From an uncultured Actinomycetes bacterium (GTDB lineage Bacteria; Actinomycetota; Actinomycetes; Nanopelagicales; Nanopelagicaceae), in the NCBI GenBank assembly GCA_903895995.1, contig CAITVX010000034.1:1-45745 (forward strand): DNA of 45,745 nucleotides, in the 5' to 3' direction. Position numbers and translations under genes: made by a program. Positions 1 to 45,745 of the stretch are shown here, piece after piece (the stretch's first letter is position 1; every line of letters begins with the position of its first letter). Below the pieces are notes generated by a model, which did no database searches, was not told the DNA's origin, and saw only the letters and a list, made by a program, of their open reading frames with translations.

Positions 1-878
1 GCAGCCCATCGGACATTGGAGCCAAGTGCCACCAGTCCAGCCGAGATCAAGACTTTGCTCAACGTTGCAAGGTCACTATTGAAGCGAGCTGAAGCATGGA
101 TTGCATTGTGTGCGATCGCAACCAGAATAAATCCGACGACAAAGAGAGGAACGATTGGAACCTTTGCCCCAGAAACTGATTTCCCGCCCGATAGTTTTCT
201 ATTGCGCAGAGAGAGGATCACAATGATTGGTGCAAGTAGACATACTCTGGCGAGTTTAAAGACGATCGCTGATGAGACTGATCCTGAGCCGAATACAGAT
301 GCAGTCGCTAAAACTTGGCCTACATCGTGTACTGCGGCGCCTGCCCATGATCCAAATGCGCGATCAGTCAGATGAATTGCATGGCCAATTACTGGGAGAA
401 CAAAGATTGAAAGAGTGCCGCAGAGAGAGACGAGTCCGATAGCGTACGAAGTCTCTTCCTCGGTCGCTTTGGTCTGAGGACGCACTGCTGCAATTGCACT
501 CGCACCGCAGATTGCAAAACCACAGGCGATCAACATGCCAAGATCATCACTGAGTTTGAAGAATTTTGAGAGAGCCAAGATTCCAAAGATCGTGAGCGCA
601 ACCACAATGATGATCGCTAGGAATCCTTTGATACCGATCGCCCGAAGAGCTGTTACCGAAACTTGAGCACCTAGTAGTACCACGCCAGTGCGCAAGACTC
701 GCTTACCGGCAAATGTGCTGCCCTCTTTTGCCCATCTGGGCCATTGCCAGAGATTTGCTACAAGAAAACCAAATGCAACAGAGAGCGCTAGAGGACTAAT
801 GGCAGATTGCCATTGAGATATTCCAAATGCGATTGCAACCAATCCTGCGATAAGAGCGAGGCCAGGAAGCTTCTTCAT
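1..878 (-). CDS. suyZ: SuyZ/YeiH-type putative sulfite/sulfate exporter (C-terminus cut by window edge)
   Basis: Reading leftward from an ATG at 878, the frame stays open to the window edge (292 complete codons), so the C-terminus is missing. The translation begins MKKLPGLALIAGLVAIAFG and is a chain of hydrophobic segments with family hallmarks of the UPF0324/YeiH proteins (Cons_hypoth698, putative sulfate exporter family): GKRVLRTGVVLLGAQVS, ICGASAIAAVRP, and SWAGAAVHDVGQVLATAS. Family knowledge: SuyZ of this family is encoded beside suyAB in sulfolactate degraders and is proposed to expel sulfite or sulfate made from the sulfonate. Here the start overlaps the stop of the upstream dehydrogenase (ATGA, 4 bases), so it is the last visible gene of the suyAB-slcC-comC operon, which supports an outlet for sulfite. 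The exported ion is inferred. Other YeiH proteins have no assigned substrate. Confidence 0.82.
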   Translation of the reverse strand, partial: MKKLPGLALIAGLVAIAFGISQWQSAISPLALSVAFGFLVANLWQWPRWAKEGSTFAGKRVLRTGVVLLGAQVSVTALRAIGIKGFLAIIIVVALTIFGILALSKFFKLSDDLGMLIACGFAICGASAIAAVRPQTKATEEETSYAIGLVSLCGTLSIFVLPVIGHAIHLTDRAFGSWAGAAVHDVGQVLATASVFGSGSVSSAIVFKLARVCLLAPIIVILSLRNRKLSGGKSVSGAKVPIVPLFVVGFILVAIAHNAIHASARFNSDLATLSKVLISAGLVALGSNVRWA

Positions 879-1882
879 GAACTTAGTTTCGCATCCCAAT
901 CGGCTAATTGTTGGAGAACGGTATCTGCGACCATGATTTCATCGCCGAGGTTGAGGTTTTGGGGATCAGTCCGGTTAACCCCAGGCATACGCCCACCAGC
1001 ACTTTTCACGGAATCTACAAAGGTGTCGAGGCGGTCATGAGTGCCATCAACAGTGAGTTTCTTCGCATCTATTGCGATGACAAAGTGTGAAATACCTTGT
1101 GGATTAGCTGCATCTTCAGGTGAGAACATATCTGGCATATTCGCAGCAAGAGTTGGACCGATAAGCGCTCCAGTTAAAGATTCAACAAGAACTGCGAGGG
1201 CGTAACCCTTTGCTCCACCAAGTGGGGCAAGCATTCCAGTCAGCGCGACCTTTGCATCTGTGGTCGGTTCACCACTAGCTGAGAAAGCCCAGCCAGGTTC
1301 GAGAGGTTCATTCGCTTGCGCTTTTGCAGCAATCTTTCCGCGAGCGACAGCAGATGTGGCCATATCAATAATTGTTGGTGGATTCGTTGGAATACCTGCT
1401 GCGATAGGCGATGTTGAGAGAACAGATTTCTTTCCACCCCATGGCGGCATGACTGCAGGACCGTTACTAAAAATAATTCCAACTAAACCTTTGCTAGTAA
1501 TGGGAGCGGTATAGATACCTAGTGCTCCGCAGTGTGAAGAAGCGCCAACTCCGACTGCAGCAATTCCATTCACTAAAGCACGGTCTGCAGCTAACTCCGC
1601 CGCAGCTTGCAACTGCCAATGACCCATTCCATTCTCGCCATTCATGACAACAAGACTTGGCATATCAGTAACTATCTTTAATGCGGCCTTTGCATTTATT
1701 CCACCAGCTAAAAGTCGCTCTAGGTAGAACGGTAAGCGCATCAGGCCATGGCTTCCGATCCCCCAACGATCACTCGCAAGAATCGCCCGAGCACTTGTGA
1801 CTGCGTGATCTTCTGAGAGGCCAGCTCTCATGAGGAGTGAGGTAGCGCGATCCAACTCTGAACCAAGATTTAGCTTTGCCAT
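875..1882 (-). CDS. comC: ComC-type (R)-sulfolactate dehydrogenase (malate/L-lactate dehydrogenase family)
   Basis: A 335-residue protein of the Ldh_2 (malate/L-lactate/sulfolactate dehydrogenase) family, which binds NAD(P) with a fold unlike the Rossmann lactate dehydrogenases. Family features: the early segment DRWGIGSHGLMRLPFYLER, the central VGVGASSHCGALGIYT, then PPWGGKKSVLSTSPIAAGIP and IDMATSAVARGKI, and the later GGAKGYALAVLVE. In Chromohalobacter salexigens, ComC is the (R)-sulfolactate dehydrogenase that reduces sulfopyruvate to (R)-sulfolactate and works with SlcC to epimerise sulfolactate before SuyAB. The same partners are present here. The start overlaps the stop of slcC by one base (TAATG) and the stop overlaps the exporter start. 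By sequence alone it could be a malate, lactate or ureidoglycolate dehydrogenase; the neighbours decide the call. Confidence 0.82.
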   Translation of the reverse strand: MAKLNLGSELDRATSLLMRAGLSEDHAVTSARAILASDRWGIGSHGLMRLPFYLERLLAGGINAKAALKIVTDMPSLVVMNGENGMGHWQLQAAAELAADRALVNGIAAVGVGASSHCGALGIYTAPITSKGLVGIIFSNGPAVMPPWGGKKSVLSTSPIAAGIPTNPPTIIDMATSAVARGKIAAKAQANEPLEPGWAFSASGEPTTDAKVALTGMLAPLGGAKGYALAVLVESLTGALIGPTLAANMPDMFSPEDAANPQGISHFVIAIDAKKLTVDGTHDRLDTFVDSVKSAGGRMPGVNRTDPQNLNLGDEIMVADTVLQQLADWDAKLSS

Positions 1883-2838
1883 TAGCGCGTCGACTCTTTA
1901 TGCGCGCCAACTGCATTGATCGCAGGTGTTGATGCAAGAACGAGTTCAATATTTGAGGTCAAAATAGAGTTGATCTTTGCTTGGCTCTCCTTGGTGATGC
2001 CTGCAATATGTGGAGTGAGAAGTACGTTGGAGAGAGTCTCTAGCTCCCCTGTAGTGGGCGGCTCGGCAGCACGCACATCAAGTCCAGCCCCAGCAACCTT
2101 TCCGCTCTTCAGGGCAACGATGAGGTCTGCCTCATTGATTACTTCACCGCGACCCACATTGATAATAAAAACCCCGTCTTTCATCTTTGCGATGAGTTGC
2201 GAATTCACTAACCCATTTGTATCTGGAGTGGATGGCATATGGATGCTGATAATCCCAGAACTCTTTACAAGGTCATCAATCGATCCAAGTGTGATGTCAA
2301 GCCCTGCGATCCGTGGATCATCTTCTTTTACAAAGGGATCGTAGGCGAGAAATGAGATATTAAATCCTTGGAGTAAGCGAACAGTTGCGATTGCTGTAGC
2401 TCCGCACCCAAGCAAGCCCCATGTACGGCCTGTAAGTTCAAGTCCAGGTGTGCGATTCCAAGAACCAGCACGAGTCTGTGCTGCAGAGTCTGGAATATTT
2501 CGCATCAAGGAGAGGGCTAAGCCAACAGTTAACTCACCAACACTTGTCGCATTGGCGCCAAGGCCAGCAACTACAACAATGCCACGGGAGTCCGCTGCTT
2601 TGATATCAATATTATCTAAGCCAACTCCTGCACGCGCAATGACTTTCAAAAGTGGCGCAGCATCGAGGAGCTCTGCAGTTACTTGAGTTCGATTACGTAC
2701 AACGAGCGCGGTCGCGGTCGCGAGTTCCTTCTTAAGATCGTCGACCTTATTCCAAAGATCGGGATCCTGCTTTACAGGATGCTTAGTAGCAAGCTCTGCA
2801 AAGGCAGGACCCCAGACATCTTCAGAGATCAGAATCAT
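1882..2838 (-). CDS. slcC: SlcC-type (S)-sulfolactate dehydrogenase (D-2-hydroxyacid dehydrogenase family)
   Basis: A 318-residue NAD-dependent D-isomer 2-hydroxyacid dehydrogenase. The N-terminal part carries ALVVRNRTQVTAELLDAAP and VIARAGVGLDNIDI. The nucleotide fold has the glycine motif GLLGCGATA in the middle. The catalytic triad is visible as Arg in INVGRGEV, Glu in AAEPP and His in LTPHIAG. It could be called phosphoglycerate dehydrogenase, but it lacks the ACT/ASB regulatory tail of SerA, and it lies between suyB and comC exactly as (S)-sulfolactate dehydrogenase SlcC does in known sulfolactate clusters. SlcC oxidises (S)-sulfolactate to sulfopyruvate; ComC then makes the (R)-isomer that SuyAB cleaves. 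A gap of 7 bases separates it from suyB. Substrate is inferred from context. Confidence 0.8.
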   Translation of the reverse strand: MILISEDVWGPAFAELATKHPVKQDPDLWNKVDDLKKELATATALVVRNRTQVTAELLDAAPLLKVIARAGVGLDNIDIKAADSRGIVVVAGLGANATSVGELTVGLALSLMRNIPDSAAQTRAGSWNRTPGLELTGRTWGLLGCGATAIATVRLLQGFNISFLAYDPFVKEDDPRIAGLDITLGSIDDLVKSSGIISIHMPSTPDTNGLVNSQLIAKMKDGVFIINVGRGEVINEADLIVALKSGKVAGAGLDVRAAEPPTTGELETLSNVLLTPHIAGITKESQAKINSILTSNIELVLASTPAINAVGAHKESTR

Positions 2839-2845
2839 GTAGTGC

Positions 2846-4012
2846 TTAAGCGCTTATGTATAACTTAGTGAATGTGAATTCACGGTGACCCATGACTTCA
2901 GCAGTACAGAGGCGACCATTAACAGTCTTGTAGATGACATCCATCATCATGTCCCCTGCCTTGGTCAAGTCATACTCATAACGAAGCAGACCTGAGACAT
3001 CGAGATCCATATGCTCTGTCATTGATTTTGCAGTCTTGATATTTGCAGTCAACTTCAAAACAGGAATGATTGGATTTCCGATGACATTGCCCTGTCCTGT
3101 TGGGAACAAGTGAATGACCGCTCCGCCTGCTGCCATCAGAGTTACGCACTCTGCTGCTGCAGATGAAGAATCCATGAAGTAAAGACCCTTTTTCTTGGGA
3201 TCTGGAGCTTCAGCTGGCTTTAAAACACCGATAACAGGGACTGATCCAGTCTTAGCGATATTTCCAAGCGCCTTCTCTTCAATGGTTGTAAGACCACCGG
3301 CGATATTGCCTTGAGTTGGCTGGGAGCCAAGGAGGTTTGCGCCAGTTGATTCAATGACTTTGATGTAGTTGTCATATGTCTCTTGGAATAAGTCACGAGT
3401 GGCTGCATCAATGCAACGCTCTGCAATGAGGTGCTCTCCACCAGTGAGCTCTGAAGTCTCACCGAAGAAGACAGTTCCACCGGCTTCAACCCAGCGATCG
3501 ACTGCTTGGGATGTCGTTGGGCATGAACCGAGGCCAGAAGTTGTATCGGATTCGCCGCACTTGATCGACATAATCATGTCGCCAATTTCAGCTTCTTCAC
3601 GGACTAGTCCTGATGCATCTTGTAAGAACATTGCTGCAACTCGGCTAGCTTCTTGGATAACCTGAAGATCGCCCTTGCCTTCGATAGAGAATGCTGCAAC
3701 TGGCTTACCAGTCTTAGCGATTCCATCTGCAACGCGTTGTGTCCACTTTGGTTCGATACCAATAACAACAACTGCAGCGACGTTTGCATTCATGCCTGTG
3801 CCGATGAGTGTGTCAAAAGTGAGTTGAAGATCGGCGCCAAACTGCAAGCGGCCAAAAGCATGTGGCAGCGCAAGAGTTCCAGGAATAACCTTTGCTACAG
3901 CTTCTGCAGCTGCATTTGAAAGATCATCGAGTGGCAAGATGATGACGTGATTGCGGATACCCATAGTGCCGTTTTCACGGCGATATCCCATTAAGCGCGG
4001 CTTGCTTCCCAT
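2846..4012 (-). CDS. suyB: (2R)-sulfolactate sulfo-lyase, large subunit
   Basis: A 388-residue protein homologous to the C-terminal domain of UxaA altronate dehydratases. Motifs are GYRRENGTMGIRNHVIILP near the start, the Cys-containing IKCGESDTTSGLGSCP in the centre, NIAGGLTTIEEKALG, and a late GGAVIHLFPTGQGNVIGNP. SuyB with SuyA cleaves (R)-3-sulfolactate to pyruvate and sulfite in the cytoplasm. A separate short SAF subunit, comC and slcC next door and a SuyZ-like exporter favour this over altronate or galactarate dehydratase. The start at 4012 has a good ribosome site (AGGAG, six bases before the ATG). An alternative ATG at 3991 overlaps the suyA stop as TAATG. The chosen start lies inside the end of suyA, so the subunits are probably translationally coupled. 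Confidence 0.87.
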   Translation of the reverse strand: MGSKPRLMGYRRENGTMGIRNHVIILPLDDLSNAAAEAVAKVIPGTLALPHAFGRLQFGADLQLTFDTLIGTGMNANVAAVVVIGIEPKWTQRVADGIAKTGKPVAAFSIEGKGDLQVIQEASRVAAMFLQDASGLVREEAEIGDMIMSIKCGESDTTSGLGSCPTTSQAVDRWVEAGGTVFFGETSELTGGEHLIAERCIDAATRDLFQETYDNYIKVIESTGANLLGSQPTQGNIAGGLTTIEEKALGNIAKTGSVPVIGVLKPAEAPDPKKKGLYFMDSSSAAAECVTLMAAGGAVIHLFPTGQGNVIGNPIIPVLKLTANIKTAKSMTEHMDLDVSGLLRYEYDLTKAGDMMMDVIYKTVNGRLCTAEVMGHREFTFTKLYISA

Positions 4013-4293
4013 CGATAACTCCTCATGTTGTGTGTGTGAATGTAATCGCCCTTTTTGATGGCAGCTGATGCAAGTCCAACTTTGATGCCGTATTTAATAA
4101 TTGGGTCGCCATCGGCAAGATCTGCCAACGCGAATTTATGTCCGAGAGGAATCGCATGGTTGAGCACTGCGGTGCTCTCGGTCCCCTCTTTTACTGAACG
4201 CCCATGAAGGGTGCCGGGCTCCAGATCTGTCATCGCTACTGCGACATTGTCGCCATCGTGATGAAGCAGGAACTGCGGTGGTGTTATTGCCAT
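3991..4293 (-). CDS. suyA: (2R)-sulfolactate sulfo-lyase, small subunit (SAF domain)
   Basis: A protein of about 100 residues corresponding to the small N-terminal SAF domain of UxaA, ending in KKGDYIHTHNMRSYRW; the paired histidines there are typical of the family. SuyA pairs with SuyB to split sulfolactate into pyruvate and sulfite. I start it at the ATG at 4293 (MAITPPQFLLHHDG); the frame is open further upstream to 4389, but that extension would run through the operator and does not look like family sequence. It is the first gene of the suyA-suyB-slcC-comC-suyZ operon, divergent from the SqgA-like gene. A GntR-type operator lies about 50 bases before its start, so the sulfolactate module is probably controlled with the sulfosugar module. 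Confidence 0.85.
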   Translation of the reverse strand: MAITPPQFLLHHDGDNVAVAMTDLEPGTLHGRSVKEGTESTAVLNHAIPLGHKFALADLADGDPIIKYGIKVGLASAAIKKGDYIHTHNMRSYRWEASRA

Positions 4294-4344
4294 ATCTACA
4301 CTCGCCTCTCTTTTATAACGTGGCTTGCTCTGCGTGAAATCGGT

Positions 4345-4363
4345 AGTGGTCTGACCTCTTGGG
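4345..4363. promoter_or_regulatory. Putative GntR-family operator, copy 1 (suyA side)
   Basis: The 19-base string AGTGGTCTGACCTCTTGGG is found here and again, identically, at 12684-12702 before the isomerase operon. Its core TGGTCTGACCT (4347-4357) is close to the TGGTnnnACCA palindrome bound by FadR-type GntR regulators, and such a regulator is encoded at 7306-8019. It lies in the divergent suyA/sqgA region. Which protein binds is inferred. Confidence 0.7.
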
Positions 4364-4412
4364 AGCAATCTAAGCGCGAATAAGGTCAAATGTCTAGCCC
4401 TTTTGCCCTATG

Positions 4413-4423
4413 TGGTCTAACCT
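4413..4423. promoter_or_regulatory. Putative GntR-family operator, variant copy 2 (sqgA side)
   Basis: TGGTCTAACCT differs by one base from the TGGTCTGACCT core found at 4347 and 12686. It ends seven bases before the ATG at 4431, so a bound repressor would block initiation of the SqgA-like gene. The close placement suggests a very short or leaderless transcript. Confidence 0.6.
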
Positions 4424-4430
4424 GTGGCCT

Positions 4431-5528
4431 ATGAGCAAGCTTCTGAGGTACGGAATTATCGGTGCAGGCAGTATGGGGCGCGAGCATATTCAGAACCTCA
4501 AAGTCATGGATGGCGTCGCCGTTACGGCGATCTGTGACCCTCACGTGCCCTCTCAGCAGGCGGCCTTGGCCCTCGCACCAGAAGCGAAAGTTTTTACCGA
4601 CCATAACTCGATGCTCAGCTCTGGCCTCATCGATGCCGTCATCATCGCAACTCCTAATGACACACATATTGAAGTGCTTCGTGATGCGCTCCGAACCGAT
4701 CTCGCAGTCTTTGTCGAGAAACCACTTGCTACAACAGCCGCAGATTGCAAAGAGATTCTCGATCTCGGAAATGCTCGCAAGGCTCTTACCTGGATGGGGC
4801 TCGAATATCGATTTATGCCACCTATCAATGAAGTCGTTCAGCGTACTAAAGCCGGAGAAGTCGGGAATGTCCACCATGTTTCTATCCGCGAACATCGCGA
4901 ACCTTTCTATCCCAAGGTAGATAACTGGAATCGCTTCACTGCTCGCACTGGTGGAACTCTCGTTGAAAAATGCTGCCACTATTTCAATTTGATGGATCTT
5001 GTCATAGGCGAGCATGCAACCAAGGTCTATGCAACCGGTGGCCAAAGCGTTAACTTCCTCGATGAAGTTTATGATGGCAAGCGAGCAGATATGTTGGATA
5101 GCGCCTTCGTCATTCTCGAATATGCATCTGGAAAACGTGCGATGCTCGATTTATGTATGTTTGGTGAAGGCTCGCACGATAAAGAGATCTTCACAGTAGT
5201 TGGCGATGAAGGAAAACTCGAATCATTCTTGCCATCTCACATCGTTCGCTACAGCAAACGCTCTGATTGGGGCAATGCATCGCAATGGGGTTCTGGTGGC
5301 AAAGGTGGAAGCCAAGAGCGAATCGTCCATGATCGCAATGTGAAATATCTTGGCGCTCATTACGGTGCTTCCTATATCGAGCATCTTAAATTCCACAAAG
5401 CCGTTCTAGATGCATCCCCTGCGGAAGTTACTTTGACTGATGGAGTCACAAGTGTCGCTACTGGAATCGCTGCTCAACTCAGCATCGCAGAGGGCCGGCC
5501 TGTATTGCTCTCAGAGATCCTTGGTTAA
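4431..5528 (+). CDS. Gfo/Idh/MocA-fold NAD-dependent protein, candidate GH188 sulfoquinovosidase (SqgA-like)
   Basis: A 365-residue Gfo/Idh/MocA protein: N-terminal Rossmann fold with GIIGAGSMGREH (residues about 9-19), the family EKPL motif at about 96-99, and the C-terminal domain motif GGTLVEKCCHYFNLMD at about 174-189. The start at 4431 (MSKLLRYG) is chosen over an ATG at 4410 because the latter lies in the operator. Most relatives are sugar or inositol dehydrogenases. However, an NAD-dependent sulfoquinovosidase family (GH188, SqgA) belongs to this superfamily and occurs in actinobacterial sulfoglycolysis clusters, where it hydrolyses sulfoquinovosides by a transient oxidation. There is no GH31 YihQ-type sulfoquinovosidase here, so this gene would fill the entry step. 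It is divergent from suyA, convergent with the aldolase, and flanked by the shared operator. The fold is certain and the activity inferred; a sulfosugar dehydrogenase is the main alternative. Confidence 0.65.
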   Translation: MSKLLRYGIIGAGSMGREHIQNLKVMDGVAVTAICDPHVPSQQAALALAPEAKVFTDHNSMLSSGLIDAVIIATPNDTHIEVLRDALRTDLAVFVEKPLATTAADCKEILDLGNARKALTWMGLEYRFMPPINEVVQRTKAGEVGNVHHVSIREHREPFYPKVDNWNRFTARTGGTLVEKCCHYFNLMDLVIGEHATKVYATGGQSVNFLDEVYDGKRADMLDSAFVILEYASGKRAMLDLCMFGEGSHDKEIFTVVGDEGKLESFLPSHIVRYSKRSDWGNASQWGSGGKGGSQERIVHDRNVKYLGAHYGASYIEHLKFHKAVLDASPAEVTLTDGVTSVATGIAAQLSIAEGRPVLLSEILG

Positions 5529-5537
5529 TAGGCTCTT

Positions 5538-6422
5538 TTAATACGCTTGGCTAAAAGGCCGTGCATATTGATCAACGATTGCACCAAGCTTTTCAAGGCG
5601 AGGTACTGAAACCTCGCGCAATGCTTTATTAATATCTGAAGCACCCACGATATCTGCCCACACTGCGCGGCCAGCTAAGAATCCACTTGCTCCACCTTGT
5701 GCGCATGCCATCACGGCATCTGCAAAGAACTCTGCTTTAACACCATTGGAGAGAACAACCCATGGCCCTTGGATAGCTTCCGTGATCGCAGCAGATGCAC
5801 GAGTGATCGCCCCAAGATCGCCTTCGCCGTGGAAGGGAACCTCTGCCTTATAGAGATCAGCGCCCCAAGAACGAGCCTCACGTGCTGCCGTGATTAATTC
5901 AGCTTCGCGATCCCAGCTCTTAGAAGAATCATTTGGGGCTTTCACGATTACTTCGATAATCGATGGCAGATCAACCGCGTCACAGAGAGCATTGAATTCG
6001 TTGACAAGCTTCATGCGGGACTCTGGAGATTCATCATTGCGCCAGAGAACCAAAAACTTTAGACCTGCAGAGCCGATAGCTTTCATCCGAACTGGATCAA
6101 CGTCAGGATCAACTGCAGTATCTGTCGCTGCACCACCAGCTGGCCCGATCAGAAGATCTGCTGCAGCGATCAATCCACAATTGGAACTCATCACCTTTGC
6201 ATCAACAATCGCATCTAATCCAAATTCTTGATCAACTAACAGTCCAGAGCCATAAGGAGAAAGCTCACGTGCGACATCTACTTTGAACTGAGTAAGTTGA
6301 GAGTCTGGCACTGGAGTTGATTGGTGCTTAGCAAACATTCCACGAAGTGCTTCGCGTTGATCAACTGCGACCATTGCAAGTGCACCAGATGGCCTTGCTA
6401 AGCGGGATAGATCTCTCTTCAT
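5538..6422 (-). CDS. yihT: 6-deoxy-6-sulfofructose-1-phosphate aldolase (YihT family, class I)
   Basis: A 294-residue class I aldolase very like E. coli YihT as I recall that sequence: GALAMVAVDQREALRGMFA, then LSPYGSGLLVDQEFG, LKFLVLWRNDE, ADLYKAEVP, GPWVVLSNGV and GASGFLAGRAVW all have close counterparts at the same positions. Lys192 in ADLYKAEVP is the expected Schiff-base lysine, and Arg252 in LAGRAVW corresponds to the arginine of YihT's sulfonate-binding pocket. The enzyme splits sulfofructose-1-phosphate into dihydroxyacetone phosphate and sulfolactaldehyde in the cytoplasm. It is the last gene of the sulfosugar operon, overlapping the kinase stop by four bases (ATGA), and it ends nine bases from the convergent SqgA-like gene. 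LacD-type tagatose-1,6-bisphosphate aldolase is the nearest alternative; the kinase and suy genes favour YihT. Confidence 0.87.
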   Translation of the reverse strand: MKRDLSRLARPSGALAMVAVDQREALRGMFAKHQSTPVPDSQLTQFKVDVARELSPYGSGLLVDQEFGLDAIVDAKVMSSNCGLIAAADLLIGPAGGAATDTAVDPDVDPVRMKAIGSAGLKFLVLWRNDESPESRMKLVNEFNALCDAVDLPSIIEVIVKAPNDSSKSWDREAELITAAREARSWGADLYKAEVPFHGEGDLGAITRASAAITEAIQGPWVVLSNGVKAEFFADAVMACAQGGASGFLAGRAVWADIVGASDINKALREVSVPRLEKLGAIVDQYARPFSQAY

Positions 6423-7309
6423 TTCACTCCAGATAAGTAGGTATTGAGCTCGGATGTAGTTGGTATTGCAGATTGGCCATCAAGGCCTCGGCAAGAAAGG
6501 GCTGCCACTGCATTTGCTCTGCGAATGGCTTCTTGTAAGGCAAACCCTTGAATAAGTTGTGCAAGAAGTGCACCGTGAAAGACATCACCAGCACCTAAGG
6601 TGCTCACGATCTCGGTCTTAAAACTTGGGGCTTTAACTAAACCAGTTTGTGCTGAGTAGCCAGCGCTTCCAACGCTTCCTTGAGTAGCGACCACTAATGA
6701 TGCGCCCTTTTCTGCATCAATCGTGAGGGCTTCTTCAAAGCTCTTTCCAGGATGGCGGCTTAACAGAGATTTATCATTGGGGGCGAAGAGGTCCACTATT
6801 GTGACATCAAAGTTCTCAACGTCGTATCCCGCATCGAATGAGATCTTGGGTCTCGATCCGCGGACAATTCCAGCGCCTTTGAGTTGGTGTACTCCCACGT
6901 GATCTACATGAACCCAATCAGCTTTTGAAGCTATCGCTTTAGCGCGATCGTTCAGCGGAGCCTGGTGAATTGGTTGGCGAGTACTAATAGCCCTCGCACT
7001 GTATTCGCGCGAAGCAACAATCACTGCACCACCCGTTGGGGTTGATGTGCGAGTTATTCCCTCAGTATTTACGCCTTCTCGTTTGAAAATATCTAAAACA
7101 TAATCGCCATCTGCATCATTGCCGATAGTCCCAGCAATTGCACTTGAGACTCCAAGGCGAGCAAGGGCAACTGATGCCACTGCTGCAGGACCGCCGCCTG
7201 CTCGGACAATCTCTTCAGCTATTACTCGATCATCTGCAGATGGATATTTATCAACGAGCGCGATTGTGTCAACCGTTATGACACCGATGCAAAGTACTTG
7301 AGGATTCAC
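6419..7309 (-). CDS. yihV: Sulfofructose kinase (YihV-like, PfkB family)
   Basis: A 296-residue ribokinase/PfkB-family kinase. The N-terminal signature GGGPAAVASVALARLG (residues 38-53) closely parallels YihV's GGGPAATAAVAAARLG. The second PfkB signature TLGAGDVFHGALL is at 237-249 with the catalytic base Asp242; the same GAGDVFHGAL stretch occurs in YihV. It would phosphorylate 6-deoxy-6-sulfofructose with ATP to give the aldolase substrate. The gene lies between the GntR regulator (4-base overlap upstream) and the YihT-like aldolase (4-base overlap downstream), an order that strongly supports sulfoglycolysis. PfkB specificity is hard to read from sequence alone, so the substrate rests on YihV similarity and linkage. 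Confidence 0.84.
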   Translation of the reverse strand: MNPQVLCIGVITVDTIALVDKYPSADDRVIAEEIVRAGGGPAAVASVALARLGVSSAIAGTIGNDADGDYVLDIFKREGVNTEGITRTSTPTGGAVIVASREYSARAISTRQPIHQAPLNDRAKAIASKADWVHVDHVGVHQLKGAGIVRGSRPKISFDAGYDVENFDVTIVDLFAPNDKSLLSRHPGKSFEEALTIDAEKGASLVVATQGSVGSAGYSAQTGLVKAPSFKTEIVSTLGAGDVFHGALLAQLIQGFALQEAIRRANAVAALSCRGLDGQSAIPTTSELNTYLSGVK

Positions 7310-8019
7310 TTGCGAGATTTCTGCTTTGCATCTGCAATTGCCGTCTGACGTGCACCGGTGATGTGCGCTCTTGTGAGCGATGCTGCAAGTTCGCCCTCTC
7401 GATTCTCAATTGCCTTAAGGATCGCTTCGTGCTCGCTTCGAGAGATTTCAACGCGGCCAGGAAGCCTCAGAGTTGTCTCCATAGACATTCTCATCACATC
7501 TTGCAAGACACCTAAAGTCTGGTTAATGAATCGGTTTCCTGCGATCCCGACAATTGTGAGATGGAACTTTGCATCGAGTGTTTGCAACAGTTGAAAATCT
7601 ACATTCTCTTGAGCGGTAACTTGAGCCATCTGATTGATTGTGGCTCGCAAAGTCCGGATATCCTCTTTATTTGCGCGTTCAGATGCCCATCGCGATGAAG
7701 GAACTTCGAGTGCTTCGCGTGCGTCGAAGAGTTCATTGAGATCGTGAGTCTTCGCGATCGTCGCAGCACGTAACTCTTGAGCCAAGACAGGCTCAGCAAC
7801 GAAGGTTCCTTGTCCGTGCTTAATCGCAACGAGACCTTGTGCCTGGAGAATATGGAGAGCCTCGCGAAGACTTGGGCGACTTACATCGAGTAACTCTGCA
7901 AGTTGGCGCTCTGGGGGTAGCGCACTCCCTGGAGCTAGCTTCTGAGAGTTGATCATCTCAATAACTTGGCCAGCGATACGAGACGCCCTGCTTTCAGATG
8001 GAACTGCTTGGAGCGCCAT
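7306..8019 (-). CDS. GntR-family (FadR/FCD subfamily) regulator of the sulfosugar regulon
   Basis: A 237-residue regulator. The N-terminal winged helix-turn-helix has the GntR pattern LPPERQLAELLDVSRPSLREAL and the wing KHGQGTFVAE (within residues 30-75). The C-terminal all-helical FCD ligand domain contains the DAREALE signature, the late NRFINQTLGVLQDVMR and SEHEAILKAIENRE. Members of this subfamily bind TGGTnnnACCA-like palindromes and are usually released by a pathway intermediate. Matching sites occur at 4347, 4413 and 12686, before sqgA/suyA and before the operon that contains this gene, so autoregulation is likely. It starts three bases after the permease stop and overlaps the kinase start. 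E. coli instead uses a DeoR-type regulator (CsqR/YihW), so the control differs. Effector unknown. Confidence 0.88.
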   Translation of the reverse strand: MALQAVPSESRASRIAGQVIEMINSQKLAPGSALPPERQLAELLDVSRPSLREALHILQAQGLVAIKHGQGTFVAEPVLAQELRAATIAKTHDLNELFDAREALEVPSSRWASERANKEDIRTLRATINQMAQVTAQENVDFQLLQTLDAKFHLTIVGIAGNRFINQTLGVLQDVMRMSMETTLRLPGRVEISRSEHEAILKAIENREGELAASLTRAHITGARQTAIADAKQKSRK

Positions 8020-8022
8020 TAA

Positions 8023-8838
8023 TTAACCTTTCACTGCGCCGGCGGTGAGGCCGGCGACAAATGATTTCTGCATGAAGATGTACATCAACACCATTGGGAT
8101 GGACGCAACCATGATAGCGGTGAATAGCATGCTATAGCTGGTTGCATATTCTCCTCGGAAATCAATGAGCGTGAGAGGGAGCGTTTTCTTATCTACCTGG
8201 GTAATAAGCATCAAAGGATAGAGAAGGTCATTCCAGCAGATGACGAAGAGGAAGATTCCCGTTGCGCCCATAGCTGGCTTTGAGAGCGGGAGCGCGATTG
8301 ATCGATATGTTCGCCACATTCCTGCCCCATCAATACCTGATGCTTCGATCATCTCTCGAGGGAGATCTTTAAAGAAGGTTGTAAGGATGAATATAGAGAT
8401 TGGAAGAGTCACAGCGATATTGACCAGAATCAATCCAAAGAGCGAATTCGTCAGATGTAACTTCACAAATAGTAGATAGACAGGGATGATATTTACCTGG
8501 CCGGGTATCGCGAGCCCAAGTGCAAAGAGAAGAAAGAGCACGCGGCCGGTTACCGTAATCATTCGAGAGATGGCGAAAGCACACATACTCGCAAGCGTCA
8601 GCGTGAGTACTACCGAGAATGAAGTGACAATAAAACTGTTCTTAAAGGGTGTGAGGACATTGCCTTCATGAATAAGCCGAGTGAAGTTAGCGAAAGACCA
8701 ATGCTTTGGGAGAGCGAGTGGGTTTGTATAGATTTCAAAATCCTGCTTAAAGGAGCCCAGCACGACAATTGAACTTGGAACCAGAACCAATATCGCAAAG
8801 ATCGCAAGAAGGACTCTTCGAGAGATGTTGTAGAACAT
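8023..8838 (-). CDS. Sugar ABC transporter permease, MalG/CUT1 type
   Basis: A 271-residue inner-membrane permease of the carbohydrate uptake 1 family (COG0395 type), with about six hydrophobic segments and the EAA-loop motif MIEASGIDGAGMWRTYRSI followed by ALPLSKPA, which docks the ATPase. It ends in the usual C-terminal helix FVAGLTAGAVKG. Its start overlaps the stop of the partner permease by one base. With the upstream binding protein it should import a sulfosugar or sulfoquinovosyl glyceride, by analogy with the SmoFGH system of sulfoquinovose-using Agrobacterium. No ATP-binding subunit is encoded in this operon, so a shared MsiK-like ATPase elsewhere is probable. Transport of sulfoquinovose is inferred from context only. 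Confidence 0.85.
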   Translation of the reverse strand: MFYNISRRVLLAIFAILVLVPSSIVVLGSFKQDFEIYTNPLALPKHWSFANFTRLIHEGNVLTPFKNSFIVTSFSVVLTLTLASMCAFAISRMITVTGRVLFLLFALGLAIPGQVNIIPVYLLFVKLHLTNSLFGLILVNIAVTLPISIFILTTFFKDLPREMIEASGIDGAGMWRTYRSIALPLSKPAMGATGIFLFVICWNDLLYPLMLITQVDKKTLPLTLIDFRGEYATSYSMLFTAIMVASIPMVLMYIFMQKSFVAGLTAGAVKG

Positions 8839-9683
8839 TACTTCTCTCCACCCTTCACTCGTAGGGTTCGACGTTGAATCCAGGTAATAACCAGCACGAA
8901 GATAATTAAGATTATTGATTCAGCTGAGGCGTAACCAAACTTGTATGCGCCAAAGGCCATGTTGAAGATATTTGTGACGATCAAATCCGATGAGTTCATC
9001 GGTCCGCCTTGGGTCATGGAGTAGACAAGGTCAAATGCTCTAAATGTCTGGATAGTTGTGTACGCCACCACAACGGCAGTTGTTGGAAGCGCCATCGGCC
9101 ACGTCACATATCTAAATTGATGCCAGCGGCTTGCTCCATCAACTTCAGCTGACTCATAGAGCTCTTGTGGGATTTGCTGAAGTCCGGCCAAGTAAATAAC
9201 AACCATCTGCCCTGTATGGAACCAAATCTGCGCAATCGCGACTGAGTAGAGCGAGAAGCGCGCATCGTTGAGCCAATTAAGTGCAAGTGAGTTTAACCCA
9301 AGAGATTTAAGGGTTGCATTGATGAATCCGAAATTGGGGTTGTATAAGAAAGTCCAGATCAACCCTACTGAAACAGAGGAGAGAATTGTTGGAAAGAAGA
9401 AGACTGTACGAAGGAAGATATTCGACTTCGTATTCTTCACTAAAAAGATCGCGAAGAGCAGGGAGAAGAGTGTTTGAAGAATGACAACGATAAATGAGAA
9501 TCGAATGTTATTTCCAACGATCTTATGGAATGTGAGGTCATTAGCGATGAGATATTTAAAGTTATGGAGCCCAACAAACTCTGGCTTTGTGACACCATCC
9601 CAACGTTGGGTCGAATAGAGCAAATTTGAAACAGCAGGATAGAGATAGAGAAAACCGTAGAGCAGAGCCGCAGGGGCTGCCAT
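8838..9683 (-). CDS. Sugar ABC transporter permease, MalF/CUT1 type (start codon uncertain)
   Basis: An at least 281-residue permease of the COG1175 type with six predicted membrane segments and the EAA motif ESAEVDGASRWHQFRYVTWP. The first in-frame ATG is at 9683, directly before the first membrane helix and without a visible ribosome site. The frame remains open upstream to the stop of the binding-protein gene, and codes APKKRRRTESRVLIA just before the ATG, a basic N-terminus typical of these permeases. No ATG, GTG or TTG exists in that extension; an in-frame ATT overlaps the upstream stop at 9788. The true start may therefore be non-canonical. The partner permease lies immediately downstream. 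Presumed substrate: sulfoquinovose or its glycosides. Confidence 0.83.
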   Translation of the reverse strand: MAAPAALLYGFLYLYPAVSNLLYSTQRWDGVTKPEFVGLHNFKYLIANDLTFHKIVGNNIRFSFIVVILQTLFSLLFAIFLVKNTKSNIFLRTVFFFPTILSSVSVGLIWTFLYNPNFGFINATLKSLGLNSLALNWLNDARFSLYSVAIAQIWFHTGQMVVIYLAGLQQIPQELYESAEVDGASRWHQFRYVTWPMALPTTAVVVAYTTIQTFRAFDLVYSMTQGGPMNSSDLIVTNIFNMAFGAYKFGYASAESIILIIFVLVITWIQRRTLRVKGGEK

Positions 9684-9734
9684 CGCAATAAGGACGCGTG
9701 ACTCAGTTCTTCTACGCTTTTTTGGTGCGCCAGT

Positions 9735-9764
9735 AACGGCCCCGCCTTGTGAGGCAGGGCCGTT
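9735..9764 (-). terminator. Intra-operon stem-loop between binding protein and permease genes
   Basis: Arms AACGGCCCYGCC pair over 12 bases (one G-U) around a six-base loop. No long T run follows on the minus strand, so it is more likely a partial terminator or an mRNA-stabilising hairpin that keeps the binding protein in excess over the permeases. The hairpin also lies inside the open extension of the permease frame. Confidence 0.6.
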
Positions 9765-9787
9765 CTGGGTTAGGACTGTATTGCTAA

Positions 9788-11236
9788 TTAGGCACCAAGA
9801 TTTGACTTGATGGTTTTAGCTGTATCAGCAAGCGTCTTCGTAATATCTGCTCCGCCACCGATTGCAATCAATGCATCTTCGACTGGGTTACGAACAGTTG
9901 TTACGTTGTTGAACAAGAATCGTGGAGCAAGGAGAAGCTTCTTACCCATGATATCTGAGGTGTTCAAGAGATCAGCGTTAGCTGAGTAGTCAACGTCGAG
10001 GATTGATACATGCTGTGAAGTACCAACGGCATATTCCTGAGCAGCAGCAGCTGTGCAGAGATATGAGATGAAGGCGTTAGCGATAGCTTGATCGTGTGAT
10101 GTTGACTTTGCATTAACGCTCAAGATGAAGGTGTTATTTGTAATACCTTCGTAGAGAGGCTTTGTGTCAACAGTGATCATGCCGAAGACTTTCATGTTGC
10201 CCTTCATCGCTGGGTTTAATCCAGTAACGGTGCTCATACCGAATGTACCTGTTGGGTAGATAGCGGCTTTGCCTGCTGCGAAGTCAGCTGGAGCAACGGT
10301 GTCGTTGTAACCAGTGACATTTGCAGGGAAGCAACCAGCATCATTCATCTGCTTGTACTTAGTCGCAATATCCACGAACCATTGCTGAGTTACATCAGCC
10401 TTGCCGGTGTCGATTGCCTGTACTCGTGATGTAAGTGTTGCAAGATCAGGAGCTGAGTTCATGAGGAATGAGTTCATGATCTGACCCGCATTTCCGCGAG
10501 TAGCTGCTGGCCATGCAAAAGGAATGATTCCAGCTGCTTTTACTGTCTTACAGAATGCAAGGAGTCCGGTCCAGTTAGTTGGAACTGTCCAGCCCTTAGC
10601 CTTGAACATGCTGACGTTGTAGACAGGATCGTTGAAGAGAGATTGGTATGGAACTCCATAAACAGCTGAACCAACAATTCCAGGCGTCAGCGCGCTAGCA
10701 ATAACGTTCTGCTTCACATAACGCTGATTTGAAATATCCTTGAGGAGTCCGCCCTTGTAGAACTGATCAAACTGACCGCCACGGCTGGTGACAAAGATTG
10801 CAGCCTTTGGGTTTGCAGAGATCTGTGAGTATGCAAGGTTGGTGTAGTCGTTTGAGCTCTCAATAACCTGAGTAATCTTCACACCAGGGTTAGCAGCTTG
10901 GAACTTATCAATGATGCTCTGGAGGACAACTTTATCCTCAGCGCGCCAGTGATGGAATTCGATAGAGCCGCCACCAGAAACGTGAAGAGCTGGAACTGGA
11001 AGTGCGCCACCGGAGGACAACTTAACCTTTGCCCACTTAAGTACGCCCTTGCTATCTGCAGCGCAGACAAGTGATGTAGATGAAGTACCGGTGTTTGCTC
11101 CTTCAGTGGCGCACTTAGCACCAAAGCTTGGAGTTGTATCTGCACTTACGGCTGTGAGTGATGCTGTTACAAGGCCCAATGCCACAACAGCGATAGCTCC
11201 CAAACGGAAAGTGCTTCTTTGCATTCCTTTTTTCAT
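9788..11236 (-). CDS. Extracellular sugar-binding protein of the ABC transporter
   Basis: A 482-residue family-1 extracellular solute-binding protein. The N-terminus is a Sec signal peptide with a cleavage-like VSA at 30-32 and no lipobox cysteine. Next comes a short Cys-containing segment (Cys42, Cys58, Trp68) and a linker. The binding fold begins around residue 88 with IEFHHWRAEDKVVLQSIIDKF and includes GVPYQSLFNDPVYNVSMF and FAAGKAAIYPTGTFGMS. It should deliver a sulfosugar to the two permeases downstream. It follows the isomerase gene by about 37 bases, with an AGGA-type ribosome site; the first ATG (11236) is preferred over one four codons later. Absence of a lipid anchor is unusual for a monoderm binding protein. 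Ligand inferred from the operon. Confidence 0.85.
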   Translation of the reverse strand: MKKGMQRSTFRLGAIAVVALGLVTASLTAVSADTTPSFGAKCATEGANTGTSSTSLVCAADSKGVLKWAKVKLSSGGALPVPALHVSGGGSIEFHHWRAEDKVVLQSIIDKFQAANPGVKITQVIESSNDYTNLAYSQISANPKAAIFVTSRGGQFDQFYKGGLLKDISNQRYVKQNVIASALTPGIVGSAVYGVPYQSLFNDPVYNVSMFKAKGWTVPTNWTGLLAFCKTVKAAGIIPFAWPAATRGNAGQIMNSFLMNSAPDLATLTSRVQAIDTGKADVTQQWFVDIATKYKQMNDAGCFPANVTGYNDTVAPADFAAGKAAIYPTGTFGMSTVTGLNPAMKGNMKVFGMITVDTKPLYEGITNNTFILSVNAKSTSHDQAIANAFISYLCTAAAAQEYAVGTSQHVSILDVDYSANADLLNTSDIMGKKLLLAPRFLFNNVTTVRNPVEDALIAIGGGADITKTLADTAKTIKSNLGA

Positions 11237-11273
11237 TTGGAGGTTTCCTTCTTTCGAGGGTTTAGAGGGTTAC

Positions 11274-12674
11274 TTACCATTCTGTGAGGGGGATCCCAAG
11301 CAATTGCGCCATCTGACGTAAACCAGGTCTTACATCAACCCATGAGATCACGAGGTGATGCGGGTACCCGCCAGTGACTATTCCATTCACCAATGCAGCG
11401 GCGTCGACATCTGTCTTCACCGTTGCTGTGTTGCCTTGGAAGTGGTTGGGAGCTGGGATTGATTCCCCTCTACTCACAACCATGCGCAGACCCGTGCGGT
11501 TGCTCGGATCTACATCCCGATCAATACGGAACAGGGTTACTGGTCCAGTCTTGAGCGGAAAGTTACCTGCTACACCCAGCTTGCGATTGCAGTGGATGGA
11601 TTGCGTTGCATCATCAGGATCAGCCGCAAGCTTTGTGGCAGCAGAACCACAATGCCAAAGCCGGATAATCCCCTCGCTCTCTTGGAGATCGACGATATCA
11701 ACTAAATAATTTTCATCAGAGCCAAAAGCTTCACAGATCAACATCGTCACGGCGCCCATAACATCGCGCTCGCATGTTGTGACGGTGCCACGATCAGATA
11801 AGCGACCAAGAGCTGAGCAGACACATGCTCCTAAATCAGTGGGAAATTCTGGCCAGCAACGAACAGCGATTGCATCCAGGTGATCTTTCTCTTGCCAATC
11901 ATCAAGTGCTACTTCAACACCAGCAACCTTGATCGCTTCGAGCGTATTCACAGATGAGAGTGATGGTTGCGCACTTACCGCTGAGTTGTATGCTGCTTCT
12001 GCACGAGCTGCGGGAACTTCTGCAATTTTGGCAAAGGCATCGACCATTGTGAGAGGCAAAATATTTAATTCAAAGAGTTCTTTTAACTTAGGTCCATCAA
12101 AGGTGCATGGAGTAAATCCAATGGGTGCTTCACCGATTGTTCCAATGCGCTTTCCTGAAAGCCTTGCAAGCGCAGCTTTTGTCTCTGCAACATCTGCAAG
12201 CGGACCAGTAATAGATGCTGGCGCAGATGCAGCAGGAAGGTTTCCTGCGAGCGCAGCAGCAAGCTTTGTACGCACTTGTGCTTCATCTGCATTTCCATGA
12301 AGATGTCTAAAAGTTTGTCCGGCACTCATCAACGCATGAGCCGCAAGATTTGCTCCGCACATTGAGTTAAGTTTCAAGCGATCGCCAACTTCACCAGGTT
12401 CGCGCATTGACCAGAGAAGAACTGGGCCAGGGACTTTGCCGAGCAGCTCAACAGCTGGAGATGCATCCGAGAATGAAGCCATGAAGAGTATGTAGAGATC
12501 ACCTGCGGGAATGACTGCAGCAGCGACATCTTCGGGAGTCATCACAAGCTCCGCTGGTCCGACCACTTCTGCACCAAGATCTGTCAGGAGAGCCCTCGCT
12601 GCATCGAAATTAGCCTGAGCGCAACCTAAATCAAAGGTCGGGCGCGCAAGCGCAACCATTACAACCTTCGACAT
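11274..12674 (-). CDS. L-fucose/arabinose isomerase-fold protein, candidate sulfoquinovose isomerase (SqvD-like)
   Basis: A 466-residue protein of the L-fucose/L-arabinose isomerase superfamily: an N-terminal Rossmann-like region (residues about 1-170) with LLWSMREPGEVGDRLKLNSM, then the catalytic part with CWPEFPTDLGACVCSALGRL at 273-292 and CERDVMGAVTMLI at 301-313, which hold probable metal ligands (Glu/Asp), and a C-terminal barrel. The ATG at 12674 (MSKVVMVALARP) is chosen; the open frame to 12716 covers the operator. It heads the sulfosugar operon. There is no YihS-type (AGE-fold) isomerase here, so it is the natural candidate to convert sulfoquinovose to sulfofructose. SqvD-type isomerases of other sulfoglycolysis clusters belong, as I recall, to this superfamily. 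Family confident, substrate inferred. Confidence 0.75.
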   Translation of the reverse strand: MSKVVMVALARPTFDLGCAQANFDAARALLTDLGAEVVGPAELVMTPEDVAAAVIPAGDLYILFMASFSDASPAVELLGKVPGPVLLWSMREPGEVGDRLKLNSMCGANLAAHALMSAGQTFRHLHGNADEAQVRTKLAAALAGNLPAASAPASITGPLADVAETKAALARLSGKRIGTIGEAPIGFTPCTFDGPKLKELFELNILPLTMVDAFAKIAEVPAARAEAAYNSAVSAQPSLSSVNTLEAIKVAGVEVALDDWQEKDHLDAIAVRCWPEFPTDLGACVCSALGRLSDRGTVTTCERDVMGAVTMLICEAFGSDENYLVDIVDLQESEGIIRLWHCGSAATKLAADPDDATQSIHCNRKLGVAGNFPLKTGPVTLFRIDRDVDPSNRTGLRMVVSRGESIPAPNHFQGNTATVKTDVDAAALVNGIVTGGYPHHLVISWVDVRPGLRQMAQLLGIPLTEW

Positions 12675-12683
12675 ATAACCCCC

Positions 12684-12702
12684 AGTGGTCTGACCTCTTG
12701 GG
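12684..12702. promoter_or_regulatory. Putative GntR-family operator, copy 3 (isomerase operon)
   Basis: AGTGGTCTGACCTCTTGGG is an exact 19-base copy of the site at 4345-4363. The core lies 11 bases before the ATG at 12674, a repressor position for a promoter with a short leader. It links the isomerase-transporter-kinase-aldolase operon to the suy/sqgA pair. Confidence 0.72.
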
Positions 12703-12782
12703 GATGAGAGTGGCATCTCGCTGCGCCGTGGTCAAGAGGCGCGCCAGATCTTTATCAGGTCGTTATAAAGGGCCCAAAAGGT

Positions 12783-13844
12783 TTAGAGGGCCAGGATCCC
12801 CGGACGCGAGCGCCCGCTGACCGAGATTGATGGCCAAGATGAGTCGTTGGTGAGGAGTTCGATGCCAGAGGCAGTTGTTATCAACGTATCTTCGACCTTC
12901 CAGCCCTTGCCTGTTGGGTTCCATGCGATGGGTTGGTTCAGGGCAATCGGTCTTGTTACCCCGAGATTTGATGGCCAATCGCGGGGCAGGTAGCCAGTCG
13001 GTCCGCCTTGGTGGTGTTTATGCCACTCATCTTTGTCAAAGCCATTCTCACCGTAGGCAAGCGATGCTGCCTTCACTGGATCGGCAAATGATGCGCCAAC
13101 AAGAGTTGCGTCAAGCATGGCAGCTTCAACCTTCAAGAGAGATTGATATTCGACAAGGCCAGCACCAATCGGTCCGAAGTGAACTATCCGAGTTACTGAT
13201 GCAATCAACCCTTTTCGCTTTGCACAGATAGATGCAACAACGCGGTTTCCGACGAGATCGGTGGTCGGCAATGGGTGACGCATCAATGGGGCGCGTCTTT
13301 CGCCGGCAACGCCTAGGAATGCAATCTCTAGATCTGCTTGCCAGAGTGCATCAGTAATTTTCCCTGCAACATCAATTTCACGATCGCCGCTGACAATCGC
13401 ACGCATCGCTTTGCCAAGTGCTACAGCTGAATCACTGCAGACTAAACGCAATCTTTCACTATCTTCTTTGACTAATGATTGACGAAGAATTTCAATCTCA
13501 GTTCCAAGATCAACTCTGCCAGCGCCTACTTGATCGCTTCCAATTTTTTCTCCAGTTGGAAGCTCTGGATCTCGTCCTTCCCACCAGGCAACAGTTTTAA
13601 CATCAATTCCACCAGGTAGCTCTTCTGCAATCAAACGTGGGGCTTCAATGACGTTTGTGACTGCATAGACGGTGGTTGGAGTAATTACTACATCTAAACA
13701 AGCGGCATCAATAGTTGTAGGTACATGAACTCTGCCACCTACAAACCAAGCCAGGTTGGGGTTTCGACGCAAGACGATCGCATCAAGTGATCTCTCACCT
13801 AGAAGGTTGCGAATCTTTTCTAAACGCTCTTCATAACCTGACAT
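12783..13844 (-). CDS. M24-fold (creatinase/prolidase-like) protein lacking metal ligands
   Basis: A 353-residue pita-bread-fold protein: a creatinase N-terminal domain (residues about 1-125, with LDAIVLRRNPNLAWFVGG) and an M24 catalytic-like domain. Of the five usual metal ligands (Asp, Asp, His, Glu, Glu), the positions are Ser205, Ser216, His278 (HHQGGPTGY), Asn309 and Glu318 (KVEDTLI), so three are lost. This recalls creatinase, an M24 relative that hydrolyses C-N bonds without metal. The start at 13844 (MSGYEERLEK) is preferred over 13964. It overlaps the PfkB gene by 14 bases and ends the three-gene operon. Function unknown; simple annotation as a metallopeptidase would probably be wrong. 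Confidence 0.75.
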   Translation of the reverse strand: MSGYEERLEKIRNLLGERSLDAIVLRRNPNLAWFVGGRVHVPTTIDAACLDVVITPTTVYAVTNVIEAPRLIAEELPGGIDVKTVAWWEGRDPELPTGEKIGSDQVGAGRVDLGTEIEILRQSLVKEDSERLRLVCSDSAVALGKAMRAIVSGDREIDVAGKITDALWQADLEIAFLGVAGERRAPLMRHPLPTTDLVGNRVVASICAKRKGLIASVTRIVHFGPIGAGLVEYQSLLKVEAAMLDATLVGASFADPVKAASLAYGENGFDKDEWHKHHQGGPTGYLPRDWPSNLGVTRPIALNQPIAWNPTGKGWKVEDTLITTASGIELLTNDSSWPSISVSGRSRPGILAL

Positions 13845-14670
13845 CGGGATACCTCTCAACGACTTTGGTCCAGTGTGGTGGAAGTGAATCGTATTGCTCA
13901 ACTGCAAGTGATGCCCAGGCCGACCCGACCCGAAGGGCTGCTTCTGGGGACATCTCCTTGGCAACTGCTGCTAAAAATCCAGCGATAAAGCTATCTCCAG
14001 CGCCCGTTGCATCAAGAACCGATGCAGGAAAAATATCGTGATGCAGGGTCAGGTCTTTGGAGAAGTAGTCAGCTCCTCTTTCCCCATCAGTCACAACGAT
14101 CTCTGAAAAACGTGAAGTATCAAAGGGGCCACTGCAATCATTACTAGAACCAATGGCAAGATCTGCGCCATGAACAGCTTCATCTGCACAAGCCTGTAAA
14201 CCAACAACAGTCATACAACCCTTTGCTTGGGCTCTCTTTAATTCAGGCAGGAAGAAATCTCTCCACAGTGCAAAGACGACGATATCCCCCGGTGCGATAT
14301 CTGCGCCGTCGAGGGAGAGCTCAGGAAGGTGGCTCTTATTTTGTGCGATGACAGTTCTTTCACCATGTGGAGAGATGAGTAAAAGTGGAGAATTAGTCTC
14401 TCCATCGATAGTTGTAATAAGAGGAAATTTAATCTCGCTCTTTGCTACTTCGGCGAGTACCTGCTTGCCAACGGCATCATTACCGACATAACCAATAAAA
14501 CCAACCTCGATACCGGCGGTAGCAAGGCCGTGGGCGATATTAAATGCGCTGCCGCCGATTCGTTCGCTTCTACTCTTCGCTCGTGAAAATGATCCAGGGG
14601 TAGGAAACTCTTCGAGATAGAGCGCGATATCCCAAGCAACTGGGCCGATGACCCACGCTCTCTTACTCAT
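13831..14670 (-). CDS. PfkB-family carbohydrate/nucleoside kinase
   Basis: A 279-residue ribokinase-family kinase with N-terminal VIGPVAWDIALYLEEFPTPG, the first signature RIGGSAFNIAHGLATAGIEVGFIG (residues about 38-60) and the second signature DATGAGDSFIAGFLAAVA near residue 220, which contains the catalytic Asp. It phosphorylates a sugar or nucleoside hydroxyl with ATP; the substrate cannot be read. It sits between an ADP-ribosylglycohydrolase-like gene (8-base overlap) and the M24-fold gene (14-base overlap), so a glycoside hydrolase releasing a sugar and a kinase trapping it is a reasonable model. It is distinct from the YihV-like kinase and lies upstream of the GntR site, so it may not be part of that regulon. 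Confidence 0.85.
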   Translation of the reverse strand: MSKRAWVIGPVAWDIALYLEEFPTPGSFSRAKSRSERIGGSAFNIAHGLATAGIEVGFIGYVGNDAVGKQVLAEVAKSEIKFPLITTIDGETNSPLLLISPHGERTVIAQNKSHLPELSLDGADIAPGDIVVFALWRDFFLPELKRAQAKGCMTVVGLQACADEAVHGADLAIGSSNDCSGPFDTSRFSEIVVTDGERGADYFSKDLTLHHDIFPASVLDATGAGDSFIAGFLAAVAKEMSPEAALRVGSAWASLAVEQYDSLPPHWTKVVERYPDVRL

Positions 14671-15514
14671 GTGTATTCCTCTTACTTAATAAAATTTCAA
14701 CAAGGCTCTCGGCATCTGCAAGCTCTGACCAATCTACCTCTGTCATCCAGTCGATAGCTAGTAACTCTTGCAGATCTGGGTTGCGAATTGCATAGAGCCC
14801 GGCGCACAGAGCAGCGATGGTGTCTGTATCTCCGCCTATCTTCACAGAGCGATGGTAGGTATCGATCAAGGATTTTGAACTCTCGACCACTTGAATAACG
14901 GCAGCCAAGGTATCGAGAGCTCCATTTGAAACACCATCGCGTGGTGAGACCCAGGTATCTATATTCTCAATACGTTCCCGAACTGCAGGATCGAGCTTCT
15001 CGGAGAGCATCGCAGAACGGATCGGAATCTCGAACTCTCCATAAGCGGTAGCAAGCGCGATCGCGCAATCTCGGGCGATGTTCTGACTATGGGTTGGAGT
15101 TGTAAGCGCGCTAATCCATTCGCGCCGCTCTTTCGCATCATCAAAGACGATTCCGCAGAGAGCAGTTCGCATCATCCCGCCGTTGCTGATCCCCACTTCG
15201 TGAAGTTCGCGCTCTTTAACTGGCAGTCCCAGTGCAGATCGAGTTGTTGGGCCGAGTCCACGCAACTGATCAACATGCGCATGTAAGAGAGTCAAAAAGT
15301 TAGAACCTGCTTGCACCGAAGTATCTGCAGCGAGAGCCAAAATTGTTAAGCGCGTAAGCAAGGTGTCATCACTCACCCCGCCGACCGGCCATCCCGGTTT
15401 AGTACCTATCGATGTAGGAGCGGCACCTTCATTCCGAGGTGCAAATTCAGATTGGAATCCATAGGCATCTCCTGCTGCATAGGCAAGGAGTGCAAGCATC
15501 GAACGTCGATGCAA
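14663..15514 (-). CDS. ADP-ribosylglycohydrolase (DraG) family protein
   Basis: About 280 residues with the DraG family metal-binding motifs: AYAAGDAYGFQSEF near the N-terminus, VGGVSDDTLLT around residue 45, and SVKIGGDTDTIAALCAGLYA near 230. Family members remove ADP-ribose from proteins or hydrolyse other N- or O-ribosides using two Mg ions. The start is uncertain: TTG at 15514 gives LHRRSMLALLAYAAGDAYG, ATG at 15499 is possible, and an ATG at 15562 would translate straight through the terminator of the aquaporin gene, so I reject it. Linked to a PfkB kinase and an M24-fold protein, it may act on a small ribosyl compound and not on a protein. Substrate unknown. Confidence 0.8.
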   Translation of the reverse strand: MHRRSMLALLAYAAGDAYGFQSEFAPRNEGAAPTSIGTKPGWPVGGVSDDTLLTRLTILALAADTSVQAGSNFLTLLHAHVDQLRGLGPTTRSALGLPVKERELHEVGISNGGMMRTALCGIVFDDAKERREWISALTTPTHSQNIARDCAIALATAYGEFEIPIRSAMLSEKLDPAVRERIENIDTWVSPRDGVSNGALDTLAAVIQVVESSKSLIDTYHRSVKIGGDTDTIAALCAGLYAIRNPDLQELLAIDWMTEVDWSELADAESLVEILLSKRNTHE

Positions 15515-15520
15515 AGAAGA

Positions 15521-15559
15521 AGCGCCCTCCCAGTAGCTAGCTGCTACGGGGAGGGCGCT
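15521..15559 (-). terminator. Strong hairpin terminator after the aquaporin gene
   Basis: Perfect 11-base arms AGCGCCCTCCC (15521-15531) and their complement (15549-15559) enclose a further GTAGC/GCTAC stem. On the minus strand it is followed by TCTTCTTTG, a T-rich tail. It begins about a dozen bases after the aquaporin stop and lies right before the ADP-ribosylglycohydrolase-like gene. Confidence 0.82.
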
Positions 15560-15571
15560 CATAAAGTAAGA

Positions 15572-16297
15572 CTAGATCGTTGGATCCGTTACTTCAACAT
15601 ATTCATCTTCGGTGAGGTACGAGAGGCCATCAAAATCATCATCACCAGATGTGAGGATCGCGACGACTCCAATTCCAATGACTGCACCGAGAACTTCTGC
15701 TCCGATAAAGGCAAGACCAGATTTCATATCAATACCCGCTCCTGCATTGGTCCACATGCGACCAAAGACTGCTGCTGGGTTAGCAAAGCATGTAGAAGCC
15801 GTAAACAAGTAACCAGCACCTATCCATGCAGGAATTGCGATTGGAGCAAGGTGATCGTTGTACTGGTGGATCAAGAGCTGCAAGATAATGATCAAGCCAG
15901 CAGTTGCAAGTATTTCAGAGACGTAGAGATTTACTCCCTTATGTGCAATTGTGGATTGAGTAATAGCATGCTGCTTGAACATGTAGTTAGCAAGAGCGAC
16001 ACCTGCGACTGCTCCAGCAAGCTGAGCAACGATGAAAGCAATAAGTTCTGAAAGCTCTAGGCGCTTTACAACAAATTCAGCAAAGGTCACAGCAGGGTTG
16101 AAGTAACCGCCGCTAATTGAACCAAAGACGAAGATGATGCAACCAAGTGCAAGGATCGTTGAGAAGGTATTGACGAAGAGCCCGAGTAGCGCATCTTGGG
16201 TGAGGAATGAGCCCATAAAGGATGAGCCGACAACTGCAGCCAAGAGGATTGCTGTTCCGAGGAACTCTACGAATGATTTACGTAGTAGATGTGTCAT
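15572..16297 (-). CDS. MIP/aquaporin-family channel
   Basis: A membrane channel of about 241 residues with six helices and both half-helix boxes: GGYFNPAVTFAEF around residue 65 and FANPAAVFGRMW near 185. The Arg after the second box (NPAAVFGR) belongs to the selectivity filter. It passes water or small neutral solutes such as glycerol; which one is not clear. The start at 16297 (MTHLLRKSFVEFLG) is preferred over the ATG at 16315. The C-terminus is a short acidic tail rich in Asp and Glu. It is transcribed alone, divergent from the YbaK gene and closed by a strong terminator. Confidence 0.88.
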   Translation of the reverse strand: MTHLLRKSFVEFLGTAILLAAVVGSSFMGSFLTQDALLGLFVNTFSTILALGCIIFVFGSISGGYFNPAVTFAEFVVKRLELSELIAFIVAQLAGAVAGVALANYMFKQHAITQSTIAHKGVNLYVSEILATAGLIIILQLLIHQYNDHLAPIAIPAWIGAGYLFTASTCFANPAAVFGRMWTNAGAGIDMKSGLAFIGAEVLGAVIGIGVVAILTSGDDDFDGLSYLTEDEYVEVTDPTI

Positions 16298-16349
16298 GGC
16301 CCAATTATGAAGCAAGGTGAAGCAAATCCAGCAGTTGTAGACTCTGGGG

Positions 16350-16835
16350 ATGGATGGCGTGTTGGAAAAAGCAGCGGTAAAGCGCTTTATTGAAGCGAAG
16401 AATTCACTTGGACTTCAAGGCGCAGTCACAGTGTTAAGCGATAGCGCTCGCACCGCCCAAGATGCCGCGAGTGCGCTCGGTATTGAAGTAGGTCAGATCG
16501 CATCTTCGCTCGTCTTTAGACTTCCAGATGGATCTCCTCTACTCATCATCACAAGTGGCAGACATAGAGTTGATACCGACCTTGTGGCAAAGAATTTAGG
16601 GATCGAAGAACTTGGTCGTGCAGATGCAGATTATGTGAAGAGTGTGAGTGGTTACTCCGTGGGCGGAGTTGCGCCCATTGGTTGGACCTCCCCCGCAACA
16701 GTTCTGATCGATGAGGCGCTCAATGATTACGAAGTTATATGGGCGGCAAGTGGCCACCCTCATGCAGTCTTTCCAACATCTCATGCTGAGTTATCACATG
16801 CTACAGGTGCCACATCTATCGTTGTCGGAGAATAA
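16350..16835 (+). CDS. YbaK/EbsC-family aminoacyl-tRNA deacylase
   Basis: A 161-residue single-domain YbaK protein. Features: LSDSARTAQDAASALGIEVGQIASSLVF in the first half (the helix and strand around the Lys/Ser pocket of the family), ITSGRHRVDTDLVAK, and the glycine-rich VGGVAPIGW followed by the C-terminal VIWAASGHPHAVFPTS. YbaK and its relatives hydrolyse mischarged Cys-tRNA(Pro) or Ala-tRNA(Pro) in trans. It lies upstream of the SulP gene on the same strand, 28 bases apart. Which mischarged tRNA is edited is not determinable here. Confidence 0.88.
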   Translation: MDGVLEKAAVKRFIEAKNSLGLQGAVTVLSDSARTAQDAASALGIEVGQIASSLVFRLPDGSPLLIITSGRHRVDTDLVAKNLGIEELGRADADYVKSVSGYSVGGVAPIGWTSPATVLIDEALNDYEVIWAASGHPHAVFPTSHAELSHATGATSIVVGE

Positions 16836-16863
16836 CTGCCAGATTTAGGAGTACCTTCGATAC

Positions 16864-18120
16864 ATGGCTCTGCTATCGCGAAGTGACTTTCCTGCAACAC
16901 GCAAGGAATGGATCGCTGACTTCATAGCCGGTCTTACTGTTTCGATTGTCGCCCTGCCTCTTGCTATTGGATTTGGTATTACATCTGGCATGTCTGCAGC
17001 CTCTGGCATTGCAACAGCGATTATTGCTGGTTTCATCGCAGCTCTCTTTGGTGGATCTCGTTTTCAAGTAAGTGGGCCAACTGGTGCAATGACAGTCGTG
17101 CTACTTCCTGTTATTGCTAAATATGGTGTGGGTGCAATTCCCTTACTCGGATTTATGGCAGCTGTTATTTTGCTCGTCATGGCAGCGCTTCGAATCGGTG
17201 CAATTATTAAGCGAGTGCCGGACCCTGTTGTCGAGGGATTTACTGTTGGGATTGCAATCGTTATCGCGCTACAGCAACTACCTTCTGCGCTAGGCGTTGC
17301 GAAGGGGTCAGGTACTCGGACTCTGCCAGTTGCCTTACATACCTTAAACAATGCATCGCATGTGGGTTGGAGATGGTGGACTCTCGCCGTTGTTGCCCTC
17401 ACTTTGATCATCAAATTTAATATTGTAAAAGTGTTAGAGAAGTTTCATATCAAGCCTTACATTCCTGCAAGCTTTTCCGCTCTCATTATTGCAACGCTGA
17501 TCGTCAAAGCCTTTGGGATTAAAACTGACTCAATCGGTTCAATCCCCCGAAATGTAGCCACATGGACTCCATTTCATCTGACAGGAGCACCTATCGGGTC
17601 TCTTCTTTATCCTGCAATCTCTATCGCACTACTCTCTTCTATCGAAGCATTACTTGCAGCACGCGTGGCAGATGAGCTTATGAATGTTCCTAAAGAGAAA
17701 GAGTTCAAACCTAACCACGAACTTATGGGACAGGGCCTTGCCACCTTCTTCGCAACACTTGCCGGAGGAATGCCATCAACTGGTGCTATCGCTCGTACCA
17801 ATGTCAACGTCAGGTCCCATGCCAACTCCAGGGTTTCAGCAATGCTCCATGCGCTCTTCTTACTCATCATCACAGTCTTCTTGGCACCGATCTTTGCGCA
17901 GATTCCTAAGGCAGCTATCGCAGGGGTCCTGATCGGAACAAGTTTTAGAATTTTTAATAAGGCGACGATGCTTGAAATCTTTAAGAGTGAGACCACCAAT
18001 ATTGTGATTTTCTTCGCCACGGCCATCGTGACGGTCTCAGTGGATTTGATCTGGGGTATCGGCGTAGGCGTGACTTTGTACCTACTTTCGCGGGTTATAT
18101 CTCGATTTAAAACTCGGTAG
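16864..18120 (+). CDS. SulP-family anion transporter without STAS domain
   Basis: A 418-residue membrane protein with the SulP core: DFIAGLTVSIVALPLAIGFG near the N-terminus, FGGSRFQVSGPTGAMTVVL around 60-80, RVPDPVVEGFTVGIAIVIALQQ, and the PSTGAIARTNVNVRSHANSR segment at about 300-320. It ends after the last membrane helices at YLLSRVISRFKTR and lacks the cytoplasmic STAS domain found in most SulP proteins. SulP members move sulfate, bicarbonate or organic anions. The neighbourhood (sulfite-producing operon to the left, cysK-cysE to the right) hints at a sulfur anion, but this is weak evidence. trhO follows ten bases later. Confidence 0.87.
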   Translation: MALLSRSDFPATRKEWIADFIAGLTVSIVALPLAIGFGITSGMSAASGIATAIIAGFIAALFGGSRFQVSGPTGAMTVVLLPVIAKYGVGAIPLLGFMAAVILLVMAALRIGAIIKRVPDPVVEGFTVGIAIVIALQQLPSALGVAKGSGTRTLPVALHTLNNASHVGWRWWTLAVVALTLIIKFNIVKVLEKFHIKPYIPASFSALIIATLIVKAFGIKTDSIGSIPRNVATWTPFHLTGAPIGSLLYPAISIALLSSIEALLAARVADELMNVPKEKEFKPNHELMGQGLATFFATLAGGMPSTGAIARTNVNVRSHANSRVSAMLHALFLLIITVFLAPIFAQIPKAAIAGVLIGTSFRIFNKATMLEIFKSETTNIVIFFATAIVTVSVDLIWGIGVGVTLYLLSRVISRFKTR

Positions 18121-18129
18121 AATTGAGAT

Positions 18130-19038
18130 ATGGATCTTCAGAAGGTGCTTCTCTACTACCGGTTCACTCCGATAGCAGACCCACAGGCAATGATGCTGTG
18201 GCAGAAGACCCTCTGCGAAAGCCTTGGAATCAAGGGGCGCATCCTTGTATCTCCACATGGAATTAATGGAACTGTCGGCGGGGATATGTCTGCCCTCAAG
18301 AAATATGTGAAGCAGACTAAGAAATACCCAGGCTTTCGAGGAATTGATTTCAAATGGTCAGAAGGAACCGGCAATGAATTCCCACGTTTAAGTGTGAAGG
18401 CTAAGAAGGAGCTCGTCGCATTCGGAAATCCTGGCGAGATCAAGGTCGATGAGAATGGTGTCGTCGGCGGCGGAGTTCATCTCAAGCCATTCCAAGTTGA
18501 TCAGCTTGTTGCTGAGCGTGGCGATGATGTCATCTTCTTCGATGGTCGTAATTCCTTTGAAGCGAAGATCGGAAAGTTCAAGAATGCGATCGTTCCTGAC
18601 GTCACTTCATCTCAACAATTTGTAGAAGAGATCGAGAGCGGCAAATACGATCATCTGAAAGATAAGCCGATCGTCACATATTGCACCGGCGGAATTCGTT
18701 GTGAAATTCTCTCTGTCGTGATGAAGAACCGTGGCTTTAATGAGGTTTATCAGATTGATGGCGGCATCGTCCGCTACGGAAATAAATTTGGAAATGATGG
18801 GCTCTGGGAAGGTTCGCTCTACACCTTTGATAATCGACTCTCTATCGATTTTGCTGCAAACCCAGCGCTGATCGGTGAGTGTGACAATTGCAAGGCTCCT
18901 ACTCGCCAGTTCTACAACTGCACCACTGCATCGTGTCACCAACTCGCCCTTCTCTGTGAACCTTGTGGTGCTGACTCTTCATCTCGCGCTTGTCCTCATG
19001 ATCCTTCCAAGCAACATGATCACGAGATGAGCGGCTGA
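18130..19038 (+). CDS. trhO: tRNA uridine(34) hydroxylase (rhodanese-fold TrhO/YceA)
   Basis: A 302-residue TrhO protein. The N-terminal ferredoxin-like domain (LLYYRFTPIADP; KGRILVSPHGINGTVGGD) is followed by a rhodanese domain with FFDGRNSFEAKIGKFKNA and the active-site loop YCTGGIRCE near residue 180, then QIDGGIVRYG. The C-terminal cysteine-rich tail (CDNCKAPT, CHQLALLCEPC) resembles that of YceA-type proteins. TrhO uses oxygen to make 5-hydroxyuridine at the wobble base of tRNA. It starts ten bases after the SulP gene and is probably cotranscribed. Family assignment is secure. Confidence 0.92.
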   Translation: MDLQKVLLYYRFTPIADPQAMMLWQKTLCESLGIKGRILVSPHGINGTVGGDMSALKKYVKQTKKYPGFRGIDFKWSEGTGNEFPRLSVKAKKELVAFGNPGEIKVDENGVVGGGVHLKPFQVDQLVAERGDDVIFFDGRNSFEAKIGKFKNAIVPDVTSSQQFVEEIESGKYDHLKDKPIVTYCTGGIRCEILSVVMKNRGFNEVYQIDGGIVRYGNKFGNDGLWEGSLYTFDNRLSIDFAANPALIGECDNCKAPTRQFYNCTTASCHQLALLCEPCGADSSSRACPHDPSKQHDHEMSG

Positions 19039-19067
19039 TCGCGATACCGCGGCTGTACCCTTGAGGT

Positions 19068-19430
19068 ATGAAAACTACTTATTCTGTATTGATCGTCCTT
19101 CACGTACTTACTGTTCTTGGAATGATTGGCCTCTTACTTACTGAGGGCCGCAAGGCAGTTAAGAAGGTCCCGAATGGGGTTACTCACCTAGGGCTTACTG
19201 CCCTTGTTCTCGGTATTTCAATGATCGTCATTAACACGATGCGTCACAACAGCGACAGTACGATCGCTCTTCTCAATCACACGAAGTATGGAATTAAGTT
19301 TGTTGTCTTAGCTGCAATTCTTGGGCTTGCCTTCAAATATGCAAAGAAGCCTTCTATTACTAATAAAACCTGGTACGCCCTTGTTGGACTTTCACTGCTC
19401 AACTTTATTATTGCGGGATCTTGGCAGTAA
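19068..19430 (+). CDS. Small four-helix membrane protein of unknown function
   Basis: A 120-residue protein with four hydrophobic stretches (YSVLIVLHVLTVLGMIGLLL, THLGLTALVLGISMIVI, IKFVVLAAILGLAFKY, TWYALVGLSLLNFIIAG) separated by short basic or polar loops. I do not recognise a specific family; it resembles small membrane proteins annotated as hypothetical in actinobacteria. It follows trhO by about 29 bases on the same strand and converges on the cysE side. No catalytic motif is visible. Confidence 0.75.
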   Translation: MKTTYSVLIVLHVLTVLGMIGLLLTEGRKAVKKVPNGVTHLGLTALVLGISMIVINTMRHNSDSTIALLNHTKYGIKFVVLAAILGLAFKYAKKPSITNKTWYALVGLSLLNFIIAGSWQ

Positions 19431-19450
19431 CGAGCAATAAGAAGCAGTAA

Positions 19451-19546
19451 TTACTTCTTAGGTCTGTAAGAGCTAGCGCCCTTGGCGAGAACGAGCATGA
19501 GGCCAAGGGATGCAAGGGTTAGTATCAGAATGAATAAGGAGCGCAC
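19451..19546 (-). CDS. 31-residue single-span membrane peptide downstream of cysE
   Basis: A GTG immediately after the cysE stop (TGAGTG) opens a 31-codon frame: MRSLFILILTLASLGLMLVL, a hydrophobic span of about 18 residues, then AKGASSYRPKK with a basic end. The composition (one membrane helix plus positive tail), the zero-gap position after cysE and the stop before the convergent gene suggest a real small protein. A short imperfect inverted repeat near 19440-19460 may end both converging transcripts. Function unknown. Confidence 0.5.
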   Translation of the reverse strand: MRSLFILILTLASLGLMLVLAKGASSYRPKK

Positions 19547-20044
19547 TCAAATAGAGTAGTAGTTTGCCTTCGACTTAGCAGCATGATCTTTAACAATTGT
19601 GGCATTTGTTGGAACCACAGCGTCATCGTGAACTTTAATATCACCGATGATGCGTGCTCCGGCGCCGAGAATCACTCGATTCCCGATCGTTGGATGGCGC
19701 TTCTCATGAGAGAACTCGCGTGCCCCCAGGGTCACATCGTGATACATCAAGACATCATCGCCAATCTCTGAGGTCTCACCAATAACGACTCCCATGCCGT
19801 GATCGATAAAGAAGCGGCGACCAATCGTTGCACCGGGGTGGATCTCAATCCCAGTAACTGATCTCACCCAAGCCATGTGAATACGTGCTGCAAGTTTGAA
19901 ATGGTGGCGCCATAGGAAATTAGCCCAGCGATAACCCCAAACCGCATGAACACCTGGATAGACCAGAAGAACCTCTAGGCGTGAACGCGCTGCTGGATCC
20001 CGCTTGATTGCATTTTCAAGATCTTCTCTGAAATGAATCGCCAC
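19547..20044 (-). CDS. cysE: Serine O-acetyltransferase
   Basis: A 165-residue short-form CysE. An N-terminal helical part ([36 protein letters not shown]) precedes the left-handed beta-helix with hexapeptide repeats: [55 protein letters not shown]. His in IDHG and Asp in YHDVT are typical active-site positions. It acetylates serine with acetyl-CoA for cysteine synthesis. It lies two bases after cysK in the same operon, the usual actinobacterial order. Normal in length for the short form. Confidence 0.93.
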
Positions 20045-20046
20045 TA

Positions 20047-20976
20047 TTAATTCATTAAATCGGCGTAGAGAACTGTTGATAAGTAGCGCTCACCAAATGA
20101 TGCAAGAAGTACGACAATATTCTTACCCTCATTCTCTGGGCGGTTAGCTACTTGATGTGCTGCCCACAGTGCGGCGCCCGATGAGATTCCAGCGAGGATT
20201 CCCTCTTCACGAGCTGCCCGGCGGGCAAATGCAAGTGTCTGATCATTTGGGGCATCGAGGACTTCATCGTAGACATTGCGGTCGAGAATTTCTGGAATAA
20301 AGTTTGCTCCAATTCCTTGGATCGGGTGTGGACCTGGCTTTCCGCCATTAAGAATCGGTGATGCTTCTGGCTCAACAGCAATGATGTGAATACCAGGCTT
20401 CAACTCTTTGAGACGGCTACCAACTCCAGTAATTGTTCCACCAGTTCCGACTCCAGCTATAAAGATATCCACTTCACCATTGGTATCGCGCCAGATCTCT
20501 TCCGCTGTTGTTGCACGGTGGATCGCTGGGTTTGCTTCATTCGCAAATTGACGAACTAATACAGAGCCAGGCTCTTTACCAAGCTCCTCTGCCTTTGCGA
20601 CAGAACCATTCATTCCTTCGGCTGCTGGAGTAAGCACGAGCTCTGCGCCAAAGGCACGAAGTAGCGCACGGCGCTCTTTCGACATTGATTCAGGCATTGT
20701 CAGGATAACTTTGTAACCCCGTGCCGCGCCAACCATTGCAAGTGCGATTCCGGTGTTTCCAGATGTCGCCTCAATAATTGTTCCACCTGGCTGAAGTTGG
20801 CCACTCTTCTCAGCAGCATCAACCATCGCAATACCAATGCGGTCTTTTACAGTGCTTGTTGGGTTATAGAACTCAAGCTTTGCGTAAACATCTGCCTTTG
20901 CACCATCCATCATTTTATTTATTTTAACGAGAGGCGTATTTCCGACGATTTCAGTGATGTTGTTATAAAGAGTCAT
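20047..20976 (-). CDS. cysK: Cysteine synthase A (O-acetylserine sulfhydrylase)
   Basis: A 309-residue PLP enzyme of the cysteine synthase family. The PLP lysine is in [16 protein letters not shown] (residue about 44), the substrate loop is [12 protein letters not shown] at about 69-80, the phosphate-binding glycine run is [13 protein letters not shown] near 175-187, and the C-terminal part has [11 protein letters not shown]. It makes cysteine from O-acetylserine and sulfide. It heads the cysK-cysE operon, so this organism has the final step of cysteine synthesis; no sulfate- or sulfite-reducing genes are seen in the window. Confidence 0.95.
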
Positions 20977-21060
20977 GTGCTAAGGATATGGAGGTAAAAA
21001 TTAATTAGCGAGTTGCGAGGAAGTCGCAGAAGAGACCTCTATGCGAGAACTTTGCACTGA

Positions 21061-21759
21061 TCAAACGCTGAGTTGCGCTGCAAAGAAATTAATAGTGCGA
21101 GCCCATGCAAGTTTTGCTGCAACTTCATCAAATACTTGAGGACGATCATCATTAAAGAATGCATGTGAAGTTCCTGAGTAGTCATAAGCAACCGCTTTGC
21201 CACCAGCAGCATTGATATGTGTGAGCGCTTCCTGAATTCCAGGAGCTGAAGAAGTGCCATCACCTTCGGCGCAATGGATCATGCTCTGCTTGCCGCTGTA
21301 CTTACTCCAGACCGGAGCTGTGCGCTCCCATGACGCTCCTGGGTAGAAGCCCACGGTTGCGGTGATCTGATCTGAGAGCGTTGCAGACCAAATAGCGAGA
21401 GTTCCGCCCATACAAAATCCAACTACTCCAACGTGATCAGATGTCGTGTTCTTCATCGTTGTTAGATATTTCGCGGCGGCAACAATCTCTTCACCAGCCC
21501 GATCTAATTGAAGCTCCATCATCAGCTTCTTCGCTTCATCAGGTTCAGAGGCTGCTTGACCGTGATAAAGATCGGGAGCGAGTGCAACAAAACCTGCGGC
21601 AGCAAATCGATCGACGATATCGGTGATGTGGCCAACAAGTCCCCACCACTCTTGAATAACGATGATGGCAGGGCCCGTACCTGATTCTGGAATCGCGATA
21701 TATCCAGCGCCACTCTTTCCATCAGCTGAAAACTTGATGTGATTGCCGGCCATTGTCAT
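21061..21759 (-). CDS. Dienelactone hydrolase family protein
   Basis: A 232-residue alpha/beta hydrolase of the carboxymethylenebutenolidase family. Motifs: IQEWWGLVGHITDIVDRFA near the N-terminus (Glu of the family near residue 36), the nucleophile elbow VGFCMGGTLAI with a Cys nucleophile, Asp in HCAEGDGTSS, and His in SGTSHAFFND. It could hydrolyse dienelactones or other esters; the substrate is unknown. The start overlaps the stop of the PdtaS-like kinase gene (ATGA), so it is the last gene of the SAF protein - ATPase - kinase operon, a link with no obvious metabolic logic. Confidence 0.88.
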   Translation of the reverse strand: MTMAGNHIKFSADGKSGAGYIAIPESGTGPAIIVIQEWWGLVGHITDIVDRFAAAGFVALAPDLYHGQAASEPDEAKKLMMELQLDRAGEEIVAAAKYLTTMKNTTSDHVGVVGFCMGGTLAIWSATLSDQITATVGFYPGASWERTAPVWSKYSGKQSMIHCAEGDGTSSAPGIQEALTHINAAGGKAVAYDYSGTSHAFFNDDRPQVFDEVAAKLAWARTINFFAAQLSV

Positions 21760-23237
21760 GCCTTTCCTAATGTTCCTGTTGAGTTGATCGGGAATCGAAG
21801 GGTCGCTTGGGTTCTATCTCCTGCACGCGCGAGTTTGATACTTCCTTTTAACTCATTCTCTGTGAGGGTACGTACTATTTGTAGCCCAAGGTTTGAAGAG
21901 TTTTCGATATCAAAATCATCTGGAAGTCCAACTCCATTATCGCTGAGAACCACTACGCAATCATGATCTGAATGCACGATCTCAACTGCGAGAGAGTCTC
22001 CGGATACTTCTAGACCGTGTTCGAGTGAGTTGTGGATCAACTCTGTAATAACCAGGGCCAACGGGGTTGCGATCTTGGAATCAAAGTTTCCGAACTCACC
22101 GTTCTTCGTCAGAGTGATGGGGCGTGAGCTCAACTCAATCGCATTGTGAACGATACGTTCGTAGACCTCGTCGAAGAGGACAACTTCAGCAGATGTACCA
22201 GAGAGGGTCTCATGCACAATCGCGATTGATGCAACGCGCCGGACCGCTTCTGCAAGTGCGGCAGATGCAACAGGATCTTCAACGCGGCGAGATTGCAGTC
22301 GTAAGAGCGCCGATACTGTCTGGAGGTTATTCTTCACGCGGTGATGGATCTCGCGGATGGTCGCATCTTTAGTAATGAGGGCACGGTCTTGGCGACGAAG
22401 CTCAGTAACGTCGTGGACAAGCACAATCGCACCGATGCGATCTTCGGCTTCTACCAGTGGAATCACCATCAAATCTAAGATGGCACGGCCATTATCAAAA
22501 TCATCGCGTCGAAGTTCTTTTCCGCTTACCACCAGCGACCATGGCTCATCCGTTGGAGCAGCACCGTTATCGATCTTTGCAAAGAGATCTCCGAGGTTCT
22601 GGTTCTCAAGTTCACCAGACCAACCTGCACGACTAATCGCAGATCTCGCATTGGGGCTCGCATACATCACAACACCATTGCCATCGAGTCGTAGCAAACC
22701 ATCGCCCACTCGGGGCGCAGATTCACTTCGATAAACATTGCCCGCTACAGGGAAGGCGCTCTCAGAGACCATGCGATAGAGCTTGTGGGCGATCTCGCGA
22801 TAGTTAATTTCGAGTCGAGATTTAGAGCGCATCTGCACCGCATCGCGGTGGCGCGAAATCACAGCAATGACATGGCCATTGAAGAGAACTGGAATTGTCT
22901 CCTCTTTAATGAGGAGCTCGCCAATCTGTTCAGGTTCGGTATCGCGCACAATCTCACCGTGAGAGAGAGCTTGATCGATACGAGGATTATCTCCCCAGGA
23001 TAGCGTTTCACCGACGAGATCGTTAGTAAAGACTGTTGCTGCAGTTGTTGGGCGAATATGTGCAATTGCAATGTGGCCAGTCGGCCAGCTCTGATAATCC
23101 TTACGCTTTGGAACCCACAAGATGAGATCTGCAAAAGATAAGTCAGAGAGAAGTTGCCACTCTGCAATCAATTCACTGATACGTCCTTGATCTTGCGCAC
23201 TCAGTGCGGTTGATTCAACGGCGTAACGCGAAGACAC
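21756..23237 (-). CDS. pdtaS: PdtaS-type sensor histidine kinase (HisKA_2)
   Basis: About 493 residues. A GAF-like N-terminal sensor (LSFADLILWVPKRKDY; AATVFTNDLVGETLSWGD) is followed by a PAS domain (GLLRLDGNGVVMYASPNARS), then HisKA_2 with the phospho-acceptor EIHHRVKNNLQTVSALLRLQ and an HATPase with ELIHNSLEHG and LSDNGVGLPDDF. This is the architecture of PdtaS of Mycobacterium, which signals to the antiterminator PdtaR. The GTG at 23237, eight bases after the ATPase stop and preceded by GAGG, is chosen; the longer open frame upstream is only the overlap with the ATPase gene. No PdtaR gene is visible nearby. Confidence 0.88.
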   Translation of the reverse strand: MSSRYAVESTALSAQDQGRISELIAEWQLLSDLSFADLILWVPKRKDYQSWPTGHIAIAHIRPTTAATVFTNDLVGETLSWGDNPRIDQALSHGEIVRDTEPEQIGELLIKEETIPVLFNGHVIAVISRHRDAVQMRSKSRLEINYREIAHKLYRMVSESAFPVAGNVYRSESAPRVGDGLLRLDGNGVVMYASPNARSAISRAGWSGELENQNLGDLFAKIDNGAAPTDEPWSLVVSGKELRRDDFDNGRAILDLMVIPLVEAEDRIGAIVLVHDVTELRRQDRALITKDATIREIHHRVKNNLQTVSALLRLQSRRVEDPVASAALAEAVRRVASIAIVHETLSGTSAEVVLFDEVYERIVHNAIELSSRPITLTKNGEFGNFDSKIATPLALVITELIHNSLEHGLEVSGDSLAVEIVHSDHDCVVVLSDNGVGLPDDFDIENSSNLGLQIVRTLTENELKGSIKLARAGDRTQATLRFPINSTGTLGKA

Positions 23238-23244
23238 GGAGACC

Positions 23245-24273
23245 TCATCTGCTTGAAGTGGCGAGCGATTGCGCGATCTTACCAATCTCTGACTTACCTG
23301 GCTTTGGAGATCCAAGCATAGAGATGAGCCCCGTAGCGCCTTGCAGCTGACTCTCTCGCAGCATAAATCGGTTCTCAGCGGTTGTGAGCGATAGGAATCT
23401 TGCCTCCGCAGCGCGCAGTTCTCGAGAGTTTCCAACGAGCACGCAGATATAGGTGATCGGAATCTTGCGTAACAAGATTGGAAACTCTTTGAGGAAGAGT
23501 GAGAGTTCATCCAGGCTCTCATCGGTTGATCGCACGACATAGAGGAGGTGCGTCGTTGCATCCAAGATTGCAGAGATGAGGCTCCCCTGCCAACGCCTGT
23601 CATGGACCGCTTCACCCAGCGCTGGGAGAGTTCCGAGGTCGACGATGGCAGTCTCATCGGGAGTGAGCTCTGGGAGCGCAGTCGGCCTCTGCTTTGAATC
23701 AAGAGGCAAGAGTGAGAGACCGTTCTCCTTGGTGCTCTTACTTAAACGACGTGTAAGTGCAGGAGATCTGAAATCTGCATCGATCATTCCGATTCCTTTA
23801 CCGCGCAGTGCGGTTAGCTCTTCTGCAAGCGCAAGTGCGAGTGCAGTTCTACCCGGAGCTCCTGAACTCCCGGTGACTGTAAAGAGTTGAGGAAGTGCAC
23901 TGGGTTGCAACCTCGCAGGTTCACGGCTCTTTAATGGATCCACACTCTGCACCAGAGGCAGGCGAAGTTGTGAGCGAATCTTCTGCATCACCGCATGAGC
24001 AGCAGGCTCTGATCCATCGAGTGAGATAAAGGTAAATGGATCATCTTCATACTCCATCAAACTCTGTGACATGAGCCCAGGAAGATCTGCTTTATAGATA
24101 ATGACTGTACGCAGTCCACTACGACTACTCAAAAATTCATTCATCGCATCAGAATCAAATGCCCGATAGATGATTGACCACCCTTGGGAGAAGAGAAGTT
24201 GGGCGACAAAGTCTTCAAAGTCAGCATCAGCGATTGCGGTAACTACTTCAAGCTGTGGAATCTCAGAGCGCAT
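23245..24273 (-). CDS. CpaE/MinD-like P-loop ATPase with degenerate Walker A
   Basis: About 342 residues. The N-terminal 130 residues look like a receiver-type pseudo-domain (EVVTAIADADFEDFVAQLL), followed by a MinD/ParA-like ATPase. The phosphate loop is GSSGAPGRTALALALAE (from residue 135), where Arg replaces the usual lysine; the switch-like region is IGMIDADFRSPALTRRL and TAIVDLGTLPALGE. CpaE-type ATPases localise type IV (Tad) pilus machinery. Here the upstream gene encodes a SAF-domain protein like CpaB, and no other tad genes are visible. The start at 24273 (MRSEIPQLE) overlaps that gene by 11 bases. ATP binding is uncertain because of the altered loop. Confidence 0.68.
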   Translation of the reverse strand: MRSEIPQLEVVTAIADADFEDFVAQLLFSQGWSIIYRAFDSDAMNEFLSSRSGLRTVIIYKADLPGLMSQSLMEYEDDPFTFISLDGSEPAAHAVMQKIRSQLRLPLVQSVDPLKSREPARLQPSALPQLFTVTGSSGAPGRTALALALAEELTALRGKGIGMIDADFRSPALTRRLSKSTKENGLSLLPLDSKQRPTALPELTPDETAIVDLGTLPALGEAVHDRRWQGSLISAILDATTHLLYVVRSTDESLDELSLFLKEFPILLRKIPITYICVLVGNSRELRAAEARFLSLTTAENRFMLRESQLQGATGLISMLGSPKPGKSEIGKIAQSLATSSR

Positions 24274-24856
24274 GACGCACCACCACAATTCGTCCAGAGC
24301 TAAGCGAGTCCATCACGGCCATAATCTCCTTTTCATGAAGTAGAAAGAGGACGCTGACTGCTCCCCCAAGATCTCGCGAGCTTTTATCTACACTCTTAAT
24401 ATGGATATCTACTCCAACGAGTTCTGTCTGCGCTCCTGCATCCTTTGGAACGGAGTAGAGATCTACTCGCTCACCAGCGGCAATATCAGCAGGGAGATCA
24501 CTCTTAGCGATACCAAGTGGCATCTCTCGAAAATCAGTTGCACTTCCTGGTTGTGCCAGAGCATTGAGTGGAATGAATTCAAGGATGCCTACAGGCCGGG
24601 TTACGACATTGCCGATAAGTCGTGCGCTACTGGCGTAGTAGCCTCGTGAGGATCTACCAAGAGTCGCATCGACTCGAGTGATATCAGCTGCGGTGATGAC
24701 AGAGCCAGGTGCGAGCTGGTGAGAAGCGGCCCAGATCGAGGTTGAGCTCTGTGAGAGCCCCGCAAGAGTGGCTGCTGCGATAAGGGATATCGCGATGGCG
24801 CCAATCGCAATGATTCGCTTGGAATTGTGGGCGATGAAATGTGAAGGTTGAAACAT
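24263..24856 (-). CDS. SAF-domain membrane-anchored protein (CpaB/FlgA-like)
   Basis: About 197 residues with an N-terminal membrane segment (IIAIGAIAISLIAAATLAGL) followed by a SAF domain: SHQLAPGSVITAADITRVDA, then RLIGNVVTRPVGILEFIPLNA, the pattern seen in CpaB and FlgA proteins. The rest contains KSDLPADIAAGERVDLYSVP. It is probably extracytoplasmic, anchored by its N-terminus. The ATG at 24856 is taken; a TTG at 24880 would add eight residues. It opens a four-gene operon with the CpaE-like ATPase, PdtaS and a hydrolase, divergent from the DUF6459 gene. Function unknown; CpaB-like by domain only. Confidence 0.75.
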   Translation of the reverse strand: MFQPSHFIAHNSKRIIAIGAIAISLIAAATLAGLSQSSTSIWAASHQLAPGSVITAADITRVDATLGRSSRGYYASSARLIGNVVTRPVGILEFIPLNALAQPGSATDFREMPLGIAKSDLPADIAAGERVDLYSVPKDAGAQTELVGVDIHIKSVDKSSRDLGGAVSVLFLLHEKEIMAVMDSLSSGRIVVVRHAL

Positions 24857-24940
24857 GGGTGCATAGAAGCGTTCAATCAACAGTGAGAAATCATCCGAAG
24901 GTATGAGGTGTGGATTTCGGCTTTCCTAGAACCTTGCACG

Positions 24941-25498
24941 ATGAAAACAAGATCCCAACTCCAAGAAGAGAACTACACCCCCACGCTGCCAAAGAAATTA
25001 ATCTTTCCCTTCGCAGGGCCGGCAAATAACCTTGATCAATCAGCGCTTCCGCTCTTTGGCTATGACTCAGCTCTTCACGAGAGCGCTCCAGTTACACCAC
25101 TCTCTTCCAAGCTCTATCTAGTACCTACACCGATAACTTTTGAGGGTGAAGATCTTGATCCTGATATACAACCAAAGCCAAGCCCACTTAAAGATCTCCC
25201 TGATATCGATCAATGGGTTTCACGGTACGTACTCAGCGTGATTGAAGTCTGGAGTGGCAAGCGTGCACCGATGCAGCTCGCACGGTGGAGTCATAAGAAA
25301 GTGTACGAAGTAGTTTTAAGCTCAATCCGTTCGCGATCAGCTCTACCGAAGATTCGCAATATCTATATCTCGCAACCGATGGATGGAGTTGCTGAAGTAA
25401 CGGTTACCTTGCGTTATGACGAACGCGTACGATCACTCGTTCTCCGCTTTGAGGGCGTGGATAAGAGATGGCTCTGCACCGAGATGGTTGTGCTGTAA
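24941..25498 (+). CDS. DUF6459 (Rv3-type) actinobacterial protein
   Basis: A 185-residue protein from the ATG at 24941 (MKTRSQLQEENY). The first half is low in structure and proline-rich; the second half holds the conserved pattern VIEVWSGKRAPMQLARWSHK followed by a strand-rich part ending in VDKRWLCTEMVVL. This RxxxQLxRW pattern next to secA is what I associate with DUF6459 in actinobacteria. It converges on secA with a five-base gap. No function is known to me. Confidence 0.68.
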   Translation: MKTRSQLQEENYTPTLPKKLIFPFAGPANNLDQSALPLFGYDSALHESAPVTPLSSKLYLVPTPITFEGEDLDPDIQPKPSPLKDLPDIDQWVSRYVLSVIEVWSGKRAPMQLARWSHKKVYEVVLSSIRSRSALPKIRNIYISQPMDGVAEVTVTLRYDERVRSLVLRFEGVDKRWLCTEMVVL

Positions 25499-25503
25499 AG
25501 GAA

Positions 25504-28185
25504 TTAAGCGGCGCCGTGACAGCGCTTGTACTTCTTTCCTGAACCACAAGGGCATGGGCTGTTCCGTGAAGTACCGCCGCTGCTTTGAGCTTCACCGCTC
25601 TCATCAGCTGCGCTATAAACCAGATTGGAGACTGCAGGCTTTTCAGGTGCTGCGATTCCCTTTGGTGTTACTTCAACGCTGTTCTCACTTTGCTGAACAT
25701 CAACTTCAACATTGAAGAGCAGAGCGACGAGTTCTTCTTTAATTCCATCCATCATGGCAGAGAAGAGTTCATAACCCTCTTTCTGGTATTCAACGAGTGG
25801 ATCGCGCTGTGCCATAGCGCGAAGACCGATTCCCTCTTGGAGGTAATCCATCTCGTACAAGTGCTCGCGCCATTTGCGATCCAAAACCGAAAGCAAGACT
25901 TTGCGCTCAAGCTCGCGGACAACTTCGACTCCGAGGCTCTCTTCACGTTTTTTGTACGCTACCTTCGCATCGTCAAGGATTTTTGCAAGTAAGAATTCGC
26001 CATCGAGGCCAGCAATTCCACCAGTCTCTGAGCTAATGCTCTCAACAGTGGCTGCGATTGGGTAGAGCAATTTCAGCGCTTGCCAGAGTGTCTCAAGGTC
26101 CCAGTTCTCTGGGAATCCACCAGCAGTAGCTGATGTGACGTAGGCAGTGATTGTCTCTTCCATAAATGCTTGAACAAGTTCAGAGATATCTGCACCTTCG
26201 AGAACTTCACGGCGTTCTGAGTAAACAACTTCACGCTGACGATTCATGACATCGTCATACTTCAAAACGTTCTTACGCATCTCAAAGTTGAGGGATTCAA
26301 CTTGAGTTTGAGCTGAACGAATAGCATTAGAGACCATCTTGGATTCAAGTGGTTGATCATCTGGCAGGCCAGATGCACTCATCACGCGCTCAACAAGGCC
26401 GGCATTGAAGCGGCGCATCAAATCATCTTGGAGTGAGAGATAGAAGCGAGATTCTCCTGGATCGCCTTGGCGACCTGAACGTCCACGCAACTGGTTATCG
26501 ATACGACGAGATTCATGGCGCTCGGTTCCAAGAACATAGAGTCCACCAAGAGCAGTAACTTCTTCGTGCTCTTTCTTTACAGCTTCCTTCTGCTTAGCAA
26601 GTTCTGGTCCCCATGCTGCTTCATACTCTGCAGCTTGATCAACAGGGCTAATTCCACGACGTTGGATCTCGAAATCTGCCATGAACTCTGGGTTTCCTCC
26701 GAGCATGATGTCGGTTCCACGGCCAGCCATATTTGTTGCGACTGTTACAGCACCCTTGGCGCCAGCGCGAGCGATGATCGCTGCTTCACGTTCGTGTTGC
26801 TTTGCATTAAGAACTTCGTGCTTCACACCATTCTTTGTTAAGAAGGCAGAGAGCTCTTCAGATTTTTCAACAGAGACGGTACCGATAAGAACTGGTTGAC
26901 CTTTGCGATGCTTCTCAACGATATCTTGAGTAACTGCAGCAAATTTTCCGATCTCAGATTTGTAGATCAGATCTGGTTGATCTGCGCGTTGGCTCTCTTT
27001 ATTTGTTGGGATAGGAATGACGCCGAGCTTGTAGATCTGCATAAATTCAGCCGCTTCAGTCATTGCTGTACCAGTCATACCGGAGAGCTTCTTGTACAAG
27101 CGGAAGTAGTTCTGAAGTGTGATGGTCGCAAGAGTCTGGTTCTCGTCTTTGATCTCAATGCGCTCTTTTGCTTCAAGGGCTTGGTGGAGTCCCTCAGAGT
27201 AACGGCGGCCTGAGAGCACACGGCCTGTGTGTTCATCGACGATTAAGAGCTCACCGCTCATGACAACATAATCTTTATCGCGCTTGAAGAGCTCTTTAGC
27301 GCGGACTGCATTGTTGAGGTAGCCGATCATAGGAGTGTTCTCGGCGATATAGAGATTGCCAATTCCAAGAATCTCTTCGACCCGTGTCACGCCATCTTCG
27401 GTGATAGAGAGATTGCGCTTCTTCTCATCGATCTCATAGTGGACATCACGAGTGAGTTTCTCAGCAATGTTTGCAAACTCTACATACCATTTTGTAGCCT
27501 TATCAGCTGGGCCAGAAATAATTAAAGGAGTACGAGCTTCATCGATCAGGATCGAGTCAACTTCATCGACGATCGCAAAATTATGTTCGCGTTGTACACA
27601 ATCTTCAATCGACCATGCCATATTGTCACGAAGGTAATCAAAACCAAATTCATTATTTGTTCCGTAAGTAATATCTGCTGCATAGGCTTCGCGACGTTCT
27701 GCAGGAGTCATGCTTGAGAGAATTACTCCTACTTTGAGACCAAGGAATCGGTGAATACGACCCATCCACTCGCTATCGCGCTCAGCGAGGTAATCATTGG
27801 TTGTAACAATGTGTACACCTTTGCCTGTAAGAGCGTTGAGATAAGCAGGAAGAGTTGAGACGAGTGTCTTACCTTCACCAGTACGCATTTCAGCGATATT
27901 GCCGAGATGGAGCGCAGCTCCACCCATAATCTGAACGTCATAGTGGCGCTGACCAAGTGTGCGCTTTGCAGCTTCGCGGACGACAGCAAAAGCTTCTGGA
28001 AGAATTGCATCAAGCTCTTCGCCAGCAGCGAGACGAACTTTAAAGTTTTCGGTGAGATAGGCAAGATCTTCATCACTCAGAGCAGAGATAGATGCTTCCC
28101 AACCATTGACTTCGGAAGCGACCTTTTCGAGGTTGCGAACTGCGCGGCCTTCGCCGGCACGCAAGATCTTGTCTAGAAAAGCCAC
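25504..28185 (-). CDS. secA: Preprotein translocase ATPase SecA
   Basis: An 893-residue SecA1. The DEAD motor has Walker A in [22 protein letters not shown] in [32 protein letters not shown] in the cross-linking region, [18 protein letters not shown] and [20 protein letters not shown] in the second motor domain. The helical scaffold follows, and the C-terminal SEC-C zinc motif is [14 protein letters not shown]. SecA drives proteins through SecYEG. It lies 20 bases after comF; the hpf gene that often separates them is missing. Last gene of the long whiB-to-secA run. Confidence 0.97.
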
Positions 28186-28205
28186 AGTTCCTCTTTCATC
28201 TGGTT

Positions 28206-28910
28206 CTATCTCGTATCGACTCTTATCGACCGGCTTATCTTATTCGTTAAAAAGCGGCCTGCCACACATGCGCTGAGCAGGGCATCGGGCTCAAAGTTGG
28301 CCACTTTGAGGGCTCGGATCGCCTCAGTGATCGTGCTTCCTGTAGTAACCAAATCATCGACCACAATTATTCCCGCACCAGATCTGGCTGTCCGCCCCTT
28401 GGGATTCACGGTAAATGCGAGATTCATATTGAGGGCGCGATCCCGAGCGCTGAGTTCGCTCTGGTCGGCGACCTTTCGGGTGGGGAGCAACAGTGGCGAT
28501 ACCGAACATGAAACGTGGTGCTCAGATTCAACTGCTCGCGCAATCAACTTTGCAAGCACTGTCATGTGTGCAAATCCTCTTCGAAAATCGGCAGCGCGCG
28601 AAGAGGGAATAGGAACGAGCAGATAACTGGTACGAGGAATCTCTCGATGTAACCGGGCAAATCGCATTGATGTCAAAGCTGCTAAGTAACGAGCAGCTGC
28701 GCGGTCATTGCTCTCTTTTGCAGCAAGGATTAAATGTGAAGATGCTTCGTTGTAATGAAGTGCCGAATAAAGTGGTTTTCCAGCGACGCGGGGAACTTTT
28801 ATGAAACTCTCTAATTCTGATTCACAACGAGGACATATTTGGCAGCCTGGTAATTGACAACCGAGGCAGCGTGGAGGGTAGAGAAGTTCAAGAAGTTCTT
28901 GCATGGCCAT
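28206..28910 (-). CDS. comF: ComF-family phosphoribosyltransferase-like protein
   Basis: A 234-residue ComF protein with an N-terminal zinc-finger-like set of cysteines ([19 protein letters not shown]) and a C-terminal phosphoribosyltransferase domain with the PRPP-binding motif [21 protein letters not shown]. Also visible is [16 protein letters not shown], typical of the family. ComF proteins are tied to DNA uptake and recombination in competent bacteria, but in actinobacteria the role is unclear. The gene is 19 bases after mtrB and directly upstream of secA. The start could be the second ATG at 28904. Confidence 0.92.
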
Positions 28911-28929
28911 CGGCCATATCTACATGAAA

Positions 28930-30510
28930 TTAGTTCTCGTCACTATCAAAATCTGGAAGAAGTGTGGATGGCTGATCACTGGGAATAACTTCGATGGGAT
29001 CACCTGTGATCGGGATACCAGGGTTCTTTGGAAGCGTCACGACAAAGTGGGCACCATTGCCCGGCCGCCCCCATGCTTTTAAAGTACCTTGATGCAACTT
29101 TGCATCATCGAGAGCGATTGAAAGTCCAAGCCCTGTTCCACCGCGAACACGTGACCGTGATGGATCTGCTCGCCAAAATCGATCAAAGAGTCGATCTGCA
29201 TCTCGGTCAGTGAAGCCAATTCCATGATCGCGTACGCCAATGGCAACTTCGTGCTCACTCTGGCGCATGGTGACAGTAACGCCCTTATTCTCGCTGTGAT
29301 CAATCGCATTGGAGATGAGATTGCGAATGATTCTTTCAATCCGGCGATCATCAACATGTGCACGATATTCGTTGTCAGGACCTTGGAAGCTAAAATCTGC
29401 GATTTCATGTGCTTGGAGCTGATCTATAACTTTTAATACCAATGGTTTGAGATCAACATCCTTGGTCTCAAGGATTGCAGCTCGTGCATCGAAGCGACTC
29501 ACTTCAAGCAGATCAGTAAGAAGAGTCTCGAAACGTTCAATCTGAGAGATGAGAAGCTCGGCACTTCGTGATGCGGCGGGGTCCAAGGCACTTCTTGAAT
29601 CATAGAGAATTTGTGACGCCATGCGGATAGTCGTGAGCGGTGTTCGAAGTTCGTGCGAGACATCAGAGACGAAACGTTGTTGAAGTCGTGAAAGGTTCTC
29701 GAGTCTTGAAATCTGCTGTTGCATAGAGAGGGCCATCTCGTTAAAAGAGATCGCAAGCCTTCCCATCTCATCTTCTCCCCGAACGGCAAGACGTCTTCCT
29801 AAATCACCTTCAGAGAGCTTTTCTGCAACGTCAGCGACTTCACGCACCGGGAGAACAACTTTTCGAACGACGTACCACGTGATGATCGCAATCATCAGGA
29901 TGAGAACGCCTGCTGTTCCCAGCATCCAACCACGAATCAGTGAAATTAGTTGACTTTGCTGCGTCAGCGGGAAGAGATAATAAATTTCATAGACATAGCT
30001 AGGCGGGATTCCAATTACTCGGCCCACAGCGATTGCATCGATAGTTGCACTAGCTCTATCTTGATAGCTAATTTTTACCCGCATAGATTTGGAGTAAAAA
30101 GTTTTACGGACTTCTTTGCGTAGCTCCTGCGGGATAGTGCTGATCAGAACACCATTCGAGCTTCCTTCAAAATTATGTGACTTCTTTGCAGTCTGCGGGG
30201 ATGCAAGCATGATTGTTTCGCGGATAGATGTTGTTGGGCTTACATCCGAAACACGAAAGATGTCACTAATGACCTTGGTGAGTGAAATATCAGTTCTGTA
30301 TCTCGTTGCATCAAGCTGGGCCTGCGTATAGTCAGTGAGCGACTGAGCTTCAGCCACCGCCGCATTCACCTTCTCGCGATAGATACCGTCACTGATTCTG
30401 CTGTAGAGAAGTGTGCCAACAATGGCTGTGACAACCATCGAGATAATGACGGATGAACCTACAACTTGAAGCAGAATTGACCGGCGCCAACGCCTGAGAA
30501 AACTCTTCAC
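28930..30510 (-). CDS. mtrB: MtrB-type sensor histidine kinase
   Basis: A 526-residue membrane kinase: first membrane helix at about 15-36, an extracytoplasmic sensor of about 150 residues, second helix around 198-215, HAMP linker (VVLPVREVADVAEKLSEGD), HisKA with the phospho-acceptor His286 in FVSDVSHELRTPLTTIRMAS, and HATPase with IRNLISNAIDHSENKG and GTGLGLSIALDDAKLHQG. MtrB with MtrA controls cell wall metabolism and osmotic responses in actinobacteria. It lies ten bases after mtrA. The gene lpqB, which encodes the MtrB partner lipoprotein and normally follows, is absent: comF begins 19 bases downstream. Confidence 0.94.
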   Translation of the reverse strand: MKSFLRRWRRSILLQVVGSSVIISMVVTAIVGTLLYSRISDGIYREKVNAAVAEAQSLTDYTQAQLDATRYRTDISLTKVISDIFRVSDVSPTTSIRETIMLASPQTAKKSHNFEGSSNGVLISTIPQELRKEVRKTFYSKSMRVKISYQDRASATIDAIAVGRVIGIPPSYVYEIYYLFPLTQQSQLISLIRGWMLGTAGVLILMIAIITWYVVRKVVLPVREVADVAEKLSEGDLGRRLAVRGEDEMGRLAISFNEMALSMQQQISRLENLSRLQQRFVSDVSHELRTPLTTIRMASQILYDSRSALDPAASRSAELLISQIERFETLLTDLLEVSRFDARAAILETKDVDLKPLVLKVIDQLQAHEIADFSFQGPDNEYRAHVDDRRIERIIRNLISNAIDHSENKGVTVTMRQSEHEVAIGVRDHGIGFTDRDADRLFDRFWRADPSRSRVRGGTGLGLSIALDDAKLHQGTLKAWGRPGNGAHFVVTLPKNPGIPITGDPIEVIPSDQPSTLLPDFDSDEN

Positions 30511-30520
30511 AGCTCACACA

Positions 30521-31198
30521 TTATTTACCAGAGCCGGCCTTGTACCCAACACCACGAACGGTCTGAATCAATTCGGGGTTATCTGGGTCGCGCTCGACTT
30601 TGGAGCGCAGTCGTTGAATGTGAACATTGACTAAGCGAGTATCAGTTGCATGCTGGTAACCCCACACCTCAGAGAGAAGGGCTTCGCGAGTGAAGACTCG
30701 GCCAGGTTCTTTTGCAAGAGCAACTAAGAGGTCAAACTCTAAACGAGTCAGTGGGATCGTACGTCCATCACGATTGAGCGAGTGTGCCACTTGATCGATC
30801 AAAATATCACCGATACGAAGCGCATTGCTTCCATCAGTAGAGCTACGACGAAGACGAACTTTAAGACGTGCAACAAGTTCTGAACTCTTAAAAGGTTTAA
30901 TCATGTAGTCATCAGCGCCTGCTTCAAGGCCAAGGACTACATCATGTGAATCACTCTTCGCTGTCAGCATCACAATAGGGACCATGGACTCTGCCCGGAT
31001 CTGGCGACATATTTCTATGCCATCAATTCCAGGCAGCATCACATCGAGTAATACGAGATCTGGTGTATTTGTTCGAAACTCTTCTAAAGCTTGATCTCCA
31101 TGGTTGACGAGGTCGACTTCATACCCAGCTCCGTTAAGAACAATGCCTAACATCTCTGCTAGATCTTGATCGTCATCGACAACCATAATGAGAGTCAT
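30521..31198 (-). CDS. mtrA: MtrA-type response regulator (OmpR family)
   Basis: A 225-residue two-domain regulator. The receiver domain has the acidic pair in MVVDDDQDLAEML, the phospho-acceptor Asp52 in VLLDVMLPGIDG and Lys in YMIKPFKSSELVAR. The C-terminal winged helix has LTRLEFDLLVALAKEPGRVF and VHIQRLRSKVERDP. The ATG at 31198 overlaps the stop of ahcY by one base (TAATG), so it is preferred over the ATG at 31216. It pairs with the adjacent MtrB kinase. Confidence 0.96.
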   Translation of the reverse strand: MTLIMVVDDDQDLAEMLGIVLNGAGYEVDLVNHGDQALEEFRTNTPDLVLLDVMLPGIDGIEICRQIRAESMVPIVMLTAKSDSHDVVLGLEAGADDYMIKPFKSSELVARLKVRLRRSSTDGSNALRIGDILIDQVAHSLNRDGRTIPLTRLEFDLLVALAKEPGRVFTREALLSEVWGYQHATDTRLVNVHIQRLRSKVERDPDNPELIQTVRGVGYKAGSGK

Positions 31199-32475
31199 TA
31201 GGAGCCGTGCTCCCACGAGTTGAGATAGAGGTCTTGTGATGGAGTCAATACATCGATCTTCGCACCCATGCTTGCAAGTTTAAGGCTTGCTACTTGCTTA
31301 TCAATAGCTGTTGGAACTTGATGCAAGCCTGCTCCAAGACCCTTCGCAGCTTTAAGCAGCCATTCTGCAGTCAACGCTTGGTCAGAGAAGGACATATCCA
31401 TGACTGATGCGGGGTGACCCTCAGCTGCACCGAGGTTAACGAGACGGCCTTCAGCGATAAGCAAAATGCGACGTCCATCAGCTAATACATACTCATCTGT
31501 CTGATGGCGGATCTTTGAGTTCTTCTGCTTCGCATTCTTCTCAAGCCATGCAACATCGATCTCGATATCGAAGTGGCCGGCATTAGCGAGAATCGCGCCA
31601 TCTTTCATCTGCGCAAAATGTTCTTCGCGAAGAACGCCGCTATTTCCAGTGACGGTAATGAAGAAGTCACCAATCTTTGCTGCTTCAACGCTCGGCATAA
31701 CGCGGTAGCCCTGCATAAGAGCATCGAGTGCCTTGGTTGGGTCAACTTCTGTGATGATCACATCAGCGCCCATACCCTTTGCACGCTCTGCAACTCCCTT
31801 ACCGCAATAACCAAAACCACTAACAACAACAGTTGAACCTGCAATGAGCGAGTTCGTTGCACGCAAGACAGCATCCCATGTTGATTGACCAGTTCCGAAA
31901 CGGTTATCAAACATATGCTTAGTATCAGTGTCATTGACAGCGATCATTGGAAACTTCAGTGCACCATCTTTAGCCATCTGTGAAAGGCGGATTACGCCAG
32001 TAGTGGTCTCTTCACAACCACCTTGAATTCCTGGGAGCAACTCTTTGCGAGTTGTATGTAATACGTTGACTAGATCGCAACCATCATCGAAGACGAAATC
32101 AGGCTTGATATCGAGTGCTGCATTCAGGTGTGAGTAATAACCATCGCGATCGACAGCGTTACGAGCGAATACGCTAATGCCATACTCATGAACGAGTGCG
32201 GCGGCTGTATCGTCTTGGGTTGAGAGCGGATTTGACGCACAAAGTGCAATCTCTGCTCCACCTGCTTTGAGAGCAATCATAAGATTAGCTGTCTCAGTTG
32301 TTACGTGCATGCATGCTGAGAAACGAACTCCAGTAAATGGCTGCTCTTTCTCAAAACGTTCGCGAATCGCAGCGAGAACAGGCATATTTCTTCCTGCCCA
32401 TTCAATGCGTTTCTTTCCTTCAGCGGCTAGGGCTGGATTAGCGATCTCACTTCGAATTGATGAATCTACGGTCAC
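31198..32475 (-). CDS. ahcY: S-adenosylhomocysteine hydrolase
   Basis: A 425-residue NAD-dependent enzyme splitting S-adenosylhomocysteine into adenosine and homocysteine. Visible: ARNMPVLAAIRERF-type N-terminus (WAGRNMPVLAAIRERFEKE), the substrate region HMFDNRFGTGQSTWDAVLRA, the NAD fold VVSGFGYCGKGVAERAKGMG and the C-terminal ASMGAKIDVLTPSQDLYLNS. The start is a GTG with AGGAG eight bases upstream. Its stop overlaps the mtrA start, an actinobacterial linkage of methyl cycle and two-component system. It is somewhat shorter than many homologues (about 430-490) and lacks a large insertion. Confidence 0.95.
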   Translation of the reverse strand: MTVDSSIRSEIANPALAAEGKKRIEWAGRNMPVLAAIRERFEKEQPFTGVRFSACMHVTTETANLMIALKAGGAEIALCASNPLSTQDDTAAALVHEYGISVFARNAVDRDGYYSHLNAALDIKPDFVFDDGCDLVNVLHTTRKELLPGIQGGCEETTTGVIRLSQMAKDGALKFPMIAVNDTDTKHMFDNRFGTGQSTWDAVLRATNSLIAGSTVVVSGFGYCGKGVAERAKGMGADVIITEVDPTKALDALMQGYRVMPSVEAAKIGDFFITVTGNSGVLREEHFAQMKDGAILANAGHFDIEIDVAWLEKNAKQKNSKIRHQTDEYVLADGRRILLIAEGRLVNLGAAEGHPASVMDMSFSDQALTAEWLLKAAKGLGAGLHQVPTAIDKQVASLKLASMGAKIDVLTPSQDLYLNSWEHGS

Positions 32476-32524
32476 GGCTGTGCTCCTATGAAATGTATGT
32501 GTAAGCGTCGAAATAGACTTCTTC

Positions 32525-32536
32525 GTGAGGCCTCAC
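32525..32536. promoter_or_regulatory. Perfect 12-base palindrome before ahcY
   Basis: GTGAGGCCTCAC is a perfect palindrome in the 76-base gap between the phosphomannomutase gene and ahcY. With no loop it cannot be a normal terminator, so it could be a protein-binding site at the ahcY-mtrA-mtrB promoter. Chance cannot be excluded, and no S-adenosylhomocysteine riboswitch is recognisable. Confidence 0.3.
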
Positions 32537-32551
32537 TAGATAGGGCAAAGA

Positions 32552-33919
32552 TTACCTGATGAGGGCGAGTACTTGATCCCGAACGCGCTTCATCTGATCC
32601 ACGCTATGAGCTTCAACATTGAGCCTCAATAGCGGCTCAGTATTGGAACCCCGCACGTTAAACCACCAGTCAGGGCCAGTAATCGTGTAACCATCAAGAT
32701 CATCGATTGGATAATCCTGCTCGAAAGAGGCCTTGATGAACTCTAAGGAGTCAGCAGTATTTTCTACTCGAGTATTAATCTCTCCACTTGAGAAGTAGCG
32801 TGAGTACGGTGCCAAAAGTTTCGAGAGAGGAAGATCGCTCGCAGCAAGCTCTGAGAGAGCGAAGAGCGCCGCAAGCATTCCAGAGTCCGCACGCCAGAAG
32901 TTTCCAAAGTAGAAGTGGCCTGAATGTTCGCCACCAAAGATTGCACCGGTATCTGCCATGAGTTTTTTAATATATGAGTGCCCAACACGTGAGCGAACTG
33001 CCTTTCCACCATTTTCTTCAACAATCTCCGGGACTGCCTTTGAGCTAATCAAGTTATAAATAATTGTTGAACCAGGTTTGCGTTTCAATTCACGGAGAGC
33101 GATCAGAGCAGTAAGAGTCGAGGGATCAACCGGGTCACCGTTCTCATCGACAAGAAAGCATCGATCTGCGTCCCCATCGAATGCAAGTCCGATATCAGCT
33201 TTTACCTTTCGAACTTTCTTCTGCAGGTCGATGATATTTGCCTGGTCGAGAGGGTTCGCTTCGTGATGAGGGAAGGTGCCATCTAATTCGAAGTACATAG
33301 GAGTAACGTCAACATTGAGTTTCTCCATGACAGCAGGGGCTGTGTGGCCAGCCATTCCATTGCCTGCATCAATGACAACTTTGAGTCGACGTGCTGAAGA
33401 GGTTTTCTCTGCATCAAAGAGTGAGAGTAAAAACTCGACATAGTCCTCGAGCATTGGTTGCTCTTTTGATCTACCTGGATTGCGCATGGCAATCGGGACT
33501 CCATGAAGAATGAGGTCTCTAATACGGACAAGCCCAGACTCTTTTCCGATCGGGCGAGCACCGCTCTTGCACAACTTAATGCCATTGTATTCAGCTGGGT
33601 TGTGGCTCGCGGTAAACATTGCACCAGGAACATTGAGCTTTCCCGCAGCAAAATAGAGCATATCTGTCGACGCTAACCCAATACGAATTACATCGAATCC
33701 CATTGAGGTAACACCGTCAGCAAAAGCTGTTGCCAGAAGTGGGGAACTTGGGCGCATATCTTCACCGATAACAACGGTAGATGGTTCGCGCTCTTCTTCA
33801 AGGAACTTTGCAAATGCACAACCAAGGGCGAAGGCGAAATCTGGAGTGACTTGTCCATCGACAAGACCGCGGATGTCATATGCCTTGATAATCGCGTCGA
33901 GTTGCTCTGCTGAAAACAT
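32552..33919 (-). CDS. manB: Phosphomannomutase/phosphoglucomutase
   Basis: A 455-residue alpha-D-phosphohexomutase. Phosphoserine loop GAMFTASHNPAEYNGIK at about residues 100-115, metal loop GLAFDGDADRCFLVD, sugar-binding GGEHSGHFYFGNF, and phosphate-binding loop RGSNTEPLLRLNVEA near the C-terminus. It interconverts mannose-6-phosphate and mannose-1-phosphate (possibly glucose phosphates), feeding GDP-mannose for glycans; a nucleotidyltransferase is at 39169. Its position between DUF3499 and ahcY matches the actinobacterial ManB/PmmA locus. Full length for the family. Confidence 0.94.
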   Translation of the reverse strand: MFSAEQLDAIIKAYDIRGLVDGQVTPDFAFALGCAFAKFLEEEREPSTVVIGEDMRPSSPLLATAFADGVTSMGFDVIRIGLASTDMLYFAAGKLNVPGAMFTASHNPAEYNGIKLCKSGARPIGKESGLVRIRDLILHGVPIAMRNPGRSKEQPMLEDYVEFLLSLFDAEKTSSARRLKVVIDAGNGMAGHTAPAVMEKLNVDVTPMYFELDGTFPHHEANPLDQANIIDLQKKVRKVKADIGLAFDGDADRCFLVDENGDPVDPSTLTALIALRELKRKPGSTIIYNLISSKAVPEIVEENGGKAVRSRVGHSYIKKLMADTGAIFGGEHSGHFYFGNFWRADSGMLAALFALSELAASDLPLSKLLAPYSRYFSSGEINTRVENTADSLEFIKASFEQDYPIDDLDGYTITGPDWWFNVRGSNTEPLLRLNVEAHSVDQMKRVRDQVLALIR

Positions 33920-33967
33920 GTCCTAAATGTAGCGGGGCGATAGAGCGTGAGGGAAACTAATGCGGAA

Positions 33968-34366
33968 TTAGTGGGAGGGTAACGCTCGTAAGTGGCCGCG
34001 ACGGCCTATCTCTTGCGCTGTAGGGGCAGCGTGGACCTCGGGTGCTGCTGCGCGATGAGCGCCAACTTCTCGAACAGCATCAGCGATCGCCATAATGTCA
34101 TCGAGGTTTGGTCCAGCCTCGCCTGACTGACCAGGCTCTGTCTCAGCCTTCATCACTGTCCAACCATTAGGGAGAGTTAATTTTTCTGAGTGTTCAACGC
34201 AGAGATCATACGAATGTGGTTCTGCAAATGTAGCAAGTGGTCCAAGAATTGCAGTTGAATCTGAGTAGATATATGTCAAAGTTTTAGCAGCGGGCATACG
34301 ACAACTTGCACGTGAACAACCACGACCGCCATATCGAACCGGGCGGACCGGATTGCTGCTTCTCAT
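33968..34366 (-). CDS. DUF3499 zinc-ribbon-like protein
   Basis: A 132-residue protein with the DUF3499 pattern: CSRASCRMPAAKTLTYIYSD near the N-terminus, AILGPLATFAEPHSYDLCVE followed by HSEKLTLPNGW. The CSRxxC pair plus Cys and His in DLCVEH look like a zinc site. The C-terminal half is low in complexity. The family is confined to actinobacteria and of unknown role; its place between DUF5719 and phosphomannomutase is the standard one. The gap to the DUF5719 gene is ten bases. Confidence 0.9.
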   Translation of the reverse strand: MRSSNPVRPVRYGGRGCSRASCRMPAAKTLTYIYSDSTAILGPLATFAEPHSYDLCVEHSEKLTLPNGWTVMKAETEPGQSGEAGPNLDDIMAIADAVREVGAHRAAAPEVHAAPTAQEIGRRGHLRALPSH

Positions 34367-34376
34367 GGTTTGAAAT

Positions 34377-35681
34377 CTAGTGGGTCAAGGTACGAACATC
34401 GTTGAATGGAAGGGCCGTGTTCTCAATCGTGGCGCCATTTGCGATGGGAATGTAGGTAAGTCCTCCACCTTTAACAAGTGCACCTGCATAAATGCCCGAC
34501 CCAGAAGCTCGGATGTTTATATTTTGAACTCCTACTTTTGGAGCCCAGAAAGCTATATCCGCACCACTGACTGTCTCGTTAAATCGCTTACCTGTTACAA
34601 AACGACCGGAAATCCTGACAGAGATTGCATTTCCAATAAATGTGAGGAGTGGTGTATTTCCACCAAAATTCATTGTTACGTTATCAAGTGCTGGGGTCGG
34701 TGCTGCCCAGCCAAAATCACCAGAGCCAGTTGTAGTGAGAACTCCCGCCAGAATCGGGTGGTCGGATTCGATAGAGATTCCAAATGCTGAATTTGTTGTC
34801 AGGTTTTCCAATGGAAGTGTTGTTGCAATCCCAGGTTTTACAACTAATTCATCGAAACCGACTGGAATAAAGGATCCATCACTGGAGAGAACCTCAACTT
34901 TGATAGTGGCATCTAGAGTTCCAGGGTTAAGCACTCTCAATGAGTTTGTGACGCTGCTCTTACTTCCACTATGTGGGTAGAGGCCAGAAATAAAAAGACG
35001 AGTATTTGAAGTATCGCTTGGCTTGACGTAATCCATTCCTAGTTTGCGCAAGCCCTTTGATCGCATATCCAGGAGAAAAGCTGAGACTCTTCCGGTGCGC
35101 GTAACAACATGAAGCGCAATTGAGTCATCACCTGGCGCGAGAGAATCAAGAGAGATGGTGGCCGAAGAATTTGCCTTCACTGTTACTGAACGTACAGGAA
35201 GGGCACTCTTTGATGTGTAAGCAAATATATCGACGATAGATCCACTCAATCCAGAGTTCACTAAGTCGAGTACACCTTTACTTGTAACTCCCCCAGAGCC
35301 ACCAATAAACCATTCATCTGGCTTACCTGCAGAGCATGGGACAAGAGCGATTCCAGAAGAAGGTAATTGTGAGTAACTCAGGGATGTTCCTGGATTGCTA
35401 TCAACAAGGATCGCAGATGAGCCAAGTGTAATTGTCGAGAGTGTTGTTCTATGAAAATTGACGTTCTTGCCGTCGATCGAGCGGATGCGCAGCTTTGAGC
35501 CTGGTAGATATGCAGTAGTGGATCCAGCAGCGCTCACATAAGGACAGGCTTGAGCTGGATAGCTGCTCTGTACTACAGAAGATTTCTCGGTAGCTGGAAT
35601 CACATAGGAGAGGCCAAAGCCTGCAAGCAAGAGCCCTGCAACAGCGGCAATACGTATATCTAGAGTGGTTGTGATCTTCAT
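34377..35681 (-). CDS. DUF5719 exported protein
   Basis: A 434-residue protein with an N-terminal membrane anchor or signal (IRIAAVAGLLLAGFGLSYVI) followed by an all-beta extracytoplasmic part made of repeated Ig-like strands, for example LFISGLYPHSGSKSSVTNSL and VLNPGTLDATIKVEVLSSDG. There are few cysteines and no catalytic motif. It matches DUF5719, an actinobacterial family always found next to the large glycosyltransferase and DUF3499; a role in the cell envelope is inferred. The ATG overlaps the stop of the glycosyltransferase by four bases (ATGA). Confidence 0.82.
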   Translation of the reverse strand: MKITTTLDIRIAAVAGLLLAGFGLSYVIPATEKSSVVQSSYPAQACPYVSAAGSTTAYLPGSKLRIRSIDGKNVNFHRTTLSTITLGSSAILVDSNPGTSLSYSQLPSSGIALVPCSAGKPDEWFIGGSGGVTSKGVLDLVNSGLSGSIVDIFAYTSKSALPVRSVTVKANSSATISLDSLAPGDDSIALHVVTRTGRVSAFLLDMRSKGLRKLGMDYVKPSDTSNTRLFISGLYPHSGSKSSVTNSLRVLNPGTLDATIKVEVLSSDGSFIPVGFDELVVKPGIATTLPLENLTTNSAFGISIESDHPILAGVLTTTGSGDFGWAAPTPALDNVTMNFGGNTPLLTFIGNAISVRISGRFVTGKRFNETVSGADIAFWAPKVGVQNINIRASGSGIYAGALVKGGGLTYIPIANGATIENTALPFNDVRTLTH

Positions 35682-38600
35682 GAGAGTTCATCCAATGGGA
35701 GGTCTCTACGTTTACGTCCGGCAGGTAGCGCCATCACAATCACAAAGATCAAAGTTATAAGTTGAATAGAAATAAGTGCTCTATGCAGAGTTCCATCGTA
35801 GGAGAGCGTGATCTCTCCTGCTTGTGAAATCGTAAAATTAGGAAGTCCATTTGCTGCTTGATGAACAGGAACTGGGCGACCGTCGAGCAGAAGCTTCCAA
35901 CCAGCATCAAACTTCTCAGCAACTTGAATGGTTCCTGGACTGCTCACTCGATCAAAGGCGCCCACATCACTTGAGTTAAGGGTCGAAGATTTTCCAGATG
36001 CATCAACGAAGAGAACTCGAGGGCTGCTTCCAACAACTCGCCAAACAATTCCACTTGAAGTCGCTGACATTCGTGTAAATCCACCAATTCCATCAATCGT
36101 TCGAACCAGACTTATCGGCGCAGGATTCTCTAAGTACAGATATTGAATTCCGTAGAGCCCAAGGGTTCGTGAAGCAGTAACTCCGCCACCGCCAACAAGT
36201 TCTGTCATTGCCTGACTTATCTCGACTGGAACTCCGATGGAGACATCCGCATCACCTAAGTAAATATCTGAACCACGAGTGACGAAATACGTTGTCTGGA
36301 CTCCAGTTGAGCTGATCACCATTGCCTTGGGGCGAGAGGGAGTTTGTTCTAGCGCAGTAAGGAAGGCCGGAATTCGTGTTGATGCATTTGCATGCACCAA
36401 TGAGTTGGCGCCTCCTGTGGCCGCCCAAAATGGCATCACAAGAAGGTTAAAGATCGAGATCAGAGAAACTAAGGCGAGACCTACATGCCTTGCTCCAAAG
36501 CGCCGCTCTGAGAGTCTTGGTAAGAACTCTTGAAGATAAAGCAGGGATGGTGCAAGCAAGACCACCATCGCAACGGCAATCAGTGGTCCAGTCCAGACTT
36601 GAGAAAAACCTCCGTGCCCTGGGATTGTGTACTGGCTAATTAATAGCGCTGTGGCAAGGGCTGCGGATGCGACAAGGGCGATATTTCGAAGGCGCGTAAC
36701 GAGAACCGTAAGCAACAAGAAGGTGATGAAGGGGCTCAGGATCCATAGAGGTGGGGCTGAAACTCCACCAGGATTAAAGAGGGCAACATCTAATCGGCTA
36801 CCGGCCGCGAGAGGAATTCCTGGCTCCAAGAAAATCTGAGTTGGATGAATGAGTAAAGACGCGGACCACGGAAATGTGAGCAACCAAGGTGTGAGAGAAA
36901 GGGCAAGTCGTCTCTTTGCTTTATCGAGTCGATCCGAGAAGAGAAATGCGCTCCAGCCCATCTCTTGAAAATGATGGCGCTCTTCAACCAGACGTTGCAC
37001 AAAGAACCCAGTCTGGATAAGAGTCCAGACCATCAGCAGAAGTGGGGAGAATGCACCAATGATGCCCGCGAGAAGTGCAATAGCAAATGTACGTCTCCAC
37101 GTCGAGGTATCACGATCAGGTGAGAATGGTGAAAGAGTAAGAAGTATTGGTAAGAGTTGTAGTAGCAGAAGTGTTCCGATGCGACCTTGGTTGATAGAGG
37201 CCCACAAGAGAGGTGAGGCAGCGTAAATTCCAGCACCGATTAATCCATAGTTACGTCTTACACCTTGATGAAGAAGTACTCGGTAAATGGTGAGAAATGA
37301 GACGGCAGGGGCGAATAAGAAGATCAAGGTAATCAGCAGTTGCAAATTCCCAAAGGTGATTAATGACGATATGCCAAGCAGAGGAAGCCAAGGAGGCATC
37401 GAGACAGCCGAACCTAATCCCACTAAGTGCCAAGACTCTGCATATCTATGAAGTAAGTCGAAACCACTTGATGGCGAATTCGCGAGTGCGCCTCCAGATA
37501 ACGATCCGAATCTTCCACGAGTTGCAAAGAGGGAAATAAGGGCGATTGCGAAGGCAATGAGGAACTGTGGCTTTCGCAATAAGCCTCTCCAAATAGAGGG
37601 CACTGCTTGAGGAGTTAAATCAGCATCATCAAAGTTCTCATCCACGGTTCCTATATCTGAATAAGAAGGGGTACTAGATACGGATTCAAGGGATCTGCGT
37701 TCAGGAATAATGAGATCAGATATCACTGACCCTGCGCGCTCAAAGCCAAATCGAATCTGGCTCCACGTCGATGGAATGAAGTGGGAGATGATTCGTGGCG
37801 ATAGCAACCTTTTCTTCTTGCGATCACGTCTAGCCTGAAAGAGTTCGGCGGGGTGAGCGAGCAATAAGCCAACCGCAGCTACTTCATCGCCGGCATATCC
37901 AGGCAACTTTGCTAATAAATTTATAAGGGCGCGAATAAGACTTGTAACGAAGAGTTGAAGTGCGATCCATGGAAGCAGCCACCATGAAGAGTTAACCAGA
38001 AGAACATAGGCAGCGTTACGACGGTCAAGTAGCAGTGGTCGATGCAAGAAAGCTTCAGATACATCGACAGCTCGACGTTCATTTGCTGATGCCTCCACGT
38101 GAAATGCAAGAGCTTGGCCAACGCAGATGGCTTTGTGCCCTGCTACATGTACGCGCCAACCAAAATCAACATCATCTCTAAAGAGAGCGAGGTTGATATC
38201 AAGTCCACCAAGTTCTTCAAAGACATTCCTGCGCACAAGCATTGCTGCTGTACTTACAGACATTACTTCAGTAACTACGTCGTATTGGCCTTGATCTTGT
38301 TCGCCATCTTCAAGTCCAGTCCAACGGGAACCATCCCCCGCGATGGATATTCCCATTTCAAGAAGTTGATCACGGTCATACCAACCGCGAAGCTTGGGAC
38401 CAGCAATAGCAACTTGTGGGCGATCTTCTAACGCTGCAAGCATGAGTTGAAGTGCTTCTCTGTCAGGTGCGCAATCATCATGGAGCAGCCAGATCCATTC
38501 ATTCTCACCGGCAGCAGGAGTAAGAGCGAGCGCATGTTCAATCGCGTCGCCATATCCCATATCGCGCTCTTCTGGAATTGTGCTGATGCCTGATGATTTT

Positions 38601-38755
38601 AAAAGTTTCAGTGAACTATCTACGGATCCTGTATCAACGGCGATGATGCGATCAACCGGCCTTGATTGTGAACCAATCGCTGCAATTACTTCTGGCAACC
38701 ATGTTGCGCCGTCATGTGTAACAAGTACGGCGGTAACGAAAAATGAATCCGCCAT
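35678..38755 (-). CDS. Large membrane glycosyltransferase, family 2
   Basis: A 1025-residue protein. The N-terminal GT-A domain (about 1-270) has VTAVLVTHDGATWLPEVI, the nucleotide motif IAVDTGSVDSSL, WIWLLHDDCAPD in place of the usual DxD, and FRDDVDFGWRVHVAGHKAI. A linker and about ten or more membrane segments follow (for example QFLIAFAIALISLFATRG), then a C-terminal extracytoplasmic region and a last helix (LISIQLITLIFVIVMALP). Such fusions sit beside whiB in actinobacteria and probably build a cell-envelope glycan from a lipid- or nucleotide-linked sugar. The sugar is not known. It follows whiB by 21 bases. Confidence 0.88.
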   Translation of the reverse strand: MADSFFVTAVLVTHDGATWLPEVIAAIGSQSRPVDRIIAVDTGSVDSSLKLLKSSGISTIPEERDMGYGDAIEHALALTPAAGENEWIWLLHDDCAPDREALQLMLAALEDRPQVAIAGPKLRGWYDRDQLLEMGISIAGDGSRWTGLEDGEQDQGQYDVVTEVMSVSTAAMLVRRNVFEELGGLDINLALFRDDVDFGWRVHVAGHKAICVGQALAFHVEASANERRAVDVSEAFLHRPLLLDRRNAAYVLLVNSSWWLLPWIALQLFVTSLIRALINLLAKLPGYAGDEVAAVGLLLAHPAELFQARRDRKKKRLLSPRIISHFIPSTWSQIRFGFERAGSVISDLIIPERRSLESVSSTPSYSDIGTVDENFDDADLTPQAVPSIWRGLLRKPQFLIAFAIALISLFATRGRFGSLSGGALANSPSSGFDLLHRYAESWHLVGLGSAVSMPPWLPLLGISSLITFGNLQLLITLIFLFAPAVSFLTIYRVLLHQGVRRNYGLIGAGIYAASPLLWASINQGRIGTLLLLQLLPILLTLSPFSPDRDTSTWRRTFAIALLAGIIGAFSPLLLMVWTLIQTGFFVQRLVEERHHFQEMGWSAFLFSDRLDKAKRRLALSLTPWLLTFPWSASLLIHPTQIFLEPGIPLAAGSRLDVALFNPGGVSAPPLWILSPFITFLLLTVLVTRLRNIALVASAALATALLISQYTIPGHGGFSQVWTGPLIAVAMVVLLAPSLLYLQEFLPRLSERRFGARHVGLALVSLISIFNLLVMPFWAATGGANSLVHANASTRIPAFLTALEQTPSRPKAMVISSTGVQTTYFVTRGSDIYLGDADVSIGVPVEISQAMTELVGGGGVTASRTLGLYGIQYLYLENPAPISLVRTIDGIGGFTRMSATSSGIVWRVVGSSPRVLFVDASGKSSTLNSSDVGAFDRVSSPGTIQVAEKFDAGWKLLLDGRPVPVHQAANGLPNFTISQAGEITLSYDGTLHRALISIQLITLIFVIVMALPAGRKRRDLPLDELS

Positions 38756-38776
38756 TACGCGGCTCCTAAATTCGAA

Positions 38777-39052
38777 TTATGCGGAGCGACGCTTGAGGCG
38801 ACGACGTTCGCGCTCTGAGAGACCGCCCCAGATGCCGAAGCGCTCGTCATGAGCCAGTGCATATTCGAGGCACTCTGAACGGACATCGCATGAGAGACAT
38901 ACTCGCTTAGCTTCGCGTGTAGATCCACCCTTTTCAGGAAAGAATGCTTCTGGATCTGTCTGAGCGCATAGTGCACGCTCCTGCCATGAGAGCTCAACTG
39001 AATTATCGGTCGTCGGGAGGCTAGTCACTATTGCGTTCTGGCGATCTGACAT
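38777..39052 (-). CDS. WhiB-family iron-sulfur regulator (WhiB2/WhmD position)
   Basis: A 91-residue WhiB protein starting MSDRQNAIVTSL. Four cluster cysteines are in ALCAQTDPEAFFPEKGG and VCLSCDVRSECLEYAL, followed by the turn GIWGGLSERERRRLKRR, which has the GxWGG motif and basic tail. WhiB proteins carry a 4Fe-4S cluster and bind sigma factors. The location next to the phosphomannomutase/glycosyltransferase cluster is that of WhiB2/WhmD, linked to cell division. The ATG at 39052 is preferred over 39106 because the promoter and palindrome at 39116-39145 place transcription start just upstream. Confidence 0.93.
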   Translation of the reverse strand: MSDRQNAIVTSLPTTDNSVELSWQERALCAQTDPEAFFPEKGGSTREAKRVCLSCDVRSECLEYALAHDERFGIWGGLSERERRRLKRRSA

Positions 39053-39115
39053 GTGTAAAGCTCCTAGATCTTTGGGTGCCCCGCTCGGTTTGGGAAAGTG
39101 GGGCATCTAGGGAGA

Positions 39116-39145
39116 ATTACACGCGTGTAACCCCCCTTGAGTCAA
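39116..39145 (-). promoter_or_regulatory. whiB promoter (-35 TTGACT, -10 TGTAAT)
   Basis: On the minus strand TTGACT (39145-39140) and TGTAAT (39121-39116) are 18 bases apart, a good vegetative-sigma promoter. Transcription would start near 39109, leaving a leader of about 57 bases to the whiB ATG. It is the best promoter I can point to in the window. Confidence 0.6.
39117..39130. promoter_or_regulatory. 14-base perfect palindrome over the whiB -10 box
   Basis: TTACACGCGTGTAA is a perfect palindrome overlapping the -10 box of the whiB promoter. Such symmetry is what a dimeric repressor or activator would use, possibly autoregulation or a cell-division regulator. The binding protein is unknown. 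Confidence 0.5.
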
Positions 39146-39168
39146 GCGGAATAGGGGCCTAATCCAGA

Positions 39169-40122
39169 TTATTCGGGGGAAAAACCGAAAAATTGATCGA
39201 TTGCGACCGTATTTGGCTCAATTCTGCTCCCAGCAGCAACAAAGGTCCGAGTGAGTGCAACGTTCTCGCCGATGCTTGCACCCTCACCAATGACGCACTG
39301 ATGTAACTGCGAACCCGCTCTGATGGTGGCCTTTGCCCCGATGTAACTTCCTTGATCAACGACAGCTGTTGGATCAACCGATGATCCCTTGCCTTGTGCC
39401 ATCGTGTGGCCACTCGCCTCGATGAGATCTCGCGTTGCTTTCAATAGCGCACCTGGATTACCCACATCCAGCCAATAAGAGTTGTCAATGAATCCAGCGA
39501 CGCGAGCATTACGTGCAAGAAGTGCTGGAAATGTCTCTCTCTCAACGCTCACTACGTGGCCTTCTGGAATTTCATCAATGACAGTGCGATTAAAAATGTA
39601 GCAGCCAGCATTAATAATATTGGTAGGAGGAGTCTCCATCTTTTCGTTGAACGTTTTAATGAGATCTCCTTCCATCTCTACAACGCCGAATGCTCTTGCA
39701 TCGGGAACTTGCGTCAGATAGAGAGTGACATCTGCGCTCTGCGATTGGTGAAATGCGATCTGATCTGTTAACGAATGATTGCTTAGAACATCGCCATTAA
39801 AGATCATCACCGGTCCACCACCTTGGAGATGAGCTGCGGCATTGCGAATCGCACCGCCAGTGCCAAGAGCGCTCTCTTCTACTGCGTAAGAGATCTTGAT
39901 TCCAAACTTCTCACCATTACCAAAGTATGGAATGAAGATCTCCGAGAGGTAGGAGGTTGCGAGAACTATCTCGGTAATTCCAGCTTCCTTCGCCTTCATA
40001 ATCTGATGTTCGGTTATCGGCTTGCCAAGAAGTGGAAGCATCGGCTTAGGAGTAGTGAGAGTAAGTGGTTGCATACGTGTTCCCATACCACCGACGAGAA
40101 GTATCGCTGACGTCACAGTCAT
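39169..40122 (-). CDS. Nucleotide-sugar synthase, mannose-1-phosphate guanylyltransferase-like
   Basis: A 317-residue sugar-phosphate nucleotidyltransferase. The N-terminal signature is AILLVGGMGTRMQPLTLTTP with KPMLPLLGKP immediately after; VMIFNGDVLSN gives the metal Asp, and the C-terminal left-handed helix part is VDPTAVVDQGSYIGAKATIR. It joins an NTP to a sugar-1-phosphate; the location upstream of whiB and phosphomannomutase matches the actinobacterial GDP-mannose synthase (Rv3264c-like). It follows dapC by three bases. Sugar and nucleotide specificity are inferred from position. Confidence 0.88.
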   Translation of the reverse strand: MTVTSAILLVGGMGTRMQPLTLTTPKPMLPLLGKPITEHQIMKAKEAGITEIVLATSYLSEIFIPYFGNGEKFGIKISYAVEESALGTGGAIRNAAAHLQGGGPVMIFNGDVLSNHSLTDQIAFHQSQSADVTLYLTQVPDARAFGVVEMEGDLIKTFNEKMETPPTNIINAGCYIFNRTVIDEIPEGHVVSVERETFPALLARNARVAGFIDNSYWLDVGNPGALLKATRDLIEASGHTMAQGKGSSVDPTAVVDQGSYIGAKATIRAGSQLHQCVIGEGASIGENVALTRTFVAAGSRIEPNTVAIDQFFGFSPE

Positions 40123-40125
40123 AGA

Positions 40126-41199
40126 TTACTTACCCGTGTGTGAGGCGATACGGTGCGCCGCGGTTGCAATCTGCTCATCTGTCGCAGTTAAAGCAATGCG
40201 GACGTGGTTTTCACCAGCTTTTCCGTAGAAGTGGCCAGGTGTTGCAAGAATTCCGAATTGAGCAAACCATTTCACGCTATCCCAATCAGATTCTCCGCGC
40301 GTTACCCACAAATAAAGTCCAGCCTCGGTGTGATCGACTCTAAATCCTTGTGACTCAAGCGCTGATTGAAGAACTGCGCGCCTGGCTCTGTAGCGAGCTG
40401 CTTGCTCATGAACATGGTTCTCATCCGAGAGCGCTGCAACCATCGCACGTTGCACCGGTAGTGGAACCATCATTCCAGCATGTTTGCGAACTTCTAGAAT
40501 TTTTGCGATCAAAGCACTGTCTCCGACGACAAAGGCGGCGCGATATCCAGCTAGGTTCGAACGCTTTGAAAGTGAGTGCACGGCTAAGAGGTTGGTGTTA
40601 TCTCCGCCGGCAACTTCGAAGATTGACGTTGGCTTGGTATCGGCTGCAGGAAAGCTGATGTAGCACTCATCGCTTGCTACAACGGTATCTGTTCTGCGGG
40701 CATATTCGACGACAGTCTTTAACTCTTCTGGGGTATGGACGCGCCCTGTTGGATTCGATGGCGAGTTCACCCACGCAAGATCTGCACTTGGCCACTGTGA
40801 TGCATCTATACCGACAGTTTCATGAGATGCATTTCCAAGAATTGCACCGACAAGATAGGTTGGATAAGCGACCTCTGGATAGAGAACGTGCTTTGCTTCA
40901 AGCAACGTTGGGAGCCATGCGACGAGTTCTTTTGAACCGATTGTTGGGATAACATCAAAGTCGCCAGTAATTCCTAGGTTTTCAGAAGCCCATTTCTTGA
41001 TCGCTTCGCGCAGAGCAGGGGTTCCGGTAGTGACTGGATAGCTTGGTGAATTGGATGCTGCAATAAATTCATCTTGGATAAATTGGGGAGTTGGATCTAC
41101 AGGTGTTCCTTGTGAGAGGTCGATAAAACTTTCAGGATGAGATCGCGCTATCGCACCAATTGGAGCGAGCGCATCCCAAGGAAAATCTGGAAGCTTCAG
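40126..41199 (-). CDS. dapC: N-succinyldiaminopimelate aminotransferase DapC, probably with a CTG start
   Basis: A class I PLP aminotransferase of about 357 residues. The N-terminus reads KLPDFPWDALAPIGAIARSH and then FIDLSQGTPVDPTPQF, as in actinobacterial DapC. PLP contacts: SPSNPTGRVHTPEE, VASDECYISF, and the lysine in VHSLSKRSNLAGYR. No ATG, GTG or TTG lies in frame between an upstream stop and this conserved N-terminus; the only plausible start is CTG at 41199, two bases after the fdxA stop. The first in-frame ATG (40905) would remove about 98 residues. DapC transfers an amino group in lysine/peptidoglycan diaminopimelate synthesis, and the fdxA-dapC pair is conserved in actinobacteria. 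Confidence 0.85.
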   Translation of the reverse strand: MKLPDFPWDALAPIGAIARSHPESFIDLSQGTPVDPTPQFIQDEFIAASNSPSYPVTTGTPALREAIKKWASENLGITGDFDVIPTIGSKELVAWLPTLLEAKHVLYPEVAYPTYLVGAILGNASHETVGIDASQWPSADLAWVNSPSNPTGRVHTPEELKTVVEYARRTDTVVASDECYISFPAADTKPTSIFEVAGGDNTNLLAVHSLSKRSNLAGYRAAFVVGDSALIAKILEVRKHAGMMVPLPVQRAMVAALSDENHVHEQAARYRARRAVLQSALESQGFRVDHTEAGLYLWVTRGESDWDSVKWFAQFGILATPGHFYGKAGENHVRIALTATDEQIATAAHRIASHTGK

Positions 41200-41201
41200 G
41201 A

Positions 41202-41522
41202 CTACTCAGCTTTTGGAGGGCGTGCAGTAATTGTTGGGTGGTCTGTATTCGAAGCACCAACCTTGGCTGCGCCACCAGGTGAACCGATCTCAACGAAGAA
41301 TTCGCCGTTTATGCCGCCGTATTCCTTCCATTGGGATGGAATGTCATCTTCATAATAAATCGCCTCAACTGGGCAGACCGGCTCGCAGGCTCCGCAATCC
41401 ACACACTCGTCGGGTTGGATGTAGAGCATCCGGCCACCTTCGTAGATGCAATCCACTGGGCACTCTTCGATGCAAGACTTATCTTTCACATCGATACATG
41501 GCTCGGCAATTACGTAGGTCAC
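41202..41522 (-). CDS. fdxA: 7Fe ferredoxin (FdxA/FdxC)
   Basis: A 106-residue ferredoxin. The N-terminal cluster ligands are EPCIDVKDKSCIEECPVDCI (3Fe-4S type with an interrupted pattern), and the second site is CVDCGACEPVCPVEA for 4Fe-4S. The C-terminal extension of about 45 residues (SQWKEYGGINGEFF, then a proline-rich end) is usual for actinobacterial 7Fe ferredoxins. It carries electrons to soluble enzymes, partner unknown. It is the first gene of the fdxA-dapC operon. Confidence 0.94.
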   Translation of the reverse strand: MTYVIAEPCIDVKDKSCIEECPVDCIYEGGRMLYIQPDECVDCGACEPVCPVEAIYYEDDIPSQWKEYGGINGEFFVEIGSPGGAAKVGASNTDHPTITARPPKAE

Positions 41523-41596
41523 TTCGGGCTCCTTTAACTCTTCAACTTTTTAGACTCTAACGCGAATCTTATTGCAAGAGGGTACAGAATTGCCCC

Positions 41597-41800
41597 ATGA
41601 GCGGACGCACCCCACCTGATCTGCCGACGCCCTCAGAAGTCGGGTTACGGGTGAGTATCCGCCTCTTTGAGCCCGCTGGCGGCTTTCGAGACATCTTGGG
41701 GCACCTCGAATCCCCCACATCAGTGCGCAAGAAAGATGGCTCCCTCGCTGATTTTGACCCGCGCCAGATCTTCGTCTGGAAGGTCGTCGTGGCGAAATGA
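41597..41800 (+). CDS. Small SH3-like domain protein upstream of cysS
   Basis: A 67-residue protein: VGLRVSIRLFEPAGGFRDIL followed by GHLES and a charged segment ending in IFVWKVVVAK. The pattern of short beta strands resembles the SH3-like N-terminal domain of some actinobacterial GNAT acetyltransferases (Rv0428c-like), but here it stands alone. The stop overlaps the cysS start by four bases (ATGA), so the two are cotranscribed and probably coupled. Function unknown; the domain assignment is a recollection of pattern. Confidence 0.6.
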   Translation: MSGRTPPDLPTPSEVGLRVSIRLFEPAGGFRDILGHLESPTSVRKKDGSLADFDPRQIFVWKVVVAK

Positions 41801-43188
41801 TCACAACTGCCCTCACGCTTTTCGATACGCGTCTACGCAAACTTTCTCCAATAACTATCAGCAACGATCAAGCCCTACGTATTTATAGCTGCGGCCCAAC
41901 TGTCTACCGAGATGCCCATGTAGGAAACCTTCGGACATTTCTTCTGGGCGATCTGATTCAACGGACACTGGCTCTTGATGGCGTGCGGTGTGAATTGATT
42001 CAAAATATTACCGATGTTGGACATATGTCTGAAGATTTGCATGAAGATAAGTTGCTTGCAGAGTCAGCAGTAAAGAAGATTGATCCCTTTGAGATCGCAC
42101 GCGAATATGAAGCCCACTTTCACAAGGACTTAGCGCTACTTGCAATTACGTCGGCGACTCACTATCCGCGGGCAAGTGAATCGATTGAGATCATGCAGGA
42201 TTTGATCAGCAGATTAATTGAACAAGCTCATGCCTACGTAGGTGATGATGGTTCGGTCTACTTTGATGCCCAATCATTCCCAAGTTATGGTGAAATCAGC
42301 GGAAATAGATTAAGTGAACTTCAACCCGGCCACCGCTATGAGTATGTTGATGAAGGTTCAAAACACTTCCATGCTGATTGGGCGCTCTGGAAAGTTGCTG
42401 GAGATCGCACAGAGATGATCTGGGATTCGCCATGGGGTCCAGGCTTTCCTGGTTGGCATATTGAATGCTCTGCGATGTTACTGACCCATCTCGATGGATA
42501 TGTGGATCTACATCTAGGTGGAATCGATCTTCGCTTTCCCCATCACGAGAATGAACGAGCCCAATCAAATGCTGCAACGGGACGTGAGATTGTCGCTCAT
42601 TGGGTGCATGGAGAACACCTACTCTTTGAGGGAAGAAAGATGTCAAAGAGCGCGGGCAATGTCGTGCTTGTAAGTGACATCATCGCCCGCGGACTCGACC
42701 CGTTGGCGCTGCGCCTCTGTTTTATCGAGAATCGTTATCGCAGCCAGATCGATCTCACCTGGGATGCCCTTATTGCTGCGGATAACACAATCAAACGCTG
42801 GCGGATGAAGCTACGCGAGTGGGGTCCGAGCAAGAGCACCGAAGCAGGGTCTTCGATCATCGACTCTCTCAAAGCCCATCTCTTCAATGACCTTGGGACT
42901 GTCGATGTTGCTGTTGAACTTCGTCGGATTGAGAGAGATGGATCAATAGCCAATGAGATTAAGGCTGAAGTATTTCGCACAATGGATCGAGTCTTTGCTC
43001 TTGATCTAGATCGAGCTGAAAAACTGAGATCCATCAGCGCTGAACAAGAGTCGCTCTTACAACGACGTGCTGCTGCAAGAGCTTCGAAAGATTTTGCCTT
43101 GAGTGATGAGTTGCGTGATCAGCTATTAGCCCAGAAGATCGTCGTAAAGGATTCAGCAGCAGGTCAAAGTTACGAAATTATTCCGTAA
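41797..43188 (+). CDS. cysS: Cysteinyl-tRNA synthetase
   Basis: A 463-residue class I synthetase. The first motif is YSCGPTVYRDAHVGNLRTFL (HIGH as HVGN, with the zinc Cys before it), the central part has GPGFPGWHIECSAMLLTHL and GGIDLRFPHHENERAQSNAA, and the second signature is GRKMSKSAGNVV. The C-terminal anticodon-binding part is short and ends with ARASKDFALSDELRDQLLAQ. Length and the C-terminal domain support CysS over the shorter mycothiol ligase MshC. The stop runs 11 bases into the convergent mshB gene. Confidence 0.92.
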   Translation: MITTALTLFDTRLRKLSPITISNDQALRIYSCGPTVYRDAHVGNLRTFLLGDLIQRTLALDGVRCELIQNITDVGHMSEDLHEDKLLAESAVKKIDPFEIAREYEAHFHKDLALLAITSATHYPRASESIEIMQDLISRLIEQAHAYVGDDGSVYFDAQSFPSYGEISGNRLSELQPGHRYEYVDEGSKHFHADWALWKVAGDRTEMIWDSPWGPGFPGWHIECSAMLLTHLDGYVDLHLGGIDLRFPHHENERAQSNAATGREIVAHWVHGEHLLFEGRKMSKSAGNVVLVSDIIARGLDPLALRLCFIENRYRSQIDLTWDALIAADNTIKRWRMKLREWGPSKSTEAGSSIIDSLKAHLFNDLGTVDVAVELRRIERDGSIANEIKAEVFRTMDRVFALDLDRAEKLRSISAEQESLLQRRAAARASKDFALSDELRDQLLAQKIVVKDSAAGQSYEIIP

Positions 43189-44038
43189 GCCCTGCAAATA
43201 AATCGGTCTCCCAGCCTTCGGGAGTGAGGGGGCCAGACTTCTCACCTTTGACGAGCGTGTAGTACTCATTGCCCCAGACATTCAAGCCAACATTATTTGA
43301 GAGTGCAAAGAATGGGCCATCCAGTGCGATCTGTGTCGGGTGTGATGCCATCGCCTTCATCTTCTGATCAACAAAATTTGTTCCATCGATGTGAGTAGTA
43401 ACAACTTCATCTGGCTTTGCGAATGGGAGATCATCAGCACTCTCCACTCCCATAAAGTCCGATCCTGCTGCCTTCATTGCATCAATACCCTTTTGAATAA
43501 CCGAGCGCGGCATTGTGTTCCAATAAATCTTCTTAATATCCCACTGCGGCGATGCTAGTTCTGCTGCGCGCATTGCAACTCGGTGCGCCTGGATGTGATC
43601 TGGGTGGCCATAGCCACCAAATTCGTCGTAGGTCACTAGTACATCTGGTTTCACTTCAAGAATGATCTTTAGAACTTCTTCTGCAGCACTATCGACATCA
43701 GCCTGCCAAAAAACGTTGGAGTTTTCATTTGATGGAGTGCCCATCATTCCGCTATCACGATAGTGATGATCTGGCGCACCTAAGAAGCGATGATCTGTAA
43801 CGCCAAGTGCCTTCATGGCATCTGCTAACTCAACTTCTCGAATCTGTGCGAGGCCATCTTCTTTATCTGCTGCAAGATGTTGCAGTTCAGGAACCAAGAT
43901 CTCTCCCTCTTCACCGCGTGTGCATGTGATGAGAGTGACTTTGTAGCCTGCATCGACATACATCGCCATAGTCGCCCCATTATTGATCGTTTCATCATCA
44001 GGGTGGGCGTGAACAAGAAGAAGGCTCTTTTGGGTCAT
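43178..44038 (-). CDS. mshB: Mycothiol biosynthesis deacetylase MshB
   Basis: A 286-residue LmbE-family zinc deacetylase. Metal ligands are in LLVHAHPDDETINNGATMA (HPDDE) and in the later YGHPDHIQAHRVA. TCTRGEEGEILVPELQHLAA and HRFLGAPDHHYRDSGMMGTP are characteristic of MshB as opposed to Mca. MshB removes acetyl from GlcNAc-inositol to prepare for cysteine ligation in mycothiol. It converges on cysS with an 11-base overlap and is divergent from the TetR gene. Its presence shows mycothiol is made, in line with an actinobacterium. Confidence 0.88.
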   Translation of the reverse strand: MTQKSLLLVHAHPDDETINNGATMAMYVDAGYKVTLITCTRGEEGEILVPELQHLAADKEDGLAQIREVELADAMKALGVTDHRFLGAPDHHYRDSGMMGTPSNENSNVFWQADVDSAAEEVLKIILEVKPDVLVTYDEFGGYGHPDHIQAHRVAMRAAELASPQWDIKKIYWNTMPRSVIQKGIDAMKAAGSDFMGVESADDLPFAKPDEVVTTHIDGTNFVDQKMKAMASHPTQIALDGPFFALSNNVGLNVWGNEYYTLVKGEKSGPLTPEGWETDLFAGLTE

Positions 44039-44082
44039 GCGAGCAGGATAACAACTACTCAGATCTTAGTTATCCTTATGGC

Positions 44083-44691
44083 ATGACTACAGATCTCAAA
44101 GGGCGCCTACCCCGTGATGAACGTCGCGCACAGTTACTGACTGCCGCCCTCGATGTATTCACTCAGGCTGGCTACCACTCTGCAGCGATGGATGAGATCG
44201 CAGATCGAGCAAATGTCAGTAAGCCCGTTCTCTACCAGCACTTCCCATCAAAGCTTGATCTCTATCTCGCCGTACTTGATCTCCATATCGATTCACTTGT
44301 ATTCGATATCCAGAAGGCAGTTGCTTCTCGCAAAGATAACTGGGAACGTGTGCAAGCTACGACTGAAGCCTATTTTGATTTTATTAATCGCGAAGGTGAA
44401 GCATTCCGTCTGCTCTTTGAGAGCGACATGAGCGTTGAGCCTCAAGTACGCGAGCGTCTCACTCGCATGACATATGACTGTGCTGCAGCATTCTCGGCAG
44501 TTATCTCTATTGATACTGGGCTTCCTAAGGAAGCATCGATGATGCTCGCAGTTGGAATCATCGGAAATGTGCAGTCAGCTGCTCGTCACTGGTTAGAGCG
44601 TGATGGAAAGCTAGATCGAGATACCGCCGTGAAATTAGTCGCAACCCAGATCTGGCGCGGAATCGGCGGATTCCCAAAGCAGAATCTATAA
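44083..44691 (+). CDS. TetR-family transcriptional regulator
   Basis: A 202-residue repressor. The N-terminal helix-turn-helix is RAQLLTAALDVFTQAGYHSA followed by MDEIADRANVSKPVLYQHFP, typical of TetR. The C-terminal ligand domain contains FINREGEAFRLLFESDMSVE. It is followed after 20 bases by the DUF3107 gene, the same pair as Rv3208-Rv3208A in Mycobacterium. Target genes and ligand are unknown. It is divergent from mshB (44 bases), so mshB may be a target. Confidence 0.92.
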   Translation: MTTDLKGRLPRDERRAQLLTAALDVFTQAGYHSAAMDEIADRANVSKPVLYQHFPSKLDLYLAVLDLHIDSLVFDIQKAVASRKDNWERVQATTEAYFDFINREGEAFRLLFESDMSVEPQVRERLTRMTYDCAAAFSAVISIDTGLPKEASMMLAVGIIGNVQSAARHWLERDGKLDRDTAVKLVATQIWRGIGGFPKQNL

Positions 44692-44711
44692 TTTCAGGTT
44701 AAGGTAAGGCC

Positions 44712-44960
44712 ATGGCTAAAGAGAGCAAAACAACAACAGATCTCCGAATCGGTATTGCAGATACAGGAGTAGACCTCGTCTACGAAATTGATAGCTCGAT
44801 CGATAAAGTTGTTGCTACCGTGCAAGCCGCTCTCGATGCAGGAAAGACGCTCTCACTCACAGATACCAAGGGACGTCAGATCCTTGTTCCTCATTCAAAG
44901 ATTGCCTATATCGAAGCAGGAAATGCTGCTGACCGTAAGGTTGGCTTTACAACCTTATAA
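44712..44960 (+). CDS. DUF3107 protein (Rv3208A-like)
   Basis: An 82-residue protein: DLRIGIADTGVDLVYEIDSS, then a helix KVVATVQAALDAGKTLSLTD and a strand LVPHSKIAYIEAGN with RKVGF at the end, which is the DUF3107 pattern. The family is confined to actinobacteria and follows the TetR gene as in Mycobacterium. Function unknown. The last codons overlap the convergent PHP gene by 14 bases. Confidence 0.9.
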   Translation: MAKESKTTTDLRIGIADTGVDLVYEIDSSIDKVVATVQAALDAGKTLSLTDTKGRQILVPHSKIAYIEAGNAADRKVGFTTL

Positions 44961-45745
44961 CTCGTCTCGCATCTGCCCGCGATTCAAGCTTCTCCCATTG
45001 ATCGGGATCTGTCGTAAATTCAGCGAGTTCATTCATCTTGCCTGTGCCGTGATAATCACTCGAACCTGTCATGGCTAAATCTGATTTTGCAGCGATATCA
45101 AAGAGAAGTTGTTGTTGTTCAAGGCTCTGATCGCGATGCTTTACTTCTATTCCATCTAGACCTGCAGCGATATAAGAATCAAAGCTCTCAATACCGACAA
45201 CTCGTCCACGTAGCGATGCGAGTGGGTGCGCAATCACAGCAACGCCACCAGCTTCTTTGATCAGCCGTATCGCAGCTTCTGGTGTCGGTGAGTAATGCGA
45301 GACATAGAAGGGTGAGCTATTTACCAGCCAATCAGCAAAGACTTCATCACGGCTCTTTGCAAGCCCCTTCGCCACGAGAGCATCAGCGAGATGGGGACGC
45401 CCGAGAGTTGCACCCTCACTGAGCTGAGCATGAACTTCCTCGATCGTGATTTCAATTCCTGCATTATTCATACGAGCGATGATCCGCTCCATACGACCAA
45501 GGCGATTATCACGAGTCTGCGCAAGAACATCTTGGAGAGCGGTATTTTCACGATCGAAGAGAAGTCCAAGCATGTGAACACTAATTCCATCTTCACTCTG
45601 GCACGAGATTTCAGAACCCAATACAAGGTCAAGCCCTGGGCGAAGCCATTGAGTCGCTTCATCCCAACCACCAATGGTGTCGTGATCTGTCAGGGCGAGC
45701 GTTGTTACTCCTTGTGAAAGCGCCTTGTTAACGAGTTCACTGGGA
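44947..45745 (-). CDS. PHP-domain phosphoesterase (5' end cut by window edge)
   Basis: The frame continues to the right edge, so the N-terminus is missing; about 265 residues are visible. Metal motifs of the PHP fold are present: LALTDHDTIGGW, VLGSEISCQ, GGVAVIAHPLASL and MTGSSDYHGTGK. The helical insert SEGATLGRPHLADALVAKG is typical of the YciV/RnaAM-like group (3',5'-nucleoside bisphosphate phosphatase and RNase AM), so an exonuclease or nucleotide phosphatase role is likely. It overlaps the DUF3107 gene tail to tail. An internal ATG at 45621 is not the start, because the first PHP motif lies upstream of it. Confidence 0.9.
   Translation of the reverse strand, partial: PSELVNKALSQGVTTLALTDHDTIGGWDEATQWLRPGLDLVLGSEISCQSEDGISVHMLGLLFDRENTALQDVLAQTRDNRLGRMERIIARMNNAGIEITIEEVHAQLSEGATLGRPHLADALVAKGLAKSRDEVFADWLVNSSPFYVSHYSPTPEAAIRLIKEAGGVAVIAHPLASLRGRVVGIESFDSYIAAGLDGIEVKHRDQSLEQQQLLFDIAAKSDLAMTGSSDYHGTGKMNELAEFTTDPDQWEKLESRADARRVIRL

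Follow-up and report, generated by a model that had tools for sequence, protein, structure and literature searches.

A Tyr160-variant GH188 homologue, very probably an NAD-dependent sulfoquinovosidase, in a sulfoquinovose catabolic cluster of a Nanopelagicaceae genome

The stretch of DNA analysed here (45,745 nucleotides, hereafter the window) comes from an uncultured member of the Nanopelagicaceae and begins with a cluster of genes (Table 1) that includes an sqgA-like gene with an intact frame (ATG, 365 codons and a stop), divergent from suyA and convergent with the class I aldolase gene. An alternative in-frame ATG lies upstream at 4410; the start at 4431 is preferred because the earlier one would place an operator copy (4413-4422) inside the gene and because relatives align from about 4431. 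The 365-residue product carries an N-terminal GFO_IDH_MocA and a C-terminal GFO_IDH_MocA_C domain (Pfam). Elsewhere in the cluster, the solute-binding protein is extended by about 100 residues ahead of its SBP_bac_1 domain, and a segment of this part, beyond the signal region, contains two Cys. Next to the isomerase lies a weakly M24/creatinase-like protein (12783-13964, minus strand). In Nanopelagicaceae clusters of both types, this protein adjoins either sqgA or the isomerase, and it has a homologue (40% identity) in the GH188 locus of Arthrobacter sp. SO3 (L171). A second PfkB kinase and an ADP-ribosylglycohydrolase-family protein (13831-15562, minus strand) follow the cluster; no homologues of these were found near GH188 genes in the relatives searched.

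Table 1. Predicted features of the cluster, in window positions.
Feature	Positions	Strand	Evidence or location
PF03601 membrane protein, candidate sulfite exporter	3..899	-	PF03601; conserved in clusters of relatives
comC-like Ldh_2 dehydrogenase (sulfolactate dehydrogenase)	875..1882	-	NF040650 195 bits, under cut-off 500; PF02615
slcC-like 2-hydroxyacid dehydrogenase (S-sulfolactate dehydrogenase)	1882..2838	-	profile and Pfam, cluster position
suyB, large subunit of (R)-sulfolactate sulfo-lyase (galactarate/altronate dehydratase family)	2846..4012	-	profile and Pfam
suyA, small subunit of (R)-sulfolactate sulfo-lyase (SAF domain)	3991..4293	-	Pfam, sequence; from ATG at about 4293
operator TGGTCTGACC	4347..4356	+	suyA/sqgA divergent intergenic region
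operator TGGTCTAACC	4413..4422	+	first base 18 bp before sqgA ATG
sqgA-like gene, GH188 NAD-dependent sulfoquinovosidase homologue (Tyr160 variant)	4431..5528	+	PDB search, alignment, tree, model fold match
class I sulfofructose-1-phosphate aldolase (YihT-like)	5538..6422	-	YihT 7ag1 249 bits
PfkB-family sulfofructose kinase	6419..7309	-	best PDB match YihV 7ag6, E 3.5e-26
GntR/FCD regulator, presumed operator binder	7306..8019	-	profile and Pfam matches
ABC sugar-transporter permease	8023..8838	-	sequence; conserved in relatives
ABC sugar-transporter permease	8838..9683	-	sequence; conserved in relatives
ABC solute-binding protein	9788..11236	-	SBP_bac_1
SftI/SqvD-type (fucose-isomerase-like) sulfoquinovose isomerase	11274..12674	-	NF048012 270 bits, under cut-off 700; Fucose_iso_C
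operator TGGTCTGACC	12686..12695	+	just upstream of isomerase ATG (about 12674)

The sequence TGGTCTRACC has five exact matches in the genome, three of them in the cluster (4347, 4413 and 12686), where a rough Poisson estimate gives about 5e-5 for three matches in 13 kb by chance; the 19-bp block around the first of these sites is identical to that around the third. A wider regulon was considered and set aside: the two other matches fall within tilS-like and purD-like frames (recognised by eye) and, being inside coding sequence, are unlikely sites. The core GGTCTRACC stands 17 and 83 bp upstream of sqgA and is conserved across the Nanopelagicaceae. Of an initial set of 30 loci, 28 have two copies ahead of the gene; L020 and L023 have one each, and their sequence is cut close upstream of sqgA. 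The copies sit at fixed places in type I loci, nearly all type II loci have one at about -30, and none precedes sqgA in any of the Leu-variant loci examined. A GntR/FCD repressor, presumably the one encoded in the cluster, would bind this operator and jointly control sqgA, the suy side and the isomerase.

A preliminary description of this DNA had proposed that the product, which would ordinarily be annotated as a sugar dehydrogenase, is instead an NAD-dependent sulfoquinovosidase of family GH188: it had pointed to the missing GH31 sulfoquinovosidase and to the shared operator, and had taken clustering outside GH188 as grounds for abandoning the idea. The sequence evidence supports the proposal. 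The operator is indeed shared, its copies upstream of sqgA being kept in relatives, the neighbouring genes are those that the description implied, and the GH31 domain PF01055 has no match in the genome (1.36 Mb, 99.9% complete), while control genomes give matches, so that the gene sits, as expected for GH188, in a catabolic cluster for sulfoquinovose (SQ) devoid of GH31. The closest solved relatives are the SqgA structures 8qc3 (ArSqgA) and 8qc2 (FlSqgA), with E about 1e-106, 360 bits and 47-48% identity (phmmer against the PDB), and a marine sulfoquinovosidase (8zn9) matches with E 5.5e-84 and 42% identity; the next family, inositol-dehydrogenase-like, reaches 99 bits (E about 1e-27 to 3e-27). 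An AlphaFold2 model built with 22 relatives (mean pLDDT 91) matches GH188 entries with Z of 45-47, well above the 37.6 of the next entries, which are other oxidoreductases. In a tree of 75 rows with two inositol-dehydrogenase-type outgroups, the protein falls inside GH188, nesting with crystallised and characterised SqgA and far from the inositol dehydrogenases and other Gfo/Idh/MocA enzymes (100% SH-aLRT against the outgroups). Could the protein nevertheless be a plain NAD-dependent dehydrogenase of sugars or inositol, or else one that oxidises SQ or a glycoside at C3 and performs no hydrolysis? The Gfo/Idh/MocA fold is common to both, and the best NCBIfam match is indeed an inositol 2-dehydrogenase (IolG, TIGR04380), but at 144 bits against a curated cut-off of 355 and outside that group in the tree; moreover, the protein retains the Tyr, Glu and His residues specific to the glycosidases, and no oxidation step is needed in a cluster where free SQ is already dealt with by isomerisation. 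We consider this reading highly improbable, and the product is very probably an NAD-using enzyme that would free SQ from plant and algal sulfolipid.

The preliminary description had also called for a comparison of the sulfonate-binding residues, and these are present together with the catalytic ones. In ArSqgA, the sugar is surrounded by Lys107, Tyr136, Glu163, Glu189, His193 and His321, and the sulfonate is contacted by the side chains of Arg166 and Lys172 and by the backbone NH of Leu170 (PMC10755693); we equate Glu163 of that paper with the Glu of the EHR motif, residue 164 by offset from the PDB sequence. The equivalents here are K97, Y126, E154, E179, H183 and H310 for the sugar and R156, K162 and Y160 for the sulfonate. 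All but Y160 are identical in every aligned GH188 row, and the outgroups differ at most of these positions. Thus, the Arg and Lys of the sulfonate triad are retained, and Tyr160 replaces a Leu that contributes only its backbone NH. The loop around it, RFPFLHK in ArSqgA and FlSqgA, reads REPFYPK here, with three changes (F167E, L170Y and x171P); given that 54 of the 56 members of the Tyr clade share this signature, residues 167 and 171 change together with residue 170.

These changes raise the question of whether the pocket of this GH188-type glycosidase now favours a different sulfonated substrate over sulfoquinovosyl glycerol, with a change in either the glycoside or the aglycone (a sulfofucoside or different sulfoquinovosides, for instance). 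The altered EPFYPK loop in those 54 of 56 members of one monophyletic clade, a fucose-isomerase-family isomerase in the cluster, and the use of SuyAB, SlcC and ComC in sulfofucose degradation by Paracoccus wurundjeri (PMC12421959) would all fit such a shift. However, position 170 touches the sulfonate through its backbone NH, and no side chain that contacts the sugar has changed. In addition, the isomerase most resembles SftI/SqvD, a family of SQ isomerases, and the best matches of both aldolase and kinase are enzymes of SQ pathways. All this makes a shifted specificity unlikely.

The assignment to SQ catabolism leads to the question of which route is encoded. The YihV-like kinase and the class I YihT-like aldolase (249 bits to YihT against 92 bits to the next family, tagatose-bisphosphate aldolases) are those of the sulfo-EMP pathway (YihS/YihV/YihT), but the isomerase, which found no sequence match in the PDB, is not of the YihS type (PF07221): it is SftI/SqvD-like, with a Fucose_iso_C domain, a group that serves sulfo-EMP2, sulfo-TAL and sulfo-TK. 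Sulfo-EMP2 itself (SqvD/SqiK/SqiA) does not fit, the kinase being PfkB (PF00294) and not PF00365, and the aldolase PF01791 and not class II (PF01116). The predicted enzymes thus make the cluster a hybrid sulfo-EMP that continues into SlcC/ComC/SuyAB and the PF03601 candidate exporter; hybrid SQ pathways have been mentioned before (PMC9594981). Sulfolactaldehyde oxidation is the weakest link of the proposed route: no sulfolactaldehyde dehydrogenase is present in the cluster or regulon, and the genome has six near-full-length aldehyde dehydrogenases, of which one, clearly GabD-like (contig C35), is the best candidate. As to the fate of the sulfite, its assimilation by a sulfite reductase was discarded, as the sulfite/nitrite reductase domain PF01077 is absent from the genome, which suggests that SQ supplies carbon and that the sulfite is discarded. 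Even so, a few kb from the cluster (19547-20976, minus strand) there are genes resembling those for serine acetyltransferase and cysteine synthase.

Tyr variants of GH188 were noticed in 2024, when two groups with Tyr in place of Leu170 were described as separate SSN clusters, Y160 (Actinobacteria bacterium IMCC26103, a freshwater actinobacterium) and Y158 (Clavibacter sp.), with a predicted change of the dimer interface and with their activity left by the authors for further analysis to determine (PMC11465081); a search of the available literature found no later publication on this subgroup. The Tyr falls at residue 160 in the product studied here and at 158 in a Clavibacter sp. BS5 protein (L111), and all sampled Tyr variants form a single clade in the 75-row tree (SH-aLRT 100). 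Two of its three subclades are from Nanopelagicaceae, one with the aldolase (type I) and one lacking a homologue of it (type II); the third is from Burkholderiales (for example Rhizobacter, Piscinibacter, Limnohabitans and Pelomonas). In the type II clusters (L111, L078 and L080), the isomerase, kinase, SuyAB and SlcC are present and no homologue of the window aldolase was found. Premature stops suspected in type II relatives (one TAG in the search table) were dismissed, the stop directly preceding the ATG, outside the gene, in the two that were checked (G036 and G140). The sampled Burkholderiales loci contain parts of a sulfo-ED pathway instead, namely an IlvD/Edd dehydratase (L113 and L129), an HpcH/HpaI aldolase (L122) and an SMP-30 lactonase (L120); SuyAB, SlcC and ComC accompany these in two loci, and a PF03601 protein in one. 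That a common glycosidase stands above two routes, hybrid sulfo-EMP and sulfo-ED, argues for cleavage and not for a route-specific oxidation. The gene is carried by 60 of the 251 sampled genomes of the order, in 7 of 16 genera, yet by only 2 of the 22 genomes listed from the window's own genus, suggesting cassette-wise gain or loss. The mineralising gene set also occurs outside the Tyr clade, since a Leu-variant GH188 locus of Acidimicrobiia bacterium MO_197.B6 (L155) contains SftI-like, SuyAB, SlcC and ComC genes. It is tempting to speculate, though we think it less likely than not, that the Tyr clade is a functionally distinct GH188 branch, with a remodelled sulfonate loop and dimer interface, through which freshwater members of the Nanopelagicaceae and Burkholderiales could selectively exploit sulfolipid head groups in solution; in Nanopelagicaceae it would feed a hybrid sulfo-EMP/SuyAB pathway taking SQ to sulfite in one small genome devoid of sulfite reductase.

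Altogether, we hold with good confidence that the gene encodes a cytoplasmic GH188 NAD-dependent sulfoquinovosidase feeding a route from SQ to sulfite under GntR/FCD control. A sulfoquinovoside, most likely sulfoquinovosyl glycerol, would be imported by the ABC transporter; NAD+ would transiently oxidise its C3, the aglycone would be eliminated from C1, water would add, and the enzyme-bound NADH would reduce the ketone again, releasing free SQ and glycerol (the genome encodes a glycerol kinase) with no net redox change, following the oxidation-elimination-hydration-reduction mechanism demonstrated for FlSqgA and ArSqgA (PMC10755693). SQ would then be isomerised by the SftI/SqvD-type enzyme, phosphorylated and cleaved by the YihT-like aldolase to DHAP and sulfolactaldehyde, which may be oxidised to sulfolactate and inverted in configuration by SlcC and ComC; finally, SuyAB would split sulfolactate into sulfite and pyruvate, the sulfite leaving the cell, probably through the PF03601 protein. 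Against this explanation stand the three loop changes, the predicted dimer change, the lack of an in-cluster sulfolactaldehyde dehydrogenase, and the scores of the isomerase and ComC, which fall under their cut-offs. About 10 billion tonnes of SQ are produced each year (PMC10755693), and the Nanopelagicales rank with the most abundant bacteria of lakes (PMC10202952, PMC5301498), meaning that, if the proposed route is true, part of the Nanopelagicales would convert sulfolipid head groups to sulfite and central carbon with no partner organism. The REPFYPK loop and the GGTCTRACC operator could together serve as a marker for the trait in lake metagenomes, and the finding directs attention to a branch of GH188 whose activity is predicted.

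Compared with known systems, the protein has the fold, the catalytic residues and the Arg/Lys sulfonate contacts of ArSqgA (Arthrobacter sp. U41; 8qc3, 8qc5 and 8qc6) and FlSqgA (Flavobacterium sp. K172; 8qc2 and 8qc8) (PMC10755693), whose clusters likewise have no GH31. The fold and residues of 8zn9 are also those found here, except that 8zn9 has a Leu at the Tyr position. Unlike the window cluster, Arthrobacter strains AK01 and AK04 use a YihS-type isomerase and excrete sulfolactate. Paracoccus wurundjeri (PMC12421959) similarly combines SlcC, ComC and SuyAB for mineralisation in one organism, but it degrades sulfofucose by an Entner-Doudoroff-like route and no sulfofucosidase was found. A further parallel is IMCC26103: as described in the paper, its protein has the Tyr at exactly residue 160, and its cluster has the same content (aldolase, kinase, regulator, ABC transporter and fucose isomerase), together with two sulfo-lyase subunits and a D-3-phosphoglycerate-dehydrogenase-like gene, as here. 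The GH188 family and the Y160 sub-branch are thus already in the literature, so that the headline identification is not new and the novelty is modest, given that the Tyr subgroup had been noticed (PMC11465081). What is added to that work is (i), the union of Y160 and Y158 in one clade that includes Burkholderiales; (ii), the Glu/Pro loop signature; (iii), a defined and conserved operator; and (iv), a hybrid pathway in a genome that has neither GH31 nor sulfite reductase.
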